64,000 bases of DNA from Jiangella mangrovi (lineage in GTDB: Bacteria; Actinomycetota; Actinomycetes; Jiangellales; Jiangellaceae), in the NCBI RefSeq assembly GCF_014204975.1, contig NZ_JACHMM010000001.1, positions 5,022,001 to 5,086,000 on the forward strand, given 5' to 3'. Made by a program: the position numbers and the translations under genes. Shown here piece by piece: positions 1 through 64,000 of the stretch; the first letter of the stretch is position 1; the number at the start of each line of letters is the position of its first letter. The notes under the pieces were generated by a model that was given only the letters and a program-made list of their open reading frames with translations, was not told the DNA's origin and did no database searches.

Positions 1-242
1 GAGCCCAGCCGGACCCGTCCCGACACCGGCGCCGGCAGGTGCATGACGGCGCGCGCGACGGACGACTTGCCGCAGCCGGACTCGCCGACGATCCCCAGCG
101 TCTCGCCGGGCAGCACGTCGAAGCTCACGCCCGACACCGCCCGCACGGTGTGCCCGCCCTTGGTGCGGAACTCCACCACCAGGTCCTCGACGGTCAGCCG
201 CGCGTCGTGCTCGCGCAGGTGCGCGGTCCCGGTTCCAGCCAT
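1..242 (-). CDS. Peptide-type ABC transporter ATPase (OppF/DppF-like), 5' part only
   Basis: This is the N-terminal 80 codons of a cytoplasmic ATPase that would energise the two permeases encoded just upstream. The rest lies beyond the window edge. The reading frame has the usual start of an ABC subunit and a clear Walker A motif, GESGCGKSS, at about residues 54-62, followed by the start of the helical region. The ATG overlaps the stop of the preceding ATPase gene as ATGA, so the two are translationally coupled. Oligopeptide/dipeptide and nickel importers of this family use two different ATPases (OppD plus OppF), and this is the second. The substrate cannot be told from the ATPase. Confidence 0.9.
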
Positions 243-1267
243 CAGCCCTCTCCCCTCGATCCGGCGACGACGGCGTCAGCTGAAGCTTCCGCTCCCACCG
301 GGTGATAGCAGGCCAGCTCGCGCCCGTCGCCCGACGTGACCAACGGTGGCGCCGTCGCGCGGCAGTCGTCGGCGGCGTGGAGGCAGCGCGGCGCGAAGTG
401 GCAGCCGCCGGTCCAGCGGGCGAGGTCCGGCGGACGGCCCGGGATGGTCGACAGCACCATATGCGCCGGCCCGTCCAGCCGCGGCAGCGACGCCAGCAGG
501 CCGCGCGCATAAGGGTGGCGCTGCCCGCCGAAGAAGGCCAGCGCGGCCGCGCTCTCGACGATCCGCCCGCCGTACATGACGGCGACGCGGTCGCTACGCC
601 CGGCGACGACGCCGAGGTCGTGGCTGATGAGGACGGCCGCCATGCGCCGCTCCTCGCAGAGAATCGTGAGCAGGTCGAGCACCTGCCGCTGCACGGTGAC
701 GTCCAGCGCCGTCGTCGGCTCGTCGGCGATGAGCAGCTTGGGGTCGCACGACAGCGCCATCGCGATCATCACCCGCTGGCGCATGCCGCCGGACAGCTCG
801 TGCGGGTACTGGTCGAACCGGCGGGCGGCCTCGGGGATGCGGACGGTGTCGAGCAGCTCGATCGCCCGCTGCCTGGCCTGCGCGCGGTCCAGGCGCTGGT
901 GCCGTCGCAACGTTTCAGTGAGGTGCACGCCGATCCGCTTGACCGGGTTCAGCGAACTCAGCGGGTCCTGGAAGACCATCGCGATCTCGGCGCCCAGCAG
1001 CGCCCGCCGCCGCTTGGCCGGCGCCCGCAGCAGGTCCTCGCCCTCGAGCTCGACGGCGCCGTGCACGTCGACGGTGCGCGACGGCGTGACCAGGCCCATG
1101 ATCGTCCGCCCGAGCACGGACTTGCCGGACCCGGACTCGCCCACGAGGCCCAGCGTCTGCCCGGCCGCCAGCTCGAAGCTCACGCCGTCGACCGCGGGGA
1201 CGTCACCGCGCGGCGTGTGGAAGACGGTGTGCAGGTCGCGGACCCGCAGGAGGGTTGTCGTCGTCAC
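242..1267 (-). CDS. Peptide-type ABC transporter ATPase (OppD/DppD-like)
   Basis: This 341-residue protein is the first nucleotide-binding subunit of an OppD-family importer. Walker A (GESGSGKSV), the signature LSGGMRQRV, Walker B ([12 protein letters not shown]) and a switch-region His (LISHDL) are all present. The C-terminus carries the oligopeptide/dipeptide transporter extension with a Cys-containing stretch, CHFAPRC, typical of OppD proteins. I chose the GTG at 1265-1267 because it overlaps the stop of the upstream permease gene (GTGA), as at the other junctions here; an upstream start adds only eight residues. It acts with the two permeases and the following ATPase. No substrate-binding protein is visible in this part of the window; it may lie beyond position 1. 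Confidence 0.93.
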
Positions 1268-2196
1268 AGCTTCACCTGCCTGGTGTCCCACCGGCCGCGC
1301 AGCCGCTCGCCGATGAGGTTGAAGGAGAAGACGGTGAGGAACAGCGCCACGGCCGGGACGACGACCAGGAACGGGTGCTGCTCCATGACGCCGGCCTGGC
1401 CCTCGGAGATCATGTTGCCCCAGGTCGGGCGCGGTGCCTGGATGCCGATGCCGAGGAAGCTCAGCGACGCCTCGGCGACGATCAGCGCGGAGATGTAGAT
1501 CATGCCGAGCGGGATGATCGAGAGCGCGACGTTGGGCAGCAGCTCGCGGACGATGATCCGGCTGCGGCGCGCGCCGAGGGCCCGGGCGACGGTGACGTAC
1601 TCACGCTGGGCGAGCGCCAGGGTGTTGGCCCGCGCGACCCGGATCATGCCCGGCGTCGCCACCAGCGCCAGCGCGATCGCCATGGTGAACGGCGTCGGGC
1701 GCAGCACGCTGGCCAGCGCGATCAGCATGATGAGCGTCGGGACGGCGAGCAGCGAGTTGGTGACGATCCCGACGACGACGTCGACCTTGCCGCGCAGGTA
1801 CCCGGCGGTGATGCCGATCAGCCCGCCGACCGTCATGCCGATGAGGACGGCGGCCGTGCAGACGGTCAGCGAGATGCGGGCGCCGTAGATGACCCGGGCC
1901 AGCAGGTCCAGGCCGAGCGCGTTGGTGCCCAGCGGGTGCGACGAGCCCAGGTCGGGCCTTGCGTAGATCGGCTCGGCGAGGGTGAGCGCGGAGTCCTCGT
2001 GCTCGCCGATCGGCAGCAGCGGCGCGAGGATCGCCGCCAGCGTGAGGACGAGCAGCCAGACGCCGCAGGCCCAGGCCAGCACGTCCACACTGCGGCGAGG
2101 GCGGGAAGGGCGGCGCCGGCCGAGCCGGCGGGCGGTGGGGGCGGCCGGCTCGGCCGGCACCACGGCCGGCACGATCTCCTGGTCAACTCTGGCCAC
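1264..2196 (-). CDS. Peptide-type ABC transporter permease (OppC/DppC-like)
   Basis: This is a membrane permease of about 310 residues with an N-terminal membrane segment, an extracytoplasmic stretch and the BPD transport domain. The EAA-type loop (region ARALGARRSRIIVRELLPN) contacts the ATPases. The LGTNALGLDLLARVIYGAR stretch is characteristic of OppC/DppC. The GTG at 2194-2196 was preferred because GAGG precedes it at good spacing and it overlaps the end of the partner permease by only 14 bases. An ATG at 2230-2232 would overlap by 50 bases and has no ribosome-binding site. It would form a heterodimeric channel with the preceding permease. Confidence 0.9.
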   Translation of the reverse strand: MARVDQEIVPAVVPAEPAAPTARRLGRRRPSRPRRSVDVLAWACGVWLLVLTLAAILAPLLPIGEHEDSALTLAEPIYARPDLGSSHPLGTNALGLDLLARVIYGARISLTVCTAAVLIGMTVGGLIGITAGYLRGKVDVVVGIVTNSLLAVPTLIMLIALASVLRPTPFTMAIALALVATPGMIRVARANTLALAQREYVTVARALGARRSRIIVRELLPNVALSIIPLGMIYISALIVAEASLSFLGIGIQAPRPTWGNMISEGQAGVMEQHPFLVVVPAVALFLTVFSFNLIGERLRGRWDTRQVKL

Positions 2197-3223
2197 GGCG
2201 GATCCTCGGGTCGACGATGCTGTAGGCGGCATCCACGGCGGTGTTGATCACGACGTAGGTGAAGGCGATCACGAGGACCGCTCCCTGGACGACCGGCAGG
2301 TCGCCTTGGCCGGCGGCGTCGACGACGAGCGACCCCATGCCGGGCAGCGCGAACAGGACCTCGACGATGACGGTGCTGCCGATGAGCTGGGCGAGGCTGA
2401 GCCCGATGATCGTGATCATCGCGTAGGACGACGGCCGGAACGCGTCGAAGAGCATGATCCGCCACGACGGCATCCCCTTGGCCCGCGACGCCAGGACGAA
2501 GTCCTCCTGCAGCGTCGTCACCAGGTCACCGCGCAGTACCCGCGTGAACGCCGGGATCTCCAGCAGCGCGATCGTCAGCACCGGCAGGAACGCGTGGTAC
2601 AGGTTGTCCGGCACCGAGTCGCTGATCCGCACCCAGTGCGCGCGCGGAAACAGCCCGAGCTGGTTGACGGCGACGGCGATGAGCAGCAGGCCGGCGACGA
2701 AGCTCGGGACCGCCAGGATCGCGAACGTCCCGGCGCTGATCAGCCGGTCCAGGAACCCGCCCGGCCGGTACGCCGACAGCATGGCCAGCGGGATCGAGAT
2801 CACGAGTGCCAGCAGCAGCGCCATGACGGCCAGCTGCAGGCTCACCGGGAACGCGGCGCGCAGCTGGTCGGCCACCTCCTGGTGCGGCGGGATCAGCGAG
2901 GTGCCGAAGTCGAACCGCACGACCGAGCCGAGCCAGTCGAAGTACCGCGTCAGCAGCGGCTGGTCGAGCCCGAGCTGCTGGCGCACCTGCTCGTAGGCCT
3001 CCGGCGGCTGGTCCTCGCCGAGGATCGCCACCGCGGGGTCGCCGGGCAGCAGCGCCGAGAGCATGAACGTCCCGAAGCTGACGATCAGCAGCACGATCAC
3101 CAGCTGACCCAGCCGGCCGCTCAGCCTCGCCGCGAGCCGGCCCGCTCCCCCGGGCGACCGTGGCGTCCGCGGCGTCCGCGGCGACCGCCCCGGCCGCGGG
3201 GCCGCCTGCACGTCCTGGACCAT
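2183..3223 (-). CDS. Peptide-type ABC transporter permease (OppB/DppB-like)
   Basis: This 346-residue integral membrane protein is the OppB/DppB-type partner permease. After a proline/arginine-rich cytoplasmic leader come a first membrane helix (about residues 35-55), the extracellular loop with the usual LGLDQPLLTRYFDWLG sequence, and five further helices with the EAA loop (ASRAKGMPSWRIM). An AGGAGG element sits directly upstream of the chosen ATG. It follows an aldehyde dehydrogenase gene after 29 bases and precedes the second permease with overlap. The metabolic genes and the importer are therefore likely one transcription unit, suggesting the importer brings in a substrate of the upstream enzymes. 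Confidence 0.92.
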   Translation of the reverse strand: MVQDVQAAPRPGRSPRTPRTPRSPGGAGRLAARLSGRLGQLVIVLLIVSFGTFMLSALLPGDPAVAILGEDQPPEAYEQVRQQLGLDQPLLTRYFDWLGSVVRFDFGTSLIPPHQEVADQLRAAFPVSLQLAVMALLLALVISIPLAMLSAYRPGGFLDRLISAGTFAILAVPSFVAGLLLIAVAVNQLGLFPRAHWVRISDSVPDNLYHAFLPVLTIALLEIPAFTRVLRGDLVTTLQEDFVLASRAKGMPSWRIMLFDAFRPSSYAMITIIGLSLAQLIGSTVIVEVLFALPGMGSLVVDAAGQGDLPVVQGAVLVIAFTYVVINTAVDAAYSIVDPRIRRGQS

Positions 3224-3252
3224 CGCACTCCTCCTCGAGCTCGATGTGGTGC

Positions 3253-4782
3253 CTATCGCCGGGCGAGTGCTCCCATCACGTTCACGGACTTGACCTGCGT
3301 GAAGCTCAGCAGCTCGTCGAGGCACTCCTCGCGCCCGATGCCCGATGCCTTGACGCCGCCGTACGGCACGCCCGGGAAATGCTGCGACGACCCGTTGATC
3401 CAGACGAACCCGGCCTCGAGGTCGTGCGCGAGCCGGTGCGCGCGATTGATGTCGCTGGTCCAGACGCTCGCGGTGAGGCCGTAGTCGAGGTCGTTCGCCA
3501 GCGCGACGGCCTCCGCCTCGGTCTGGAAGGTGAACACCGTCAGGACCGGCCCGAACGCCTCCTCGCGGGCGATCCGCATGGCCGGGTCGACGGCGGACAG
3601 CACCGTCGGCGGGTAGTAGAACCCGGCCTCGGTGGGAGCCGCGGCTGACGCCGTCGTCCCCCCGCACTCGAGGACGGCGCCGGCCGCCACGGCGTCGTCG
3701 ACCAGGCCGCGGACCTTCTCCTGCTGCTGCTCGGAGACCAGCGGCCCGACCTCCGTCGCCTCGTCCAGGGCGGGCCCGACCCGCAGCGCTTGAAACGCGT
3801 CAACCACCGCGGGCAGCACCTGATCGGCGATGCTCGCGTGCAGCAGCAGCCGCGACGTCGACCCGCACGACTGGCCGGTGCTGGCCTCGAGGTTCATGCC
3901 GGTGACGGCGCTGCGGGCGGCGGCCGCGAGGTCTGCATCGGGGAACACCAGCATGGCGTTCTTGCCGCCGAGCTCGAGACTGACCTGCTTGACGGCGGCA
4001 GCGGCGGCGGCGGCCTGGACGAGGCGCCCGGTCCGCTCGCTGCCGATGAACGCGAGCCGGCGGATCCGCGGGTGCGTGACGAGCGCCGCGCCGGTCTCGG
4101 GGCCCTGCCCGCTGACGACGTTGACCAGGCCCGCCGGCAGCACCTGCTGCGCCAGCTCGCCGAAGCGCAGCGCCGACAGCGGCGTCTGGTGCGCCGGCTT
4201 GATGATCAGCGCGTTCCCGGCGAGCAGCGGCGCGGCGGCCTTCCCTGCGGCGAACATCAACGGGTGGTTGAACGGCAGGATCCGCCCGACGACGCCGAAC
4301 GGCTCGCGCCGGGTGTAGTGCAGGTGCTCCGCCGACGCCGGCACGACCTCGCCGGTGAGCTGCAGCGACCAGTCGGCGAACAGCCGCAGCGAGTCCGTCG
4401 CCCGCTCGACGTCGAGCAGCATCGAGCGCAGCGGGCTGCCGAGGTCGACGGCGTCCAGCGCGGCCAGCTCCAGCGCGTGCTCGTCGACCAGCGCCGCGAG
4501 GTCGCGCAGCAGCCGGGCGCGTTGCCGCGGCGCCGTCTCGGCCCACTGCTCCTGGGCGGCGGCCGCGGCCCGGTAGGCCCGCTCGACGTCGGCGGCGTCG
4601 CCGTCGGGCACGTGCGCGAGCAGCGTCCGCGTGCTCGGGTCGAACGTCGGATAGGTCCGCCCGGACGCCGCGTCGACGAGCTCGCCGCCGATGGCCAGCC
4701 GCCAGGTCCGGCCGGCGACGTACCCGGCGACCCCCTGCGCGTCGAAGGCCGCGCCGATTCCGCTCGCCGTCGTGCTCGTCAC
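3253..4782 (-). CDS. NAD(P)-dependent aldehyde dehydrogenase
   Basis: This 509-residue protein belongs to the aldehyde dehydrogenase superfamily, which oxidises aldehydes to acids with NAD(P)+ in the cytoplasm. The catalytic cysteine is in GQSCGSTSR (near residue 305) and the general-base glutamate is in LELGGKNA (near residue 268). The cofactor-fold stretch FIGSERTGR and the C-terminal FGPVLTVF and GVPYGGVKASGIGREE blocks are all intact. The GTG start overlaps the stop of the upstream flavoprotein gene (GTGA). Pairing with a KstD-type dehydrogenase, an SRPBCC protein and a peptide-type importer suggests degradation of an imported hydrophobic or cyclic compound, but the actual aldehyde cannot be read from sequence. 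Confidence 0.93.
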   Translation of the reverse strand: MTSTTASGIGAAFDAQGVAGYVAGRTWRLAIGGELVDAASGRTYPTFDPSTRTLLAHVPDGDAADVERAYRAAAAAQEQWAETAPRQRARLLRDLAALVDEHALELAALDAVDLGSPLRSMLLDVERATDSLRLFADWSLQLTGEVVPASAEHLHYTRREPFGVVGRILPFNHPLMFAAGKAAAPLLAGNALIIKPAHQTPLSALRFGELAQQVLPAGLVNVVSGQGPETGAALVTHPRIRRLAFIGSERTGRLVQAAAAAAAVKQVSLELGGKNAMLVFPDADLAAAARSAVTGMNLEASTGQSCGSTSRLLLHASIADQVLPAVVDAFQALRVGPALDEATEVGPLVSEQQQEKVRGLVDDAVAAGAVLECGGTTASAAAPTEAGFYYPPTVLSAVDPAMRIAREEAFGPVLTVFTFQTEAEAVALANDLDYGLTASVWTSDINRAHRLAHDLEAGFVWINGSSQHFPGVPYGGVKASGIGREECLDELLSFTQVKSVNVMGALARR

Positions 4783-6404
4783 GACGCGCTCCCCGTGGAC
4801 GCCAGCGCACGGGCGCTGAGGTAGCCGAAGGTCATGCCGGCGGCCAGGGTCGCGCCGGCTCCCGGGTAGCCCGGGCCGAACGCGCTGGCCGCGGCGTTGC
4901 CGCAGGCGTAGAGGCCGGGGATCGCCCCGCCGAGCGCCCGCTGCACGTTGCCGGTGGCGTCGGTGACCGGGCCGCCCTTGGTGCCGAGCGCGCCGAGGTG
5001 GATCTCGACGGCGTAGTACGGCCCGTCGCCCAGCGGGCGGACGTTGCGGTGCGGCGTCACGCGCGCGTCGCCGCGGTAGGCGTCGTAGGCGGACTCGCCG
5101 CGGTGGAAGACCGGGTCGGCGCCGGCGGCGGCGTGCTCGTTGTACTCGGCGATCTGCGCGGCCAGTCCCTGCCGGTCGATGCCGACCAGGACGGCCAGCT
5201 CGTCGAGGGTGTCCGCCGTCGGCATCCAGGCGGGGGTCGGCGCGTCCGGCGTCACCGTCGCGACGGAGTACGAGTCGCGGAAGCGCTGGTCGAAGATGAG
5301 CCAGCAGGGCTGGTGGGCATAGCGGTAGTGGCCGGGGTCGAACGTGCCCAGCGCCTTGCCGAGGTCGTTGTAGTTCATCGCCTCGTCGACGAAGCGGCGC
5401 CCGTCGCGGTCGACCATGATGCCGCCGGGCAGCGCGCGCAGGCTGCTGGTCGGCCGGTAGAGCGGCTCGCCGTCGTAGGTGTCGCCCTTGGCGTGGACGG
5501 TCGGCGTCCACCAGGCCTCGCTCATGTTGCCCAGGCGCGCGCCGGCGGCCATCGCCATGAGCAGGCCGTCGCCGGTGTTCGACGGCGGGCTGGCCGGGTG
5601 GTGCATGGGCTTGCCGAGGAACTGGTCGACGAGCTCGCGGTTCCACTCGAACCCGCCGGAGGCCAGGACGACGCCGCGGGTGGCCGCGATGGTCACGGTC
5701 TCGCCGTCGACGGTCGCGACGACGCCGGTGACCCGGCCGGTCCCGTCCTGCACGAGCTCGGTGACGGGGCTGTCCGCGTGGACGTCGACGCCGAGCTTCA
5801 GGCAGCCGTGCAGCAGGCTGCCGACCAGCGCCGCGCCCATGCCGACCATGCCCTTCGAGACGCGGTCGGCGATGAGCGCCCAGTCCCAGCGGTCGATGGT
5901 GTCCTGCCCCCACTCGTCGACCTCGAGCCGCTTCACGGGGACGCCGCTGTGCGCCGCGCGCAGCTTCGGCTTCAGGTCGCCGAGCAGCGTGGTGTCGAAC
6001 AGGCCCTGCTGGATCGTGCGGCCGCCGGGCAGCGCGCCGGGCAGGCCCGGCTGGTAGTCCGGGTGCTCGTGGTTGGCCTCGAACTCGATGCCGGCGTGAC
6101 CGGCGACGAGGTCCAGCATCGGGTTGACGGCGTCGAGGAACGCCGTCAGCAGCGACTCGTCGACCCGTCCGAGCGTGATCTCCTTCAAGTACACGAGGGC
6201 GTCGTCCAGGCTGTCCTTGCCGCCCTCGGCCGCGAACCACCGGTTCGCCGGCGCCCAGATCGACCCGCCCGAGACCACGCTGGTGCCGCCGAACACCGGC
6301 GCCTTCTCCAGGACCGTCACCCGCAGTCCCTCGGCGGCGGCGACCAGGGCGGCGGTCAGGCCGGACGCCCCGGACCCCACGACGACGACATCAGTGGTCT
6401 GCAT
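4779..6404 (-). CDS. FAD-dependent dehydrogenase, 3-ketosteroid-delta1-dehydrogenase/fumarate reductase family
   Basis: This 541-residue flavoprotein starts with the dinucleotide-binding motif VVVVGSGASGLTAAL followed by the VTVLEKAP strand-end glutamate. It carries the FAD-contacting GGTSVVSGGSIWAPANR block typical of the KstD/fumarate-reductase superfamily. C-terminal blocks LGTKGGPVTDATGNVQ and GLYACGNAAASAFGPGYPGAGATLAAGMTFG-like text close the FAD domain. Family members dehydrogenate 3-ketosteroids or reduce unsaturated acids; a tyrosine-based active site could not be assigned with confidence. A GGGAGG element precedes the ATG. The gene overlaps the SRPBCC gene upstream by 14 bases and the aldehyde dehydrogenase downstream by 4. 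Steroid specificity is only one possibility. Confidence 0.88.
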   Translation of the reverse strand: MQTTDVVVVGSGASGLTAALVAAAEGLRVTVLEKAPVFGGTSVVSGGSIWAPANRWFAAEGGKDSLDDALVYLKEITLGRVDESLLTAFLDAVNPMLDLVAGHAGIEFEANHEHPDYQPGLPGALPGGRTIQQGLFDTTLLGDLKPKLRAAHSGVPVKRLEVDEWGQDTIDRWDWALIADRVSKGMVGMGAALVGSLLHGCLKLGVDVHADSPVTELVQDGTGRVTGVVATVDGETVTIAATRGVVLASGGFEWNRELVDQFLGKPMHHPASPPSNTGDGLLMAMAAGARLGNMSEAWWTPTVHAKGDTYDGEPLYRPTSSLRALPGGIMVDRDGRRFVDEAMNYNDLGKALGTFDPGHYRYAHQPCWLIFDQRFRDSYSVATVTPDAPTPAWMPTADTLDELAVLVGIDRQGLAAQIAEYNEHAAAGADPVFHRGESAYDAYRGDARVTPHRNVRPLGDGPYYAVEIHLGALGTKGGPVTDATGNVQRALGGAIPGLYACGNAAASAFGPGYPGAGATLAAGMTFGYLSARALASTGSAS

Positions 6405-7074
6405 ACGTGCCTCCCAGCGCGTGACGGATCCGGGCGCAGATGTCGTCCGCGGCCGGCTGGAGCAGCGGGGCCATGAGCATCTCGACCATCGGGGCCATCG
6501 GCCCGCCCGGGCTGACGTGCAGCGTGAACGTGAGCCGGCTGCCCTCACCGGTCGGCGGCGTGGTCGCGGCCGGTGCGGCCGGTGCGGCCGGTGCGGCCGG
6601 TGCGGCCGGTGCGGCCGGTGCGGGCGGTGCGCTCGCCGGCGGTGTCGGACGCTTGCGGCCGATCAGTCGCGAGACGACGCGGAACCAGAACCGCTGCCAG
6701 CGGGACGGCCGGGTCACGACGGGGTCAGCTGCGGCCGGCGCGGTGCTCGCGTCCCCCGGAGCCATGCCGGCGCCGTCGTCGGCCAAGGGCTCGACACGGA
6801 ACGAGCCGGTGCCGGTGAGCCGCTCGGTGAGCCCGGTGAGCTCGAACCGGGAGATCTCGCCGTCGACCTGCTCGACCCGGTCGACCTGGATCTCGACCGC
6901 GCGCGACAGGATGCCGACGTCGCCGCGCAGCGTCCAGATCGTCCGCGTCTCGTCGACGACCTTCAGCTCCTGGAAGCCGATGACGTACTCGGCCCAGTTC
7001 TCGTACGTCGTCATGTAGGCCCAGAGCCGTTCGGCGTCCACGCCGAGGTCGACCGACTGCTCGCCGCCGATCAC
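6391..7074 (-). CDS. SRPBCC-fold (START-like) protein with Ala/Pro-rich insert
   Basis: The first 140 residues look like an SRPBCC hydrophobic-ligand-binding domain: SVDLGVDAERLWAYMTTYENWAEYVIGF, then TWTLRGDVGIL-type strands and a C-terminal TLHVSPGGPMAPMVEMLM helix. Between the two halves lies a low-complexity insert rich in Ala and Pro, encoded by a 9-bp tandem repeat. Relatives of this fold include CoxG-like and polyketide-cyclase-like proteins that bind lipids or aromatic ligands. The apparent start is a GTG at 7072-7074; no strong ribosome-binding site is visible. It is the first gene of the run ending in the ABC transporter, so it may handle the hydrophobic intermediate. Function unknown. 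Confidence 0.75.
   Translation of the reverse strand: MIGGEQSVDLGVDAERLWAYMTTYENWAEYVIGFQELKVVDETRTIWTLRGDVGILSRAVEIQVDRVEQVDGEISRFELTGLTERLTGTGSFRVEPLADDGAGMAPGDASTAPAAADPVVTRPSRWQRFWFRVVSRLIGRKRPTPPASAPPAPAAPAAPAAPAAPAAPAATTPPTGEGSRLTFTLHVSPGGPMAPMVEMLMAPLLQPAADDICARIRHALGGTYADH
6572..6625. repeat. 9-bp minisatellite inside the SRPBCC gene
   Basis: Five perfect copies of GGTGCGGCC run in tandem and are followed by a one-base variant, then a decayed copy. On the coding strand they give repeated Ala-Ala-Pro. The unit is a multiple of three, so copy-number change would lengthen or shorten the linker without a frameshift. Confidence 0.95.
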
Positions 7075-7179
7075 GAGCGCTGCCCTGCGCGTCCGAGGCT
7101 GTCCACCATGCGTCGAGCGTAGGGAGCGGCGCGGGCCCGATCCGGCGTGCTCGCGGGCTGTTCTGCTGTCCAGAAGGTG

Positions 7180-7950
7180 TCAGCGGAACCAGTCGCCGAG
7201 CAGGGCGGCCAGGGCCTCGTCGTCGACGCCGTGCCAGTCGCCGGGGACCTCGCGGTGCTCGGCCGCGGGCAGCCGCGAGGCGACGTCGCGAGCGGCGCCG
7301 CGCAGGTAGTCGTCGCTGCCGTCGCTGTTGAGCACCAGCGTCGGCGCCTTCACCGAGCCGAGCAGGTCCGACGTCATCGAGGCCGTGACCGCGACGTCGT
7401 AGAGGAAGGTGTGCGCCATGGCCTCGAGGCCGGGCCAGGCCGGGTGCTCGCGCAGCTGGGCGATGAACTCGTCGGGCACGCCGACGCCGCGGTTGAAGAA
7501 CTCGACGGCGGCGCCCCGCTCGCCGCGTTCGATCAGGCGGCGCAGCTCGGCGGTGAACTCCACGTCGTCCGGCTCGTCGACCTGGAACGGCGGCTCGAGC
7601 AGCGCGACCCGTGGAACCGGCAGCCCGGCGGCCGCCGCGCGCAGTGCCACCGCGCAGCCGGAGCTGAACCCGTAGACGTACGCGTCGCCGCCGGCCAGCT
7701 CGACGACCGCCGCCAGGTCCTCGACCTCGCGCTCGGGCGCGTAGTCCGGGGCGTCGCCGCTGTCGCCGCGGCCGCGCCGGTCGTAGGTGTGGACGGTGAA
7801 CCGGCGGGCCAGGGCCGGCACCGCGCCGGCCATGGGCCGCAGCCCGTGGAACGCGCCCGCGGGGTCGACCATGACCAGGGCCGGCCCGTCGCCGCTGCGG
7901 CGGACGGCGATCGGTGTGCCGTCGGGGGATCGTGCCTGCATGTCGACCAC
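7180..7950 (-). CDS. Alpha/beta hydrolase
   Basis: This 256-residue serine hydrolase has the oxyanion-hole and turn region VMVDPAGAFHG near residue 31 and the nucleophile elbow GFSSGCAV near residue 94 (Ser in G-x-S-x-G). The acid loop TLVLNSDGSDD is near residue 204, and a late catalytic His is in VPGDWHGVD. It resembles small haloperoxidase/lactonase-like hydrolases. The GTG start is preferred because AAGGATGA lies just upstream; an in-frame ATG follows four codons later. It is transcribed divergently from a TetR regulator, and the two palindromes between them strongly suggest the regulator controls it. The substrate is unknown. Confidence 0.88.
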   Translation of the reverse strand: MVDMQARSPDGTPIAVRRSGDGPALVMVDPAGAFHGLRPMAGAVPALARRFTVHTYDRRGRGDSGDAPDYAPEREVEDLAAVVELAGGDAYVYGFSSGCAVALRAAAAGLPVPRVALLEPPFQVDEPDDVEFTAELRRLIERGERGAAVEFFNRGVGVPDEFIAQLREHPAWPGLEAMAHTFLYDVAVTASMTSDLLGSVKAPTLVLNSDGSDDYLRGAARDVASRLPAAEHREVPGDWHGVDDEALAALLGDWFR

Positions 7951-7971
7951 TCATCCTTCACTCGGCTTTGA

Positions 7972-8021
7972 TACTGAACTGTTCAGTACTCTAGTGATGT
8001 CGAGTACTGTACAGTTCAGTT
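7972..8021. promoter_or_regulatory. Tandem TetR-type operators between hydrolase and regulator
   Basis: Positions 7972-7988 form a perfect 8+1+8 palindrome, TACTGAACTGTTCAGTA. A second copy at 8005-8021 matches it at 14 of 17 positions and contains the short palindrome ACTGTACAGT. The second copy ends one base before the regulator start codon, leaving no room for a Shine-Dalgarno element. The regulator mRNA may therefore be leaderless and self-repressed. Binding by the adjacent TetR is inferred from position and symmetry. Confidence 0.8.
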
Positions 8022-8022
8022 C

Positions 8023-8697
8023 ATGGAGCCGACAAGGGGTCGCGGCACCCCGAAGGAGCCGCTCATCCTCGACGCCGCGCGGACGGTGTTCCTGCGCCGC
8101 GGCTTCGGCCCCGCGGGCGTCGACGAGATCGCCGCCCTCGCCGCCATCTCGAAGGTGACGCTCTACAAGTACTTCCCCAGCAAGGAGCAACTGTTCGCCG
8201 CGGTCATCCGGCGCGACATCGAGGCAGCCGAGCGCCGCTCCGAGGTCCACCTCGACGCGCTCACGTCGGACCTGCCCGGCGACCTGCGGGCGTTCGCGCG
8301 CGAGTTCGTCACCACCGTCACCGGCTCGGACCTGCTGCGCATGCGCCGGCTGGTCGCCACCGAGGCGGAGCGGTTCCCCGACCTCGCCCGCACCTGGGAC
8401 GAGCGCAGCCGGCTGCGCGGGCTCCGGACGCTGCGCCAGCTCTTCGGCGCGCTCGCCGGGCGCGGACTGCTCGCCGGCGACATGGACGTCGCGGCCGAGC
8501 AGTTCCTCTGGCTGCTGCTCGGCGCGCCGTTCAACGAGTCGCTGTTCACCCCGGCGGGCACGCCCACCCCGCGCGACCTGACGGCGCACGCCGACGCCGC
8601 CGTCGCGACCTTCCTGGCCGCCTTCGCCCCGCCGCCCACCCGGCCGACCTCTACGCCGACCTCTCCGCCGGCCACCCCACCCGCCCCACCCCGTTGA
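8023..8697 (+). CDS. TetR/AcrR-family transcriptional regulator
   Basis: This 224-residue protein has an N-terminal TetR helix-turn-helix: ILDAARTVFLRRGFGPAGVDEIAALAAISKVTLYKYFPSKEQLF-type text at about residues 14-57. A variable ligand-binding domain follows, with AefR-like C-terminal features (RLVATEAERFPDLARTWDE). The C-terminus becomes Pro/Thr-rich (PPPTRPTSTPTSPP), and the stop codon lies inside the left arm of the long hairpin that follows. It probably represses itself and the divergent hydrolase through the paired palindromes upstream. The inducer is unknown. Confidence 0.92.
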   Translation: MEPTRGRGTPKEPLILDAARTVFLRRGFGPAGVDEIAALAAISKVTLYKYFPSKEQLFAAVIRRDIEAAERRSEVHLDALTSDLPGDLRAFAREFVTTVTGSDLLRMRRLVATEAERFPDLARTWDERSRLRGLRTLRQLFGALAGRGLLAGDMDVAAEQFLWLLLGAPFNESLFTPAGTPTPRDLTAHADAAVATFLAAFAPPPTRPTSTPTSPPATPPAPPR

Positions 8698-8753
8698 TCA
8701 TGGAGAAGGTCGGCTGCCGAGCGACCGGAAAGCCGACCTTCTCCATGATCGAC
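8693..8753. repeat. Long inverted repeat (dispersed hairpin, copy 1)
   Basis: Two 23-base arms, 8693-8715 and 8731-8753, are complementary except for one position and enclose a 15-base loop. The left arm begins GTTGATCATGGAG and includes the regulator's TGA stop. Nearly the same arms occur at 39472-39532. The element sits directly behind a gene and could terminate transcription, although no T-run follows. It may also be a REP-like dispersed palindrome. Confidence 0.9.
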
Positions 8754-8884
8754 AGTGGTCGAGGGTGTGATCGGCGGCGTCCGAATCTGACCAGTTTTCG
8801 GGGCAATGTGACCATTTCGATGGCGCGGGGACGAACCGCTCACATACGGTCGAATCGACGCACTCCGTTGACGATGGGACGACG

Positions 8885-9076
8885 ATGTCCGACCGCCACG
8901 CGCTGGCGCCTCTGCGCCGCTGGCTGCTCCAGTCCGGGACCCCGGCGAAGCTCGCCGTGCTGCTCGTCGTGGCCGTCCTCATGATCGCCGGCTCGGTCCT
9001 CATGCTGAGCACCCTCCAGGACGGCGGCAGCGCGGACCTCATCGAGATCGAGAGTCCCGCCGCCACCGACCGCTGA
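8885..9076 (+). CDS. Small single-span membrane protein, function unknown
   Basis: This 63-residue protein has a basic N-terminal segment (HALAPLRRWLLQSG), one strongly hydrophobic helix (KLAVLLVVAVLMIAGSVLML, about residues 24-43) and a short acidic tail. The arrangement predicts an inside-out single-span protein. The ribosome-binding site is weak (GATGGGA). No family is recognised. It is followed by another tiny membrane protein on the same strand, so the two may be co-expressed. Confidence 0.6.
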   Translation: MSDRHALAPLRRWLLQSGTPAKLAVLLVVAVLMIAGSVLMLSTLQDGGSADLIEIESPAATDR

Positions 9077-9146
9077 CGGTTGCCGCACCTCCTGCTGGGT
9101 ACTCGACGAGTAGCCCGGCGGCCTACCCCGCCGGCAGGAGGGCACC

Positions 9147-9359
9147 ATGACCGGCCGAAGCGATCACCAGGGCGGCGGCTACGAGGACCCGGCCCAGCAA
9201 CCGCGCGACCGCGCGTCCGATGACCGGCCCAGCGCGTTCGAGCAGCCCGAGGAGCGTCAGGGCCGCTGGCCCGGCAGCACCGTGCTCCTCGCCGTCATCG
9301 TGGTGCTGTTCCTCGGCCTGCTCCTGCTCGGCCTCATCGGCTGGCTGGCGTCACGGTAG
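9147..9359 (+). CDS. Small C-tail-anchored membrane protein, DUF6480-like or unknown
   Basis: The 70-residue product has a polar, charged N-terminal half (DQ, RD and PEE clusters) and one C-terminal membrane helix (TVLLAVIVVLFLGLLLLGLIGWL). This layout is common in small actinobacterial stress-associated membrane proteins, but I cannot name the family securely. GGCAGGAGGG precedes the ATG at ideal spacing, which strongly supports translation. Its last nine bases overlap the end of the aldo/keto reductase gene on the opposite strand. Confidence 0.7.
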   Translation: MTGRSDHQGGGYEDPAQQPRDRASDDRPSAFEQPEERQGRWPGSTVLLAVIVVLFLGLLLLGLIGWLASR

Positions 9360-10181
9360 TTCCAGCGCGGCGGCCTCGACGCCGATCCGCGCCGCACTCC
9401 CCTCGTCCAGCACGACGTCGCCGGCCGCGGCCGAGTCGGCCGCCGTCACCGTCCGCCGCGCCCCGCTGATCACCGTCAGCGCCGAACTCTGCGCCAGCAG
9501 CCAGGCCAGCACCAGCCGCTGGAACGAGACGTCCAGCTCCGCCGCCAGCGCGACGGTGTCCGGCATGAGCGACGGCAGCCGGCCGCGGTCCTTCTTCCCA
9601 CCGAGCGGCGAGTACGCGTAGAACCGCAGCCCCGCCGACTCGGCGGCCGCCAGCACACCGCGCTCGCCCGACTGGTACGGCGAGAACTTGTTCTGCACGA
9701 CGGCGATCGGCGTGACGGCGAGCGCCTGCGCCAGCTGCTCGGCCGACACGTTGCAGACCCCGACGTCGACGATCTTGCCCTCGGTGCGCAGCTCGTGCAG
9801 TGCGCCGACGCTCTCGGCGAGCGGCACGTCCGGGTCGGGCTTGTGCAGGTAGTACAGCGGCAGCGCGTCGACGCCCAGGGCGGTGAGGCTGTTCTCGCAG
9901 TCGCGGCGCAGCGCCGACGGGCTGCCGTCGACGCCCCAGGTCTCGCGGTCGACGCGGAAGTGGCCGCCCTTCGTGCCGATGACGGCGTCGTCGCGGCCGG
10001 CGAGCGCCCGGCGGAACAGCGTCTCGTTGTGCAGCGGGTCGTCGACGGTCGCGTAGGCGCGGGCGGAGTCGAACTGCCGCACGCCGTGGTCGTACGCCGT
10101 GCGGATCGTGTCGATGGCGGCGGCCTCGTCCTGCGTCTCCCCGATGGAGAACCCGGACCCGCCCAGCGCGACCCTGCTCAT
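9351..10181 (-). CDS. Aldo/keto reductase
   Basis: This 276-residue TIM-barrel oxidoreductase interconverts aldehydes or ketones and alcohols with NAD(P)H. The catalytic tetrad is visible as Asp and Tyr in FDSARAY, Lys in GTKGGH and His in YLHKPD. The C-terminal cofactor loop VISGARR is also present. It resembles D-threo-aldose dehydrogenase-type (L-fucose/D-arabinose) reductases, which would suit a sugar locus, but specificity is inferred. GGAGGTGG precedes the ATG, which overlaps the stop of the rhamnosidase gene (ATGA). It is the downstream member of a two-gene operon. Confidence 0.9.
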   Translation of the reverse strand: MSRVALGGSGFSIGETQDEAAAIDTIRTAYDHGVRQFDSARAYATVDDPLHNETLFRRALAGRDDAVIGTKGGHFRVDRETWGVDGSPSALRRDCENSLTALGVDALPLYYLHKPDPDVPLAESVGALHELRTEGKIVDVGVCNVSAEQLAQALAVTPIAVVQNKFSPYQSGERGVLAAAESAGLRFYAYSPLGGKKDRGRLPSLMPDTVALAAELDVSFQRLVLAWLLAQSSALTVISGARRTVTAADSAAAGDVVLDEGSAARIGVEAAALELP

Positions 10182-12841
10182 ACCGCCACCTCCGAGAGAA
10201 CCGACCGATGCTCGTGCCGGCCGGCGACGAGCTCCACGCTGATCCCGTCGGGCAGCTCGAGAACACCGGTGGTGCCGACCGGCAGCTCCGTCTCGACGAC
10301 CAGAGCGCCGTCGTCGATGCGCCACTCGATCGACACCTCGCCGTACGGCGAGCGGTGCCGGGCCCGCGCCCAGGTCAGCCCGCCGCCCGGCCGCGGCCGG
10401 AACCGCACCCGCCGGTAGCCTGGCGCGGCCGGAGCCAGGCCGGCCACCACGCGGTGCAGCCAGTCGGCCACCGCGCCGAGCGCGTAATGGTTGAACGACG
10501 TCATCGTCCCGGGGTTGACGGTGCCGTCGGGCATGAGGCTGTCCCAGCGCTCCCACACCGTGGTCGCCCCCTGGGTCACCGGGTACAGCCAGGACGGGCA
10601 CTCCCGCTCCAGCAGCAGGTCGTAGGCCGTGGCCAGCTCGCCGGCGTCCGTCAGCGCGTCGCTGACCAGCGGCGTCCCGACGAACCCGGTCGCGATCCGG
10701 TTGCCGTCGGCGCGGACCAGCTCGCCCAGCCGGCGCCCGGCCGCCGCCCGCAGCTCGTCCGGGATCAGCTCGAACCGCAGCCCCAGCGCGTACGCCGTCT
10801 GCGCGTCGCTGGTCATCCGGCCGTCGGGCAGGACGTAGGCCGCGGCGAACGCGTCACGGACGGCGTCGGCCAGTGCGGTGTAGTGGTCGCGTTCCTTGAC
10901 ACGTTCCAAGACGTCGGCGAGCCAGGCCACCCGGCGTGCCGAGGCCGCGAAGTACGCCGTCGCCACCAGGTACCGGTCGGTGCGCGCGCCGGCCGGGTCG
11001 TCCGGCGGCGCGGCCGGGTCGAGCCAGTCGCCGAGCTGGAACCCTTCGTTCCACAGGTGGTCCGGCCCGGCCAGGTCGTCCACACAGTCGACCCAGCGGC
11101 GGGCGCTCTCGAACTGGTCCGCGACGACGCCCGCGTCGCCGTAGCGCTCGTACAGCGTCCACGGCAGGAATGTCGCGACGTCGCCCCACGCGGCGCCCGG
11201 CCGGATCGGCGTCCACCGCTGCTTCGACGGGATGACCGGGACGTACCACGGCACCGTCCCATCGGGCAGCTGCTCGCGCTCGACGTCGCCCAGCCAGCCG
11301 GCCAGCAGGCCGGACACGTCGTAGAGGAAGCTCGCCGTCGGCCCGAACACCTGGATGTCGCCGGTCCAGCCGACCCGCTCGTCGCGCTGCGGGCAGTCGG
11401 TCGGGATGTCGACGACGTTGCCGCGCATGCTCCACACGACGTTCTCGTGCAGCCGGTTCACCAGCGGGTCGGAGCACTCGAACCAGCCGGTCCGCTCGAG
11501 GTCGGAGTGGTAGACGCGGGCGACGAGGTCACCGGCGGCAGCCGCGGCGTCGAGGTCGCCCGGCCAGCCGGTGACCTCGGCGTACCGGAAGCCGTGGAAC
11601 GTGAACCGCGGCTCCCACTCCTCGCCGTCCGGGCGGCCGGCCAGCGTGTAACTGTCGGCCGAGCGCGCGTCGCGGAGCGGGCGGGTGTAGAGCTCGCCGT
11701 CCTGCAGGACCTCGGCGGTGCGCAGCGTGACGGTGCTGCCGGCGGGTCCGGTGACGCGGAGGCGGACCCGGCCGACCAGGTTCTGCCCGAAGTCGAGGAC
11801 GCGGCCGCCACTGGGGGTCGTGAGGACGGCGGCGGGGCGGACCTCTTCGGTGCACCGCACCGGCGGACCGGTGGGCGCCCGCAGCGTCGCGGGGTCGCGC
11901 TCCCGGACGGCGACCGGCGTCCAGACCGCGTCGTCGAAGCCGGGTTCGGACCAGCCCGCGTGCTCCGCCCGGGCGTCGTAGTCCTCGCCGTCGTAGTTGC
12001 CGGTGCGCAGGATCGGGCTCGGCGCCGCCCGCCACGACCCGTCCGTCGCGACCGTCTCGACCCGGCCGTCGGCGTAGGTCAGCTCCAGCTGCGCGAGGAA
12101 CGAGAGGTCGCTGCCGTAGAGGTTGCGGAACCCGCCGTTCCAGCCGAGCCGGCCCCGGTACCACCCGTCGCCGAGCCAGGCGCCGACGGCGTTCGCGCCC
12201 GGCCGCACCAGCTCCGTCACGTCGTAGGTGTAGTAGCGCAGGTGCTGCCCGTAGACGGTCCAGCCGGGCGACATCGTGTCGTCGCCGACGCGGCGGCCGT
12301 TGATCTCCGCCTCGTACAGCCCATGCGCCGTCGCGTAGAGCCGCGCCGCGACGACGGTGCCGGCGACGGTGAACTCGCGCCGCACCAGCGACGGCCGCCG
12401 GTCGTCGCTGTCCGGGTCCTCGTCCCAGGCCGCGCCCACCGGGACCGCCGTCCAGTCGCCCGGCTCGAGTAGTCCTGCCTCCAGCGCGGCCGGCTCGCTC
12501 CACCCGCTCGTCGTACCGTCCTCGCCGTGCAGCCGGACCCGGACCGTCGCCCGCTCCCGCGACGCCAGCGGCTCGCCCGGCCAGGGCACCAGCACCTGGT
12601 CGGACGAGGAGACGGTGACGACCTCGGTCCGCACCCGGCCGCCTGCGCCCGACGGCCCGCCGCCCGACGACCCGCCGCCCGCCGGCACTCCGGTGGTCGC
12701 CCGGGTGAGCTCGAGGTCGTAGCCGGCCTGCCGCCACGGCCCGTTCGCGGTCACCGTCCACGAGAGTCTCGGCCGGATCTCGCCGATGCCCAGGGGCTCT
12801 CGATGGTGCTCCACTCGCGGAGCGGACGGCGTGGCTGTCAT
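10178..12841 (-). CDS. Alpha-L-rhamnosidase, glycoside hydrolase family 78
   Basis: This 887-residue enzyme removes terminal alpha-L-rhamnose from plant glycosides or rhamnogalacturonan. A beta-sandwich N-terminal domain carries ATAHGLYEAEINGRRVGDD-type and DGWYRGRLGWNGG blocks typical of bacterial rhamnosidases. The (alpha/alpha)6 catalytic domain has DCPQRDERVGWTGD near residue 484, the usual general-acid Glu region, and WERWDSLMPDG near residue 762, with the general-base Glu. A beta domain closes the protein. No signal peptide is seen, so it probably works inside the cell on imported oligosaccharides. GGAGG lies before the ATG at 12839-12841. A LacI-type operator covers its predicted transcription start. 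Confidence 0.94.
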   Translation of the reverse strand: MTATPSAPRVEHHREPLGIGEIRPRLSWTVTANGPWRQAGYDLELTRATTGVPAGGGSSGGGPSGAGGRVRTEVVTVSSSDQVLVPWPGEPLASRERATVRVRLHGEDGTTSGWSEPAALEAGLLEPGDWTAVPVGAAWDEDPDSDDRRPSLVRREFTVAGTVVAARLYATAHGLYEAEINGRRVGDDTMSPGWTVYGQHLRYYTYDVTELVRPGANAVGAWLGDGWYRGRLGWNGGFRNLYGSDLSFLAQLELTYADGRVETVATDGSWRAAPSPILRTGNYDGEDYDARAEHAGWSEPGFDDAVWTPVAVRERDPATLRAPTGPPVRCTEEVRPAAVLTTPSGGRVLDFGQNLVGRVRLRVTGPAGSTVTLRTAEVLQDGELYTRPLRDARSADSYTLAGRPDGEEWEPRFTFHGFRYAEVTGWPGDLDAAAAAGDLVARVYHSDLERTGWFECSDPLVNRLHENVVWSMRGNVVDIPTDCPQRDERVGWTGDIQVFGPTASFLYDVSGLLAGWLGDVEREQLPDGTVPWYVPVIPSKQRWTPIRPGAAWGDVATFLPWTLYERYGDAGVVADQFESARRWVDCVDDLAGPDHLWNEGFQLGDWLDPAAPPDDPAGARTDRYLVATAYFAASARRVAWLADVLERVKERDHYTALADAVRDAFAAAYVLPDGRMTSDAQTAYALGLRFELIPDELRAAAGRRLGELVRADGNRIATGFVGTPLVSDALTDAGELATAYDLLLERECPSWLYPVTQGATTVWERWDSLMPDGTVNPGTMTSFNHYALGAVADWLHRVVAGLAPAAPGYRRVRFRPRPGGGLTWARARHRSPYGEVSIEWRIDDGALVVETELPVGTTGVLELPDGISVELVAGRHEHRSVLSEVAV

Positions 12842-12858
12842 CGGCACCTCCATGGGAC

Positions 12859-12882
12859 AAAACGTTTCAATGCCGAAGCGTA
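12859..12882 (-). promoter_or_regulatory. Rhamnosidase promoter -10 with LacI-type operator
   Basis: On the minus strand, TACGCT (12877-12882) fits a -10 box, with a weak TTCACC about 18 bases upstream. The sequence AAAACGTTTCAATG just downstream (about 12860-12873) is a LacI/GalR-style CG-centred operator over the expected start point. A repressor bound there would block initiation. It shares its core with operators at 12912, 17614, 20630 and 21711. Confidence 0.65.
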
Positions 12883-12911
12883 GCCCATCGCTGTACCGCT
12901 GGTGAACGCCG

Positions 12912-12942
12912 ATTGACACGTTCCAATCAAGCACCATAGCGT
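12912..12942 (+). promoter_or_regulatory. Promoter with LacI-type operator for the TIM-barrel gene
   Basis: TTGACA (12913-12918) and TAGCGT (12937-12942) are separated by 18 bases and form a good primary-sigma promoter. The -35 box is embedded in ATTGACACGTTCCAAT (12912-12927), a CG-centred imperfect palindrome. The identical 16-mer recurs at 20630-20645. Confidence 0.75.
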
Positions 12943-12970
12943 GAGGCTCCGACCCGTCCAAGGAGGCCAG

Positions 12971-14368
12971 GTGTCCACGTTCGTGGGAGTGCAGATCGGG
13001 GCGATCTCGTTCGTCGACGAAGGGGTCGGCGACGTGCTCGACGTCCTGCGCGACAAGGCCGGCGCGAACGCCGTCGTCGTCGCGAGCCAGTCGTTCGACC
13101 GAGGCGTGCAGGGCCGGCAGATCGGCTACCGGCCATGGCCGGGTCACGGCCCGCGCGAGCTCGACGACGAACACTTCGGCGGCTCCTACGTCCGGCAGCA
13201 CCCCGAGTACTACGGCGACACCGTCCTCGGCCCGTACCGCGCACCCGACCCCGTCACCGCCGGCTTCGACGCGCTCGGCGACGTCATCCCGGCCGCGCAC
13301 GAGCGGGACATGCGGGTGTACGCGTTCATCCTCGAGAACACCCACTCCGGGCTCACCAAGCACGTGCCGAACTGGCCCAAGGTGCTGCAGCAGGACGCGT
13401 GGGGCCGCGCCGACATGTACGCCTGCCTGCGCAACCCGGACTACCAGAACTGGTGGCTGTCGATCGTCGAGGACCACGTCAAGAGCTACCCGCTCGACGG
13501 CGTCATGTGGGGCTCCGAGCGCAACGGCCCGCTGGACAACCTGCTCTCCGACGGCGGCTTCGCGCGCAACGGCAACCCGTACTGCTTCTGCGCGCACTGC
13601 GAGGCCGCGGCCGAGCGCGCCGGCATCGACGCTCGCCGGGCCCGCGAGGGCTACCTCGAGCTGTACCGGCTGGTCACCGGCGCCGCCGACGCGGGGGCGA
13701 CCGACACCCGGTTCGTCCGGTTCCTGCGGCTGCTCATGCGCTACCCCGAGATCGTCGCGTGGGACCAGCTGTGGCACGAGGGCTATGAAGCGTTTCAGGC
13801 CCGGCTGTACGGCGCGGTCAAGTTCCTCGCTCCCGACGTCCAGGTCGGCTGGCACGTGTGGCACCACAACTCGTTCTCGCCGGTCTACCGCTCCCAGGTC
13901 GACTTCGGCCGCATGGCGACCTACAGCGACTTCGTGAAGCCGGTCCTCTACAACAACTGCGCGGGCTACCGGCTGCACCACTACGTCAGCACGGTGACGG
14001 CGCGGCTGTTCGAGGGCGTCTCCGAGCAGACGGTGTACGACCTCGTCCGCGGTGTGCTCGGCTACGACGAGGCGATGCCGTTCGAGGAGCTGCCGGCCCG
14101 CGGCCTGTCGCCCGACTACGTGGCCAGGGAGACCCGGCGCACGGTCGCGGCGGTCGGCGATCAGGCCGTCGTCTACCCCGGCCTCGACGTCAACGTCCCG
14201 ACACCCGAGCACGTCAAGCAGACGACGCCCGACGAGATCCGCCGCTCGCTCGGCGCCGCCCTCGACGGCGGGGCGCAGGGCGTCATCCTGTCGCGCAAGT
14301 ACTCCGAGATGACGCACGAGAACCTCGCCGCCGTCGGCGCCGAACTGACCGCCCGCGGGCTGCGTTGA
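12971..14368 (+). CDS. Putative TIM-barrel glycoside-hydrolase-like protein, function unknown
   Basis: This 465-residue protein lacks a signal peptide. Its layout suggests a barrel enzyme: an early strand with VGVQIGAISFVDEGV, HERDMRVYAFILENTHSG, a strand-end YPLDGVMWGSERNGPLDN and PYCFCAHCEAAAE. The CxCxxC element resembles hypothetical glycosyl hydrolase families (GHL6-like), where similar cysteines occur. Candidate acidic residues sit in MWGSERNG and QVGWHVWHHNS. The GTG at 12971 was chosen because AGGAGG lies ten bases upstream. It is divergent from the rhamnosidase and has its own LacI-type promoter, so a role in breaking down an imported glycan is plausible. I do not recognise a characterised homologue. 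Confidence 0.75.
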   Translation: MSTFVGVQIGAISFVDEGVGDVLDVLRDKAGANAVVVASQSFDRGVQGRQIGYRPWPGHGPRELDDEHFGGSYVRQHPEYYGDTVLGPYRAPDPVTAGFDALGDVIPAAHERDMRVYAFILENTHSGLTKHVPNWPKVLQQDAWGRADMYACLRNPDYQNWWLSIVEDHVKSYPLDGVMWGSERNGPLDNLLSDGGFARNGNPYCFCAHCEAAAERAGIDARRAREGYLELYRLVTGAADAGATDTRFVRFLRLLMRYPEIVAWDQLWHEGYEAFQARLYGAVKFLAPDVQVGWHVWHHNSFSPVYRSQVDFGRMATYSDFVKPVLYNNCAGYRLHHYVSTVTARLFEGVSEQTVYDLVRGVLGYDEAMPFEELPARGLSPDYVARETRRTVAAVGDQAVVYPGLDVNVPTPEHVKQTTPDEIRRSLGAALDGGAQGVILSRKYSEMTHENLAAVGAELTARGLR

Positions 14369-14381
14369 CCCCGTCGCCGCG

Positions 14382-15290
14382 TCAGCCCTTGAGCGCTCCC
14401 CCGGCCAGCCCGCGCATGATCCGCTGGTTGAGGAACAGATAGAGCACCAGGGTGCCGAAGACGTTGACGCAGATGCCGGCGAACAACGGGCCGTACTCGA
14501 TGGAACCGAACTCGCCGCGGAAGTTCAGCAGCCCCACTTGAATCGTCGCGAGCTCCGGGTTGGTCGTGAACGTCAGCGCGACCAGCAGGTCGTTCCAGAT
14601 CGAGAAGAACTCGATCAGCGCGATCGTGAAGATCGCGTTCTTCATCAGCGGCAGGCCGATGGAGAAGAACGACCGCAGCATCCCGGCACCGTCGATGGCC
14701 GCTGCCTCGAACAGCTCGCGCGGGACGGCCCGCAGGTACGCCGCCATCATGAACACCGTCAGCGGCAGGCCGAGGGCGATGTAGGTGATGATCAGCGGTG
14801 CGTACGTCTCGGTGAGGCCGAGCCGGAAGTACGCGACGAACAAGGGCACGATGATCATCTGCCCGGGCACCATGATGCCGCCGACGAACACCAGCAGCGT
14901 GAGGTGCCGGCCCTTCCAGACCATCACCTCGAGCGCGTAGCCGGCGGCCGAGCCGAGCAGCAGGATCACGAGCAGCGACGGCACGGTGACGATCACGGTG
15001 TTGAGCAGGTTCCGCCCGATCTGGCCGGTGGTCAGCGCCTCGACGTAGTTGTCGAGGTTCAGCGACGACGGCAGCGACCAGGCGGGCTCGCCGAGGAACT
15101 CCGTCTGCGTCTTGAACGAGCTGGTCAGCAGCCAGAAGATCGGGTAGATCTCGATGACGAGGATGACGGCGATGGCGATCCACACCGGCAGCCGGCGCAG
15201 CACCGGCCGGCGGCGCCGACCGCCGGGCGAGCCGGTCGCCGTCCGGTCCGGAGGGGCCGGACGGGGCGGATCGAGAGTGGCGACGGACAC
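14382..15290 (-). CDS. CUT1 sugar ABC permease (MalG/ThuG-like), cassette 1
   Basis: This 302-residue inner-membrane permease has an Arg/Pro-rich cytoplasmic N-terminus, a first helix (WIAIAVILVIEIYPIFWLL) and five more membrane segments. The EAA loop (AAIDGAGMLRSFFSIGLPLMKNA) contacts the ATPase. It is the second membrane subunit of a carbohydrate-uptake (CUT1) importer. The GTG start lies just beyond the stop of the other permease gene. Its closest visible relative is the permease at 24024-24929, with matching blocks such as QVGLLNF.GE.GS..YGPLFA. No ATPase gene accompanies the cassette. Confidence 0.92.
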   Translation of the reverse strand: MSVATLDPPRPAPPDRTATGSPGGRRRRPVLRRLPVWIAIAVILVIEIYPIFWLLTSSFKTQTEFLGEPAWSLPSSLNLDNYVEALTTGQIGRNLLNTVIVTVPSLLVILLLGSAAGYALEVMVWKGRHLTLLVFVGGIMVPGQMIIVPLFVAYFRLGLTETYAPLIITYIALGLPLTVFMMAAYLRAVPRELFEAAAIDGAGMLRSFFSIGLPLMKNAIFTIALIEFFSIWNDLLVALTFTTNPELATIQVGLLNFRGEFGSIEYGPLFAGICVNVFGTLVLYLFLNQRIMRGLAGGALKG

Positions 15291-15298
15291 GGCGCCCC

Positions 15299-16183
15299 CT
15301 ATCCCTGGGTGATGTCGCGGCGCGACGAGTTGAAGATCACGATCGTGACCAGGAAGCACATCAGCGTCAGCACCGTCGCCAGCGTCGCGCCGTAGCCGTA
15401 CTCGCTGTACGAGAACGCCGTCCGGAACATGTGAAGCGTCAGTGGTGTCGTGTCAGTGCCGGGGCCGCCGTTGGTCAGCGCGACCACCGAGTCGAAGATC
15501 TTCAGCGTCGCGTTGAAGCTGAAGATCACCGTCGACAGCAGCACCGGCAGCGACAGAGGGACGACGATGTGCCGCACCAGCCGCAGGCCGTTGGCACCGT
15601 CGAGCCGGGCCGACTCGAGCAGCTCCTCCGGGATGTCCATCAGCCCGGCGTAGAGCAGGACGGCGTAGAACCCCATCGTCCGCCAGAGCTCCATGATCAC
15701 GAGCACGACGACCGACCCCGTCCCGGTCGCGAACCAGTCGACGGGTTCGGCTCCCGCCGCCTCGAGCGCGGTGTCGACGACCCCGTACTCCGGCGCGAAC
15801 TGGAAGAACCGCGTGAAGAGCAACCCGACGGCCACGGTCGGCAGCACGATCGGGAAGAACACGATGGTCCGGATCAGCGCCGACGACCGCCGCAGCGAGA
15901 ACGTGTACAGGATCGCCAGCCCGTAGCCGAGGATCACCTGGCCGATCGTCAGCAGGATCGCGATCCGTACCGTGAACCAGGTCGCGTCGAGCGCCACCGG
16001 GTCCTCGATGAAGCGCTTCACGTTGTCGAGGCCGGTGAACTGGAACCCGCGCACCAGGTTGCCGTCGAAGAACGACAGCCCGCCGGTCCAGAAGACTGGC
16101 ACGAGCTTGACCGCCGTGTAGACGAGGAGCGCGGGCCCCAGCAGGATGACGATCGTCTTGCGATCGTCGAAGACGCTTCTCAC
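15299..16183 (-). CDS. CUT1 sugar ABC permease (MalF/ThuF-like), cassette 1
   Basis: This 294-residue permease has six predicted membrane helices, beginning KTIVILLGPALLVYTAVKLVPVFW, and the EAA loop SARLDGANGLRLVRHIVVPLSLP. The block ALTNGGPGTDTTPLTLHMF near the C-terminus is standard for CUT1 permeases. It has exactly the same length as the cassette-2 counterpart at 23126-24010 and is similar along its length, indicating duplication. Translation starts at GTG (16181-16183) 16 bases after the binding-protein gene. Confidence 0.92.
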   Translation of the reverse strand: MRSVFDDRKTIVILLGPALLVYTAVKLVPVFWTGGLSFFDGNLVRGFQFTGLDNVKRFIEDPVALDATWFTVRIAILLTIGQVILGYGLAILYTFSLRRSSALIRTIVFFPIVLPTVAVGLLFTRFFQFAPEYGVVDTALEAAGAEPVDWFATGTGSVVVLVIMELWRTMGFYAVLLYAGLMDIPEELLESARLDGANGLRLVRHIVVPLSLPVLLSTVIFSFNATLKIFDSVVALTNGGPGTDTTPLTLHMFRTAFSYSEYGYGATLATVLTLMCFLVTIVIFNSSRRDITQG

Positions 16184-16199
16184 CGCCAGTCCGCCCGAC

Positions 16200-17552
16200 T
16201 CATCCTGCAGCGTCGAGCGACTCCTGCACGCTCGCCATGTAGTCGGCGGGGCTGAGATCGCCGGTGATGAGCTGTGCCACGCCGAACTTGGCGACGTCGC
16301 GCGACTTCTCGTCGAACAGTGCCTCGAACCAGAGCACGCCGTCGGTCGCCGACTCCATCAGCGTCTGCACGTCCTGCGTCAGCGGCGGGACGTCCGCGAC
16401 CGGCTCCGACACGACGAACCCGGAGATCCCGCCCTGGTCGGCCAGCAGCGCCGACCCGTAGTTCGCGGTGATGCAGGTCAGCCACGCGCCGACCTCGTCG
16501 TCGTAGAGCTTGGCCGACATCGCCATCGGGGTCCCGGCGTTGGCGGGGAACTGCTCGATGCTTCCGGCGCCGCCCTCGACCTCGGGGAACGACATCAAGC
16601 CGACGTTCTCGGACCCGATGGGCGTCTGGGCGGGGTCGTTGAAGTTCGACAGCAGCGACGTCAGCCCGTACATCATCGCGACCTCGCCGGTGGCGAACTG
16701 GTTGCGCGAGGTGTCGTAGTCGATCGAGCCCACGCCCTCACCGAAGAAGCCGGCCGCACCCATGTCGGCGATCGCCTGGGCCGCTGCGACGTACTCGGGG
16801 TCGGTGAGCTTCGCCTCGCCGTCGCGGACCTTCTCCATGGCGTCCGGGCCGACGTCACGGAAGAGGTAGGTGCTGATCCAGCGGGTGGCCGGCCAGCCGG
16901 TGGCGCCGGCCACGGAGAACGGCTGGATGCCGGCGTCCTGGAGCTGCTGCGAGACGGCGAGCAGGTCGCCGAACGTCGTGGGCACCTCGATGCCCTGCTC
17001 GGCGAAGATCTGCTTGTTGTAGAAGATGCCCTCGATGTTGAACTGGAACGGCAGCGTCGCGAGCCGGCCGTCGTAGGCCTTCTTGATCGCCGACACGGCG
17101 GACGGCAGCAGGTCGTCCATGATGCCGAGCTCGGTCAGCACCTCTTCGTAGTCGACGACAAGCCCGCCCTCGACGAGGTCGCCGTCGGGCCGCACGCTCT
17201 CCGACGACGCCGGGAACAGGACGGGGAGCGCGTCCTGGCTCGCCAGCAGCGACGCCCGGGTCGTGACGTCGGCCTGCGGGACGGTGCTGTTGGCCAGCGG
17301 CAGCGCCTCGTTCTCGGCCGCGCACTGGTCGGCCGCCATCACGTCGAGCGCGTCGCGGGTGTACGGCGCCTCGACGGCGCTGAGCACGGAGAACTCGCTC
17401 GCGCCACCGGCCGCATCGGCATCGCCCGAACCGTCGCCGTCGCCTCCGGCCGGGCCGCAGGCCGCCGCCGCGAGCAGACCGGCGGCCGTCAGACCCGCGG
17501 CGGCCAGGCGCCCGCGGGACATGGATCGTGGATAGCGCCTGACGAGACTCAC
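16200..17552 (-). CDS. CUT1 sugar-binding lipoprotein, cassette 1
   Basis: This 450-residue extracellular solute-binding protein is tethered by lipid: a basic N-terminus, a hydrophobic core and the lipobox LAAAACG. A Gly/Asp-rich linker follows. The mature domain has family 1 features, including TLPFQFNIEGIFYNKQIFAEQG (about residues 170-190) and AMMYGLTSLLSNF. It delivers a sugar or oligosaccharide to the two permeases downstream. AAGGAGG precedes the GTG. It is closely related to the binding protein at 21781-23109. Its promoter region carries two LacI-type palindromes, so expression is probably induced by the sugar. Which sugar is unknown. Confidence 0.92.
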   Translation of the reverse strand: MSLVRRYPRSMSRGRLAAAGLTAAGLLAAAACGPAGGDGDGSGDADAAGGASEFSVLSAVEAPYTRDALDVMAADQCAAENEALPLANSTVPQADVTTRASLLASQDALPVLFPASSESVRPDGDLVEGGLVVDYEEVLTELGIMDDLLPSAVSAIKKAYDGRLATLPFQFNIEGIFYNKQIFAEQGIEVPTTFGDLLAVSQQLQDAGIQPFSVAGATGWPATRWISTYLFRDVGPDAMEKVRDGEAKLTDPEYVAAAQAIADMGAAGFFGEGVGSIDYDTSRNQFATGEVAMMYGLTSLLSNFNDPAQTPIGSENVGLMSFPEVEGGAGSIEQFPANAGTPMAMSAKLYDDEVGAWLTCITANYGSALLADQGGISGFVVSEPVADVPPLTQDVQTLMESATDGVLWFEALFDEKSRDVAKFGVAQLITGDLSPADYMASVQESLDAAG

Positions 17553-17580
17553 GTTTCCTCCTTGAAAGCGAGCGACCGGG

Positions 17581-17627
17581 CTTGAATCGAATCAAGAACG
17601 TAGGGAGTCCAGGTGAAACGTGTCAAT
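17581..17627 (-). promoter_or_regulatory. Promoter of sugar importer 1 with two LacI-type operators
   Basis: On the minus strand, TTGACA (17621-17626) and TACGTT (17597-17602) are 18 bases apart. The -35 region is inside TGAAACGTGTCAAT (17614-17627, given on the plus strand). A second, nearly perfect palindrome, CTTGAATCGAATCAAG, occupies 17581-17596 over the expected start point. Two sites bracketing one promoter suggest cooperative repression. Confidence 0.75.
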
Positions 17628-17666
17628 AGCCTGGACGGCTGCCGTCGCTGATACGGGCGTCGAATG

Positions 17667-17682
17667 TTGACACGATTCAAGG
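17667..17682. promoter_or_regulatory. LacI-type operator before the epimerase/dehydrogenase gene
   Basis: TTGACACGATTCAAGG is a further CG-centred, LacI-like half-symmetric site, about 20 bases upstream of the chosen start of the downstream gene. TTGACA may double as a -35 box, but no convincing -10 box follows. Confidence 0.55.
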
Positions 17683-17702
17683 TCTGGACCAGGATGTGGC
17701 CG

Positions 17703-18629
17703 GTGCGGATCGCGGTCACCGGCAGCTCGGGCAGGCTCGGGACGGCCACGCTGGAACGGTTGCGGGCCGGCGGGCACGACGTCGTCGGGTTCGACCTCGC
17801 GGGCCCGGCCGGGCCGGGGTTCGCCCGGGTCGACCTGGCCGACTACGGCCAGACCCTCGACGCGCTGCTCGGCGTGACGGCGCGGCACGACGGCGTCGAC
17901 GCACTGGTGCACCTGGCGGCCATCCCGGTGAACGGGCTGGTCCCCGACGTCACCACGTTCCACGCCAACCTGACGGCGTCGTTCAACACGCTGTTCGCGG
18001 CGCTCCGGGCCGGCGTGCGCACCGTCGTCTACGCATCGAGCATCACGGCCATGGGCTTCCCGTTCGCCGAGCCGCCGCCGTATCTCCCCCTCGACGAGGA
18101 ACACACCGCCGCGAACAACACGTACGGCCTGGTCAAGGTGCTCGAGGAGACGATGACCGGCCAGCTGGTGCGGTGGCACCCGGAGCTGTCGATGACAGCG
18201 CTGCGGTTCACCAACATCGTCACCCCGGACGGCTACGACACGTTCGCCCGGGCCGGCGACCCGGAGTACCGGCGCGACCTGCTCGGCTCGTACGTCGACG
18301 TGCGCGACGCGGCGACGGCAGTGGCGCTGGCGCTCGACGCGGCCCGGCCGGGGCTGGAGGTGTACGCCGTCGCGGCGGCCGACACCGGGCTGAGCATCCC
18401 GTCGGCCGATCTGGCCCGCCGCTGGTTTCCGAACGTTTCAGTCAGGCGGGAGCTGGGCGAGTTCGAGACGCTGATCTCGATCGACCGGGCCCACGACCGG
18501 CTCGGCTACCGGCCCGAGCACGACTGGCGCACCGAGTACGCCCGGCCGCGCCCGGACCGCCCGGACCGCCCGGACCGCCCGGACCGGCCGGACCGCCCGG
18601 ACCGGCCGGATCAGGCGGTGCCGCGGTGA
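17703..18629 (+). CDS. NAD-dependent epimerase/dehydratase (extended SDR; aldose/uronate-dehydrogenase-like)
   Basis: The 308-residue protein opens with the Rossmann motif IAVTGSSGRLG. The catalytic Ser is in VVYASSITAMG and the YxxxK pair in NTYGLVKVLEE. The size and the early VHLAAIPV motif resemble uronate dehydrogenase-like and NDP-sugar epimerase-like proteins. In this locus a sugar 1-dehydrogenase making a lactone for the neighbouring SMP-30 protein is a reasonable guess. The GTG at 17703 follows AGGA at good spacing; an ATG nine bases upstream is possible. The C-terminus has six Asp-Arg-Pro repeats and overlaps the convergent lactonase gene by 19 bases. Confidence 0.87.
   Translation: MRIAVTGSSGRLGTATLERLRAGGHDVVGFDLAGPAGPGFARVDLADYGQTLDALLGVTARHDGVDALVHLAAIPVNGLVPDVTTFHANLTASFNTLFAALRAGVRTVVYASSITAMGFPFAEPPPYLPLDEEHTAANNTYGLVKVLEETMTGQLVRWHPELSMTALRFTNIVTPDGYDTFARAGDPEYRRDLLGSYVDVRDAATAVALALDAARPGLEVYAVAAADTGLSIPSADLARRWFPNVSVRRELGEFETLISIDRAHDRLGYRPEHDWRTEYARPRPDRPDRPDRPDRPDRPDRPDQAVPR
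18555..18608. repeat. 9-bp tandem repeat encoding Asp-Arg-Pro
   Basis: Six in-frame units of GACCGCCCG, two of them with one base changed (GACCGGCCG), form the tail of the epimerase gene just before its overlap with the convergent gene. It looks like a slippage-grown C-terminal extension. Confidence 0.93.
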
Positions 18630-19501
18630 TGCGTCGCCGACCGGGTCGTGGTGCGGATCCGGTACAGGCTGGTGCTCGCCGTCACGAACAGCTCCGTGCC
18701 GTCGGCGCCGCCGAAGCAGACGTTCGAGACCTTCTCCGGCACCGGCACGTGGGCGACCCGGACGCCGTCGGGCGTGAAGACCTGCACGGAGTCCGCGCTG
18801 GACGACCAGATGCGACCCTCCTCGTCGACGCGGAAGCCGTCGGACGCGCCCGGGCGCACCGTCGCGAACACCCGCCCGTTCCCGCACCGGCCGCCGGCCA
18901 CGTCGTAGGCGCGGATCGACCGCGGCGCGTCGTCGCCGCCGTCCAGGTAGCCGGTGTCGGCGACGTACAGCACCGACTCGTCGGGCGAGAAGGCCAGTCC
19001 GTTGGGGTGCACCATGTCGGTGACGACGGCGCTCAGCTCGCCGCTCGCCTCGTCGTAGCGGAACACGAAGCAGCCGCCGTACTCCTGCTCCCCCGGGTGG
19101 CCCTCGCGGCCGCTCTCGTGGATGCCGTACGGCGGGTCGGTGAACCAGATCGAGCCGTCGCCGGCCACGACCACGTCGTTGGGCGAGTTGAAACGTCGTC
19201 CCTCGAAGCTGTCGACGATCGGGGTGACCATGCCGCCGACGTCGCGCTCCACCCGGCGCCGCCCGTGCGAGCACTGGACGACGTGGCCGTCGAGGTCGAG
19301 GACGCGGCCGTTGGTGTACTCGACGCCGGTGCCGTAGACCGTCGTCTCGCCGGTCGCCGCGTCCCACTCGAGGATGCGATCATTCGGGATGTCGCTCCAG
19401 CGCAAGCGCTGCGTCCGGGGCAGCCAGACCGGCCCCTCGGCCCAGACCGTCCCGGTGAACAGACGTTCCAGCGCCGCCCCGGCGGCCAGTGGGCTCGTCA
19501 C
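18611..19501 (-). CDS. SMP-30/gluconolactonase family protein
   Basis: This six-bladed beta-propeller enzyme of about 296 residues resembles calcium-dependent sugar lactonases. Metal-ligand-type blocks are visible: EGPVWLPRTQRLRWSDIPN (early Glu), NSPNDVVVAGDGSIWFTDPPYG (Asn), PNGLAFSPDESVLYVADTG (Asn) and ASDGFRVDEEGRIWSS (Asp). Family members hydrolyse aldonolactones to aldonates, which would follow the neighbouring dehydrogenase. The GTG at 19499-19501 is chosen from the start of homology; no strong ribosome-binding site is seen and a start up to 81 bases upstream cannot be excluded. It runs divergently from the LacI gene. Confidence 0.88.
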   Translation of the reverse strand: MTSPLAAGAALERLFTGTVWAEGPVWLPRTQRLRWSDIPNDRILEWDAATGETTVYGTGVEYTNGRVLDLDGHVVQCSHGRRRVERDVGGMVTPIVDSFEGRRFNSPNDVVVAGDGSIWFTDPPYGIHESGREGHPGEQEYGGCFVFRYDEASGELSAVVTDMVHPNGLAFSPDESVLYVADTGYLDGGDDAPRSIRAYDVAGGRCGNGRVFATVRPGASDGFRVDEEGRIWSSSADSVQVFTPDGVRVAHVPVPEKVSNVCFGGADGTELFVTASTSLYRIRTTTRSATHHRGTA

Positions 19502-19584
19502 GCGATCAGGATGCCAGAGCCGGCCGGCCATCGGACGCACCGGCGGCTCGAATGACCGTCGACGGCGGCAGAGGAGGAACACAG

Positions 19585-20586
19585 GTGCGCAAGATCGGCA
19601 TTCGAGACGTGGCGCTGCTCGCCGACGTCTCCAACGGCACCGTCTCGCACTACCTGAACCACCCCGACCGCGTGTCGGCCGAGAAGGCCGAGCGCATCCA
19701 GCGCGCCATCGACACGCTCGGGTTCGTGCCGAACAGCGCCGGCCGGCAGCTGCGGCTGGGGCGCAGCAACGCCATCGCCTATCTCGCCCCCGACGTCAGC
19801 AACCCGTTCTTCTCCAGCATCGCCGAGGGCGTCGAGAAGCGCGCCGCCGAGTCCGGGTTGTCGGTGTTCATCGCGAACACCCACGCCGACCGCGCACGCG
19901 AGGACGCCTACCTGCAGATGTTCGAGCAGCACCGGGTGCGCGGCATGCTCATCGCGTCGTACGAGCCCATCGAGGATCGGCTGGCCCAGGTCCGCTCGCG
20001 CGGGACGCCCGCGGTGCTGTTCGGGCGCCCGGTCGAGGGCACCGACCTGCCCTACGTCGCCGTCGATGAGGTGCTGGGCGGACGGCTGGCCGCGCAGCAC
20101 CTGATCGACCTCGGCCGGCAGCGGCTGGCGTTCATCGGCGGGCCGCTCGGCATCAAGCAGGTCGGCGACCGCTTGCAGGGCGCCAGTGACGCCGTGCGCG
20201 AGAGCGGGTCGGCGACGCTCGAGGTCCTCAACATCCCCGACCGGACCATCGCCGGGGGCAAGGCCGTCGCGCGCGAACTGCTCGCGCGACCCGTGCCGCT
20301 CCGCCCCGACGGCATCTTCGCGGTCAACGACCTGCTGGCCATCGGCATCCTGCAGACGCTGATCCGCGGCGGTGTGCGGGTGCCCGACGACGTCGCCCTC
20401 ATCGGCTACGACGACATCGAGTTCGCGGCCTCGTCGATCATCCCGATCAGCTCGATCCGCTCGCCGCACGAGGTCTTCGGCATCGCGGCGGTCGACCTGC
20501 TGCTCGGCGTCATCGCGGGCGACGCCGAGGACATCGAGGTGGTCTACGAGCCCGAGCTCGTGGTGCGCGACAGCACCGCCCCCTGA
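19585..20586 (+). CDS. LacI-family transcriptional regulator
   Basis: This 333-residue repressor has the LacI helix-turn-helix at residues 4-25 (IGIRDVALLADVSNGTVSHYLN) and the hinge helix containing GRQLRLGRS. A periplasmic-binding-like effector domain follows (IAYLAPDVSNPFFSSIAEGVEKRA; IFAVNDLLAIG; IGYDDIEFA). GAGGAGG precedes the GTG. The window holds several CG-centred LacI-like operators at the rhamnosidase, TIM-barrel, importer 1, importer 2 and oxidoisomerase genes. This is the only LacI gene in the window, so it is the natural candidate for the regulator. The inducer is probably the imported sugar or a breakdown product. Confidence 0.93.
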   Translation: MRKIGIRDVALLADVSNGTVSHYLNHPDRVSAEKAERIQRAIDTLGFVPNSAGRQLRLGRSNAIAYLAPDVSNPFFSSIAEGVEKRAAESGLSVFIANTHADRAREDAYLQMFEQHRVRGMLIASYEPIEDRLAQVRSRGTPAVLFGRPVEGTDLPYVAVDEVLGGRLAAQHLIDLGRQRLAFIGGPLGIKQVGDRLQGASDAVRESGSATLEVLNIPDRTIAGGKAVARELLARPVPLRPDGIFAVNDLLAIGILQTLIRGGVRVPDDVALIGYDDIEFAASSIIPISSIRSPHEVFGIAAVDLLLGVIAGDAEDIEVVYEPELVVRDSTAP

Positions 20587-20629
20587 TCCGGCCCCGCGTG
20601 CGAACGGCTCCGGCCGTTCCGCGGCTCGG

Positions 20630-20645
20630 ATTGACACGTTCCAAT
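20630..20645. promoter_or_regulatory. LacI-type operator upstream of the oxidoisomerase-like gene
   Basis: ATTGACACGTTCCAAT is base-for-base identical to the operator at 12912-12927. It lies 20 bases before the start codon and next to the ribosome-binding site. No -10 box at proper distance from its TTGACA is evident, so here it may act as a roadblock on transcription coming from the LacI gene. Confidence 0.75.
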
Positions 20646-20664
20646 ACCCCTTCAGGAGCAGCAC

Positions 20665-21534
20665 ATGAGCGAGAACCTCACCATCGCGGTCATCGGCGCC
20701 GGCGGCAAGATGGGCATGCGAGTGTCCGACAACCTGCAGCGCACGCCGCACACCGTCCGCTACGCGGAGACGTCGCCGGCCGGCATCGAGCGGGTGACGG
20801 CGGCCGGGCGGACCGTGACGGCGACGGACGAGGCGGTGACCGGCGCCGACGTGGTGATCCTGGCGGTGCCGGACCTCGCGCTCGCTGCCGTGTCCGGCGC
20901 CGTCGTGCCGCGGCTGGAGCCCGGCGCGATCGTGCTGACGCTCGACCCGGCCGCTGTGTACGCCGGCCTGCTCGCCCGCCGCGACGACGTCGTCCAGGCG
21001 GTCGCGCACCCCTGCCACCCGTCGGTCTTCCTCGAACGGCACACCCCCGAGGAGTACGCCGACACCTTCGGCGGGATCGCGGCGCCGCAGGACGTGGTGG
21101 CGGCCATCGACGTGCCCGGCGCCTCGACCGACGGTGACGGCGCGCGCGAGCGGGCCGAGACGGTGATCCGGGCCATGTACGCGCCGGTGCTGGACGTGCA
21201 CTGGGTGACTGTCAAGCAGCTCGCCCAGCTGGAGCCGACCCTGGTCGAGACGATCGCCTGCATGATCGGCGCACTGCTGAAGGAGGCGCTCGACGAGGCG
21301 GTGTCGACCATGGGCGTCCCCGAGCCGGCCGCCCGGGCGATGCTGCTCGGCCACACCCAGGTCGCGCTGGCGAACTCGCTGCGCGGGTCGAACCCGTTCT
21401 CCGACGCCTGCCTGATCGCCATGGACTACGGTCGCGAGTCGATCGTCCGCGATGACTGGAAGAAGATCTTCCGCGACGACGAGCTCGACCGCGTGCTGGC
21501 CCGGATGCTGCACCTGGAGCGGATCGAGCGCTGA
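20665..21534 (+). CDS. D-apionate oxidoisomerase-like protein (phosphogluconate dehydrogenase C-terminal-type)
   Basis: The 289-residue protein begins with a Rossmann domain (IAVIGAGGKMGMRV, glycines at residues 11-17; ADVVILAVPD). Its C-terminal helical domain has the signature blocks HPCHPSVF, FGGIAAPQDVV, VTVKQLAQLEPTLVET, KEALDEAVSTMGVPEPAARAMLLGH and SDACL. To my knowledge these define the phosphogluconate-dehydrogenase-C-like family that contains D-apionate oxidoisomerase (ApnO), which oxidises apionate with hydroxymethyl migration to 3-oxo-isoapionate. Other members act on related acids, so the substrate is inferred. AGGAG precedes the ATG and a LacI-type operator lies upstream. It is the likely third oxidative step after the dehydrogenase and lactonase nearby. 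Confidence 0.8.
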   Translation: MSENLTIAVIGAGGKMGMRVSDNLQRTPHTVRYAETSPAGIERVTAAGRTVTATDEAVTGADVVILAVPDLALAAVSGAVVPRLEPGAIVLTLDPAAVYAGLLARRDDVVQAVAHPCHPSVFLERHTPEEYADTFGGIAAPQDVVAAIDVPGASTDGDGARERAETVIRAMYAPVLDVHWVTVKQLAQLEPTLVETIACMIGALLKEALDEAVSTMGVPEPAARAMLLGHTQVALANSLRGSNPFSDACLIAMDYGRESIVRDDWKKIFRDDELDRVLARMLHLERIER

Positions 21535-21556
21535 CGCCCGCGACACCGGCGCCGGG

Positions 21557-21586
21557 CCGAGATGTAGAACGTTTCATCGATCTCGG
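21557..21586. terminator. Candidate hairpin behind the oxidoisomerase-like gene
   Basis: CCGAGAT (21557-21563) and ATCTCGG (21580-21586) are exact complements around a 16-base loop that contains the motif AGAACGTTTCATC. It is placed 22 bases after the stop codon. It may be a terminator or an additional LacI-type site, and there is no T-run. Confidence 0.5.
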
Positions 21587-21673
21587 GCACGCCGGCCCCG
21601 GCCACCCCGCAGAACACCCGCCGGGGACGACCATGCTGGTGAAGGCACTCTCGACCGCCTCACCGGGCATGCC

Positions 21674-21725
21674 TTGACACAGCTTCGACCCCACACTAGC
21701 GTGCCCATCGCTGAAACGCTTCAAT
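21674..21725 (+). promoter_or_regulatory. Promoter of sugar importer 2 with LacI-type operator
   Basis: TTGACA (21674-21679) and TAGCGT (21697-21702) are separated by 17 bases. The -10 hexamer is the same as that of the TIM-barrel gene promoter. CTGAAACGCTTCAAT (21711-21725) is a near-palindrome over the predicted start point, as at the rhamnosidase promoter. Confidence 0.75.
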
Positions 21726-21780
21726 TCCGCGTCTGACGGAACCTCGTCGCCGCGGACACCATCTCCAGAGGGAGGCACAG

Positions 21781-23109
21781 GTGTACACAGCTGTCACCCG
21801 GCGCCGACGTGGCGCCGCCCTGCTGGCGTCGGCCAGTGTGGTCGCCGTCCTGGCCGCGTGCGGCGGCGACGATTCGGCCTCGGGCTCCGGCGGGGGCGGC
21901 GGCGACGGCGCCTCCGAGTTGTCCGCGCTGTTCACCACCGAGAACGCTCAGGTGCCGGCCGCGCTGAACGACCTCGCCGCCGGCGCCTGCAAGGCCGAGA
22001 ACGACGCCCTGCCGCTGGCCATCGAGCAGACGCCCGGCACGAACATGCAGCAGAAGGTGCAGCTGCTCGCCGGCCAGGACGCCCTGCCGGTGTTCTTCGC
22101 CGCGAACAATCCGTTCATCGTCCCGGGCGGAGCGCTGCAAGAGGCCGGTCAGGTCGCCGACTTCGACGAGGTCCTCACCGACCTCGGCGTCATCGACCAG
22201 GTGACGCCGGCCGCGCGCTCCACCGTCGACAAGCTGTTCGACGGCGCGTTCCCGTCGCTGCCGTTCCAGTTCAATATCGAGGGCATCTTCTACAACAAGC
22301 AGCTCTTCGCCGACAACGGCCTCGAGGTCCCCACGACCTGGGACGGCCTGCTCGACTCGGCTCAGACGCTGAAGGACGCCGGAATCACCCCGTTCACCGC
22401 GTCGGGCAAGACCGGCTGGACCATCAGCCGCTGGATCGGCGCCTATCTGTTCCGCGCCATCGGTCCGGAGGCGATGGACGCGATCCAGGCCGGCGACGCG
22501 AAGCTCACCGACCCCGAGTACGTCGAGGCCGCCCAGGCGGTCGCCGGCCTCGGCGAGTCGGGCTTCTTCACCGAGGGCATCACGAACCTCGACTTCGACA
22601 CCGCGCAGCAGCAGCTGCTCGACGGCGACGTCGCGATGATGTACGGGCTGACGTCCATGCTGTCGAAGATCAACGACCCGGAGCTCAACAACGTCGGCGC
22701 CGAGAACATCGGCTTCATGCCGTTCCCGGAGGTCGAGGGCGGCGCCGGCACCATCGCGCAGCTCCCGGCCAACGTCGGCTCCCCCACCGCCATGTCCTCG
22801 AAGCTGTACGACGACGCCGTCGGCGACTGGCTGACCTGCATCGCGAACAACTTCGCCGACAACGTCATGGAGAACCAGGGCACGTTCTCCGGGTTCAAGC
22901 TCAGCGCGCCGCCCGAGAACGTCCCGCCGCTGACCGCGGAGCTGCAGACGCTCATCGACAACACCGACGAGACCGTCCTGTGGTTCGAGGCGCTGTTCCC
23001 GCAGAAGGCCGTCACCGACGCCAGCAACAACGCCGCGCCGCTGGTCACGGGCGCGATGTCGGCCGACCAGTACATGCAGATCCTGCAGGCCGACGTCGAC
23101 GCCGGCTGA
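21781..23109 (+). CDS. CUT1 sugar-binding lipoprotein, cassette 2
   Basis: The 442-residue binding protein has a basic N-terminus, a hydrophobic signal and the lipobox VLAACGG, followed by a Gly/Ser linker. The mature domain shares long blocks with the cassette-1 protein, including SLPFQFNIEGIFYNKQLFADNGLEVPTTW and AMMYGLTSMLSKI, so the two are paralogues. It binds a sugar outside the membrane and hands it to the permeases that follow after 16 and 13 bases. The start is a GTG preceded by GGGAGG. Divergence of the ligand-contact regions between the two copies suggests related but different sugars. Confidence 0.92.
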   Translation: MYTAVTRRRRGAALLASASVVAVLAACGGDDSASGSGGGGGDGASELSALFTTENAQVPAALNDLAAGACKAENDALPLAIEQTPGTNMQQKVQLLAGQDALPVFFAANNPFIVPGGALQEAGQVADFDEVLTDLGVIDQVTPAARSTVDKLFDGAFPSLPFQFNIEGIFYNKQLFADNGLEVPTTWDGLLDSAQTLKDAGITPFTASGKTGWTISRWIGAYLFRAIGPEAMDAIQAGDAKLTDPEYVEAAQAVAGLGESGFFTEGITNLDFDTAQQQLLDGDVAMMYGLTSMLSKINDPELNNVGAENIGFMPFPEVEGGAGTIAQLPANVGSPTAMSSKLYDDAVGDWLTCIANNFADNVMENQGTFSGFKLSAPPENVPPLTAELQTLIDNTDETVLWFEALFPQKAVTDASNNAAPLVTGAMSADQYMQILQADVDAG

Positions 23110-23125
23110 GCAGGGAAGGGACAGC

Positions 23126-24010
23126 ATGCGTCAGGTACTCGGCAGCAAACGGGCCGTCGCGCTCCTGCTCGGCCCCGCGCTGCTCGTCTACATCGGGGTG
23201 ATGATCGTCCCGGTGGTGTGGTCGCTGGTGTACTCGTTCTTCACCGGCAACGTCATCCAGGGCTTCGACTACGTGGGCGTCGACAACTTCACCCGGCTGT
23301 TCGACGACCCCGTGATCCACTCGGCGCTCTGGTTCACCGTGAAGTACGCGCTGGTCCGCACTGCCGGGCAGATCGTGCTCGGGTACCTGCTCGCGCTGTT
23401 GTACGTGTTCGTGCTGCGCCGGAGCTCGTCGCTGATCAGGACGCTGGTGTTCTTCCCGGTGGTCCTGCCGTCGGTCGCGATCGGGCTGTTGTTCAGCAAG
23501 TTCTTCGGGACCGTGCCGCAGGAGGGTCCGATCAACGCCTTTCTCGGCCTGTTCGGCGTGAGCCAGTTCGACTGGTTCGCCTCCGGCGGCACGGCCTTCT
23601 GGGTGATCATCATCATGGACCTCTGGACGACCATGGGGTTCTACGCCGTCCTCCTCTACGCCGGACTGATCGAGATCCCGCAGGAGGTCATCGAGTCCGC
23701 CCGCATGGACGGCGTCCGCTCGTTCTCGATGTTCCGCTACATCGTGCTGCCGATGTCGCTGCCGGTGCTGCTCTCGTCGATCATCTTCAGCCTGAACTCG
23801 TCGCTGAAGGTGTTCGACTCGATCGTCGCGCTGACGAACGGCGGCCCGGGCACGGCGACGACACCCCTGAACCTCTACATGTTCCAGACGTCGTTCCTGT
23901 ACAGCGACTACGGCTACGGCAGCACCATCGCCCTGCTCATCACCGTCCTCTGTCTCGCGGTCACGCTGCTGATCTTCCGGTCGTCCCGGCGAGACCTGAC
24001 GCAGAGCTAG
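23126..24010 (+). CDS. CUT1 sugar ABC permease (MalF-like), cassette 2
   Basis: A 294-residue inner-membrane permease with six predicted helices, starting AVALLLGPALLVYIGVMIVPVVWSL, and the EAA loop SARMDGVRSFSMFRYIVLPMSLP. The C-terminal block ALTNGGPGTATTPLNLYMF is typical of CUT1 transporters. It matches the cassette-1 permease in length and layout. It pairs with the permease directly downstream and needs an ATPase encoded outside this cassette. Confidence 0.92.
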   Translation: MRQVLGSKRAVALLLGPALLVYIGVMIVPVVWSLVYSFFTGNVIQGFDYVGVDNFTRLFDDPVIHSALWFTVKYALVRTAGQIVLGYLLALLYVFVLRRSSSLIRTLVFFPVVLPSVAIGLLFSKFFGTVPQEGPINAFLGLFGVSQFDWFASGGTAFWVIIIMDLWTTMGFYAVLLYAGLIEIPQEVIESARMDGVRSFSMFRYIVLPMSLPVLLSSIIFSLNSSLKVFDSIVALTNGGPGTATTPLNLYMFQTSFLYSDYGYGSTIALLITVLCLAVTLLIFRSSRRDLTQS

Positions 24011-24023
24011 AGAGGAGGACGAC

Positions 24024-24929
24024 GTGAGTACCCAGACCTTGACGACGGCGACGGCGGACGCCCCGCCCCCGCGCCACCCCGGCCCGCCACGCCCGGGCCT
24101 GCCGGCGACCACCCGCAAGTGGCTGGTCCGCGGGCTGATCGCGGTGATCCTGGTGATCGAGATCTACCCGATCTTCTGGATCCTGAGCGGCTCGTTCAAG
24201 ACGCAGGAGCAGTTCCTCAACGAGCCGCTCTGGTCGTTGCCGACCAGCTTCGGCTTCGACAACTTCGTCACCGCGATGACGACGGGCAACCTCGGCACCA
24301 ACCTGCTCAACAGCCTGATGGTGACGGTCCCGTCGCTGCTGCTGATCCTGGCGCTCGGCGCGGGCGCGGCGTTCGCGCTCGAGGTGATGCTCTGGCCTGG
24401 CCGCACGAAGGTGCTGCTGTTCGTGGTCGCCGGCATCATGGTGCCGGCGCAGATCATCCTGCTGCCGCTGTTCACCATCTACTACCGGCTCGGGCTGACC
24501 GACTCGCTCTGGCCATTGATCATCACCTACGTCGGGCATGGCCTGCCGCTGACGGTGTTCCTGCTGGCCACGTACTTCCGAGCGGTCCCACGCGAGCTGT
24601 TCGAGGCGTGCGCGCTGGACGGCGGCGGGACGCTGCGCTGCTTCCTGTCGGTCGGACTGCCGATGATCCGCAACGGGCTGTTCACCGTCGCGCTGCTGAT
24701 GTTCTTCTCGGTGTGGAACGACCTGCTCATCGCGCTGACCTTCAACACCCGCTCCGACCTCGCAACGGTTCAAGTGGGGCTGCTGAACTTCAACGGCGAG
24801 TACGGCTCGGTGGCGTACGGCCCGCTCTTCGCCGCCATCAGCACGACCATCCTGGGCACGCTCGTCGTCTACCTGTCGATCAACCAGCAGGTGATGAAGG
24901 GCGTCGCCGCCGGATCGCTGAAGGGATAG
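24024..24929 (+). CDS. CUT1 sugar ABC permease (MalG-like), cassette 2
   Basis: The 301-residue permease starts at GTG after an AGAGGAGG element. A Pro-rich N-terminus precedes the first helix (GLIAVILVIEIYPIFWIL), and five more helices surround the EAA loop (ACALDGGGTLRCFLSVGLPMI). The C-terminal block ATVQVGLLNFNGEYGSVAYGPLFA mirrors the cassette-1 copy. It ends six bases before the amidohydrolase gene, so importer and downstream enzymes form one operon. Confidence 0.92.
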   Translation: MSTQTLTTATADAPPPRHPGPPRPGLPATTRKWLVRGLIAVILVIEIYPIFWILSGSFKTQEQFLNEPLWSLPTSFGFDNFVTAMTTGNLGTNLLNSLMVTVPSLLLILALGAGAAFALEVMLWPGRTKVLLFVVAGIMVPAQIILLPLFTIYYRLGLTDSLWPLIITYVGHGLPLTVFLLATYFRAVPRELFEACALDGGGTLRCFLSVGLPMIRNGLFTVALLMFFSVWNDLLIALTFNTRSDLATVQVGLLNFNGEYGSVAYGPLFAAISTTILGTLVVYLSINQQVMKGVAAGSLKG

Positions 24930-24934
24930 CCACC

Positions 24935-25786
24935 GTGATCATCGACTCGCACACGCACGTCTGGCCGCGCTGGCCGTACGAGCCGCGGGTGCCCGACGAC
25001 ACCGGCCGCGGCAGCTACCAGAACCTGCTGTTCCAGATGGACCAGCACGGCGTCGACCAGGCGCTGCTGGTGAACGCCCGCATCGAGCGCGCCGACGACA
25101 ACAACGACTACGGTGCCGAGGCGGTCCGCGCCCATCCGGACCGCTTCCACCACATCGTCGACGTCGACAGCCGCTGGGGCGCCGACTACCACCGCTCGGG
25201 CGCCGCCGACCGGTTGCGCAAGCTCGTTGACACGTATCAGCCAGCGGGCGTCTCGCACTACCTCCGGCCGGAGAACGACGGCTGGCTGCTCTCCGACGAG
25301 GGCCGCGCCTTCTTCGCCGTCGCCGCGGCGCACCGGCTGACGGTCAGCCTGGCGGCCCCGCCCGTCTGGCTCGACGACCTGCGCGACGTCGCCCGCCGCT
25401 TCCCCGAGGTTCCGCTGCTGGTCAACCACCTGGCCGTGGTCATGCTGCACCCAGGCGGCATCGAGGACGGGCTCCGGCTCGCGCTGGACTCGGAGGACCT
25501 GCCGAACCTGCTGGTCAAGGTGTCCGGCTACTACTACGGCTCGGACCGCCCGTGGGACTACCCGTACACCGAGCGGCTGCGCATCGTCCGCGCGTTCCAC
25601 GAGACCTGGGGACCGCGGCGCATGGTCTGGGCGTCGGACCACCCGTCGCTGCTGGCGCACGTGAGCTACCGGCAATCGCTCGAGGTGCTGCGCGAGCACG
25701 CCGGCTTCCTGCCCGCCGACGACCTCGCGCTGATCCTCGGCGGAAACCTGGCGGCCCTGCTGGCGGAACGGAGCGTGCGCCCATGA
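24935..25786 (+). CDS. Amidohydrolase-2 family metal-dependent hydrolase/decarboxylase
   Basis: This 283-residue TIM-barrel protein has the metal-binding HxH of the amidohydrolase superfamily in IDSHTHVWP at the N-terminus. A middle His is in LLVNHLAV and the catalytic Asp in VWASDHPSLL. Amidohydrolase-2 members include lactonases (LigI-like) and non-oxidative decarboxylases. In this operon it could hydrolyse a sugar lactone or decarboxylate a 3-oxo acid. The GTG at 24935 follows AAGGGA. Its stop overlaps the start of the next gene (ATGA). Confidence 0.85.
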   Translation: MIIDSHTHVWPRWPYEPRVPDDTGRGSYQNLLFQMDQHGVDQALLVNARIERADDNNDYGAEAVRAHPDRFHHIVDVDSRWGADYHRSGAADRLRKLVDTYQPAGVSHYLRPENDGWLLSDEGRAFFAVAAAHRLTVSLAAPPVWLDDLRDVARRFPEVPLLVNHLAVVMLHPGGIEDGLRLALDSEDLPNLLVKVSGYYYGSDRPWDYPYTERLRIVRAFHETWGPRRMVWASDHPSLLAHVSYRQSLEVLREHAGFLPADDLALILGGNLAALLAERSVRP

Positions 25787-26859
25787 CGGACGGATCCGGG
25801 CGCCGTCCGGTCGTCGGCATCGCCGTCACGGCGGCCGCGCGTGCCCGCTACGTCGACGCCGCCACCGTCGAACGACTGGAACGTTTCGCCGACGTGCGCT
25901 GGCTGGAGTACGACGGCCCCGACCGCACCGCCGGCCCGCCGCCGGACGACGCGGAGTCGGTGCGCAGGCTCCGCGAGTTCGTGCCCGGCCTCGACGCGCT
26001 GATCGTCAGCTATGGCTCGCCGCGGGTGACCGGCGAGATCCTGGCGCACGCGGACCGGCTGGTCATGATCGGCGACACCCACGGCGACCGGTTCGCGGCC
26101 CGGGTCGACGTCGAGGTGGCAGGGCGCCGCGGCATCACCGTCGTCGACACCACGAACGCATCGTCGCCGCCGGTCGCCGAGTGGGCGCTGGCGCTGTCGA
26201 TGATCGGGCTGCGCAATGCGGGCGCGCTGTTCCGGAGGCTGGTCGCCGGCGAGCTGCTCTGGCCCGACCGCACGGCGTTCCTCGCCGATCTCGGCTACCT
26301 GAACGGCGAGCTGACCGGCAGGACCGTCGGCGTCATCGCGCTCGGTGTCATCGGGCGCCGGTTGTTGGAGCTGCTCGAACCGTTCCATGTCGACGTGCTC
26401 GCGTACGACCCCGGCGTGCCTGACCAGCTCGCCGACGCCTACGACATCACGTTGACGTCGCTGGACAACGTGCTGAAACGTTCCGACGTCGTGATCAGCC
26501 TGGTGCCGCTGACCGAGCGCAGCCGCGGGCTGATCGGCGAGCGCGAGATCGGGCTCATGCGGCCCGGCACGGTGTTCGTCAACGTGTCGCGCGGCCCGGT
26601 CGTCGACACCGAGGCGCTGATCGCCCGGCTGCGGCACGGCGATCTGATCGCCTGCCTCGACGTGGTGGACCCGGAGCCGCTGCCGGTCGACTCGCCGCTG
26701 CGGTCGCTGCCGAACGTCTTCCTCAGCCCGCACATCGCCGGCGTGACGGCGGCCGCCGAGCCGCGGTTCTTCGGGCTGATGGTCGAGGAGACCGAACGGG
26801 TTCTGGCCGGCGACCGGCCGCGGTTCCCGCTGATCCCCCGCGAGCAGCCACCCACCTAG
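25783..26859 (+). CDS. D-2-hydroxyacid dehydrogenase (NAD-dependent)
   Basis: A 358-residue protein of the D-isomer-specific 2-hydroxyacid dehydrogenase family. The cofactor motif is GVIALGVIGRR, and the substrate-binding and catalytic residues appear as Arg in VNVSRGPVVD, Glu in DPEPLP and His in LSPHIAGV. Such enzymes reduce glyoxylate, hydroxypyruvate or other 2-oxo acids, or run in reverse. It is the last gene of the importer-2 operon, translationally coupled to the amidohydrolase. It may reduce the 2-oxo product of the pathway; the precise substrate is unknown. Confidence 0.9.
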   Translation: MTDGSGRRPVVGIAVTAAARARYVDAATVERLERFADVRWLEYDGPDRTAGPPPDDAESVRRLREFVPGLDALIVSYGSPRVTGEILAHADRLVMIGDTHGDRFAARVDVEVAGRRGITVVDTTNASSPPVAEWALALSMIGLRNAGALFRRLVAGELLWPDRTAFLADLGYLNGELTGRTVGVIALGVIGRRLLELLEPFHVDVLAYDPGVPDQLADAYDITLTSLDNVLKRSDVVISLVPLTERSRGLIGEREIGLMRPGTVFVNVSRGPVVDTEALIARLRHGDLIACLDVVDPEPLPVDSPLRSLPNVFLSPHIAGVTAAAEPRFFGLMVEETERVLAGDRPRFPLIPREQPPT

Positions 26860-26863
26860 GGCG

Positions 26864-27277
26864 TCAGTAGGCGCGGGTGCGAGTCGGCGTGATGCGGACG
26901 ACGGCGGAGTAGCCGGCCAGGAACTCGTCGGCGGTGACGCCGACCAGGTCCATGGTCGCGCGGTACTTGGCGACGTAGCGGGCGGCCTCGTCGCCGGTGA
27001 GCGGCCCGGCCTCGACGACGGCCGCGCCCTCGACGGTCAGCACGCCGCCGCCGTCGCCGTCGGCCCGGTCGATGTCGAGGTGCAGCGAGACGCGCGCGTT
27101 GGCGCCGAGGTTGCGCACCTTCGCGCTGTCCGGCTGCGTGAGGACGAGGAACCGCTCGCCGTCCCAGAGGAAGCCGACCGGCGACGTCTGCGGCTGGCCG
27201 TCAGAGCGCACCGTCGTCAGCCAGATCTCCTCTTCGTCTCGCAGGCGGCGCTGCACTGCTTCCGTCGTCGCGTCCAT
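26864..27277 (-). CDS. PPOX-class (F420/flavin-dependent) oxidoreductase
   Basis: This 137-residue split-beta-barrel protein resembles pyridoxamine-5'-phosphate-oxidase-like, F420-dependent enzymes of actinobacteria. Visible blocks are EEIWLTTVRSDGQPQTSPVGFLWDGERF, TQPDSAKVRNLGANARVSLHLD and TVEGAAVVEAG, in the order typical of the TIGR03618/TIGR03667-like group. These bind F420 or FMN and reduce varied substrates. It converges with the 2-hydroxyacid dehydrogenase gene five bases away. Confidence 0.85.
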   Translation of the reverse strand: MDATTEAVQRRLRDEEEIWLTTVRSDGQPQTSPVGFLWDGERFLVLTQPDSAKVRNLGANARVSLHLDIDRADGDGGGVLTVEGAAVVEAGPLTGDEAARYVAKYRATMDLVGVTADEFLAGYSAVVRITPTRTRAY

Positions 27278-27320
27278 GTCGATCAGCAGCGCCGCCGCGA
27301 GCGGCCCTATTCCGGGGCCG

Positions 27321-28346
27321 TCACACCGGATGCGGGACGACGGCGAACGGACGGCCGGCGCCGGACGCGGCCAGCTCGAAACGTTCCAGCGCGACGGGGC
27401 CGAGCGGGACCTCGTCGCCGAGGGTGCGGTGGAACGGCGTCGACGCGACGGTGCGGACGGCCCGGTCCCACGCGGGCGCCGAGTACGACCGCACGCCGAG
27501 GATCCGCTGCTCGGCCATGATCAGCGGCATCAGGTCGGCGTCGACCCGGCCGGGCAGGTTGCCGATCAGCACGACGGGGCCGCGGTGCACCAGGGCCCGG
27601 GCCTGCTCGAGCACGACGGCACCCGCCCCGGCCGCGTCGAACAGCGCGTCGACGGAGCGCGGGGGCAGCACGTCGGCCGGGGCGGTCTCGCGCGGGTCGA
27701 ACGCCGGGATGCCCAGCGCCCGAGCCTCGGCCACGCGCCCGGGGTTGAGGTCGAAGCCGGCGACGGCGCTCGCCCCGGTGAGCGTCGCGGCCAGGACGAC
27801 GGCGAGCCCGACCGGCCCGAGGCCCCAGACGGCGAACGTTTCACCCGGAGCCAAGCCGGCCTTGGCGACGGCGTGCGTGGCGATGGCGAACGGCTGCAGC
27901 GCGGCGGCCAGGTGCAGGTCGAACCCGTCGTCGAGCACCGTGCAGTTGGCCGCCGGGACGACGGCGTACTCGGCGTAGCCGCCGTCGGTGTGCACGCCGA
28001 TGGTGCGCCGCTTCGTGCACGTGCTCGCGTAGCCGACGACGCAGGACCGGCACCGGCCGCAGCCCAGGATGTTGCGGATCGCGACCCGGGCGCCGTCGGG
28101 CACACCGTCGGCGCCCGTCTCCACCGTCCCGGAGAACTCGTGGCCGAGGATCCGCGGCAGGTCGCGGGTCATGTCCTTCGCCGCGCCGGCCTCGTAGTTG
28201 CGGCTCCAGCGGTACCGGGCGACGTCGGAGCCGCAGACGGCGGCGACGGCGACCCGGACGAGCACCTCCCCGGGGCCGGGCCGTGGCACGGGCACCTCGG
28301 CGAGCTCCAGGCCGGGGCCGGGACGGGTCTTCACCAACGCCTGCAT
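27321..28346 (-). CDS. Zinc-dependent alcohol dehydrogenase (medium-chain)
   Basis: The 341-residue protein belongs to the medium-chain dehydrogenase family. The catalytic-zinc ligands are Cys in AVCGSDVARY and His-Glu in LGHEFSG. The structural-zinc cysteines are in CGRCRSCVVGYASTC, and the cofactor motif is VWGLGPVGLAVV. It resembles sorbitol/galactitol-phosphate or L-threonine dehydrogenases. An ATG at 28344-28346 directly follows a GTG codon; GGAGG precedes both. It is divergent from the TcuA-like gene, and a GntR-type half site lies between them. Confidence 0.9.
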   Translation of the reverse strand: MQALVKTRPGPGLELAEVPVPRPGPGEVLVRVAVAAVCGSDVARYRWSRNYEAGAAKDMTRDLPRILGHEFSGTVETGADGVPDGARVAIRNILGCGRCRSCVVGYASTCTKRRTIGVHTDGGYAEYAVVPAANCTVLDDGFDLHLAAALQPFAIATHAVAKAGLAPGETFAVWGLGPVGLAVVLAATLTGASAVAGFDLNPGRVAEARALGIPAFDPRETAPADVLPPRSVDALFDAAGAGAVVLEQARALVHRGPVVLIGNLPGRVDADLMPLIMAEQRILGVRSYSAPAWDRAVRTVASTPFHRTLGDEVPLGPVALERFELAASGAGRPFAVVPHPV

Positions 28347-28396
28347 CACCGCAGTTCCTCCCTGGCGCGACTGCCGTGGAACCACTAATGTGTCCG

Positions 28397-28406
28397 TTGT
28401 ATACGA
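28397..28406. promoter_or_regulatory. Candidate GntR-type operator between ADH and TcuA-like gene
   Basis: TTGTATACGA contains the palindrome GTATAC and resembles the TTGTATACAA sites of many GntR regulators. Related sequences lie at 34939-34948 and 35053-35062 in front of the transporter and the GntR-containing operon. Confidence 0.5.
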
Positions 28407-28434
28407 AGCACACACTGAGTGTAGGGCAGGGTTC

Positions 28435-29946
28435 ATGGGAACGGTGCGGGACGGTCACCAGGCAGCGGACGTCGTGGTCGTCGGGACGGGCAACGCGGCG
28501 CTGACCGCGGCCCTGTCGGCGGCGAAGGAGGGCCGGCGCACCGTCGTGCTCGAGAAGGCGCCGCACGACCGCATGGGCGGCAACTCCTTCTACACCGCCG
28601 GCGCCTACCGCATCGGCGTCGACTCCGTCGAGACGCTGGCCGACATCCTCGGCGAGGACGGCATGCGCGAGCGCGTCCGGCCGAACACCGACCTGCCGAC
28701 GTACTCCGCGAAGGAGTTCGAGCGCGACCTCGACCGCATCACCGGCGGGCGCACCGACCCCGTCCTGGCGCAGCAGATCATCGACGGGTCGGCCGAGACC
28801 GCCCGCTGGCTGCGCGACCAGGGCGTGCCGTGGACGCTCATGTACGACCGCCAGTCCCACCACGTCGACGGGCGCTGGCAGTTCTGGGGCGGCCTCTTCC
28901 TCGGCGTCGACGGCCAGGGCCCGGTGCTGGTCGACCGGCTCTACCAGGCCTGCCTGCAGGCCGGCGTGACGTTCCGGTTCGAGACCCCCGTCGTCGACCT
29001 CGGCTTCGACGAGCGCCTGCGCCGCGTCGACCACGTCCTCGCCTACGACCTGCGCGAGCAGCAGCCCGTCCGCATCGACGCCCACGCCGTCGTCCTCGGG
29101 TCCGGCGGGTTCGAGGCCAACCCGCGGCTGCGCGCCGCCTACCTCGGCCCCGGCTGGGACCTCGCGCACGTGCGCGGCACCCCGTTCAACACCGGCGAGC
29201 TGCTCGAGACCGCCGTCACCTCGTGGGCCGGCTCGGCCGGCGAGTGGAGCGGCGCGCACGCCACCGCCTGGGACGCCTCGACCAACCCGCACGCCGGCGA
29301 CCCCGAGCTCAGCAACCGGGCCACCAAGCAGGGCTACTGGCTGGGCATCGTCGTCAACCTGCACGGCGAGCGCTTCCTCGACGAGGGGGCAGACTTCCGC
29401 AACTTCACCTACGCCAAGTACGGCCGCGAGATTCTCGCCCAGCCGTCGCGCCGCGCGTTCCAGGTCTTCGACAGCCAGACCATCGGCCTCGTCGACCCGG
29501 CCGAGTACGACCCCGCCGTCGCGCCGCGCGTCATGGCCGACACCATCGAGGAGCTCGCCAACGGTGCCGGCATCGACGCGCCGAGCCTGCGCCGCACCGT
29601 CGACCGTTTCAACGCCGCCGCCTCGGACGCCCCGTTCGACCCCACGTCGCGCGACGGCAAGGCCGCGGCCGACCTGTGGCCGCCGAAGAGCAACTGGGCG
29701 GTCCCTCTCGAGCAGCCGCCGTTCTACGCCTTCGAGGTCACCTGCGGCATCACGTTCACCTTCGGCGGCCTGCGGGTCGACGGCGAGGCGGGGGTGATCG
29801 GACGGACGGGGCAGCGGATCGCCGGACTCTACGCCGCCGGCGAGACCGTCGGCGGCATCTTCTACGGCAACTACCCGGGCGGCTCCGGCCTCTCGGCGGG
29901 CGCGGTGTTGGGCCGCCGCGCGGGGCTGGCCGCCGCCTCCGAGTAG
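28435..29946 (+). CDS. FAD-dependent tricarballylate dehydrogenase (TcuA)-like protein
   Basis: The 503-residue flavoprotein starts with VVVVGTGNAALTAALSAAKEGRRTVVLEKAP (FAD site) and the GGNSFYTAGAYR block. It ends with FGGLRVDGEAGVI, GLYAAGETVGGIFYGNYPGGSGLSAG, typical of the fumarate-reductase/TcuA branch. TcuA oxidises tricarballylate to cis-aconitate and usually needs the electron-transfer protein TcuB, for which no gene is seen here. A tripartite tricarboxylate transporter encoded 6 kb away fits an acid substrate. A different tricarboxylate or unsaturated acid is equally possible. The ATG is preceded by GTAGGG. Confidence 0.85.
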   Translation: MGTVRDGHQAADVVVVGTGNAALTAALSAAKEGRRTVVLEKAPHDRMGGNSFYTAGAYRIGVDSVETLADILGEDGMRERVRPNTDLPTYSAKEFERDLDRITGGRTDPVLAQQIIDGSAETARWLRDQGVPWTLMYDRQSHHVDGRWQFWGGLFLGVDGQGPVLVDRLYQACLQAGVTFRFETPVVDLGFDERLRRVDHVLAYDLREQQPVRIDAHAVVLGSGGFEANPRLRAAYLGPGWDLAHVRGTPFNTGELLETAVTSWAGSAGEWSGAHATAWDASTNPHAGDPELSNRATKQGYWLGIVVNLHGERFLDEGADFRNFTYAKYGREILAQPSRRAFQVFDSQTIGLVDPAEYDPAVAPRVMADTIEELANGAGIDAPSLRRTVDRFNAAASDAPFDPTSRDGKAAADLWPPKSNWAVPLEQPPFYAFEVTCGITFTFGGLRVDGEAGVIGRTGQRIAGLYAAGETVGGIFYGNYPGGSGLSAGAVLGRRAGLAAASE

Positions 29947-29973
29947 CCCGCCTCTCGGGGCGGCGCCTGCGGG

Positions 29974-31191
29974 TCAGGCGAGGAGGGTGTCGTCGTAGGG
30001 GTGGACGGTCAGGAGCTCGGCGCCCGACGAGGAGACGGCGACGACGTCCTCGAGCCGCACGCCGGCTCCACCAGGGACGCCCTCGACCAGCACCGTCGGC
30101 ACGATCGCCAGCATCATGCCCTCCTCGAGCACCAGTTTCGGGGTGGGCCGGCCGGGCGGCGCGATGTACGGGGACTCCGCGTAGCCGACGCCGATGCCGT
30201 GCGCGATGATCATCTTCTGCAGGTTGCCGCCGAACCGGTGACCACCGAGCACCTCACCCGCCACCGCCTGCAGGTCCTCCCCCGTGACCCCCGGCCGGAC
30301 GGCGGAGATCAACGCGGAATGCAGCGTGTGCACCAGCCGGTATACCTCGCGCTGCGTCTCGTTCGGCGTGCCGACGACGACGGTGCGGGTCTCTTCGGAG
30401 AACATCCCGTTGAAGCAGGCGCCGATGTCCATGAAGACGAGGTCGCCGTAGCGGATCATCTGGTCGCCGGCGAAGCGCTGCATCGGCGCGGTGTTGTCGC
30501 CCGTGCACACGATGAGGTTGCACTGCGGCACCTCGGCGTTGTGCGTGTAGAACTCGTGCATCACCTCGGCCAGCACGTCGCACTCGCGCACGCCCGGCGC
30601 CAGCGTGGCGACCGCCCGCCGCATGGCGGAGTCGACGATGGCCGACGCGTGCCGCATGAGGACCACCTCGCCCGGCGACTTCACCATGCGGGCCTGGTTG
30701 AGCAGACCGTTGGCATCGACCAGCGTCGATCCGGCGGCGACGCCCTCGATCAGCGCGCCCAGGTTCGCCAGGCTGGCCGGCGTCCCGATGTCGGTCCCGA
30801 CCCGCCCGGACGTGAACCCGAGCTGCCGCAGCGCGTCGCCGATCGGCGCAAGCCCCGCCGCTCCGCCGCCCTCCAGCACGACGCCGGTCGGGAACTCGCG
30901 GATGTCGGCGGGGTCCATCCAGTGCATGGTGGCGCGACGGTGCGGGGTGTCGTCCTGGTGCACGAACACGACGGCGCCGGGGTCGTCCGCCGTCACGACG
31001 ACGGCCTGGCGGACCTGGAAGTTCGGCGCGTACAGCGGCCGCAGCCCGGCGGCGAAGCGGACGTTCGCGTTCTCGAACAGCACCAGCGCGTCGACGCCGG
31101 CGGCCGCCATCGCGGCCGACAGCCGGGCCCGTCGCGTCCGCCGGATCTCGTCGTAGTCGACGTCGCGGCGCCAGTCGGCCACCAGGGGCAT
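29974..31191 (-). CDS. M24-family (creatinase/prolidase-like) hydrolase
   Basis: This 405-residue protein has the two-domain pita-bread architecture: an N-terminal creatinase-like domain (VDALVLFENANVRFAAGL) and the catalytic domain. Metal-ligand positions are Asp in VFMDIGACFNG, the next acidic position as FSEETRT, His in IIAHGIGVGYAE, Glu in LEEGMMLAI and Glu in VRLEDVV. The usual Asp in S-D-x-T-R-T is Glu here. Family members cleave Xaa-Pro peptides, creatine or ectoine-type amides. It is the last gene of a GntR-containing operon, so a catabolic amidase-like role is more likely than peptide turnover. Confidence 0.87.
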   Translation of the reverse strand: MPLVADWRRDVDYDEIRRTRRARLSAAMAAAGVDALVLFENANVRFAAGLRPLYAPNFQVRQAVVVTADDPGAVVFVHQDDTPHRRATMHWMDPADIREFPTGVVLEGGGAAGLAPIGDALRQLGFTSGRVGTDIGTPASLANLGALIEGVAAGSTLVDANGLLNQARMVKSPGEVVLMRHASAIVDSAMRRAVATLAPGVRECDVLAEVMHEFYTHNAEVPQCNLIVCTGDNTAPMQRFAGDQMIRYGDLVFMDIGACFNGMFSEETRTVVVGTPNETQREVYRLVHTLHSALISAVRPGVTGEDLQAVAGEVLGGHRFGGNLQKMIIAHGIGVGYAESPYIAPPGRPTPKLVLEEGMMLAIVPTVLVEGVPGGAGVRLEDVVAVSSSGAELLTVHPYDDTLLA

Positions 31192-31209
31192 GGGATCTCC
31201 TCGATCCGG

Positions 31210-31935
31210 TCAGTCGTCCAGAGTCGCGATGCGCACGTCGCGCGAGCGGTTCATGTGCGCCCGGGCCAGCCGCGCGCTCGCCTCGGCGTCTCGCGAGCGC
31301 AGCGCCGCCAGCAGCGCGTCGTGCTCCTCGACCGCCTCGCGCCACCGGTCGCCGTGCGCGAACGTCGTGCCGGGGAAGCGGCGGACGCGGTCGTGGACGG
31401 CGACGAGCATCTGCAGCAGGAAGCCGTTGCCCGACGCCGTCGCCAGCTGCTCGTGGAACTCGAGGTTGAGCCGGGCCATGGTGACGAAGTCGCCCTGCTC
31501 GCCGGCCTCGCGCATCTGCTGGTTGGTCCACTCCAGGCCACTCAGCGCGGGCGGCTCGATGCGGGTGGCGGCCAGCTCCGCCGACAGGCCGTCGATGGCG
31601 CCGCGAACCTCGTAGATCTCGACGATCTCGCGCGGGCTGATCTCGGTGACGTACGCGGTGCGGCCGGAGCTGCGCTCGGCCAGCCCCTCGGCCTCGAGCC
31701 GCAGGATCGCCTCGCGGACCGGGGTGCGGCTGATGCCGAAGCCGCCGGCGAGGTCCTCTTCGGCCAGCCGGGTGCCGGGGCCGAGGACCTGCGTGAGGAT
31801 CGCCTCGCGCAGCGTCTTGTGGACGCTCTCGGACGTCGCCAGGGACCGGCCCTGCCGCCGCCACAGATCGGTGAGGGCGCGCGACGCGAACGGGGACGCC
31901 GCCTCCGCCTGGCCGGTGCCGTCCTGCATGGTCAT
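31210..31935 (-). CDS. GntR-family regulator, FadR/FCD subfamily
   Basis: This 241-residue protein has an N-terminal winged helix (VHKTLREAILTQVLGPGTRLAEEDLAGGFGISRTPVREAILRLEAEGL) and a helical FCD effector domain. Its metal-binding acid/His residues appear in NLEFHEQLA and AVEEHDALL. FCD regulators usually sense carboxylic acids, which suits the neighbouring tricarboxylate transporter. The ATG at 31933-31935 is chosen because GGAG lies upstream; an upstream start would add 18 residues. It probably binds the TTGTAT-type sites near 28.4 and 35 kb. Confidence 0.9.
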   Translation of the reverse strand: MTMQDGTGQAEAASPFASRALTDLWRRQGRSLATSESVHKTLREAILTQVLGPGTRLAEEDLAGGFGISRTPVREAILRLEAEGLAERSSGRTAYVTEISPREIVEIYEVRGAIDGLSAELAATRIEPPALSGLEWTNQQMREAGEQGDFVTMARLNLEFHEQLATASGNGFLLQMLVAVHDRVRRFPGTTFAHGDRWREAVEEHDALLAALRSRDAEASARLARAHMNRSRDVRIATLDD

Positions 31936-32019
31936 GTCCGCCACTCCGTCCCTGCCGGCGGCCCGGGCCGGCCGATCGACTCGAAGCATGAATCACACCA
32001 CGCCCCCCGGACCCGAACG

Positions 32020-33045
32020 TCACGCATCGCCCGTACCCCCTGCGTCGCCCGCCAGCGCGCACGCCGGATGCGCCAGCACCGACGGGTCGGCCAGGTGTCG
32101 CGGGGCCCGTCCGGCCAGCCCGTCGAGGACGGCGCGGACCACCTCGTCGCGCAGCTGCCGCCCGGACCGCCGGCCCTTCGCCGCGGTGTGCCCGGTCAGG
32201 ACGATGCCCGGCTCCTTCAGCAGCGGGTCGCCCGCGGCCAGCGGCTCGCGCGCGGTGACGTCGAGGGCGGCGACGGCGACCCGCCCGGCCCGCACGGCCT
32301 CGACCAGGGCGGCCTCGTCGACCAGCTCGCCGCGGGCGGTGTTGACGACGACGGCGCCCGGCTGCAGCAGCGCGAGCCGCTCGGCCGAGACCAGCCCGCG
32401 GGTCGCGTCGGTCAGCGGCGCGTGCAGCGTGACGGCGTGGCTGGCGGCGAACAGCTCGTCCAGCTCGACCAGCTCGACGCCCAGCTCTTCGGCGGCCGAC
32501 GGCGACCCGTACGGGTCCGCGGCCACGACCCGCCGCACCAACGGCGCCAGCTTGCGCGCCGCGGCCTGCCCGATGCGGCCGAACCCGACGACACCGACGA
32601 CGAGGTCGGCGAAGCGGCGGGCCGTCCCGACGGCGGCACCGGCGGCCGGGGTGTCGCCGTCGCGCACGGCGTCGACCGCGGCGAACAGCCGGCGCTCGGC
32701 CGCCAGCAGCAGCGCGACGGCGTGGTCGGAGACCTCCTCGACGCTGGCGTCGGGCACGTAGGCGACCGGCAGCCCCCGCCCGGTGGCCGCCGCGACGTCG
32801 ACGTTGTCGACCCCGATGCCGCGCCGGACCAGCAGCGTCGTCCGGGTCAGCGCCTCGACCACGCGCGCCGTCACCGGCTCGACCGCGCCGAGCACCAGCA
32901 CGTCGGCCCGGCCGCCGGCGTCGATCAGCTGCTCCTCGGTCCACAGCGGCTCGACGACGAGCTCGGCTCCGGTCTCCGCGGCGATCCGCTGCTCCGGCTC
33001 GCCCAGGGCGCCGAGCCGCTCGCTGAAGACGACGACGGCGTTCAT
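32020..33045 (-). CDS. D-2-hydroxyacid dehydrogenase (NAD-dependent), second copy
   Basis: The 341-residue protein has the NAD motif VGVVGFGRIGQAAA. The catalytic set is Arg in VVNTARGELVD, Glu in AREPLAAG and His in LTGHTAAKG, with RRGIGVDNVDVAAA in the substrate domain. It is related in family, but not closely, to the enzyme at 25783. The closest type is phosphoglycerate-dehydrogenase/hydroxypyruvate-reductase-like. The ATG overlaps the stop of the FAH-family gene (ATGA), so the two are coupled. Confidence 0.9.
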   Translation of the reverse strand: MNAVVVFSERLGALGEPEQRIAAETGAELVVEPLWTEEQLIDAGGRADVLVLGAVEPVTARVVEALTRTTLLVRRGIGVDNVDVAAATGRGLPVAYVPDASVEEVSDHAVALLLAAERRLFAAVDAVRDGDTPAAGAAVGTARRFADLVVGVVGFGRIGQAAARKLAPLVRRVVAADPYGSPSAAEELGVELVELDELFAASHAVTLHAPLTDATRGLVSAERLALLQPGAVVVNTARGELVDEAALVEAVRAGRVAVAALDVTAREPLAAGDPLLKEPGIVLTGHTAAKGRRSGRQLRDEVVRAVLDGLAGRAPRHLADPSVLAHPACALAGDAGGTGDA

Positions 33046-33911
33046 GCGCGGACGCCCACGGCAGCGCGGACCGGCAGCCGCAACGGCGGCAGCCCTGTGA
33101 CGCTCACCGACACCTCGTCGCCGTCGTGCAGCGGCCCCACCCCGGCGGGCGTGCCGGTGAGGATGACGTCGCCGGGGCGCAGATCGACGACGGCCGATGC
33201 CATGGCGACCAGCTCGGGGATGTCGCAGATCAGCTGGTCGAGCGTGCCGTGCTGGCGCGGCTCGCCGTTGAGCGTCAGCGCTACTTCCACCTCGGACAAG
33301 GCGCTGACCTGCGACAACGGCAGCAGCGCCGGCCCGAGCGGGGTGAAGGTACGGTACGACTTGCGCAGCGACCGCTCCTCGCGCTTCCCCTCCTCGAGCC
33401 GCAGCGTGATGTCCAGCGCCGCCGTCAGCCCGGCGACGTGCTCGAGCGCGCGCTCCGCGGGGATCGACCCGCCGCCGCGGCCGATGACGACGGCGACCTC
33501 GCCCTCGTAGTGGCTCTCGCGGCCGGGCAGCGCGGGCAGCTCGATGGCGTCGTCGGGCCCGCAGACGCTGCCGACCGCCTTGACGAACAGGCCGAGCTCG
33601 CGCGTCGTCGCGTCGCCCGACGGGCTGCGCGCGCCCAGCTCGCCCTTGTGGGCGTAGTAGTTGACCGGCGCGCCGAACACCTGCACCGGGGCGGGCGACG
33701 GCGGCAGCCTGCGGCCCGGCTCGACCGGCGGCAGCTCGCCCGCGTCGATCAGACGGCGCAGCTCCTCGGCACGTGCCGCGGCCGCGACCACCCGGCCCGT
33801 GGTGTCGCCGTCGCCGCCGGGGTCGAACCAGCCCAGCTCGTCGTTCCCGACGGCGACTCGGCCGCCGTCGGGCCTGTCGAACACGACGACCAGCAGCGGC
33901 GCCGTCGTCAC
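33042..33911 (-). CDS. Fumarylacetoacetate hydrolase (FAH)-family protein
   Basis: The 289-residue protein has the FAH metal-binding core: Glu residues in ESHYEGEVAVVIG and the later Asp in AALDITLR. The blocks KSYRTFTPLGPALLP and DVILTGTPAGVGPLHDGD are typical. Members hydrolyse acylpyruvates, decarboxylate oxaloacetate or hydrate dienoates in carboxylic-acid and aromatic catabolism. It starts at GTG overlapping the stop of the luciferase-like gene. The operon context suggests a cleavage or decarboxylation step on an imported carboxylate. Confidence 0.9.
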   Translation of the reverse strand: MTTAPLLVVVFDRPDGGRVAVGNDELGWFDPGGDGDTTGRVVAAAARAEELRRLIDAGELPPVEPGRRLPPSPAPVQVFGAPVNYYAHKGELGARSPSGDATTRELGLFVKAVGSVCGPDDAIELPALPGRESHYEGEVAVVIGRGGGSIPAERALEHVAGLTAALDITLRLEEGKREERSLRKSYRTFTPLGPALLPLSQVSALSEVEVALTLNGEPRQHGTLDQLICDIPELVAMASAVVDLRPGDVILTGTPAGVGPLHDGDEVSVSVTGLPPLRLPVRAAVGVRA

Positions 33912-34903
33912 CGGAACCGCCCCATGACGTCCTCGCCGAGCCGGCGCAGCGTCGCACGCGTCAGCTCGTGGTCGTCGATCGGGACGACGGCCAGGCTGAT
34001 GTGCTCGAGGCCCTGCTTGGCGTACTCGCCGATGGCGTCGGCGACGGTGTCGGCGCTGCCGGCCAGCGCGATGGCGCGGTCGCGGAAGTCGTCGACGGTG
34101 TAGTCGGCCCAGTCGGCGCGGCGGCGCAGGATGGAGAGCGCGGCCTCGACGCGCGCGGGGTCGTCGTCGACGACGGTGTAGAACAGCGCGCCGCCGGTAA
34201 CGTGCCGGCCGTCGGTGACCCGCGACCGGATGGAGCGCAGCGCGTCGCCGAACACCGCGGGCGTGATGCCCTTGCCCTGCGGCGCTGCCGGGCTCCAGCC
34301 GTCGGCCAGCTCGGCGACGAGGTCGAGGATGCGCGCCGACGCGCCGCCCAGCCAGATGGGCGGGCGCTCCTGCACTGGCTTCGGGAAGAACGGGACCTCG
34401 TCGAGCAGGTAGTGCTCGCCGCGGTAGCTGGCCGGGCCGTCGGTCTCCCAGAGCGCGCGGATGACCTCGATGCCCTCGCGCAGCCGGGTGATGCGGTCGT
34501 CCAGGGTTGGGAACTCGAACCCGTAGGAGGCGTACTCGACGCGCTGGTGGCCGGCGCCGAGCTGGAGCAGCAGCCGGCCGCCGGAGACCTGGTCGAGCGT
34601 CGCGGCGGCGCGGGCGACCAGCGCCGGGTGCCGCAGCCCGATGGGCGTCACCTGCGGGCCGACCTTCACCCGGTGCGTCGCCTGCGCGATGGCGGCGAGC
34701 GCGACCCAGGCGTCGAGGAAGTAGGGCTGGTCGGCCGGGGCGTTGGTGTAGCCGGACAGCCGCGAGCCGGGCAGCAGCAGGTGGTCGATGACGTAGACGC
34801 CGTCGAAACCGACCTCCTCGGCGAACACCGCGAGGTCGACCAGGTCGCGGAAGTCCGTGCCCGGATGCTGCCCGTGAATGCTGAGCTTGAACGCGAACTC
34901 CAC
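33908..34903 (-). CDS. Luciferase-like (LLM) F420/FMN-dependent oxidoreductase
   Basis: A 331-residue TIM-barrel flavin/deazaflavin oxidoreductase. Typical blocks are the N-terminal FAFKLSIHGQ, LAVFAEEVGFDGVYVIDHLLLPG, VKVGPQVTPIGLRHPALVARAAATLDQVSGGRLLLQLGAG and PIWLGGASARILDLVAELADGW. In actinobacteria this family often uses F420. It is the first gene of a five-gene minus-strand operon (LLM, FAH, hydroxyacid dehydrogenase, GntR, M24), divergent from the tripartite transporter operon. It may oxidise or mono-oxygenate the imported compound. Confidence 0.9.
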   Translation of the reverse strand: MEFAFKLSIHGQHPGTDFRDLVDLAVFAEEVGFDGVYVIDHLLLPGSRLSGYTNAPADQPYFLDAWVALAAIAQATHRVKVGPQVTPIGLRHPALVARAAATLDQVSGGRLLLQLGAGHQRVEYASYGFEFPTLDDRITRLREGIEVIRALWETDGPASYRGEHYLLDEVPFFPKPVQERPPIWLGGASARILDLVAELADGWSPAAPQGKGITPAVFGDALRSIRSRVTDGRHVTGGALFYTVVDDDPARVEAALSILRRRADWADYTVDDFRDRAIALAGSADTVADAIGEYAKQGLEHISLAVVPIDDHELTRATLRRLGEDVMGRFR

Positions 34904-34938
34904 CTGGTCTCCTCCGGCGCGAACACGACGTGTGTGCT

Positions 34939-34956
34939 TTGTATGCAGCGTATTCC
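34939..34956. promoter_or_regulatory. Candidate GntR-type site in the divergent promoter region (minus-strand side)
   Basis: TTGTATGCAG is followed by CGTATTCC. The TTGTATGCAG decamer is repeated exactly at 35053, 105 bases away before the oppositely oriented transporter operon. Each copy lies close to one of the two divergent genes. Confidence 0.5.
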
Positions 34957-35052
34957 CCGGCCGGACGACGGGTCAACGGAAAGACCGTCGTCGCTGGATA
35001 CAGCCTGGTTACGGGTCCTTGACGGCCCCTGGGCTCGGGTCTATCGTGCACG

Positions 35053-35071
35053 TTGTATGCAGAGAATACGA
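35053..35071. promoter_or_regulatory. Candidate GntR-type site in the divergent promoter region (plus-strand side)
   Basis: TTGTATGCAG followed by GAATACGA gives an imperfect GTAT/ATAC dyad about 60 bases before the TctC start codon. The decamer is shared with 34939, and its TTGTAT core with 28397. Confidence 0.5.
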
Positions 35072-35131
35072 CTGCAATGGCGCAGGTCTCACGCCCGTTT
35101 TCACCGGACTGAGGCCGGGGAGGAAACAGGC

Positions 35132-36235
35132 ATGCGACTCGCGAGCTGTGTGAGAGCCACCGCCCTGGCCGGCGTGGCGGCGCTGGCCCTTGCGGCCTGC
35201 GTGAGCGAGGGCGGCGGTGACGACGACACGGCCGCCGCGGGCGGCGGCGCGTCCGAGGACGCCGACTGGGAACCCGAGTACGTGGACGGTGTCCTGCAGC
35301 CGCTGCCCAGCGGCTTCCCGGACGGCGACCTCACCATCCTGAACGCCGACGAGCCGGGCTCGGACGACGGGCTCTATGCCCGCACCATGCAGAGCCTGCT
35401 CGACGAGATCTCGCCGGTACCGGTGCAGGTGCTGGACCGGCCGAGCCCGACGCACGGCACCTGGGAGGCCATCCAGTTCGTCGAGGGCCAGCAGGGCGGC
35501 GACGAGGGCCGCACCCTGGTCGTCGGCGCCATGACCGGCAGCGCGCTGGACCTGCTGACGGTGCCGATCACCGACGAGCTGGGCATGACGATCGACGACT
35601 GGAACCCGGTCATCGTCACCGAGACCTCGCCGTTCGTCCTGGCCACCCGCAAGGACGCGCCCTGGACGGACTACGAGGGCTTCGTCGAGTGGGCGAAGGC
35701 CAACCCGGGCCAGGCGCGGTTCGCCTCGCGTGTCGGCAGCCAGCTGGAGATCGCGATGATGCGGCTCATCCAGGAGGGCGGCTACGAGGTCGAGGTGCTG
35801 CCGGTCGAGGACCTCGAGGTCGCGGCCACCACCGTCGGCGCCGGCGAGGCCGACATCACCATGCTGCTGCCCGGCACGGCACAGAGCCACTACCAGGCCG
35901 GGCGCATCGACGTCATGCTCACCATCGGCAACGAGCCGGCCGACGCGTTCCCGGACGCCCAGACCACCGCTGACATCGGGCTCGCCGACGAGCCATGGGG
36001 CTCCGTGCGCGGCCTGCTGATTCCGGCGTCGGTCCCCGACGAGCACCGCGAGTGGCTGTACGAGCTGTTCAAGACGGCCGCCGAGACCGACGAGTACGCC
36101 CAGCGCATCTCCGACCTGCCCGGCGCCATCGGCGTCACCTACACGCACGACGAGGTCATGGAGATCGTGAACAACACCCTCGAGTTCGCCGAACCGGTGG
36201 TGCGCGAGCTCGGGCTCCACTACGACCAGCAGTGA
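35132..36235 (+). CDS. Tripartite tricarboxylate transporter binding lipoprotein (TctC/Bug-like)
   Basis: The 367-residue protein has a signal sequence with the lipobox LALAACVS and an acidic Gly/Ala linker. Its domain is of the Bug/TctC type: LTILNADEPGSDDGLYARTMQ, KDAPWTDYEGFVEWAKANPGQARFAS and GEADITMLLPG. It captures a carboxylate outside the cell and delivers it to the TctB/TctA membrane subunits encoded two genes downstream. GGGGAGG precedes the ATG. An amidohydrolase gene is inserted between TctC and TctB, which hints that its substrate is the transported compound or a product. Confidence 0.9.
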   Translation: MRLASCVRATALAGVAALALAACVSEGGGDDDTAAAGGGASEDADWEPEYVDGVLQPLPSGFPDGDLTILNADEPGSDDGLYARTMQSLLDEISPVPVQVLDRPSPTHGTWEAIQFVEGQQGGDEGRTLVVGAMTGSALDLLTVPITDELGMTIDDWNPVIVTETSPFVLATRKDAPWTDYEGFVEWAKANPGQARFASRVGSQLEIAMMRLIQEGGYEVEVLPVEDLEVAATTVGAGEADITMLLPGTAQSHYQAGRIDVMLTIGNEPADAFPDAQTTADIGLADEPWGSVRGLLIPASVPDEHREWLYELFKTAAETDEYAQRISDLPGAIGVTYTHDEVMEIVNNTLEFAEPVVRELGLHYDQQ

Positions 36236-36260
36236 CGACGTTCCTCTCGGGAGAGTGACG

Positions 36261-37265
36261 ATGGCAGAGCGGCCGACCGGCATCGACGTCCACGCCCACC
36301 TGTTCCCGCAGTCGGCGGTGTCCGCCGCGGAACACGGACAGGACTGGTTCGGAGTCCCGATGTCCCTGAACGAGCAGGGGCGGCCGGTCGCGTCGCTGAA
36401 CGGCAAGTCGGTGGCGTTCGGGTCGCCGGTGCACCTCGAGCCACCGGAGCGCCGGGTCGAGCGGATGACCGCGATGGGCGTGGCTCGTCAGCTCGTCTCC
36501 GTCCTGCCGCCGCTGTACCAGTACGGTCGCGACGGGGCGCAGCGCTCGGCTGCGCTGCGCTCCGTCAACGACGAGATCACGGCCATGACGGCGGCGTTCC
36601 CGGACCGCTTCGGCGGGCTGGCCGCACTGCCGCTGCCCGACGTCGACCTGGCGCTGGCGGAGCTGAAACGCACGCACGACCTCGGCTTCGCCGGCATCGC
36701 CGTCGGCACGCACGTCAACGGCGTGAACTGGGACGCCGAGGCGCTGTTCCCCGTGCTGGAGGCCGCCGAGGCGCTGCGGTCGCTCGTGCTGATCCACCCG
36801 GTCTTCCCGCGCTGCGGCGACGCCGTGCGCGGGCACTACCTGCACAACCTCATCGGCAACCCGTACGAGACGGCGGTCGCGGTGGCGTCCCTGGTGCTCG
36901 GCGGCGTGCTGGACCGGCTGCCTGACCTGCGGATCGTGCTGGCGCACGGCGGCGGGTACACCGCGTTCGGCATCGGGCGCATCGACCACGGGCGGCGGGT
37001 GCGCGCCGAGATCACGCAGCCGGCGGGGGTGCCGAGCGACTACCTGAAGGCGCTGTACTTCGACACGCTGACGCACTCGGAGCCGGCGCTGCGGTACCTG
37101 GTCGACGAGGTCGGTGCGTCGCAGGTGGTGCTCGGCACCGACTACCCCTCCGACATGGGCGACGACGACCCCGTGCGGCGGCTGGAGTCGTACGCGTGGT
37201 TGTCCGGCGAGGACCGCGCGCTCATCGTGTCAGGCAACGCCCAGCGCCTCCTGGGGGACGGATGA
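36261..37265 (+). CDS. Amidohydrolase-2 family protein, ACMSD-like
   Basis: The 334-residue TIM-barrel enzyme has HxH in DVHAHLFP, His in LVLIHPVFPR, His in VLAHGGGYTAFG and Asp in VLGTDYPSDMG, the metal/catalytic set of aminocarboxymuconate-semialdehyde decarboxylase-like amidohydrolases. The family contains non-oxidative decarboxylases and hydrolases. ATG at 36261 is preferred; a GTG two codons earlier is possible. The stop overlaps the TctB start (ATGA). It is embedded in the transporter operon, so it probably acts on the imported acid. Confidence 0.88.
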   Translation: MAERPTGIDVHAHLFPQSAVSAAEHGQDWFGVPMSLNEQGRPVASLNGKSVAFGSPVHLEPPERRVERMTAMGVARQLVSVLPPLYQYGRDGAQRSAALRSVNDEITAMTAAFPDRFGGLAALPLPDVDLALAELKRTHDLGFAGIAVGTHVNGVNWDAEALFPVLEAAEALRSLVLIHPVFPRCGDAVRGHYLHNLIGNPYETAVAVASLVLGGVLDRLPDLRIVLAHGGGYTAFGIGRIDHGRRVRAEITQPAGVPSDYLKALYFDTLTHSEPALRYLVDEVGASQVVLGTDYPSDMGDDDPVRRLESYAWLSGEDRALIVSGNAQRLLGDG

Positions 37266-37897
37266 GCTCGGCCCAGCGCAAGGACGCGAGGCCGGCGGAA
37301 GGTGAGCTGACGCCGTCGTCGACGGAGGAACCGGTGGAGCCGGAGCTGCCGCCGACGGTGGAGGACCCGGACCCGACCGTCGACCGGCGCATCGACATGG
37401 CGGTCGCGGCCGCCGGCGGCGGGATCGGCGTGCTGCTGATCGTGTCGTCGCGCGACATCCACCGCGGCAGCGTCAGCGACCCGATCGGCTCTGACGGGCT
37501 GGCGATCGTGCTCGGCGCGTGGCTGATCGTCGGCGCACTGCTGCTGATCGGACGGCGGCTGCTGGCGTGGCGGCGGTCGGGGAACCAGGTGCCGTCGGAC
37601 GGCGCGGGCGACGAGTTCGGGCTGCCGGCGTCGCCGCTGCGCTCGTTCGTCATGTGGGCGGCCGGGTTCGGCTGGGTGTTCCTGCTCCCCCGCGTCGGCT
37701 TCATGGTGTCGTCGCTGCTGCTGTCGGTCTTCGGGCTGGTCGCCATGGGCGTGCGCTCCTGGATGAAGCTGACCGTCGTCCCGGTGGTCTTCACGATCGT
37801 GATGTGGGTGCTGTTCAACCGGGTGTTCGGCGTGCAGTACCCGGCCGGCCCCGTCGACCTCTTCTTCGCCGACCTCATCCCCAGGGTGCGGCTGTGA
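37262..37897 (+). CDS. Tripartite tricarboxylate transporter small membrane subunit (TctB-like)
   Basis: This 211-residue protein has a 45-residue acidic/Pro-rich cytoplasmic start. Four predicted membrane segments follow (AVAAAGGGIGVLLIV, GLAIVLGAWLIVGALLLIG, SFVMWAAGFGWVFLLP through SSLLLSVFGLVAMG, and VVPVVFTIVMWVLFNRVFG), as expected for TctB. It is the poorly conserved small subunit that works with TctA. It is coupled to the amidohydrolase gene by overlap and lies 28 bases before TctA. Confidence 0.87.
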   Translation: MSSAQRKDARPAEGELTPSSTEEPVEPELPPTVEDPDPTVDRRIDMAVAAAGGGIGVLLIVSSRDIHRGSVSDPIGSDGLAIVLGAWLIVGALLLIGRRLLAWRRSGNQVPSDGAGDEFGLPASPLRSFVMWAAGFGWVFLLPRVGFMVSSLLLSVFGLVAMGVRSWMKLTVVPVVFTIVMWVLFNRVFGVQYPAGPVDLFFADLIPRVRL

Positions 37898-37925
37898 CGG
37901 ACGCTGTGACGGACTGGGAGCGGGC

Positions 37926-39461
37926 ATGGACCTCGCGCTGAACTCGCTCGGCCACGCGGTCGAGCTGCTCACGCACCCGGCGGTGCTGTTCGCCATCGCC
38001 GTCGCCGTGGTGTGGGGCGCCTGCTGCGGCGTCCTGCCCGGCGTCGGGTCGGGCCTGGGCATCGGCGTCGTCGTGCCGCTCACCTTCAGCATGGACGCCG
38101 TCACGGCGGTCGCGTTCCTGGTGACGATCAGCGTCGCCGTCTCGTTCTCGAACAGTCTGCCGGCCGTGCTGCTGGGCGTGCCCGCGTCGCCGGCCGCGTT
38201 CCTGACGGCGATCGACGGCTACGCGCTGCACAAGCAGGGCAAGAGCGGGCTGGCGCTGGGCAGCACCCTGTTCGGCGCCGTGCTGGGGCAACTGGTGAGC
38301 ATCCCGTTCTTCGTGCTGCTGGTGGTGCCGCTGTCGACGCTGACCTACACGTTCCTCTCCCCCGAGCTGTTCGCGTTGTACTGCCTGGGGTTGGTCGCTG
38401 TGGTGTCGTTGACGGGCAAGAACGTCATCAAGGGGCTGATGGCGGCGGCGCTCGGCGTGGCGATCTCACTCGTCGGCCCCGACCCGGTCAACGCCGTCGC
38501 CCGGTTCTCGTTCGACGTGCCCGAACTGCGCGGCGGCTTCCAGACGATCCCCGCCGTCCTCGGCCTGGTGACGATCAGCGAGATCATCCGCAGCATGCGC
38601 CAGAACTACAACTGGGAGGACATCCTCCCGACCTCGAAGTCCATGGCGCGCTTCCCCGGCTTCCGCGCGTTGAAGCCGATCTACCGGCCGGTCGCGACCG
38701 GCGCGCTCATCGGGACGCTCATCGGCGCGATCCCCGGCATGAGCGGCACGGCGTCGGCGGTGATGTCGTACCAGCAGGCGAAACTGACGTCGAAGACGCC
38801 GGAGAAGTTCGGCAAGGGCAGCATCGAGGGCGTCGCCGCCAACGAGTCCGCCGCCAACGCGTCGCAGGCCGGCGAGATGGTGCCGACGCTCGGCCTCGGC
38901 ATCCCCGGCAGCGACTCGATGGTCCTGGTGCTCGGCGCGCTGATGCTGCAGGGCTTCGTGCCCGGCCCCATGCTCATGCAGGAGTCGCCGGAATTGCTGC
39001 ACGCGACGGTGGCGGGGCTCTTGGGCGGGTCGCTGCTGCTGCTCGCGTTCGGCTGGCCGCTGGCCCGGCTGCTGCTGCGGGTCATCCACCTGGACCGGCG
39101 GGTGATCCTGCCGCTGGTCTTCGTCGTGACCCACGTCGGCATCTACTCGCTGCGCCAGTCGCTGTTCGACGTGATCGTGCTGCTGGGCTTCGGGATCATC
39201 GGCTACTTCATGATCCGCTACGGGTACTCCACGGCGGCCGCGGCGATCGGCTTGCTGCTCGGCGCCGGGTTCGAGTCCAACCTCCGGCAGGGCATGCTGC
39301 TGGCGGACTCGTCGTTCTGGCAGTTCGTGTCGCGCCCCTGGACGGCGTCGATCCTGCTGGCCGCGCTGGCGCTGCTGGCGTACGGCATCTACGGCACGGT
39401 GAAGACCACGCGGCGCGAGCGCGCCCAGCTCGCCGCTGCGCAGAACCAGCCGCCCGTGTAG
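37926..39461 (+). CDS. Tripartite tricarboxylate transporter large membrane subunit (TctA-like)
   Basis: A 511-residue, roughly 11-12-span permease. Conserved TctA blocks are WGACCGVLPGVGSGLGIGVVVPLTF, near the N-terminus, and IGTLIGAIPGMSGTASAVMSY, followed by EGVAANESAANASQAGEMVPTLGLGIPGS. These form the twin conserved loops of the family. It provides the secondary-transport channel for the acid captured by the TctC lipoprotein. It is the last gene of its operon and is followed 10 bases later by a long hairpin. Confidence 0.93.
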   Translation: MDLALNSLGHAVELLTHPAVLFAIAVAVVWGACCGVLPGVGSGLGIGVVVPLTFSMDAVTAVAFLVTISVAVSFSNSLPAVLLGVPASPAAFLTAIDGYALHKQGKSGLALGSTLFGAVLGQLVSIPFFVLLVVPLSTLTYTFLSPELFALYCLGLVAVVSLTGKNVIKGLMAAALGVAISLVGPDPVNAVARFSFDVPELRGGFQTIPAVLGLVTISEIIRSMRQNYNWEDILPTSKSMARFPGFRALKPIYRPVATGALIGTLIGAIPGMSGTASAVMSYQQAKLTSKTPEKFGKGSIEGVAANESAANASQAGEMVPTLGLGIPGSDSMVLVLGALMLQGFVPGPMLMQESPELLHATVAGLLGGSLLLLAFGWPLARLLLRVIHLDRRVILPLVFVVTHVGIYSLRQSLFDVIVLLGFGIIGYFMIRYGYSTAAAAIGLLLGAGFESNLRQGMLLADSSFWQFVSRPWTASILLAALALLAYGIYGTVKTTRRERAQLAAAQNQPPV

Positions 39462-39471
39462 CCGGACCCGA

Positions 39472-39532
39472 GTTGATCATGGAGAAAGTCGGCCCTGGCC
39501 TGACCGGAGAGCCGACCTTCTCCATGATCAAC
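39472..39532. repeat. Long inverted repeat (dispersed hairpin, copy 2)
   Basis: Arms at 39472-39493 and 39511-39532 are 22 bases long with one mismatch, around a 17-base loop. The arms begin GTTGATCATGGAG and match copy 1 at 8693-8753 almost completely, while the loops differ. It lies just behind TctA and may insulate it from the methionine importer genes. Confidence 0.9.
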
Positions 39533-39551
39533 TCTGTCGGGGCGTGGGTTG

Positions 39552-39615
39552 TCTCACATTTCAAGCGCGTTCTGCTCATCATGTGAGATTCAGTTTGGAG
39601 ACCACTGGTCCAAAC
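39552..39615. promoter_or_regulatory. Two inverted repeats upstream of the Met/Cys leader ORF
   Basis: TCTCACAT (39552-39559) is complementary to ATGTGAGA (39581-39588). Then GTTTGGA (39593-39599) pairs with TCCAAAC (39609-39615), with an alternative inner palindrome GACCACTGGTC (39600-39610). They occupy the expected promoter/leader zone of the importer operon. Binding by a sulfur-responsive regulator or RNA folding are both possible. No riboswitch core was recognised. Confidence 0.5.
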
Positions 39616-39629
39616 GGGAAGATGGACGC

Positions 39630-39734
39630 ATGTCTCGCGCTTCGTCCGACACCGCCCGCTTCGTGACCACGGCCCCGTCCGGCCGCGGCATGTGCATGCG
39701 CCCGTGTCCGATGCGAATGCGCCGCTGCCACTGA
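39630..39734 (+). CDS. Candidate Met/Cys-rich leader peptide before the methionine importer
   Basis: A 34-residue reading frame starts at ATG with GGGAAG upstream and ends 140 bases before the importer genes. The second half is GMCMRPCPMRMRRCH, which packs four Met and three Cys codons into the last 15 residues, right before the stop. Short ORFs dense in codons for the regulated amino acid, ahead of genes for its uptake, are the hallmark of attenuation or translational-coupling leaders. Cys-containing leader peptides are known ahead of sulfur genes in actinobacteria. Translation is not proven. The GC-rich segment that follows can form hairpins, for example around GGAACCGGGGACCTTCC. Confidence 0.55.
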   Translation: MSRASSDTARFVTTAPSGRGMCMRPCPMRMRRCH

Positions 39735-39874
39735 CGCCGTCCGTGCGTCGCTGAGGCACCACCCGTCACCACCCACCCCACCGGGACCGGCCGGCGACCC
39801 CGTCGCGCCCGGAACCGGGGACCTTCCGCGCCCATCCCGCGCACCCGTCACCCTCATCAAGGAGTACGCACGCC
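39735..39874. other. GC-rich untranslated leader before the importer genes
   Basis: This non-coding stretch contains GGAA/TTCC-stem and CGGG-rich segments capable of folding. It ends with AAGGAG before the lipoprotein start. No conserved riboswitch element was recognised by eye. Confidence 0.4.
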
Positions 39875-40762
39875 ATGAACCGCCGCCTCACCCTGACCCT
39901 CGCCACCACCGCCGCTGCCGCCACCCTGCTGGCCGCGTGCGGCGGGGGCGACACCGAGACCGCGTCCGGCGAGTCCGGCGACCCGATCCGCATCGGCGTG
40001 GTCGGCGCCAGCGAGGACTACTGGTCCGCCTTCACCGAGCTCGCCGACGAGGAGGGGATCGACGTCGAGCTGGTGAACTTCACCGACTACACGCAGCCCA
40101 ACCCGGCGCTGTCGCAGGGCCAGCTCGACCTCAACCAGTTCCAGCACCTGCAGTATCTGGCCGCCTACAACGTGTCGAACGACGACGACCTGACGCCCAT
40201 CGGCGCGACGGCGATCTACCCGCTTGGGCTGTACTCGCAGAAGCACCAGTCGATCGAGGACATCCCGGACGGTGGCCAGGTCGCGATCCCGAACGACGAG
40301 ACCAACCAGGCCCGCGCGCTGCTCGTCCTGCAGGACGCCGGCCTGATCACCCTCGAGGGCGGCGGCAGCTCGACGTCGCTGCCGTCGGACGTCGTCGAGG
40401 CGGAGTCGAAGGTGACCGTCACCCCCGTCGCCGCCGAGCAGACGGCGGCGGCGCTCAGCAGCGTCGACGCGTCGGTGATCAACAACGACTTCGTCGCCGA
40501 TGCCGGGCTGGAGCCCAAGGACGCGCTGTACCAGGACCAGGCCGACAGCCCCGGCGCCCGCCCGTACATCAACGTGTGGGTCGCCCGGTCCGACGACGTC
40601 GACAATGACACGTTCCAAAGGCTGGTCGAGCTGTACCACTCGCCGGAGGTCGAGGACGCGTCCTCGCAGGCGTCCGGCGGCACTGCGGTGTTCACGGACA
40701 ACCCGGCCGGCGAGCTGAGCGACATCCTCGACGGCATCCAGACGGACCTCGCCGCGCACTGA
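39875..40762 (+). CDS. metQ: Methionine-type ABC transporter binding lipoprotein (MetQ/NlpA family)
   Basis: This 295-residue protein has a signal sequence with lipobox LLAACGG. The NlpA/MetQ fold follows: IRIGVVGASEDYWSAF, VNFTDYTQPNPALSQGQLDLNQFQHLQYL, GATAIYPLGLYSQKHQSIEDIPDGGQVAIPND and VDASVINNDFVADAGL. It captures methionine or a related sulfur compound outside the cell. The next two genes, ATPase and permease, overlap it successively, giving the usual three-gene metQNI unit. Family members also transport other amino acids. The Met/Cys leader upstream supports sulfur regulation. Confidence 0.9.
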   Translation: MNRRLTLTLATTAAAATLLAACGGGDTETASGESGDPIRIGVVGASEDYWSAFTELADEEGIDVELVNFTDYTQPNPALSQGQLDLNQFQHLQYLAAYNVSNDDDLTPIGATAIYPLGLYSQKHQSIEDIPDGGQVAIPNDETNQARALLVLQDAGLITLEGGGSSTSLPSDVVEAESKVTVTPVAAEQTAAALSSVDASVINNDFVADAGLEPKDALYQDQADSPGARPYINVWVARSDDVDNDTFQRLVELYHSPEVEDASSQASGGTAVFTDNPAGELSDILDGIQTDLAAH

Positions 40763-41802
40763 TGGCTCCCCTGATCAGCTTCCAGGACGTCAGTAAGGTC
40801 TTCGGGTCCGGAGCCGCCGCCGTCCGCGCGGTCGACGGCGTCAGCCTCGACATCGAGGCGGGCGAGATCTTCGGCGTCATCGGCTACTCCGGTGCCGGCA
40901 AGAGCACGCTGGTCCGGCTGGTCAACGCGCTCGAGGCGGTGACGTCCGGCCGGCTGCTCGTCGACGGTCAGGACGTCACCGCCCTGCGGGAGACCGAGCT
41001 GCGCCGCGTGCGGGCGGGCATCGGCATGGTGTTCCAGCAGTTCAACCTGCTGAACTCGCGCACCGTCGCCGGCAATGTGGCGTACCCGCTGAAGGTCGCC
41101 GGCTGGCCGCGGGAGAAGCGGGCCGCGCGGGTCGCCGAGCTGCTCGACTACGTCGGCATCGCGGACAAGGCGAAGGCCTACCCGCGGCAGCTGTCGGGCG
41201 GGCAGAAGCAGCGGGTCGGCATCGCCCGGGCGCTGGCGACGTCACCGCGGATCCTGCTCGCCGACGAGGCCACCAGCGCGCTGGACCCGGACACCACGCA
41301 GGACGTGCTGGCGCTGTTGAGACGTGTCAACCGCGAGCTCGGCGTCACGATCGTCGTCATCACGCACGAGATGGACGTCATCCGCTCGATCGCCCACCGG
41401 GTCGCCGTCATGGAGGCCGGAAGGGTGGTCGAGCACGGCCCCGTCTACGACGTGTTCGCCGCGCCGCGCGAGCGGGCCACCCGCCGGTTCGTCGCGACGA
41501 CGCTGAAGGACCGGCCGACGCCCGAGGCGCTGGACCGCCTGCGACACCGTCACCCCGGCCGGATGATCACCGTCACCATCAGGGAGGCGGGCGTCGATGT
41601 GACGGCGTCCCTGCGGTCGCACGGCGTCGACGGCACGATCGTGTTCGGCGGCATCACCGAGATCGACGAGCGCCCGTTCGGCTCCCTGACGCTGGAGCTG
41701 AGCGGTTCCGACGAGGCGATCTCCGCGTTGATCGCGGACCTGCGCGGTCGCACCGAGGTCGACGACCTCGGGACGGCGGCGGTCGCGGGGGTGCGCTCGT
41801 GA
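40762..41802 (+). CDS. metN: Methionine-type ABC transporter ATPase (MetN)
   Basis: The 346-residue ATPase has Walker A GYSGAGKST, the signature LSGGQKQRVGIARAL, Walker B ILLADEATSALD and the switch His in VITHEM. After residue 265 comes a C-terminal NIL/C2 domain (ITVTIREAGVDVTASLRSHGVDGTIVFGGITEIDERPFGSLTLEL), which in MetN binds methionine and inhibits transport when the inside pool is full. The start overlaps the lipoprotein stop (TGATG). Confidence 0.93.
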   Translation: MAPLISFQDVSKVFGSGAAAVRAVDGVSLDIEAGEIFGVIGYSGAGKSTLVRLVNALEAVTSGRLLVDGQDVTALRETELRRVRAGIGMVFQQFNLLNSRTVAGNVAYPLKVAGWPREKRAARVAELLDYVGIADKAKAYPRQLSGGQKQRVGIARALATSPRILLADEATSALDPDTTQDVLALLRRVNRELGVTIVVITHEMDVIRSIAHRVAVMEAGRVVEHGPVYDVFAAPRERATRRFVATTLKDRPTPEALDRLRHRHPGRMITVTIREAGVDVTASLRSHGVDGTIVFGGITEIDERPFGSLTLELSGSDEAISALIADLRGRTEVDDLGTAAVAGVRS

Positions 41803-42461
41803 ACCGCGACTGGTCGGAGCTGTCGCCGATCCTGTGGGAGTCGGTCCGCGAGACCCTCTACATCGTCGGCGTGACGGTGGGCGCCGGCGGCCTGCTGGGG
41901 CTGGTGCTGGGCGTGCTGCTGTACGCGACCCGGCGCGGCAACCTGCTCGAGAACGCCGTCGTCTTCACCATCCTGAACGTCGCCGTCAACGTCGTCCGGC
42001 CGATCCCGTTCATCATCTTCATCACCGCGGTCGGGCCGGTGACGCTCGCCGTCGTCGGCACCACGATCGGCAACGACGCGGTCATCTTCGCCATGTCGAT
42101 CATGGCGACGTTCGTGACCGCCCGCATCGTCGAGCAGAACCTCGTCGCCACCGACCCCGGCGTCGTCGAGGCGGCCCGCGCGATGGGCGCGTCGCGGCTG
42201 CGGATCCTGGTGACGGTGCTCGTGCCGGAGGCGCTCGCGCCGCTCATCCTCGGCTACACGTTCCTGCTCATCGGCATCGTGGACATGTCCGCGCTGGCCG
42301 GCTACGTGGGCGGCGGCGGGCTGGGCAACTTCGCCATCGTGTACGGCTACCAGCGGTTCAACTGGGAGGTCACGCTGGTCACCGTGCTGGTGATCATCGG
42401 GATGGTCCAACTGGCGCAGCTGCTGGGAAACTGGCTGGCGCGTAAGGCACTGCACCGCTGA
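41799..42461 (+). CDS. metI: Methionine-type ABC transporter permease (MetI)
   Basis: A 220-residue, five-helix permease of the MetI type, starting at GTG that overlaps the ATPase stop. Conserved blocks are ETLYIVGVTVGAGGLLGLVLGVLLY, NVVRPIPFIIFITAVGPVT, the EAA loop ARAMGASRLRILVTVLVPEALAP and LAGYVGGGGLGNFAIVYGYQRF. It forms the homodimeric channel of the importer. Confidence 0.93.
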   Translation: MNRDWSELSPILWESVRETLYIVGVTVGAGGLLGLVLGVLLYATRRGNLLENAVVFTILNVAVNVVRPIPFIIFITAVGPVTLAVVGTTIGNDAVIFAMSIMATFVTARIVEQNLVATDPGVVEAARAMGASRLRILVTVLVPEALAPLILGYTFLLIGIVDMSALAGYVGGGGLGNFAIVYGYQRFNWEVTLVTVLVIIGMVQLAQLLGNWLARKALHR

Positions 42462-42493
42462 CTCGTCGGGTGCCCGCCGCCTAGGGTGGGGCG

Positions 42494-43027
42494 ATGCCGC
42501 TGCGGAACGGACCGTCCGGGTACGGCCTCGTCACCAAGTCGCTGCACTGACTGACGGTGGCCGCGCTGGTCCTGCAGTTCACCATCGGCTACGGCATCGA
42601 CGCGGTGTCCGCGTGGGTGACGGGCACCGACGACAGCGACTCCGACGAGGCGGCCGTGTTCGTGCACGGCTGGCTCGGCGGGGTGATCGTGGTGCTGACG
42701 CTGGTGCGGCTGGCCTGGCGGGCCGGCACTCCCCTGCCGCCGTGGTCCTCGCGGCTGACCGACGGCGACCGCCGGGTCGAGGCGTGGGTCGAGCGGCTCA
42801 TGTATGCGGCGCTGTTCGTGGTCCCGGCGTCCGGGTTCGCGCTGCTGTACCTCTCCGGCGAGGAGCGCGACGTCGCCGAGGACCGCGAGTGGCAGCCGCC
42901 CTTCGACGTGGTCTCGGACGACACCGCCCTCGCCGTCCACGTCGGCGGGCACGTGGTGTTGTACGCGGCGCTCGCCGTCCACGTCGGCCTCGCCCTCCGC
43001 CGTCGCACCCTGACCCGCATGTTCTGA
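42494..43027 (+). pseudogene. Cytochrome b561-family gene interrupted by an in-frame TGA
   Basis: The frame starts MPLRNGPSGYGLVTKSLH and hits TGA at 42548-42550. It then continues in the same frame with LTVAALVLQFTIGYGIDAV to a natural stop at 43027. In b561/COG3038 proteins this place reads HW, with His as a heme ligand, so TGG to TGA is the simplest explanation. The remainder keeps four-helix features and His residues (FVHGWLGGVIVVLTLVRLAWR, HVGGHVVLYAALAVHVGLALRR). No ribosome-binding site precedes an internal restart. Unless it is a sequencing error, the protein is cut at residue 18, before its first membrane helix. Confidence 0.8.
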
Positions 43028-43044
43028 CGGCGCCCGCCCTCGCC

Positions 43045-43098
43045 CATGATCATCAACCTTTTGTGCTGTCCTGACGACGCAAAAGGTTGATGATCATG
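43045..43098. terminator. Perfect 19-bp hairpin between converging genes
   Basis: The arms at 43045-43063 and 43080-43098 (left arm starts CATGATCATCAACC) are exact complements around a 16-base loop. It lies between the b561 pseudogene and the convergent DUF3291 gene, whose stop is inside the right arm. A bidirectional terminator is the likely role. Confidence 0.8.
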
Positions 43099-43552
43099 AG
43101 CGGCGCGGAGGGACGGGGCGGCCGTCGGGGGTGAAGCGGCGGCGGACGCCGAAGGACTGCGGCGCCGGGCCGTACCGGCGCAAGTGGTCGAGGCGGCGCA
43201 GCGCGTCGCCCATCGTGGGCTCGGCGCCGTCGGCCACCCACCAGAGCGCCACGTACGGCGACGGCGTCGGCTCGAACCACGAGGCCCGCCGCCGGACCAG
43301 GCCGCCGTGCCGGCTCCGGTACACGAACGCGTGCAGGTGCTCGTAGGTCTGCCACACCGACACGTTCACCACCAGCCGCGCATCGCCGTCGGCGACGGGC
43401 ACCGGGCCGTGCGCCGCGCGCAGCCGCCACACGAACCCGGGGCTCGCCTCGGCCAGCAGGTTCACGCCGTCGACGGCAGCCTCGAACCCGGCCAGGTGCG
43501 GCGAGCCGAGGTCCCACCGCAGCCGGGCGACGTTCACCTGCGCCAGCCGCAC
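43094..43552 (-). CDS. DUF3291-family protein
   Basis: This 152-residue protein has the DUF3291 pattern: LAQVNVARLRWDLGSPHLAGFEAAVDGVNLLAEASPGFVWRL, then VNVSVWQTYEHLHAFVYRSRHGGLVRRRASWFE and VALWWVADG. The family adopts a ferredoxin-like dimeric alpha-beta fold related to antibiotic-biosynthesis monooxygenases; no activity is established. The start is GTG. It converges on the broken b561 gene across a perfect hairpin. Confidence 0.88.
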   Translation of the reverse strand: MRLAQVNVARLRWDLGSPHLAGFEAAVDGVNLLAEASPGFVWRLRAAHGPVPVADGDARLVVNVSVWQTYEHLHAFVYRSRHGGLVRRRASWFEPTPSPYVALWWVADGAEPTMGDALRRLDHLRRYGPAPQSFGVRRRFTPDGRPVPPRRS

Positions 43553-43693
43553 CCACCGACCCTACCGCCCACACCACGCGTATCACCGCAGTTCAACTGC
43601 TGTTCGCGCGGCGCCACTCCCGGACGTCACGAGACGAGAACGAGTCTTGACGCGACACTGTCGCACATGCGACCGTATCGCCACACGGCTCGC

Positions 43694-43713
43694 TGTATCC
43701 GATATCCATTACA
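43694..43713. promoter_or_regulatory. TGTA-N4-ATAT-N4-TACA dyad before the nickel/peptide importer
   Basis: This 20-base near-palindrome with an AT-rich centre stands out in GC-rich sequence, 10 bases before the binding-protein start codon and overlapping its leader. It could be an operator for a metal-responsive or GntR regulator. No matching regulator gene is adjacent. Confidence 0.4.
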
Positions 43714-43723
43714 GGTGGTTGCC

Positions 43724-45361
43724 ATGATCCGACCAGGCCTCGTCGGCCTCTTCGCCCTCGTGCTCACCGTCGCCGCCTGTGGCGCGCCCGACCCCGACGG
43801 CGGTGAGAACAGCAGCGGCGACGGCGACAGCCCCGGTCCGAGCGCCGAGATCTCGCTGCTCACCGCGTCGATCCCGGAGTCGCTCAACCCGATCGCCGGG
43901 TTCGGCAACACCGGCATGGGGACGGTCAACGAGGGCCTGCTGACCCTCGAGGGCGGCCCGACCGAGCTGCCCGAGCTGGTCCCGAACCTCGCCGCCGCCG
44001 ACCCGGAGGTCTCCGCCGACGCCCGCGTCTGGACGGTCACCCTCCAGGACGGCGTCACCTTCTCCGACGGCTCGACGCTGGATGCCGCGGACGTCGTCGC
44101 CACGTACGAGGCGGTCGCCGACCCCGCCAGCGCCTCGCCCATCGCCGGCGACCTGGTGAACCTCGAGTCCGTCGAGGCCGTCGACGACACCACCGTCCGG
44201 TTCACCCTGAAGGAGTCGCAGGTCTCGTTCCGGACCGCGCTGCTCATCGGCATTGCGCCATCGGAGTCGATCACGGCCGGCCAGCAGGTCGCGGAGTCGC
44301 CGCTGAACCAGGAGCCCGTCGGCACCGGGCCCTACGTGATCGAATCGTTCAGCACCGACCGCCTCGTCCTGGTCGCCAACGACGACTACCGCGACGGCGC
44401 ACCGGAGCTGGGCCGCATCACCTATGTCCTCGCCGCCGACGACAACACCCGCGCCCAGCGGATGACCGCCGGCGAGTTCGACGGCTCCGTCCTCCCGCCG
44501 CGGCTCACCGAGACGTTCGAGAACGACGAGCAGTTCGAGATCTTCCACGCGACGTCGGCCGACTGGCGCGGCCTGTCGCTGCCCGCCGACAACCCCGTCA
44601 CGTCCGACCCGGCCGTGCGGATGGCGCTCAACATCGGCATCGACCGGCAGGCGATCATCGACGGCGTCCTCGTCGGCACCGGCCGCCCGGCGCACACGTT
44701 CATCCCGCCGGAGTACGGCGAGTACCACAACGCCGACGCCGTCTTCCCTTACGACGTCGAGCAGGCGGCGCGGCTCCTCGACGCGGCCGGCTGGGTCATG
44801 GGCGCCGACGGCATCCGGGTCAAGGACGGCCGGCGGGCGGAGTTCACGCTGATGTACCGGCCCAGCGACCTGGTCCGCCGCGACCTCTCCGCCGCGTTCG
44901 CCTCCGAGGTGCTGCCGCTCGGGTTCGACGTCACCATCGAAGGCGTCGACTTCGACCAGGCCGAGCCGCGGGCCGGCCAGGACGCGATCCTGCTCGGCGG
45001 CGGCGACACCCCGTACGACGTCGACTCGCAGATCTACAAGGCGCTGCACTCGTCCTACCCGGCGGCCGGAGCGTTCTACGACAATCCGAGCCAGTACGCG
45101 GACCCCGAGATGGACGCCGCCCTGCACACCGGGCGCACCTCCGTCGACCCGGCCGCGCGGGTCGAGGCCTACCAGCACGTCCAGGAGCTCTACGTCGCCG
45201 ACCCGTCCATGGTGCTGCTGGTCTTCCTCGACCACACCTACGTCCAGAAGGCGTCCGTCGGCCAGGAGTGGGACGGCCTCGACACCATGCTGGAGCCGCA
45301 CGAGCACGGCACCGCCTGGGGCCCGTGGGTGAACATCGCCGACTGGACCCGCAGGTCCTGA
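43724..45361 (+). CDS. Nickel/peptide-type ABC transporter binding lipoprotein (family 5)
   Basis: A 545-residue lipoprotein with lipobox LTVAACG and an acidic, Ser/Gly-rich linker. Typical family 5 blocks are PESLNPIAGFGNTGMGTVNEGLLT, WTVTLQDGVTFSDGSTLDAADVVATYEAV, GTGPYVIESF and DPAVRMALNIGIDRQAIID. It starts a five-gene unit encoding two permeases and two ATPases, each joined by overlap. Relatives bind peptides, nickel-chelates or opine metallophores. The adjoining iron genes make a metal-complex ligand plausible, but this is inference. Confidence 0.9.
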   Translation: MIRPGLVGLFALVLTVAACGAPDPDGGENSSGDGDSPGPSAEISLLTASIPESLNPIAGFGNTGMGTVNEGLLTLEGGPTELPELVPNLAAADPEVSADARVWTVTLQDGVTFSDGSTLDAADVVATYEAVADPASASPIAGDLVNLESVEAVDDTTVRFTLKESQVSFRTALLIGIAPSESITAGQQVAESPLNQEPVGTGPYVIESFSTDRLVLVANDDYRDGAPELGRITYVLAADDNTRAQRMTAGEFDGSVLPPRLTETFENDEQFEIFHATSADWRGLSLPADNPVTSDPAVRMALNIGIDRQAIIDGVLVGTGRPAHTFIPPEYGEYHNADAVFPYDVEQAARLLDAAGWVMGADGIRVKDGRRAEFTLMYRPSDLVRRDLSAAFASEVLPLGFDVTIEGVDFDQAEPRAGQDAILLGGGDTPYDVDSQIYKALHSSYPAAGAFYDNPSQYADPEMDAALHTGRTSVDPAARVEAYQHVQELYVADPSMVLLVFLDHTYVQKASVGQEWDGLDTMLEPHEHGTAWGPWVNIADWTRRS

Positions 45362-46380
45362 TGGCCGTCACCACCCCCGCAACCGAAGCCCCCGCGCCAC
45401 CGCACCACCGGTGGCGCGCGGCCGGGCGGCTGGTCCGCACCCGGCTGCTGATCGCGCTGCCCGTCACAGCCGTCGTCTCGATGGTGACGTTCTGGCTGGC
45501 CTCGATCTCGCCGTTCAACCCGCTGGTCGCCTACCTCGGCGCCCGGTACGAGCGGACCAGCGTCGCCGAGCGAGAGGCCCTGGCCGACGAGCTGGGGCTG
45601 AACGACTCGTGGATCGCGATCTGGGGGCGGTGGGCGCGCGACGTCGTCCTGCACTGGGACTGGGGACAGTCGCGGTCGATGGCCCGGCCGGTCTCCGAGG
45701 TGCTGGCCGACCGGCTGCCGTACACGCTGATGCTGGCCGGCACCGGGCTGCTGCTCGCCGTCGTGCTGTCGCTGGTCCTGGGCGTCCGCGCGGCCCGCTA
45801 CCCCGGCTCGCTCACCGACCGCGTTGCGACGGGGCTCGGCTACGCCCTGCAGGGCATCCCGCCGTTCGTCGTCGCGCTGGTGGTCATCGGCGTGTTCTCG
45901 CTCGGCCTGGGGATGCCGGTCGGCGGGGCGTCGGAGGGCGGCGCCGACCCGACCTGGGGCTCGATCGCCCGGCACATCGTGCTCCCCGCGTCCGTGCTCG
46001 CGCTGTCGCAGCTGCCCTGGCTGATGCTCAACGTCCGCTCGTCGGTGCTGGCCGCGTTGACGGAGGACCACGTGACGGCCGCGCGCGGCCGTGGCCTGAA
46101 GGACCGGACGGTGGTGTGGCGGCACGCGCTGCCCGGCGCGCTGCTGCCGTTCGTGACGGTCATCGGCGCCCGGCTGCCGGAACTGGTCACGGGCGCGCTG
46201 CTGGTCGAGACGGTGTTCTCGTGGCCGGGCCTGGCGTCCGCCACCGTCGACGCCGCCGTCAGCGGCGACTTCCCGCTGCTGGCCGCCGTCACCACCCTGA
46301 CCTGCCTGGCCGTGCTGATCGGCTCGATGCTCGCCGACGCGCTCTACCTCTTCGTGGATCCGAGGGTCGAGGATGCCTGA
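45361..46380 (+). CDS. Nickel/peptide-type ABC permease (NikB/OppB-like)
   Basis: The 339-residue permease has an N-terminal helix (LLIALPVTAVVSMVTFWLAS), the loop LADELGLNDSWIAIWGRWARDVVLHWDWGQSRSMARPVSEVL and five further helices. Its EAA loop is ARGRGLKDRTVVWRHALP. The C-terminal block LVTGALLVETVFSWPGLASATVDA is typical of OppB-type subunits. The start overlaps the lipoprotein stop (TGATG). Confidence 0.9.
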   Translation: MAVTTPATEAPAPPHHRWRAAGRLVRTRLLIALPVTAVVSMVTFWLASISPFNPLVAYLGARYERTSVAEREALADELGLNDSWIAIWGRWARDVVLHWDWGQSRSMARPVSEVLADRLPYTLMLAGTGLLLAVVLSLVLGVRAARYPGSLTDRVATGLGYALQGIPPFVVALVVIGVFSLGLGMPVGGASEGGADPTWGSIARHIVLPASVLALSQLPWLMLNVRSSVLAALTEDHVTAARGRGLKDRTVVWRHALPGALLPFVTVIGARLPELVTGALLVETVFSWPGLASATVDAAVSGDFPLLAAVTTLTCLAVLIGSMLADALYLFVDPRVEDA

Positions 46381-47317
46381 ACCCACCCTGGTCGACGCGC
46401 CGCCGCGTGACCCCGCAACGGCGGGCGAGCGCGCCTGGCGGACCGTCCCCCGCTGGCCGGCCGGACGGTGGCAGCGCACCCGCCGCCCGGCGGGCCGGCG
46501 CACCGTCGTCGTGTCCGTCGCCGTGCTCGTCGCGGTCGCGCTCTATGCCACCGTCGTGCCGCTGTTCTCCGACGTCGACCCGCGCGTCGTGGACCTCGAC
46601 GGCTACCTGCGCCCGCCGTCGGGCGAGCACCTCCTGGGCACCGACCTGCTCGGCCGCGACCTGTTCGTCCGGTGCGCCCAGGCGCTGCGGGTGTCGCTGC
46701 TGCTCGCCGCACTGGCGGCGGTGGTCTCCACCGTCGTCGGCGTGCTGGTGGGGACGGTGGCAGCCGCGGCCGGTGGGCGCGTCGACAAGGTCGTCATGCG
46801 GCTCGTCGACGCCACCAACGCGCTGCCGCACCTGCTGCTCGGCGTGGTCATCGCCTCGCTGTGGCGGGGTCAGTGGTGGGCGATCGTCGTCTCGATCGGG
46901 CTGACGCACTGGACCCAAGTGGCCCGCATCGTCCGCTCCGAGATCCTGTCCGTGCGCACCCGAGAACACGTCGCCGTGTCGATCGTGTCCGGTGCCTCAC
47001 GGGTGCAGGTCTGGTCGACGCACCTGCTGCCGGCGGTCGTGCCGCAGGCGCTGATCGCCGTCGTGCTGCTACTGCCGCACGCCGTCTGGCACGAGAGCGC
47101 GCTCTCGTTCCTCGGCGTTGGCCTGCCGCCCAACGACCCGTCGCTCGGCACGCTGCTCGAGGACGCCCGCTCGGCGATCCTGGCCGGCGGCTGGTGGCTG
47201 CTGGTCTTCCCGGCCGGCCTGCTCACCGCGACCTGCCTGGCCATCGCCGGCATCGGCGGCCGGCTGCGCGACGCCGCCATGCCCAAGCGGGCCGTCGAGG
47301 CGCAGGTGACGCGATGA
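46373..47317 (+). CDS. Nickel/peptide-type ABC permease (NikC/OppC-like)
   Basis: A 314-residue permease beginning eight bases before the end of the partner gene. Its N-terminal helix (TVVVSVAVLVAVALYATVVPLF) is followed by the OppC hallmark GEHLLGTDLLGRDLFVRCAQALRVSLL. The EAA-type loop region is RVQVWSTHLLPAVVPQALI and the C-terminal block is HESALSFLGVGLPPNDPSLGTLLEDAR. It completes the heterodimeric channel. Confidence 0.9.
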   Translation: MPEPTLVDAPPRDPATAGERAWRTVPRWPAGRWQRTRRPAGRRTVVVSVAVLVAVALYATVVPLFSDVDPRVVDLDGYLRPPSGEHLLGTDLLGRDLFVRCAQALRVSLLLAALAAVVSTVVGVLVGTVAAAAGGRVDKVVMRLVDATNALPHLLLGVVIASLWRGQWWAIVVSIGLTHWTQVARIVRSEILSVRTREHVAVSIVSGASRVQVWSTHLLPAVVPQALIAVVLLLPHAVWHESALSFLGVGLPPNDPSLGTLLEDARSAILAGGWWLLVFPAGLLTATCLAIAGIGGRLRDAAMPKRAVEAQVTR

Positions 47318-48225
47318 CCGGCCTGCTGCTCGACGACGTGTCGATCCGGATCCCGCTACCGGGCACGCCGCGGCGCTGGGTCCATGCCGCCGACGGCGTG
47401 AACCTGCGGGTGGCGCCGGGCGAGGTGACGGCGATCGTGGGCGAGTCCGGCTGCGGCAAGTCGGTGCTGGCCCAGGCGATCGCCGGGCTGCTGCCGGCCG
47501 GCACCCGGACGTCGGGGTCCATCCGGCTCGGCTCGCTGGACCTGCTCGCGTTGTCCGACGCGACGTTTCAACCGCTGCGCGGGAAGCGGGTCGGGCTGAT
47601 CCCGCAGTCGGCCGCGACGCACCTCACGCCGGTGCGCACCGTCGGGTCGACCATGGCTGAAACGTTGCGACTCCATGGCGTCCGCACGGGCGTCGACGAG
47701 GTGCTCGCCGACGTCGGGCTGCCGCCCGGCACGGCGCACCGGTACCCGCACGAGCTCTCCGGCGGCATGGCCCAGCGGGTGCTCGTCGCCCTGACGCTGG
47801 CGCTGCACCCGGACGTGCTGGTGGCCGACGAGCCGACATCGGCGCTGGACCCGGAGACGACGGACCTGGTGCTGGCCCGGCTGGCCGAGGAGGCCCGCAA
47901 CGGCAGCGCCGTCGTCCTCATCACGCACGACCTCGTGGCCGCCCGGACGGTCGCCGACACCGTCGGCGTCATGTACGCGGGCCGGCTGCTCGAGGTCGGC
48001 CCGGCCGCGACCGTCCTGCACGAGCCGCGCCACGACTACGCGGCGACGCTGCTGGCGGCGCTGCCCGAGAACGGGCTGCGGCCCGCGCCGGGGACGCCGT
48101 CGTCGCTGGTCGATCCGGAGCCCGGGGTGTGCGCCTGGCACACGCGGGTCGGGCTGGCCTGCGCTCCTGGACCGGTCGCGACCGCCGCCGACCTGGTCGC
48201 CTGTGTTCCCGCGGGGAGGTCCTGA
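47314..48225 (+). CDS. Nickel/peptide-type ABC ATPase (NikD/OppD-like)
   Basis: The 303-residue ATPase has Walker [10 protein letters not shown], the signature LSGGMAQRVLVAL, Walker B VLVADEPTSALD and His in LITHDL. A short C-terminal extension contains two Cys residues (GVCAWHTRVGLACAPG), a reduced form of the OppD tail. Its start overlaps the permease stop (ATGA). Confidence 0.92.
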   Translation: MTGLLLDDVSIRIPLPGTPRRWVHAADGVNLRVAPGEVTAIVGESGCGKSVLAQAIAGLLPAGTRTSGSIRLGSLDLLALSDATFQPLRGKRVGLIPQSAATHLTPVRTVGSTMAETLRLHGVRTGVDEVLADVGLPPGTAHRYPHELSGGMAQRVLVALTLALHPDVLVADEPTSALDPETTDLVLARLAEEARNGSAVVLITHDLVAARTVADTVGVMYAGRLLEVGPAATVLHEPRHDYAATLLAALPENGLRPAPGTPSSLVDPEPGVCAWHTRVGLACAPGPVATAADLVACVPAGRS

Positions 48226-48905
48226 TGCTGAGCCTTCGGAACGTTTCAGCGAGCTACCCCGGCGCCGGCCGGCCGGTGCTGGACGGGGTCACGCTCGACG
48301 TGCCGGGCGGTGTCGCCGTCGGACTGCTGTCGCCGTCGGGCTCGGGGAAGACGACGTTGCTGCGCGTCGCGGCGCTGCTGCTGGCGCCGTCGTCGGGAAC
48401 GGTCGTGATTGACGGGACGGAGCTGCGCGGCACCCGGTTCGCGGTGCCGGCGGCGGTGCGCCGGTCCATCGGGTACGTCGTGCAGTCGCCGAGATCGTCG
48501 GCGAACCCGCGGCTGACGCTGCGCCGGATCATCGCCGAGCCGCTCTCGTTCGCCGCCGGGCTGCGCACGCCGAAGGCCGAGGCGCACGCCGAGCAGATCG
48601 CCGAGCTCGCCGACCTCGTGCAGCTCTCCCCCGACCTGCTCGACCGGCTGCCGCACCAGGTGTCCGACGGGCAGCTGCAGCGCGCCTGCCTGGCCCGCGC
48701 GCTGGCGGGGTCGCCGCGGGTGCTGCTCTGCGACGAACCGACGGCGATGCTGGACGCCCCGACGACCGCGGTGGTGATGCGGGTGATCGCCCGGCACGTC
48801 GAGACCGGCGCGGCCGCGCTCATCGCGTCGCACGACCGCGCGCTGCTCGAGGCCACCTGTCCGGTCCGGCACACGCTGGGTGAGCTCAGCGGGGCCGCGG
48901 CCTGA
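48225..48905 (+). CDS. Nickel/peptide-type ABC ATPase (NikE/OppF-like), short
   Basis: This 226-residue ATPase is short for an OppF subunit and lacks the C-terminal extension. Walker A reads SPSGSGKTT and Walker B VLLCDEPTAMLD. The signature is VSDGQLQRACLARAL, where S-D-G-Q replaces the usual S-G-G-Q, and the switch His is in IASHDR. The start overlaps the preceding stop (TGATG). The altered signature is next to the partner's canonical one, so the heterodimer may have one weak ATP site. Confidence 0.9.
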   Translation: MLSLRNVSASYPGAGRPVLDGVTLDVPGGVAVGLLSPSGSGKTTLLRVAALLLAPSSGTVVIDGTELRGTRFAVPAAVRRSIGYVVQSPRSSANPRLTLRRIIAEPLSFAAGLRTPKAEAHAEQIAELADLVQLSPDLLDRLPHQVSDGQLQRACLARALAGSPRVLLCDEPTAMLDAPTTAVVMRVIARHVETGAAALIASHDRALLEATCPVRHTLGELSGAAA

Positions 48906-48953
48906 GCGCGTCGAGCCGTGGACCCTTGCTGGCGGTCTGACCCGGAGTCGCCT

Positions 48954-48978
48954 ACTTTGTGACGCCACTGGTCAAAGT
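48954..48978. promoter_or_regulatory. ACTTTG/CAAAGT inverted repeat before the ferric-reductase-like gene
   Basis: ACTTTG (48954-48959) and CAAAGT (48973-48978) are exact complements spaced by 13 bases, about 40 bases before the start codon. The left arm overlaps a possible -10 hexamer, TACTTT. It may be an operator; the binding protein is unknown. Confidence 0.35.
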
Positions 48979-49018
48979 TCGTCAGCAACTTGCCAAAGGC
49001 GGCAGAGAGCGAGGGCGC

Positions 49019-50155
49019 ATGAGCAGCTCGTGGTTCGACGGGGCGGCGTTCCGGCAGGACCTGCGGGCCGCCTGGCTCGACGCGAGCGCCGCGCTGGTCG
49101 TCACGCTGCTGCTGTTCGCCTGGCTGTACCAGCGCGTCGACGCCGGCACGTCGGCGACGGTGGACGTCATGCCGTTCCTGCTGGGCGGCGCCGACACCTA
49201 CTGGATGTACTGGCTGTGCCAGGCGTTCGGCTGGTCCGGGCTGCTGTGGGCGTGGATCACCGTGATGCTCGGGATGATCCGGTCGAGCAGCCCGCCGTCC
49301 TGGCTGCCGGTGTCGCCCGCACGGCTGGAGAAGTGGCACCGCACGACCAGCCTCACCACCGTCGTGCTGATGTTCATGCACGCGTTCTGGTTCTTCGCCG
49401 AGGAGGTCCGCGGCAACGCCGAGGGGCTGGGGGTGGCGGGCCGCACGTGGTCGGCGTTCGTGAACACCTTCGTCCCGGGCGCGTACGGCAGCGGCACCGG
49501 GCTGATCGCGATCCTCATCGGGCTGCTGGCGCTGTACCTGGCGGTCCCGCTCGGGCTGGCCTTCTACGCGCGCCGCGCCCTCGGGCCGCGGGTGTGGCGC
49601 ACGCTGCACGCGTCGATCATCGTCGTCTACGTGCTGAGCGTCTGGCACACCCTGCTCTACGGCACCAACGTCTGGTACGACGGCTGGTTCCGCACGACGG
49701 TCTGGCTGCTGCAGCTGCCGGTCGCGGCGCTGCTCCTGATCCGGCTGCTGGCGCCGGCGCACCGCCCGCACCGCGGCCGCCTCGACCTGGCCGGACGGTG
49801 GACGGCGCGGGCCGCCGTCGCCGCGACCGTGGTGACGCTGCTGGTGGTGGCCGCGTCGGGCCGCGACGGCGGGCGCACCCGCGGCGTCGACGGCGCTCCG
49901 CTCAACACGACGCAGGCGATGGTGTGGACCGGGTTCGTCGTGTTCGCGCTGGTCGTGGCTGTCGCCGTGGTGCGTGCACACCGGGCCGCCGTCGGCCGCG
50001 CCGGCGTTGGCCGTACCCCGCCCCGTGAGGGAGGGTCCCCACCCTACGGGCAGGCACCGACACCCTCCGATCGCGACCGCGACACCGTCGGCGACCTCGG
50101 CTCCGATCGCGACCGCGAGCGGAGTGATCAGCCCGAGCCGACGTCGTCGGCGTAG
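49019..50155 (+). CDS. Ferric-reductase-like transmembrane protein
   Basis: This 378-residue membrane protein has about eight hydrophobic segments. The heme-binding-type His pairs of ferric-reductase-like domains are in LEKWHRTTSLTTVVLMFMHAFWFF and RVWRTLHASIIVVYVLSVWHTLL, each spaced about 13-14 residues. No NAD/FAD domain follows; the C-terminus is a long charged tail (SDRDRDTVGDLGSDRDRER). Electrons must come from a separate protein, and the siderophore-interacting flavoprotein encoded tail-to-tail is a candidate. The ATG follows GAGCGAGGG. The last 28 bases overlap that convergent gene. Confidence 0.8.
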   Translation: MSSSWFDGAAFRQDLRAAWLDASAALVVTLLLFAWLYQRVDAGTSATVDVMPFLLGGADTYWMYWLCQAFGWSGLLWAWITVMLGMIRSSSPPSWLPVSPARLEKWHRTTSLTTVVLMFMHAFWFFAEEVRGNAEGLGVAGRTWSAFVNTFVPGAYGSGTGLIAILIGLLALYLAVPLGLAFYARRALGPRVWRTLHASIIVVYVLSVWHTLLYGTNVWYDGWFRTTVWLLQLPVAALLLIRLLAPAHRPHRGRLDLAGRWTARAAVAATVVTLLVVAASGRDGGRTRGVDGAPLNTTQAMVWTGFVVFALVVAVAVVRAHRAAVGRAGVGRTPPREGGSPPYGQAPTPSDRDRDTVGDLGSDRDRERSDQPEPTSSA

Positions 50156-51039
50156 TCGGCCAGCTCCTCGGCCGTCGGCGCGGCGTCCTGGGCGAGGTGC
50201 GTGCGCCAGTAGCCCGCGAACGTCACCGCCGTCCGGTCCAGGCCGCGCTCCCCGACCAGGTGCCGGCGGATCTCGCGCACGACGGACGCCTCGCCGGCCA
50301 CCCAGGCGAACACGTCGCCGCCGGGCCATGACATCGCGCGGACGGCGCCGAGCAGCAGCCCGGACCGGCCGGCCGGGACGCCGTCGCGGTGCAGCCACGT
50401 GACCGAGACCGACGCCGCGGAGTCCAGCGCCTGCTCCTCCGACGCGCCGGCGACCTCGGCGACGACGACGGCGTGATCGTCCGGCCCGAGCGACTCCAGC
50501 CAGGCGCTGATCGCGGGCAGCGCCGTCTCGTCGCCGACGAAGAGCTTCCAGTCGTGCGCGCCGGGCGTGCGGACGTGGCTCACCGACGGTCCGTACAGCC
50601 CGATGACGTCACCCGGCCGGGCGCCGGCCGCCCACGCCGTCGCCGGTCCGTCGTGCCCGCCATGCCCGCCGTCACCGTCGCCGTGCAGCACGAAGTCGAC
50701 GACCACGCGCCGCTCGTCCGGCAGGTGCCGGCGGATCGGGTAGGTGCGCATCCACGGCCGCCGGTCGTCGGGCAAGGCGAGGTAGCGCTGGTACCAGCCG
50801 GCGACGTCGTCGAGCGCGGCCGGCGGATCGGGCACCTCGGGCGCGCCGCCGTCGCGAGCGAAGAACAGCTTGACCTGCTGGTCCGGCGCCACCGGCGTGA
50901 ACGCGGCCAGGCCGTCGCCGTCGAACACGATGCGGCGCATCCGCGGCGTCACCAGCTCGCAGCCGGCCACCCGCAGCTCGCTGTAGCTCAGCCGGACGCC
51001 GCGCACCCGCGGCGCCGGGCGCGCGCCGTCACCCCGCAC
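50128..51039 (-). CDS. Siderophore-interacting protein (SIP, flavin-dependent ferric reductase)
   Basis: The 303-residue cytoplasmic protein has a ferredoxin-reductase-type FAD domain with RTYPIRRHLPDERRVVVDFVLHGD, the usual R-x-Y-x-x-R flavin motif. GPATAWAAGARPGDVIGLYGPS follows, then a C-terminal NAD-like domain (WKLFVGDETALPAISAWLE; WVAGEASVVREIRRHLV). SIPs reduce the iron of imported ferri-siderophores to release Fe(II). A His/Gly/Asp-rich loop (HGDGDGGHGGHDG) interrupts the middle. It starts at GTG, overlapping the end of the siderophore-binding lipoprotein gene by 11 bases, so both share the iron-box promoter. Confidence 0.93.
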   Translation of the reverse strand: MRGDGARPAPRVRGVRLSYSELRVAGCELVTPRMRRIVFDGDGLAAFTPVAPDQQVKLFFARDGGAPEVPDPPAALDDVAGWYQRYLALPDDRRPWMRTYPIRRHLPDERRVVVDFVLHGDGDGGHGGHDGPATAWAAGARPGDVIGLYGPSVSHVRTPGAHDWKLFVGDETALPAISAWLESLGPDDHAVVVAEVAGASEEQALDSAASVSVTWLHRDGVPAGRSGLLLGAVRAMSWPGGDVFAWVAGEASVVREIRRHLVGERGLDRTAVTFAGYWRTHLAQDAAPTAEELADYADDVGSG

Positions 51040-52036
51040 CGGGACCGCCGGACGCCTCCTCGAGGTACGGCCGCAGCTGCTCGAGCGAGTACGGCAGCGA
51101 CAGCGGCGACGGCGTGTTCAGCCCGACGATCGTCGGGTAGTCGAGCACCGCGACCGTGCCGGGCAGCTGGTCGAAGCCGGGGATGTCGGCGAGGTCGCTC
51201 TCGTCGCCGCCGTTGACGAGGAACGCCAGCAGGTCGGCCTGCAGCAGGTCCGACCGCTCGGTGCTGACGATGATCCGGGTGTCGCCGGACGACTCGCCCT
51301 CGTCCTTGACCGGCCCGTACATCGTCATGCCGAGCTGCTGGAAGAACACGCTCGAGCCGTCCTGCTCGTCGGCGACGGCGTAGATCGAGTCGCCGACGAT
51401 GTACTGCGCCAGCGTGAACGTCTTGCCCTCGAGGCCCGGCAGGTCCGCGGCGACGGCGTCGACCTCGCCGTCGACGTCGGCGATGATCTCCTCGGCGCGG
51501 TCCGGCTCGCCGAGGATCTCCCCCGCCGTCCGGAGCAGGTCCTGCCACGGCGTCACCTGCTGCGCGTCGAGCCCCGCGATGGTCGGCGCGATACCGGAGA
51601 GCTGGTCGTACACGCCCTCGTCGGCGATCGAGTAGCTGCCGACGATGAGGTCGGGCTGCAGCTCGGCGATCTGCTCGATGGGCGGGCCGTCGTCGAGCGG
51701 CAGGCCGACAGCGTCGGCCGGCAGGTCCTGCCACGGCACCCCGGTCTCGGGCATGAACGAGTCGACGGAGTACCCGACCGGCTCGACGCCCATGGCCAGC
51801 ATGACGTCGGTCCACTGCAGGTCGATGGTGACGACCCGCTGTGGGACGCCGGTGACCTCGGTGCTGCCGAACATGTGGTCGACGGTGATCGCCTGGGCGC
51901 CGTCGCCGGTCTCGCCTGCAATCTCGCTTCCGGACGCGGGCGCGGAGTCGTCGCCGCCACAGGCGGTCAGACCGGCGGCCAGCGCCAGGGCCAGCGCGAC
52001 GGTGACGAACCGGGACGAACGCGCGGTCAGTCTCAT
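51029..52036 (-). CDS. Iron-siderophore ABC transporter binding lipoprotein (FepB/FecB-like)
   Basis: The 335-residue lipoprotein has a signal sequence with lipobox LAAGLTACGG and a class III binding-protein fold. Visible blocks are VDHMFGSTEVTGVPQRVVTIDLQWTDVMLAMGVEPVGY, IEQIAELQPDLIVGSYSI and TPWQDLLRTAGEILGEPDRAEEII. It binds a ferri-siderophore outside the membrane. No permease or ATPase of the FecCDE type is present, so it must use a transporter encoded elsewhere. Expression should rise in iron starvation through the iron box upstream. Confidence 0.93.
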   Translation of the reverse strand: MRLTARSSRFVTVALALALAAGLTACGGDDSAPASGSEIAGETGDGAQAITVDHMFGSTEVTGVPQRVVTIDLQWTDVMLAMGVEPVGYSVDSFMPETGVPWQDLPADAVGLPLDDGPPIEQIAELQPDLIVGSYSIADEGVYDQLSGIAPTIAGLDAQQVTPWQDLLRTAGEILGEPDRAEEIIADVDGEVDAVAADLPGLEGKTFTLAQYIVGDSIYAVADEQDGSSVFFQQLGMTMYGPVKDEGESSGDTRIIVSTERSDLLQADLLAFLVNGGDESDLADIPGFDQLPGTVAVLDYPTIVGLNTPSPLSLPYSLEQLRPYLEEASGGPGAG

Positions 52037-52051
52037 GCAGGCGACCCTAAC

Positions 52052-52070
52052 TCAGGCCAGCCTAACCATA
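52052..52070 (-). promoter_or_regulatory. IdeR/DmdR-type iron box
   Basis: On the minus strand the 19-mer TATGGTTAGGCTGGCCTGA matches the actinobacterial iron-box consensus (TTAGGTTAGSCTAACCTAA) at 14 positions by my count. It lies 16 bases before the siderophore-binding lipoprotein start. IdeR-family repressors loaded with Fe(II) bind such sites. Confidence 0.75.
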
Positions 52071-52178
52071 GCTTGCGGGGGTTCCTCACGGCGGTCGCAG
52101 CAAATTCACCACCCTGCTAGGGTGACCAATTGTCTCGACGGCGGATCGCGCCGTCCCGTCCCACGGGGGGAACACACC

Positions 52179-52913
52179 ATGACGCACGGACTGCCCACCA
52201 TCGCCCCGGCCGCGGCGCCGGCCCGGTCGCCGCTGCGCGAGCGCGCCTGGCTGGTCTGGGGCATCGCCGCCGGAGTGCTCGGCTTCGCGGCGACCGCCCT
52301 GCTCGACGTCCGGCCGCAGGGCGAGAAGGACGCCATGGCCGACGGCCGCGACTACCTCGTCTCGCCCGCCGACATGGCCGACATCGACCGCTTCGGCAAC
52401 TACGCCGGCTTCCTGGTCGGCTTCGCCGCCGTCGCCGCGCTGCTGGTGTTCCACGCCGCGTGGCGCACCCACGTCGAGCCGGCACTGCCGCGCTCGGTCG
52501 CCGCGCGCGTGGTCAGCGCCGGCCTGGTCGTCGCGGCCGCCGGCCTGACCTTCGGCTACGCGTGGAAGGGCGCGCTCGGCAACTACGGCCCCGGCGGGAA
52601 CGAGGCCGACTACTTCGACGAGAACGGCCTGTACGTGTACTTCATGCTGACCGACTTCGGCCCGTACATCCCCTGGTACGGCGTGCTGGTCTCGCTGGCC
52701 GGCATCGGCTGGCTCGCCTGGGCCGACCGCGCCGTCTCGCGGATCCCCGGCACGATCGCGCTGGTCCTGGTCGTTCTCGTGGCGGTCGCCTACGTGCTGA
52801 CGGGGGTCGTCGGGCTGGCCGCCATCGCGGCCGGGCCGGGACTGGTCATCGTCTGCACGTGGATCCTGCTCGGCCGCACCCCGATCGGCGGGCGGGCTGG
52901 TCTCACGTCGTGA
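52179..52913 (+). CDS. Integral membrane protein, function unknown
   Basis: This 244-residue protein has about six predicted membrane helices: WLVWGIAAGVLGFAATALL, AGFLVGFAAVAALLVFHAAW, VSAGLVVAAAGLTFGYAW, IPWYGVLVSLAGIGWLAW, TIALVLVVLVAVAYVLTGV and LAAIAAGPGLVIVCTWILL. A conserved-looking extracytoplasmic segment, GNYGPGGNEADYFDENGLYVYFMLTDFGPY, lies in the middle and resembles proteins found in many actinomycetes without known role. The ATG follows GGGGGGAA. It has no operon partner. Confidence 0.75.
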   Translation: MTHGLPTIAPAAAPARSPLRERAWLVWGIAAGVLGFAATALLDVRPQGEKDAMADGRDYLVSPADMADIDRFGNYAGFLVGFAAVAALLVFHAAWRTHVEPALPRSVAARVVSAGLVVAAAGLTFGYAWKGALGNYGPGGNEADYFDENGLYVYFMLTDFGPYIPWYGVLVSLAGIGWLAWADRAVSRIPGTIALVLVVLVAVAYVLTGVVGLAAIAAGPGLVIVCTWILLGRTPIGGRAGLTS

Positions 52914-53407
52914 CGTGGGCGGTGGCGGCGCAGGCCGTGGGCATCCTCGATGGCAAGAATCGTCCTCGAGACTCGCAGAGGCCGGCTCTCGACATCGAGG
53001 ACGACCCTGCCCACCGAGGCCGGCGGCGGCCAATGATCATCGACCTCTTCGTACGTGTGGGGAAAGGGCTCCTCGACCCGACGCGAGGGCGCGTGCCTGC
53101 CGCGTGCTCCGCGATCCGGCGGTGCGGGCGAGGCGTCGACGGTGTGGCGGTGCTGCCGGACGTGGGTGGCGGTGCTGTTGCCAGGGCGACAGTTCGCCCA
53201 CCCACCGGGTGCAGCGTCGCCACACCGTGGCCGAGCCGACGACACGCCGGCGCGACGGGCCGTTCCGGGTCACCATGCAGCGATCGCCGTGGCATCGCTG
53301 CTGAAACGCTGCGCCATCACTGTCGCGTCCGCGACAGTGATCTCACATCGTCGGCGCAGCGATCCCACACCGTTCACCCGCTCACCCGAGCCACACGACG
53401 GGACTGA
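52914..53407. other. Non-coding interval between two converging genes
   Basis: No reading frame here has a convincing ribosome-binding site or recognisable product. The first part contains a single ATGATCAT palindrome near 53035 that resembles the arms of the hairpins at 39472 and 43045. The last 130 bases hold the nested hairpins described separately. Confidence 0.6.
53277..53364. repeat. Cluster of nested hairpins in the convergent interval
   Basis: GCAGCGAT (53277-53284) pairs with ATCGCTGC (53294-53301). Next, ATCACTGTCGCG (53316-53327) pairs exactly with CGCGACAGTGAT (53330-53341) around a 2-base loop. GCTGCGCC (53308-53315) pairs with GGCGCAGC (53353-53360) outside it. GCAGCGAT then recurs at 53357-53364. 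A bidirectional terminator or mobile REP-like unit fits the position. Confidence 0.8.
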
Positions 53408-54253
53408 TCACGGAACTCGAGAGGCGACCGGGCCGATGACGGAGAGCAGCCGCAGGCGGTCGTGGCTCTCGCTGCCCGGCGCGGCCGTGTAGACGAGCAG
53501 GCGGTGCGACTGGTCGGGGTCGAGCAGCGTCTGGCAGTGCAGTTCCAGCAGGCCCACCTCGGGGTGGAGGAAGCGCTTGAACTCGCCGGGGCGGATGCCG
53601 ACCTCGTGCCCGTCCCACAGAGTGCGGAACTCCTCGCTCCGCGGCAGCAGCAGCTCGGCGAGCTGGGCCGCGCGCGACGCCGGGCCGCGGAGGGTGACGA
53701 TCTCGCGCAGGCCGGAGGCGTAGACCCGGGAGAGGTGCCGGCGGTCCTCCTCGGGGTAGGCCGCCCGGGCGCCGGGGTCGGTGAACCAGCGGTAGCCGAG
53801 GCTGCGGGCCGGGCCGGTGAACCGGGTCGAGTCGCCGGTGAGGGCGATGCCGAGCGGGCTCTGGCGCAGCGTCTCGCCGAGCTCGGTGATGATCTCGGCG
53901 GGCGTGTCGTCGAGGCGGTCGAGGATGCGCAGCAGGCCGGGGCTGATGTGCTCGCTGACGGCGCCCCGGGCCGGCGGATTGTGGCCGGCGAGGCGGAACA
54001 GGTGGTCGCGCTCGTCGAGGGAGAGGTGCAGGCCCTGCGCGATCGAGGCGATCATCTGCTCCGACGGCTGCGGGCCGCGCTCGCGCTCGAGCCGCGAGTA
54101 GTAGTCGGTCGACATGTGGCAGAGGACGGCCACCTCCTCGCGCCGCAGCCCCGCGGTCCGGCGGCGCCGCCCGCGCGGCATGCCGACGTCCTCGGGTTGG
54201 AGGACCTCGCGGCGGCGCCGGAGGAACTCGGCCAGCCCGGCCCGATCGATCAC
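53408..54253 (-). CDS. XRE-type regulator with MmyB-like ligand domain
   Basis: The 281-residue protein has a helix-turn-helix in its first 80 residues (FLRRRREVLQPEDVG, TAGLRREEVAVLCHMSTDYYSRLERERGPQPSEQMIASIAQGL). The MmyB-like PAS-fold domain follows (SLGYRWFTDPGARAAYPEEDRRHLSRVYASGLREIVTL). Such regulators in actinobacteria often control a divergent dehydrogenase gene and may bind a fatty acid. The start is GTG. It is divergent from the SDR gene, which it probably controls. Confidence 0.92.
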   Translation of the reverse strand: MIDRAGLAEFLRRRREVLQPEDVGMPRGRRRRTAGLRREEVAVLCHMSTDYYSRLERERGPQPSEQMIASIAQGLHLSLDERDHLFRLAGHNPPARGAVSEHISPGLLRILDRLDDTPAEIITELGETLRQSPLGIALTGDSTRFTGPARSLGYRWFTDPGARAAYPEEDRRHLSRVYASGLREIVTLRGPASRAAQLAELLLPRSEEFRTLWDGHEVGIRPGEFKRFLHPEVGLLELHCQTLLDPDQSHRLLVYTAAPGSESHDRLRLLSVIGPVASRVP

Positions 54254-54401
54254 GATGTGCGTCTCCCCTCGTCTGGTGCTTCGTTTCTACCGCCGGGCCC
54301 GCACCCGTAGCCACGGATCGCCGATCCCCGGATGAGCGGGCCGTGGTAGCCGTCCCGCGACCGCCGCAGTCTCGAGGTGACCCGACCACGAGGAGAACCC
54401 C

Positions 54402-55340
54402 ATGCGACGCCGTCACCCCGACATCACCGTCCCCGACCTCACCGGCACCCGCGCCGTCGTCACCGGAGCCAGCGACGGCATCGGGCTGGAGCTCGCGACG
54501 CGGCTCGCCGCGGCCGGCGCCGAGGTCGTCCTGCCCGTCCGCAACCCGCGGAAGGGCGCGGCGGCGATCGCGGCGATCCGCGAGCGGCACCCGCGGGCGG
54601 ACGTCTCGCTCCGCGACCTGGACCTGTCGTCGCTGGCGTCCGTGGCCGCGCTGGGCGAGACCCTGCGCGCCGAGGGCCGCCCGATCCACGTCCTCGTCAA
54701 CAACGCCGGCGTCATGACCCCGCCCACCCGCCAGTCCACGGCCGACGGGTTCGAGCTGCAGTTCGGCACCAACCATCTGGGCCACTTCGCCCTCGCCGGC
54801 CACCTGCTGTCGCTGCTGCGCGCCGGCCGTGCCCGGGTGACGTCGCAGATCAGCATCGCGGCGAACCGCAACGCCATCAACTGGGACGACCTCGACTGGG
54901 AGCGCTCGTACCACCCGGCGCGCGCCTACAGCCAGTCCAAGATCGCCTTCGGGTACTTCGGCCTCGAGCTCGACCGGCGCAGCCGGGCCCGCGGATGGGG
55001 CATCACCAGCAACCTCTCCCACCCGGGCGTCGCCCCGACGAACCTGCTCGCCGCCCGCCCCGAGCTCGGCCGCGACCAGGACACCCGGGACGTGCGGCTC
55101 ATCCGCTGGCTGTCCCGGCACGGCATCCTGCTCGGCACCCCCGAGACGGCGCTGCTGCCCGCGCTGCACGCCGCGACCTCACCGGACGCCGAGGGCGGGC
55201 GCTTCTACGGACCCAGCGGGCTCGGTCACCTCAGCGGACCGCCCGCGGAGCAGCGCCTCTACAGCCGACTGCGCGACACCGAGACCGCGGCCCGCGTCTG
55301 GCAGATCTCGGAGGACCTGACGAAGGTGACCTTCGACTAG
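54402..55340 (+). CDS. Short-chain dehydrogenase/reductase (SDR)
   Basis: This 312-residue oxidoreductase has the NAD(P) motif [14 protein letters not shown], the NNAG motif ([12 protein letters not shown]), a Ser in [11 protein letters not shown] and the YxxxK pair in [12 protein letters not shown]. The C-terminal extension and layout resemble retinol-dehydrogenase/WWOX-type SDRs, which are common partners of MmyB-like regulators in actinomycetes. AGGAGAA precedes the ATG. The substrate is unknown. Confidence 0.92.
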
Positions 55341-55363
55341 GCCTTGGCGACGCGAGCCGCAAT

Positions 55364-56005
55364 CTAGTGCGGCGGAGGGAAGGCGGCGAGGAAGATCCGG
55401 ACCGCCTCCTCGACGTGGCGGCGCAGGTCGTCCTCGGGTGGGACGGCGTCGTCGCCGAGCATCATGGCGCGGTTCAGCGGCGCCGCCATGACCAGCCAGT
55501 TGAACCACTCGGCCGCCGCCGCGGGGTCGTCGACGGCCAGGCGGCCGGCGTCGCGGAGTCGCTCGAACATCGCCCGGATCTCGTCCATGGCCCGCTGCGG
55601 GCCGCGCTCGTAGAGCACCCTGGCCAGCTCGGGGAACCGGCCGACCTCGCCGATGACGAGCCGGCGCAGCTGCAGCAGGTCGGGTGTCATGACGACGAGC
55701 AGCTGGCGCTGGGCGAACGCGACCAGGAACGCCTCGAGGTCCTCGTCGGCGCCGAGCTCGGGGCGGTCGTGGTGGACGAGGTCGCCGGCGTCGCCCGTCA
55801 TGGAGCCGACGATCTCGAGGAACAGCGCCTCCTTGTTGCCGAAGTGCGTGTAGACCGTCTGCTTCGACACCCCGGACCGGGACGCGATGAGGTCCATGTT
55901 CGTGCCGAGGTACCCGTTGCTCAGGAACACCTCGCGGGCCGCGCGGACGATCGCCAGGTGCTTCTCGTCGGACCGCGCCCAAGGCCGGGCGCCCGCCTCC
56001 GCCAT
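55364..56005 (-). CDS. TetR/AcrR-family transcriptional regulator, second
   Basis: The 213-residue protein has the TetR helix-turn-helix (IVRAAREVFLSNGYLGTNMDLIASRSGVSKQTVYTHFGNKEALF, about residues 19-61). The ligand domain is of the TetR C-33/AefR type (LQLRRLVIGEVGRFPELARVLYERG), similar in layout to the first TetR at 8023. It is divergent from the DUF1905 gene; the near-perfect palindrome between them is its likely operator. Confidence 0.92.
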   Translation of the reverse strand: MAEAGARPWARSDEKHLAIVRAAREVFLSNGYLGTNMDLIASRSGVSKQTVYTHFGNKEALFLEIVGSMTGDAGDLVHHDRPELGADEDLEAFLVAFAQRQLLVVMTPDLLQLRRLVIGEVGRFPELARVLYERGPQRAMDEIRAMFERLRDAGRLAVDDPAAAAEWFNWLVMAAPLNRAMMLGDDAVPPEDDLRRHVEEAVRIFLAAFPPPH

Positions 56006-56040
56006 CGCTCTCCCCTTCCGACGCCACCTGTTGACGTCAT

Positions 56041-56084
56041 CATACTGGACAGTCTAGTCTGGCCATACTGGACGGTCCAGTATG
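56041..56084. promoter_or_regulatory. TetR-type operator pair between regulator and DUF1905 gene
   Basis: CATACTGGA (56064-56072) and TCCAGTATG (56076-56084) are exact complements around three bases. A degenerate copy starts with the same CATACTGGA at 56041. Two sites in a divergent gap, next to a TetR gene, mirror the arrangement at 7972-8021. Confidence 0.8.
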
Positions 56085-56106
56085 AGCGTAAGCCGAGGTG
56101 AGATCC

Positions 56107-56379
56107 ATGTCCTCCACTGCTACAGAATTCACCGCCACCCTCACGCAGGGCGACGTCGAGCCGGGCGGCTGGGTGGTGGTCGTCGTGGCGAACTCGGCCG
56201 AGATCTTCGGCACCCGCAAGCCGGTGAAGGTCGCCGGGCACATGGACGGCGAGCCGTTCGAGACGACCATCCTGCCGATGGGCGACGGGACGCACATCCT
56301 CCCCGTCAAGGCCGCACTGCGGAAGGCGATCGGCAAGGGCCCCGGCGACGACGTCGCCATCTCGCTGCGGCAGCGCTGA
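56107..56379 (+). CDS. DUF1905-domain protein
   Basis: The 90-residue product matches the DUF1905 pattern: FTATLTQGDVEPGGWVVVVV, SAEIFGTRKPVKVAGHMDGEPFETTILPMGDGTHILPVKAALRKAIGKGPGDDVAISL. The domain is a small beta-barrel of unknown activity, often accompanied by a YdeI/OmpD-associated (PF13376) domain, which is absent here. GAGGTGA precedes the ATG. It leads a three-gene run with a hydrolase and a metallo-beta-lactamase protein. Confidence 0.85.
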   Translation: MSSTATEFTATLTQGDVEPGGWVVVVVANSAEIFGTRKPVKVAGHMDGEPFETTILPMGDGTHILPVKAALRKAIGKGPGDDVAISLRQR

Positions 56380-56407
56380 CGACACGCACACGAAGGAGCA
56401 CCCCGTC

Positions 56408-57226
56408 ATGACCGAGTTCCTCACCACCGACCTGGGCGACCGCATCGCCTTCGACCGCTACGGCGACGGCCCCGGCCTGATCTTCGTCGCCGGCGCCGGC
56501 CCGTTCCGCGCCATCGACCCCATCACCACCGAGACCGCCGAGCTGGCCGCCAAGCAGGGAGTCGCCACCGTCGTCTACGACCGCATCGGCCGCGGCGAGA
56601 GCATCCCCGGCGACGACGGCGGCACCGCACCCATCGGCCTCGACCGCGAGCTCGCCGCCCTCCGCGCCCTCATGGACGTCCTCGGCGGCAGCGCCGCGCT
56701 GTGCGGGCACTCGTCGGGCTGCTCCATCTCGCTGGCCGCCGCCGCACAGGGCCTCCCCGTCACCGCGCTCGCACTGTGGGAGGCGCCCATCGCTCCCGTC
56801 GGCACCGTCGCGGAGTGGATCGGCGAGGTCGAGCGCCGCATGGACGCCGGCGACCTCGAGGGCGCGCTGGCGCACTACATGAAGGACATGCCGCCGGTCT
56901 GGCTCGAGGAGTCGCGCAAGGACCCCATGTACCCGCAGTTCGTCGCCATGGTCGTGAGCTACCGCGCCGACGGCGAGTCGCTGGTGTGGGCCGACTCCGG
57001 CCCGCACGCCGAGGTGTTCGCCGACGTCAGGGTGCCGGTCGAGTACCTGCTGGGCACCGAGACGTTCGACGAGATGCACGTCGCCGCCGCCTCCGTGCTG
57101 GCCGCCGTTCCGGGTAGCGTCAAGAAGGAGATGCCCGGCGCGTTCCACAGCTGGGAGCCGGCCCCCATGGCCGCGGAGCTGGCGAGCTTCGTCCGGACGG
57201 CGACCCAGGCAGACCAGCAAGGCTGA
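56408..57226 (+). CDS. Alpha/beta hydrolase
   Basis: The 272-residue enzyme has the oxyanion region LIFVAGAGPFRA, the nucleophile elbow LCGHSSGCSISL (Ser near residue 101), an acid loop region VEYLLGTETFDE and a late His in MPGAFHSWEP. It shares family with the hydrolase at 7180, though sequence identity seems moderate. GAAGGAG precedes the ATG. It is probably under the divergent TetR together with its two neighbours. Confidence 0.88.
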   Translation: MTEFLTTDLGDRIAFDRYGDGPGLIFVAGAGPFRAIDPITTETAELAAKQGVATVVYDRIGRGESIPGDDGGTAPIGLDRELAALRALMDVLGGSAALCGHSSGCSISLAAAAQGLPVTALALWEAPIAPVGTVAEWIGEVERRMDAGDLEGALAHYMKDMPPVWLEESRKDPMYPQFVAMVVSYRADGESLVWADSGPHAEVFADVRVPVEYLLGTETFDEMHVAAASVLAAVPGSVKKEMPGAFHSWEPAPMAAELASFVRTATQADQQG

Positions 57227-57240
57227 CGACGGGAGGCGCG

Positions 57241-58020
57241 ATGCGGATCGGCGACCTCGAACTGCTGCCGATGTCCGACGGCACCTTCGTCGCCCGGCCC
57301 GCGTACTTCACCCGCGGCCCGGTCCCCGATCCGCCGCCCGCCCCTTTCGGCCCCGACGGCGTCGCCTGGCTGCCGATCGGCTGTTTCCTCGTCCGCACCG
57401 GCGACCGCGTGGTGCTGGTCGACGCGGGCCTCGGCCCGGCGCGGACGGAGCTGCCCGACGGCATGGCGCTGGTCGGCGGCCAGCTGCCGACGGCGCTGCT
57501 GGCGTCGGGCACGCGACCCGAGGACGTCACCGACGTCGTCTGCACGCACCTGCACTCCGACCACGTCGGGTGGCTGTTCGACCACGACGGCCGGACGGTG
57601 TTCCCGGCCGCGACGGTGTGGTTCGGCGCCGGCGAGGACGACGGTGAGCTGGCCGATCACGTCCGGGCCGGCCTCCGCGCCGGCACGACCGACGCCGAGA
57701 CCGTCGACGGCGACCACACCATCGCGCCGGGGGTCGACGTCGTCGCGACGCCGGGGCACACGCCCGGCCACCTCGCGGTCGTCGTCTCCGGCGGCGGCGA
57801 CCGCGCGATCCTCGTCGGCGACGCCATCACCTGCCCGGTCCAGCTGGCCGAGCCGACGTGGCACTCGTTCGGCGACGCCGACCCCGATCAGGCCGACCGC
57901 AGCCGCGAGCTCCTCTGGGCCGAGCTGGCCCGCCCGCGCACCGTCGGCACCGGCGCTCACTTCCCCGAGTTGCGCTTCGGGCGGGTCGCTTCCTCGAGCA
58001 GCTCGAGGACGTGGCGGTAG
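57241..58020 (+). CDS. Metallo-beta-lactamase-fold hydrolase
   Basis: The 259-residue protein has the zinc-binding HxHxDH motif in CTHLHSDHVGW (near residues 102-107), His in TPGHTPGHL, Asp in LVGDAIT and His in GTGAHFPE. This is the full binuclear set of quorum-quenching-lactonase/glyoxalase-like enzymes. The start follows GGGAGG. Beyond the last His the protein runs on as RFGRVASSSSSRTWR, and its final 64 bases overlap the dehydrogenase gene on the other strand. Confidence 0.9.
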   Translation: MRIGDLELLPMSDGTFVARPAYFTRGPVPDPPPAPFGPDGVAWLPIGCFLVRTGDRVVLVDAGLGPARTELPDGMALVGGQLPTALLASGTRPEDVTDVVCTHLHSDHVGWLFDHDGRTVFPAATVWFGAGEDDGELADHVRAGLRAGTTDAETVDGDHTIAPGVDVVATPGHTPGHLAVVVSGGGDRAILVGDAITCPVQLAEPTWHSFGDADPDQADRSRELLWAELARPRTVGTGAHFPELRFGRVASSSSSRTWR

Positions 58021-60806
58021 GGCCTGCCCGTCGCCCGCGTCATCCCCAGCTCGCACGTGCGGTTGCAGGAGGCGTACTGGTCGGCCTCCCCGGCGGCGGC
58101 GACGGTGCCGGCTTCGGCCTCCGTGGCGGCGCGGGTGAGCTCGGGGTGCAGCAGTCCGCGGTCGCCGGCGAAGCCGCAGCAGCCCCAGTTCGAGGGCACG
58201 ACGGCCTCGCGCGCGACGGCGCTGCCCAGCGCCACGAGGTCGTCGACCTCACCGAGGTGGACGCTGGCGCACGTCGGGTGCAGCACCAGCCGATCGATCA
58301 GCCGGTCCGGAGCCACCGGCCCGAGCCGCGGCAGCACCTCCGCCCGCACGAACGAGACCACGTCCACCACGCGCACCCGCGCCCACCGTTCCGCGTCCGG
58401 CGACGGCAGGAGCGACGCCAGCCCGGCCAGTCCGTGCGAGCAGGACGAGGCGTCGGCGACGACCGGCAGCGAGCCGCCGGCGGTCAGCGGCCAGAGCGCG
58501 TCGAACACCTGCTGCGCCATGACCGCCGCGCCTGCCTTCAGCCCTTTCGACGACCACGGGGTGCCGCAGCACAGCGACGGCGTCCGGGCGGCGATGGCCA
58601 CCGCCACGCCGGCCCGCTTCGCCAACGCCAGGAACGCCGCGGTCGCGCCCTCGCCGTCGCCCTCGGGCGCGAACAGCGCCCCGATGCAGGCCGGGAAGAA
58701 CACCACCTCGGCCGCCGACGACGGGCCGGCGCCCACGGACACCGACGGTCGGGGCCGGCCCGGCCCCGGCAGCCCACCGTCCGCCGACGGGATCCACTCC
58801 GTCCCCAGCACGGCCCTGGCCAGCGACGACGCCCCGGACACCACGGAGTCGGGCAGCGCCGAGGCGACCCGAAGCCCGGCCCGCGCCGCACCCACGCCGA
58901 CACCCCAGTGCCGAGCGGCGACGGAGCCGGCCTTCTGCGCCACCGGCCCCAACCCGTCGGCCCGCCGGGCCTTCATCGCCTGCCCGGTGTCGATCTTCAC
59001 GGGGCACGCGGTGACGCAGAGCGAGTCCGCCGCGCAGGTCTGCACGGCGAGGTACTCGTACTCCTTCTCCAGCTCCGCGCGCACCGCGGGCGGCGCCACC
59101 GCGATCTCGCGCAGCAGCGCGATCCGCTGTCGCGGCGTCGTCGTGACCCCGCGCGACGGGCACACCGGCTCGCAGTAGCCGCAGTCGACACAGGTGTCGA
59201 GCGCGGGGTCGACCGGCGGCACGGTCTTGAGGTGGCGCAGGTGCGCCTGCGAGTCCTCGTCGAGCACGACCCCGGGCGCCAGCACGCCGCGCGGGTCGCA
59301 CAGCGCCTTCACCTCGCGCATGACGGCGTACAGCTCCTCGCCGTACTGCCGGCGGACGTACGGCGCCATGATGCGCCCGGTGCCGTGCTCGGCCTTGAGC
59401 GAGCCGTCGGCGCCGAGTACGAGGTCGACGAGGTCCTCGGTGAAGGCGGCGTAGGCGTCCAGCTCGCGCGGGTCGTCGAGCCGCGGCGTGATCATGAAGT
59501 GCAGGTTCGCGTCGCGCGCGTGCCCGAAGATGACGGCGTCGCCGTAGGCGTACCGGTCGAACAGCGTCTGCAGGTCGCGCACGGCCGGCCCCAGGGACGC
59601 AGCCGGCACGACGATGTCCTCGAGCAGCGCCGTCGTCCCCTGCGGCCTGGCACCGGCCACCGTCGCGTACAGGTCCTTGCGCACGTGCCAGGCGGCGGCC
59701 CGCTCGCCCGCGTCGGAGGACAGGCCGCCCGGCACGCTGAGCGGCAGCCGGTCGACGACGGCGCCGACGCCGGCCGCCATCGCCGCCAGCTCCACATCGG
59801 ACGCCGCCGCCACCTCGACCAGCAGCGCCGTGTGCTGCTCGATGCGCAGCGACCGGATGACCGCGGGCGCACCCGGGTCGGCGGCGGCCACCCGCAGCGA
59901 CGTCGCGTCCATCAGCTCGACGGCGACCGCTCCGGCCCCGACCAGCGCGGGCAGCGCGTCGACGGCGGCGTCGATGCCGTCGAACACCAGCAGTGCCGTC
60001 GCGACGTGCGGCAGCACCGGCAGCGTGTCGAACGTCGCCGACGCGACGAACGCCAGCGTCCCCTCGGACCCGACCACCAGGTGGGCCAGGATGTCGGCCG
60101 GGGTGTCGTGGTCGAGGAAGGCGTTGAGGCCGTAGCCCATGGTGTTCTTCATCGAGAACTGGTGCTCGATGCGCCCGCGCAGCACGGTGTCGGCACGCAG
60201 CCGGTCACGCAACCGCGCCAGTCCCGCGTGCAGCGCCGGTTCCAGCGCCGCCAGGCGCCCGTCGGCCTCGGGCGCTGCGGTGTCGAGGTAGGTCCCGCTG
60301 GGCAGCACCAGCTCGAGCCCGGCCAGCGTGCGGTACGCCGTCGCCGTCGTCGAGCTGGTCATGCCGGAGGAGTTGTTCGCGACCACGCCGCCCACCGTGC
60401 AGGCGGCCTCGCTGGCCGGGTCGGGCCCGAGCCGGCGGCGATACGGCGCCAGCGCGGCGTTGACCCGGCGCACGACGGCGCCCGGCTCGGCCCGCACCCG
60501 CGCGCCGTCGTCGAGCACCGTCACGCCACCGAAGTGCCGGCGGGTGTCGACGAGGACGGCGTCGGTGCCGGCCTGCCCGGACAGGCTGGTCCCGCCCGAG
60601 CGGAACGTCAGCGGCACACCGTCGCGGTGCGCGGTCGCGAGCAGCGCGGCCACCTCGGGCACGGACGACGGCGTCACCACCGCGGCCGGCGTGAGCAGAT
60701 AGTGCGAGGCGTCGTGGGCCATCCGCGCTCGGTCGGCGATGCGCTCGCTGACCTGGGCGGATCCCACCGCGGCACGCAGTGCGTCGAGGTCGATGACGGA
60801 GGTCAC
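57957..60806 (-). CDS. FAD/Fe-S dehydrogenase fusion (GlcD-GlcF/D-lactate dehydrogenase type)
   Basis: This 949-residue fusion oxidises a 2-hydroxyacid such as glycolate or D-lactate and passes electrons to the respiratory chain. The N-terminal VAO-type FAD domain shows GGTSLSGQAG (near residue 83) and CTVGGVVANNSSGM. The FAD C-terminal domain ends EHGTGRIMAPYVRRQYG. Two ferredoxin motifs follow: CVDCGYCEPVCP near residue 540 and CAADSLCVTACP near 592. Two CCG-type motifs close it: LCCGTPWSSKG near 747 and WGCCGFAGDRG near 877. The GTG at 60804-60806 fits the start of homology. It is divergent from the RuBisCO-like protein, with a GntR-type operator between them. Confidence 0.92.
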   Translation of the reverse strand: MTSVIDLDALRAAVGSAQVSERIADRARMAHDASHYLLTPAAVVTPSSVPEVAALLATAHRDGVPLTFRSGGTSLSGQAGTDAVLVDTRRHFGGVTVLDDGARVRAEPGAVVRRVNAALAPYRRRLGPDPASEAACTVGGVVANNSSGMTSSTTATAYRTLAGLELVLPSGTYLDTAAPEADGRLAALEPALHAGLARLRDRLRADTVLRGRIEHQFSMKNTMGYGLNAFLDHDTPADILAHLVVGSEGTLAFVASATFDTLPVLPHVATALLVFDGIDAAVDALPALVGAGAVAVELMDATSLRVAAADPGAPAVIRSLRIEQHTALLVEVAAASDVELAAMAAGVGAVVDRLPLSVPGGLSSDAGERAAAWHVRKDLYATVAGARPQGTTALLEDIVVPAASLGPAVRDLQTLFDRYAYGDAVIFGHARDANLHFMITPRLDDPRELDAYAAFTEDLVDLVLGADGSLKAEHGTGRIMAPYVRRQYGEELYAVMREVKALCDPRGVLAPGVVLDEDSQAHLRHLKTVPPVDPALDTCVDCGYCEPVCPSRGVTTTPRQRIALLREIAVAPPAVRAELEKEYEYLAVQTCAADSLCVTACPVKIDTGQAMKARRADGLGPVAQKAGSVAARHWGVGVGAARAGLRVASALPDSVVSGASSLARAVLGTEWIPSADGGLPGPGRPRPSVSVGAGPSSAAEVVFFPACIGALFAPEGDGEGATAAFLALAKRAGVAVAIAARTPSLCCGTPWSSKGLKAGAAVMAQQVFDALWPLTAGGSLPVVADASSCSHGLAGLASLLPSPDAERWARVRVVDVVSFVRAEVLPRLGPVAPDRLIDRLVLHPTCASVHLGEVDDLVALGSAVAREAVVPSNWGCCGFAGDRGLLHPELTRAATEAEAGTVAAAGEADQYASCNRTCELGMTRATGRPYRHVLELLEEATRPKRNSGK

Positions 60807-60825
60807 GAGAGCGAACCTACTCCTA

Positions 60826-60866
60826 TGGTCTGACCACTTGCGCGAGCCCTGGCCCGACTGTATGGT
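60826..60866. promoter_or_regulatory. GntR-type operator and promoter for the RuBisCO-like gene
   Basis: TGGTCTGACCA (60826-60836) is a perfect palindrome of the TGGT-n-ACCA kind bound by FadR/LldR/PdhR-class GntR regulators. TTGCGC (60838-60843) and TATGGT (60861-60866), 17 bases apart, form a promoter toward the RuBisCO-like gene; the -10 box overlaps another TGGTC half site. The regulator is not encoded next to it. Confidence 0.65.
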
Positions 60867-60878
60867 CACTGCACGAAC

Positions 60879-60892
60879 ATGCGCTTGCGCAT
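60879..60892. promoter_or_regulatory. Short palindrome in the 5' leader of the RuBisCO-like gene
   Basis: ATGCGC and GCGCAT flank TT, giving a perfect 6+2+6 palindrome just after the expected transcription start. It could be a second operator or a leader hairpin. Confidence 0.4.
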
Positions 60893-60929
60893 AGATATGC
60901 ACCATCTGAGATGTGCCAATGGAGGCAGC

Positions 60930-62189
60930 GTGACGGTGAACGTCCTGGCGACGTACGAGATCGCGACCGCGCTCCCCCTGGAGAAGGCGGCCGCCGTCAT
61001 CGCCGGCGAGCAGTCCAGCGGCACGTTCGTCGCCGTGGCGCGCGAGACCGGTGAGCTGAAGGCCCGGCACGCCGCCACCGTCCGGTCCATCGAGGAGCTG
61101 CCGCTCAGCGGCCGCCCGCCGCTCCCCGGCGCCGTCGGCGACTGGTCCGCGGCCCGCCGCTCCCGCATCGTCGTCGAGTTCCCGGTCGTCAACTTCGGCC
61201 CGTCGGTGCCCAACCTGCTCGCCGCCGTCGCCGGCAACCTGTTCGAGCTGCGCGAGCTGGGCGAGCTGCGGCTGGTCGACCTCGACGTCCCCGACGTCTT
61301 CGGCTCCGTCTACGCCGGCCCGGCCTTCGGTGTCGACGGCACCAAGCGGCTCGTCGGCAAGAGCGGCGACCGGGGTCCGCTCATCGGCACCATCGTCAAG
61401 CCGAGCATCGGCCTCGGCCCCGAGGAACTGGCCGAGCTGGTCGAGGAGCTGGCGCTGGCCGGCATCGACTTCATCAAGGACGATGAGCTGCAGGGCAACC
61501 CGCCGGGGTTCCCGCTGGCCGAGCGGGTCAGCGTCGTCATGGACGTGCTCAAGCGCACCGCCGACCGCACCGGCGTCATGCCGATGTACGCGTTCAACAT
61601 CACCGACGACATCTCGAACCTCGCCCGCAACCACGACCTCGTCCGGGCCGCGGGCGGTAGCTGCGTCATGATCGTCATCAACTCCGTCGGCTTCGCCGGG
61701 GTGCAGTACCTGCGCGAGCGGTCCGAGCTGCCCATCCACGGGCACCGGGCGATGTTCGGCGCGTTCGCCCGGTCGCCGCAGCTGGGCATCGCGTTCCGAG
61801 TGTTCCAGAAGCTGGCCCGCCTCGTCGGCGTCGACCACCTGCACACCAACGGCATCGCGAACAAGTTCTACGAGACCGACGACGAGGTCGTCGCGTCCAT
61901 CACCGACGTGCGCGCCCCACTGCTCGGCGGCTACCACGTCGTGCCGGTGCTCTCGTCGGGCCAGACGCCGGCCATCGCCGACGTCACGTACGCGCGGGTC
62001 GGCGACCCCGGCGACCTGCTGGTGCTGGCCGGCGGCGGCATCCACGCGCACCCGGGCGGCTCCGGCGCCGGGGTCACGGCCATGCGCGACGCGTGGGACG
62101 CCGCGGTCACCGGCGAGGCGCTGGCCGACCGGGCCGAGCGCTCCCCCGCGCTGGCGGCGTCGCTCGCCCAGTTCGGGGCGAGGCCATGA
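60930..62189 (+). CDS. RuBisCO-like protein (form IV; 3-oxo-isoapionate-4-phosphate-enzyme-like)
   Basis: This 419-residue protein has the RuBisCO large-subunit fold. Residues corresponding to the carbamylated Lys and metal ligands are kept in DFIKDDE (Lys183, Asp185, Glu186). The KPK motif reads VKPSIG, losing its second Lys, HGHRAM replaces HIHRAM, and the phosphate loop reads LAGGGIHAHPGGSGAG. Loop 6 differs from true RuBisCO, so CO2 fixation is unlikely. RuBisCO-like proteins beside a DUF1537 kinase include the characterised 3-oxo-isoapionate-4-phosphate decarboxylase and transcarboxylase/hydrolase (OiaX, OiaT) of D-apiose catabolism. Which reaction applies cannot be decided here. The GTG follows GGAGG; the stop overlaps the kinase start. 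Confidence 0.88.
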   Translation: MTVNVLATYEIATALPLEKAAAVIAGEQSSGTFVAVARETGELKARHAATVRSIEELPLSGRPPLPGAVGDWSAARRSRIVVEFPVVNFGPSVPNLLAAVAGNLFELRELGELRLVDLDVPDVFGSVYAGPAFGVDGTKRLVGKSGDRGPLIGTIVKPSIGLGPEELAELVEELALAGIDFIKDDELQGNPPGFPLAERVSVVMDVLKRTADRTGVMPMYAFNITDDISNLARNHDLVRAAGGSCVMIVINSVGFAGVQYLRERSELPIHGHRAMFGAFARSPQLGIAFRVFQKLARLVGVDHLHTNGIANKFYETDDEVVASITDVRAPLLGGYHVVPVLSSGQTPAIADVTYARVGDPGDLLVLAGGGIHAHPGGSGAGVTAMRDAWDAAVTGEALADRAERSPALAASLAQFGARP

Positions 62190-63433
62190 CCGCGGCCGGC
62201 TTCTACGGCGACGACTTCACCGGCTCTGTCGACGCGCTGGTCCAGTTCCGCCGGGCCGGGTGCGACGGCGTCCTGGTGACCTCGGCCGACGGCGTGAAAG
62301 GCGCGCTGGGCGGGGACCCGGACGTGGTGGGCATCGCAGGTGTCGCGCGGTCTCTGCCGACGGCTGAGCTGGAGGCCGAGGTGCGGCCCGCGCTCGTGCT
62401 GCTGCGCGACCTGCGCGTCCCGGTCGTGCAGTACAAGGCCTGCTCGACGGCGGACTCCTCGCCGTCCGTGGGGAGCCTGGGCCGGGTCCTCGAGATCGCC
62501 CGCGACGTGTTCGGCCCGGCGACCGTCCCGGCGCTGTTCGCCCAGCCCGACTTCGGCCGCTACACCGTCTTCGGCCACCACTTCGCCCGCGACGGCGAGC
62601 GGGTATACCGGCTGGACCGGCAGCCGACCATGTCGACCCATCCGGTGACGCCGATGACGGAGTCCGACCTCGCCCGGCACCTCGGCGCGCAGACGGCGCT
62701 GCCGGTCGGGTCGCTGCCCTGGACCGCGTACGAGGCCGGAGCGGACGCCGTCGCCCGCTTCTGGCAGGAGAGCGACGATGCCGCCGTCGTCTGCGACGGG
62801 TTCACCGACGAGCATCTCGAGCTGATCGGCCGGGCCGTCCTCGCGGGCGACTCCCCGTTCGTGCTCGGCGCCGGCGGACTGAGCCTCGGCATCGGCCGGG
62901 CGCTCGGCCGCGCGGCCACGCCCCCACCCACGAGCACGACGCCGTCGCCCGGTCCCACGCTGGTGCTGAGCGGCAGCGGCTCGCCGCGCACGGCCGCGCA
63001 GGTGGTGGCGGCCGAGCGGGCCGGCTGGACGACCGTCCACCTGCTCACGCCCGGCGCCGTCGACGAGGCCGTCGCCCTGCACGCCGCCGGAGACGACGTC
63101 GTCGTGCACACCACCCGGCCCGCGACGCCCGGCACGGGAACGGCCACCAGCAGCGAGATCGAGGAGCGGCTGGCCCGCATCGGCGCCGCCTGCCTGGCCC
63201 GCGACCCGCGCACCCGGCTGATCGTCTGCGGCGGCGACACCTCCGGCAACGTGCTGCGCCGGCTCGGCGCCGACTCCCTGGCGGTCGCCGCGCTGCCCTG
63301 GGGCAACGTCGCCCTCTGCCACGCGAGCGGAGCCCCGTTCGACCGGCCCGTCGAGGTCGTCCTCAAGGGCGGCCAGCAGGGCCACGACGACCTGTTCGAC
63401 GACGTCCGCACCGCCCGGCCCCGACGACTCTGA
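62186..63433 (+). CDS. Four-carbon acid sugar kinase family (DUF1537), 3-oxo-isoapionate-kinase-like
   Basis: A 415-residue kinase with the N-terminal substrate domain (GFYGDDFTGSVDALVQFRRAG; YKACSTADSSPSVGSLGRVLE; PDFGRYTVFGHHFARDG). The C-terminal nucleotide-binding domain shows LVLSGSGSPRTAAQV, LIVCGGDTSGNVLRRLG and VLKGGQQGHDDLF. The family phosphorylates acid sugars such as 3-oxo-tetronate, threonate or 3-oxo-isoapionate. Direct coupling (ATGA) to a RuBisCO-like protein argues for the OiaK-like role of making its phosphorylated substrate. It is followed nine bases later by the GH127 gene. Confidence 0.9.
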   Translation: MTAAGFYGDDFTGSVDALVQFRRAGCDGVLVTSADGVKGALGGDPDVVGIAGVARSLPTAELEAEVRPALVLLRDLRVPVVQYKACSTADSSPSVGSLGRVLEIARDVFGPATVPALFAQPDFGRYTVFGHHFARDGERVYRLDRQPTMSTHPVTPMTESDLARHLGAQTALPVGSLPWTAYEAGADAVARFWQESDDAAVVCDGFTDEHLELIGRAVLAGDSPFVLGAGGLSLGIGRALGRAATPPPTSTTPSPGPTLVLSGSGSPRTAAQVVAAERAGWTTVHLLTPGAVDEAVALHAAGDDVVVHTTRPATPGTGTATSSEIEERLARIGAACLARDPRTRLIVCGGDTSGNVLRRLGADSLAVAALPWGNVALCHASGAPFDRPVEVVLKGGQQGHDDLFDDVRTARPRRL

Positions 63434-63442
63434 AGGACACGG

Positions 63443-64000
63443 ATGCTCACCGACACCAGCAGCAGTCCCTTCGCGACGATGACCTCGCTCCGGCCGCGGT
63501 CGGCGGCGATCACCGGCGGCGGCCCGCTCGCCCGGCTGCGCGACCAGGCGCTCGCCGTCACGATCCCGACCATGGGCGAGATCATGTTCGACGCGGACAT
63601 CGCCCACGCCTACGAGAACTTCCTCGTGGCCGCGGGCGAGGTCGAGGGCACGCACGTCGGCCCGCCGTTCATGGACGGCGACCTCTACAAGTGGCTCGAG
63701 GCGGCGGTCGTGGTCGACGGCGAGGCCGGCGGCGAGTCGCCGTTCTCGGACTGGATCCGCCGGGCCGCGAAGGCGATCGCCGCCGCCCAGCAGGACGACG
63801 GCTACGTCCATACGAAGACCACGATCTCCGAGCGCACCGGCGGCGACCTGCGCCCGCTGCAGCGGCGGATGGACTTCGAGACCTACAACTTCGGCCACCT
63901 CATGACGCTGGCCTGCGTCCACCACCGGATGACCGGCGACGACGCCTACCTGACGCTGGCGACCAACGTGGCCGGCTACCTGCGCTCGGTGCTCGACGCC
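63443..64000 (+). CDS. Glycoside hydrolase family 127 (beta-L-arabinofuranosidase, DUF1680), 5' part
   Basis: The first 186 codons are in the window and the frame runs off the edge. Recognisable blocks are AHAYENFLVAAGEVEG, PFMDGDLYKWLEAAVVV, DWIRRAAKAIAAAQQDDGYVHTKTTI and YNFGHLMTLACVHHRMTGDDAYL, the alpha/alpha-barrel start of DUF1680/GH127 proteins. These enzymes release L-arabinofuranose from plant glycans; the catalytic Cys/Glu cluster lies beyond the edge. AAGGACACGG precedes the ATG. It sits in the same run as the RuBisCO-like protein and kinase, linking them to plant-polysaccharide use. Confidence 0.87.
   Translation, partial: MLTDTSSSPFATMTSLRPRSAAITGGGPLARLRDQALAVTIPTMGEIMFDADIAHAYENFLVAAGEVEGTHVGPPFMDGDLYKWLEAAVVVDGEAGGESPFSDWIRRAAKAIAAAQQDDGYVHTKTTISERTGGDLRPLQRRMDFETYNFGHLMTLACVHHRMTGDDAYLTLATNVAGYLRSVLDA

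Follow-up and report, generated by a model that had tools for sequence, protein, structure and literature searches.

Introduction

L-Aceric acid (3-C-carboxy-5-deoxy-L-xylose), an aldose that already bears a tertiary carboxyl group, and D-apiose, a second branched sugar, both belong to side chain B of RG-II, a polysaccharide that ranks with the most complex ones known from plants. The removal of aceric acid from RG-II has been assigned to BT1003 of Bacteroides thetaiotaomicron (structure 5mqo), which is reported to be an aceric acid hydrolase (PMC5698469, PMC10850190). For its metabolism after release, we found no breakdown route in the searchable literature. D-Apiose pathways, in contrast, are described in which a DUF1537-family kinase (OiaK) is encoded beside a RuBisCO-like protein (RLP; OiaX or OiaT) that acts on a phosphorylated branched beta-keto acid, 3-oxo-isoapionate-4-phosphate; both decarboxylation and transcarboxylation/hydrolysis are known for such RLPs (Carter et al. 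2018, summarised in PMC6302742). Similarly, the RLP of D-hamamelose catabolism in Ochrobactrum anthropi carries out the final step of a branched-sugar pathway and yields 3-phosphoglycerate and a two-carbon acid, although it is reported to be an oxygenase acting on a different sugar (Kim et al. 2018, cited in PMC8914248 and PMC10176493).

Here, we analyzed a locus of Jiangella mangrovi that pairs an RLP and a DUF1537 kinase with a glycosidase of the BT1003 type. While BT1003 represents the known step of aceric acid removal, this operon is a candidate for what follows: on balance, we favour the view that it serves L-aceric acid catabolism and that D-apiose breakdown in Jiangella probably draws on the same kinase and RLP.

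Organization of the Jiangella operon

The window, i.e. the whole stretch of 64,000 nucleotides that was analyzed (positions 5,022,001–5,086,000), lies in a single-contig genome of 7.16 Mb of the genus Jiangella. This genome encodes one RuBisCO-family protein, to which the RLP of Jiangella aurantiaca is 89% identical. The RLP gene opens a plus-strand run of eight genes separated by overlaps or short gaps, followed in order by the genes for the DUF1537 kinase, the GH127 glycosidase, an Asp/Glu-racemase-fold protein (RAC), a substrate-binding protein, two CUT1 permeases and a SorC-type regulator; the run extends 6.3 kb beyond the window (Table 1). The translational coupling of RLP and kinase proposed in the first-pass annotation was confirmed, as the start of the kinase gene and the stop codon of the RLP gene overlap in the sequence ATGA, and so was the assignment of the third gene to GH127. 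Both DUF1537 domains of the kinase score above the gathering threshold, which places it in this family. The continuation of the operon with RAC, importer and regulator, as well as a homologue of the D-apionate oxidoisomerase ApnO in the same window, lay outside that annotation. No apiose dehydrogenase, apionolactonase or oxidoisomerase was found within the GH127-containing operon, and no aldolase gene was recognised among its genes by family matches.

Table 1. Features of the Jiangella mangrovi locus, numbered from the first position of the window
Feature	Position	Strand	Evidence
GH78 alpha-L-rhamnosidase	10199..12841	-	
NAD-dependent epimerase/uronate-dehydrogenase-like protein	17664..18629	+	
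SMP-30/gluconolactonase-like protein, candidate apionolactonase	18611..19501	-	
ApnO (D-apionate oxidoisomerase) homologue, candidate second feeder of RLP and kinase	20665..21534	+	PF16896 193 bits
CUT1 sugar importer adjoining ApnO (binding protein, two permeases)	21781..24929	+	
FADFeS, GlcD/GlcF-like	57957-60827	-	
RLP (RuBisCO-like protein), 419 aa, GTG start	60930..62189	+	PF00016 211 bits, PF02788 41 bits
DUF1537-family sugar-acid kinase, 415 aa	62186..63433	+	PF07005 173 bits, PF17042 69 bits
GH127, BT1003 (aceric acid hydrolase) clade, 663 aa	63443..65434 (cut by window edge at 64000)	+	PF07944 273 bits
RAC, Asp/Glu-racemase-fold protein	65466-66128 (outside window)	+	predicted fold
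Tat-lipoprotein sugar-binding protein (CUT1 importer)	66181-67491 (outside window)	+	family match
CUT1 permease 1	67488-68456 (outside window)	+	family match
CUT1 permease 2	68453-69343 (outside window)	+	family match
SorC/DeoR-type regulator	69340-70332 (outside window)	+	family match

A candidate route for L-aceric acid

Starting from the observed gene content, clade membership, co-occurrence and active-site residues and from the predicted fold of RAC, we infer a substrate, an order of steps, a chemistry for RAC and a set of products. The CUT1 importer would take in an aceric-acid oligosaccharide, from which the probably cytoplasmic GH127 would free aceric acid. RAC may then convert the aldose to the 2-ketose 3-C-carboxy-5-deoxy-pentulose, CH2OH-CO-C(OH)(COOH)-CHOH-CH3, which the DUF1537 kinase would phosphorylate at O1 (C1). 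The resulting compound would be an analogue of 3-oxo-isoapionate-4-phosphate with CH(OH)CH3 replacing CH2OH, that is, a beta-keto acid mimicking the RuBisCO carboxylation intermediate. Finally, the RLP would decarboxylate this compound and, more likely, also recarboxylate and hydrolyse it to 3-phosphoglycerate and L-lactate. As aceric acid would need a single aldose-ketose shift, the three enzymes that feed apiose into its pathway (dehydrogenase, lactonase and oxidoisomerase) would be unnecessary. Apiose itself could enter via a dehydrogenase, a lactonase and ApnO, encoded in the 17–27 kb cluster of the window, which would supply 3-oxo-isoapionate to the same kinase and RLP.

Such a pathway would be new while being assembled from known enzyme families. 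In its complete form, as the first L-aceric acid catabolic pathway, with a racemase-fold isomerase, a DUF1537 kinase and an RLP performing carboxyl transfer and cleavage, and with the pair handling both branched sugars of side chain B, we put it forward tentatively. If true, it would provide a complete candidate route, a new RuBisCO-like reaction and a new use of the Asp/Glu racemase fold, and a single RLP-kinase pair would serve two branched sugars that stand close together on one side chain.

The GlcD/GlcF-like FADFeS protein encoded on the opposite strand was considered as an oxidiser of the hydroxy-acid product and dropped, since it is present in 5/5 RLP-negative Jiangella genomes and missing from two RLP-positive ones. 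Genes of this type were found near the cluster at 9/23 GH127 loci.

Active-site residues and placement of the RuBisCO-like protein

Alignment with RuBisCO places Lys183, Asp185 and Glu186 of the RLP at the carbamate/metal triad K201/D203/E204, in agreement with the first-pass annotation. Its further reading that the KPK and loop-6 features are missing holds for the former, which is changed to KPS, but not for the latter, because the loop-6 lysine (K334 in RuBisCO) is retained as K312. Equivalents of E60, T65, N123, K175, H294, R295, H327 and S379 are also kept together with the phosphate-site glycines (E27, N103 and H305 corresponding to E60, N123 and H327), whereas W66 is replaced by F33 and H298 by F276. 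With KPK, W66 and H298 absent and scores under the RuBisCO cut-offs, the protein falls outside the CO2-fixing RuBisCO of forms I–III.

The best NCBIfam matches of the two coupled proteins are OiaX for the RLP (NF042437, 401 bits) and OiaK for the kinase (NF042436, 224 bits); both scores are below the curated cut-off of 700, so that neither protein is counted as a curated member. The kinase likewise scores below the cut-off of the OtnK model NF043035 (152 versus 350 bits). The initial assignment to the OiaK/OiaX-OiaT branch of apiose catabolism is thus upheld at the family level, with ApnO lying 40 kb away, but not at the level of these scores. A phylogenetic placement had been suggested earlier as a check: in a 97-row tree, the RLP groups with actinobacterial proteins in a clade separate from the OiaX proteins annotated by NCBI. 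Against the model TIGR03332 of the methionine-salvage enolase MtnW, whose cut-off is 513.6, it scores 153.8 bits.

E60, N123 and H327 matter in RuBisCO carboxylation and hydration. NCBI-annotated OiaX carries D/G/Q at these positions, whereas the Jiangella RLP keeps all three residues, which, taken with RuBisCO chemistry, favours transcarboxylation/hydrolysis over simple decarboxylation as the more likely reaction, an assignment that rests on the retained residues. Were the RLP a simple OiaX-like decarboxylase, as its top family match would suggest, it would release CO2 and leave a 5-deoxy-pentulose 1-phosphate to be split by an aldolase. We regard this as unlikely, albeit a serious contender, considering its position off the annotated OiaX clade, the residues that OiaX has lost and the lack of a recognised aldolase gene in the operon.

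Conservation of the gene set across phyla

For comparison, 80 named loci and additional plasmid loci were fetched, their genes were clustered and marker proteins were mapped. Co-occurrence was counted over 76 RLP loci of at least 15 kb each (23 with GH127, 53 without); these loci are mutually related, and the counts are therefore not phylogenetically independent and give p-values that are too low. Two types of RLP-kinase loci could be distinguished. Type A carries the apiose set, consisting of ApnO, the D-apionate lactonase ApnL (NF049900 best match) and a Gfo/Idh dehydrogenase, and type B, including the Jiangella operon, carries RAC and a BT1003-type GH127. RAC was present in all 23 GH127 loci, while ApnO was found in 0/23 of them compared to 21/53 of the remaining RLP loci; among the RAC loci, 3/38 harbour ApnO and 0/38 ApsD. 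A GH2 beta-galactosidase accompanies 14/23 GH127 loci and 5/53 of the others. On the RLP tree, the GH127-RAC pairing is spread over no fewer than three distinct clades, and in the one class of Bacteroidota that was sampled (295 genomes), all three RLP-positive genomes encode a BT1003-type GH127, a type found in 11 genomes overall. The layout, which the first-pass annotation did not know as described, is a conserved module of RLP, kinase, RAC and GH127 that occurs in several phyla.

Genome-wide searches, which elsewhere recovered ApnO down to 38–40% identity, detected no ApnO in ten type B genomes with RAC. These belong to Bacteroidota, Planctomycetota, Chloroflexota, Paenibacillaceae and Acidobacteriota (Pedobacter, Flavobacterium, Runella, Bythopirellula, a Chloroflexi bacterium, four Paenibacillaceae and Granulicella). 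In these genomes, RLP and kinase must be fed by another route, and RAC is their consistent partner. Most type A genomes have no RAC orthologue. An orthologue is encoded elsewhere in most of the Kribbella, Paenibacillus and Occultella genomes without RAC beside the RLP (6/8 at > 260 bits).

The surrounding genes also bear on the nature of the sugar. On a Streptomyces plasmid, the RLP-kinase pair lies amid GH28, GH78, GH2 and fucosidase genes, and a Rufibacter plasmid carries RLP, kinase and RAC beside a pectinesterase. If the GH127 clade has a specificity other than aceric acid, the substrate could be some other sugar acid with a branch or a carboxyl group (e.g. hamamelose-like or tetronate-like). 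The Ochrobactrum RLP, which serves D-hamamelose in a pathway ending in 3-phosphoglycerate and glycolate (PMC8914248), the varied specificities of GH127 enzymes and the RAC relatives that in Haladaptatus stand alongside a DUF1537 kinase and a class II aldolase would all be compatible with this. Nevertheless, we consider it rather improbable, as the recurrent BT1003-type GH127, beta-galactosidase, rhamnosidase and pectin genes fit RG-II side chain B.

Probable link to D-apiose catabolism

The ApnO homologue of the window is located 40 kb upstream of the RLP operon and outside it, surrounded also by amidohydrolase and 2-hydroxyacid dehydrogenase genes. Among 12 Jiangella genomes, ApnO is present in 7/7 RLP-positive and 0/5 RLP-negative strains. 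Homologues of the window GH78 (62–77% identical) occur within RLP/GH127 clusters of other actinobacteria, and Microbacterium-type genomes encode homologues of this GH78, the importer and the uronate-dehydrogenase-like protein beside RAC-GH127-RLP-kinase. This layout and the co-occurrence in Jiangella suggest that the actinobacterial RLP and kinase probably serve apiose too. Since ApnO is present in 13/14 type B actinobacterial genomes tested, gene content alone cannot separate apiose from aceric acid use in this group.

The first-pass annotation had read the locus as a possible apiose or branched-sugar pathway. The apiose part finds partial support in the co-occurrence of ApnO, while the GH127 operon itself points to aceric acid, as its GH127 is of the BT1003 type and the dehydrogenase, lactonase and oxidoisomerase genes for apiose are absent from it. 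In a strictly apiose-based scheme, the kinase would be OiaK, the RLP would be OiaX or OiaT, ApnO would be the sole feeder, GH127 would free apiose or another sugar and RAC would be an accessory. The top NCBIfam matches and the distribution of ApnO in Jiangella and other type B actinobacteria agree with this scheme, and the Jiangella window resembles the described D-apiose pathways in encoding an ApnO homologue. However, the operon has GH127 and RAC instead of ApnO, ApnL and ApsD, both family scores are far under their cut-offs and the RLP lies off the annotated OiaX clade. Together with the ApnO-free type B genomes and the near-exclusion of ApnO from GH127 and RAC loci, these findings make use of the operon for apiose alone improbable, and the purely apiose reading was dropped.

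The GH127 enzyme belongs to the BT1003 clade

The GH127 family was founded on beta-L-arabinofuranosidases, and several specificities are known among its members. The closest solved relative of the Jiangella enzyme is BT1003 (510 bits, compared to 330 for 4qjy and 228 for HypBA1), to our knowledge the single characterised member of its clade. BT1003 nests within the RLP-linked GH127s, apart from HypBA1, 4qjy, 6ex6 and the Jiangella paralogues. In the alignment, BT1003 and 29/29 RLP-linked GH127s have an insert of about 17 residues (ALYDG.SPDG) in common and carry Gln in place of the acid/base Glu322 of HypBA1, whereas 4qjy, 6ex6 and four other aligned Jiangella GH127 paralogues have Glu at this site and no insert. 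By these sequence features, the enzyme is of the BT1003 type and not a generic arabinofuranosidase, and the latter reading was dropped. A role as a standard beta-L-arabinofuranosidase that provides L-arabinose and has nothing to do with RLP and kinase is accordingly most improbable given its clade, the Gln, the insert shared only with BT1003 and the strict linkage to RAC and RLP, even though the founding activity of the family and the retained E-x-C and CC zinc-site motifs would allow it.

The Jiangella enzyme differs from BT1003 in that it is encoded with a kinase and an RLP and does not reach the curated cut-off set for the aceric acid hydrolase equivalog model NF049879 (678 versus 950 bits). 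Moreover, no signal peptide was seen on it, and it is thus probably intracellular, acting on an imported glycoside.

RAC as a putative isomerase

The structure of RAC was predicted with high confidence (pLDDT 94.7) to adopt the Asp/Glu racemase fold, with TM scores of 0.7–0.8 against aspartate and glutamate racemases. It shares with this superfamily (PF01177) the first catalytic cysteine, which is invariant in RAC (C74), but has Gln182 in place of the second, so that it departs from the two-cysteine racemases, and it occurs in sugar operons. This fold family is known for racemases and decarboxylases, and we know of no sugar isomerases within it. A single proton-shuttling base would suit an aldose-ketose isomerase; this reaction is the weakest step of the aceric acid model, and we call it a guess. 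RAC homologues also occur on rhizobial plasmids in unrelated amino-acid-type clusters, which are uninformative on the role of RAC.

A candidate replacement for GH127

In Paenibacillus, Cohnella, Kribbella and Streptomyces loci without GH127, its place is taken by a 576 aa protein family (c10) that gave no Pfam or NCBIfam match and overlaps with GH127 in 0/14 loci. The best 21 PDB matches of its AlphaFold model (mean pLDDT 78) are all GH127 and GH146 structures. In spite of an identity of only 12–16% to the structures, c10 resembles the arabinofuranosidases of both families in predicted fold and keeps the E-x-C and CC motifs. c10 looks like a non-orthologous replacement for the GH127 step, and if the aceric acid pathway is true, these relatives would add a new GH127-like hydrolase family.

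Candidate aceric acid hydrolases and their counterparts

The GH127 protein of the window carries Gln (Q321) at the acid/base position, as do all members of the clade of BT1003, the aceric acid hydrolase of RG-II degradation. In contrast, the usual acid/base residue of GH127 is Glu (E322 in HypBA1), and the Gln found throughout the aceric-acid-hydrolase clade equals the substitution in the HypBA1 E322Q mutant (7exu). Catalysis in the BT1003 clade may be substrate-assisted, via the carboxylate of the sugar.

Across 295 searched genomes of the Bacteroidota class that includes locus L083, a RuBisCO-like protein (RLP) of this kind was absent from 8 of the 11 encoding a BT1003-type GH127. Many degraders may thus free aceric acid but not consume it by the RLP-kinase route.

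The c10 protein of locus L059 may stand for a new family of glycoside hydrolases that act on aceric acid. Relatives were found in loci L011, L035, L036, L043, L051, L053, L056, L062, L065, L066, L073, L078 and L082 from other genomes. In RLP-kinase loci of this kind, L059 included, c10 takes the place of GH127.

Neighboring and related gene clusters

Features discussed in this section and the preceding one
Feature	Location	Strand	Description
Second sugar-acid cluster	window 9351-31191		ApnO homologue, two CUT1 importers, GH78, SMP-30 lactonase, amidohydrolase, 2-hydroxyacid dehydrogenase
TcuA-like protein (FAD-dependent tricarballylate dehydrogenase)	window 28348-29946	+	NCBIfam match; adjoins ApnO cluster
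GlcD-GlcF-like FAD/Fe-S fusion	window 57957-60827	-	divergent from RLP gene
c10 protein	L059:7544-9259	+	~575 aa, unannotated family, predicted GH127/GH146 fold
RAC homologue, DUF1537 kinase, class II aldolase	L169:5675-8648		adjacent; Haladaptatus halobius plasmid

The second sugar-acid cluster, which includes a D-apionate oxidoisomerase (ApnO) homologue, is probably an apiose front end without its own kinase and RLP. The TcuA-like protein scored above the NCBIfam cut-off (510 versus 369 bits). Since the GlcD-GlcF-like fusion occurs in every Jiangella genome lacking the RLP, its place beside this gene is probably incidental.

In Haladaptatus halobius, the gene arrangement around the homologue of RAC, the racemase-fold protein of the operon, hints that proteins of this family serve as carbonyl isomerases when they belong to sugar-acid pathways. 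A cluster of Microbacteriaceae type lies on the contig of locus L033, whose title is Planococcus sp. APC 4015. Its RLP groups among actinobacterial RLPs, which makes a wrong name or contamination of this record probable.
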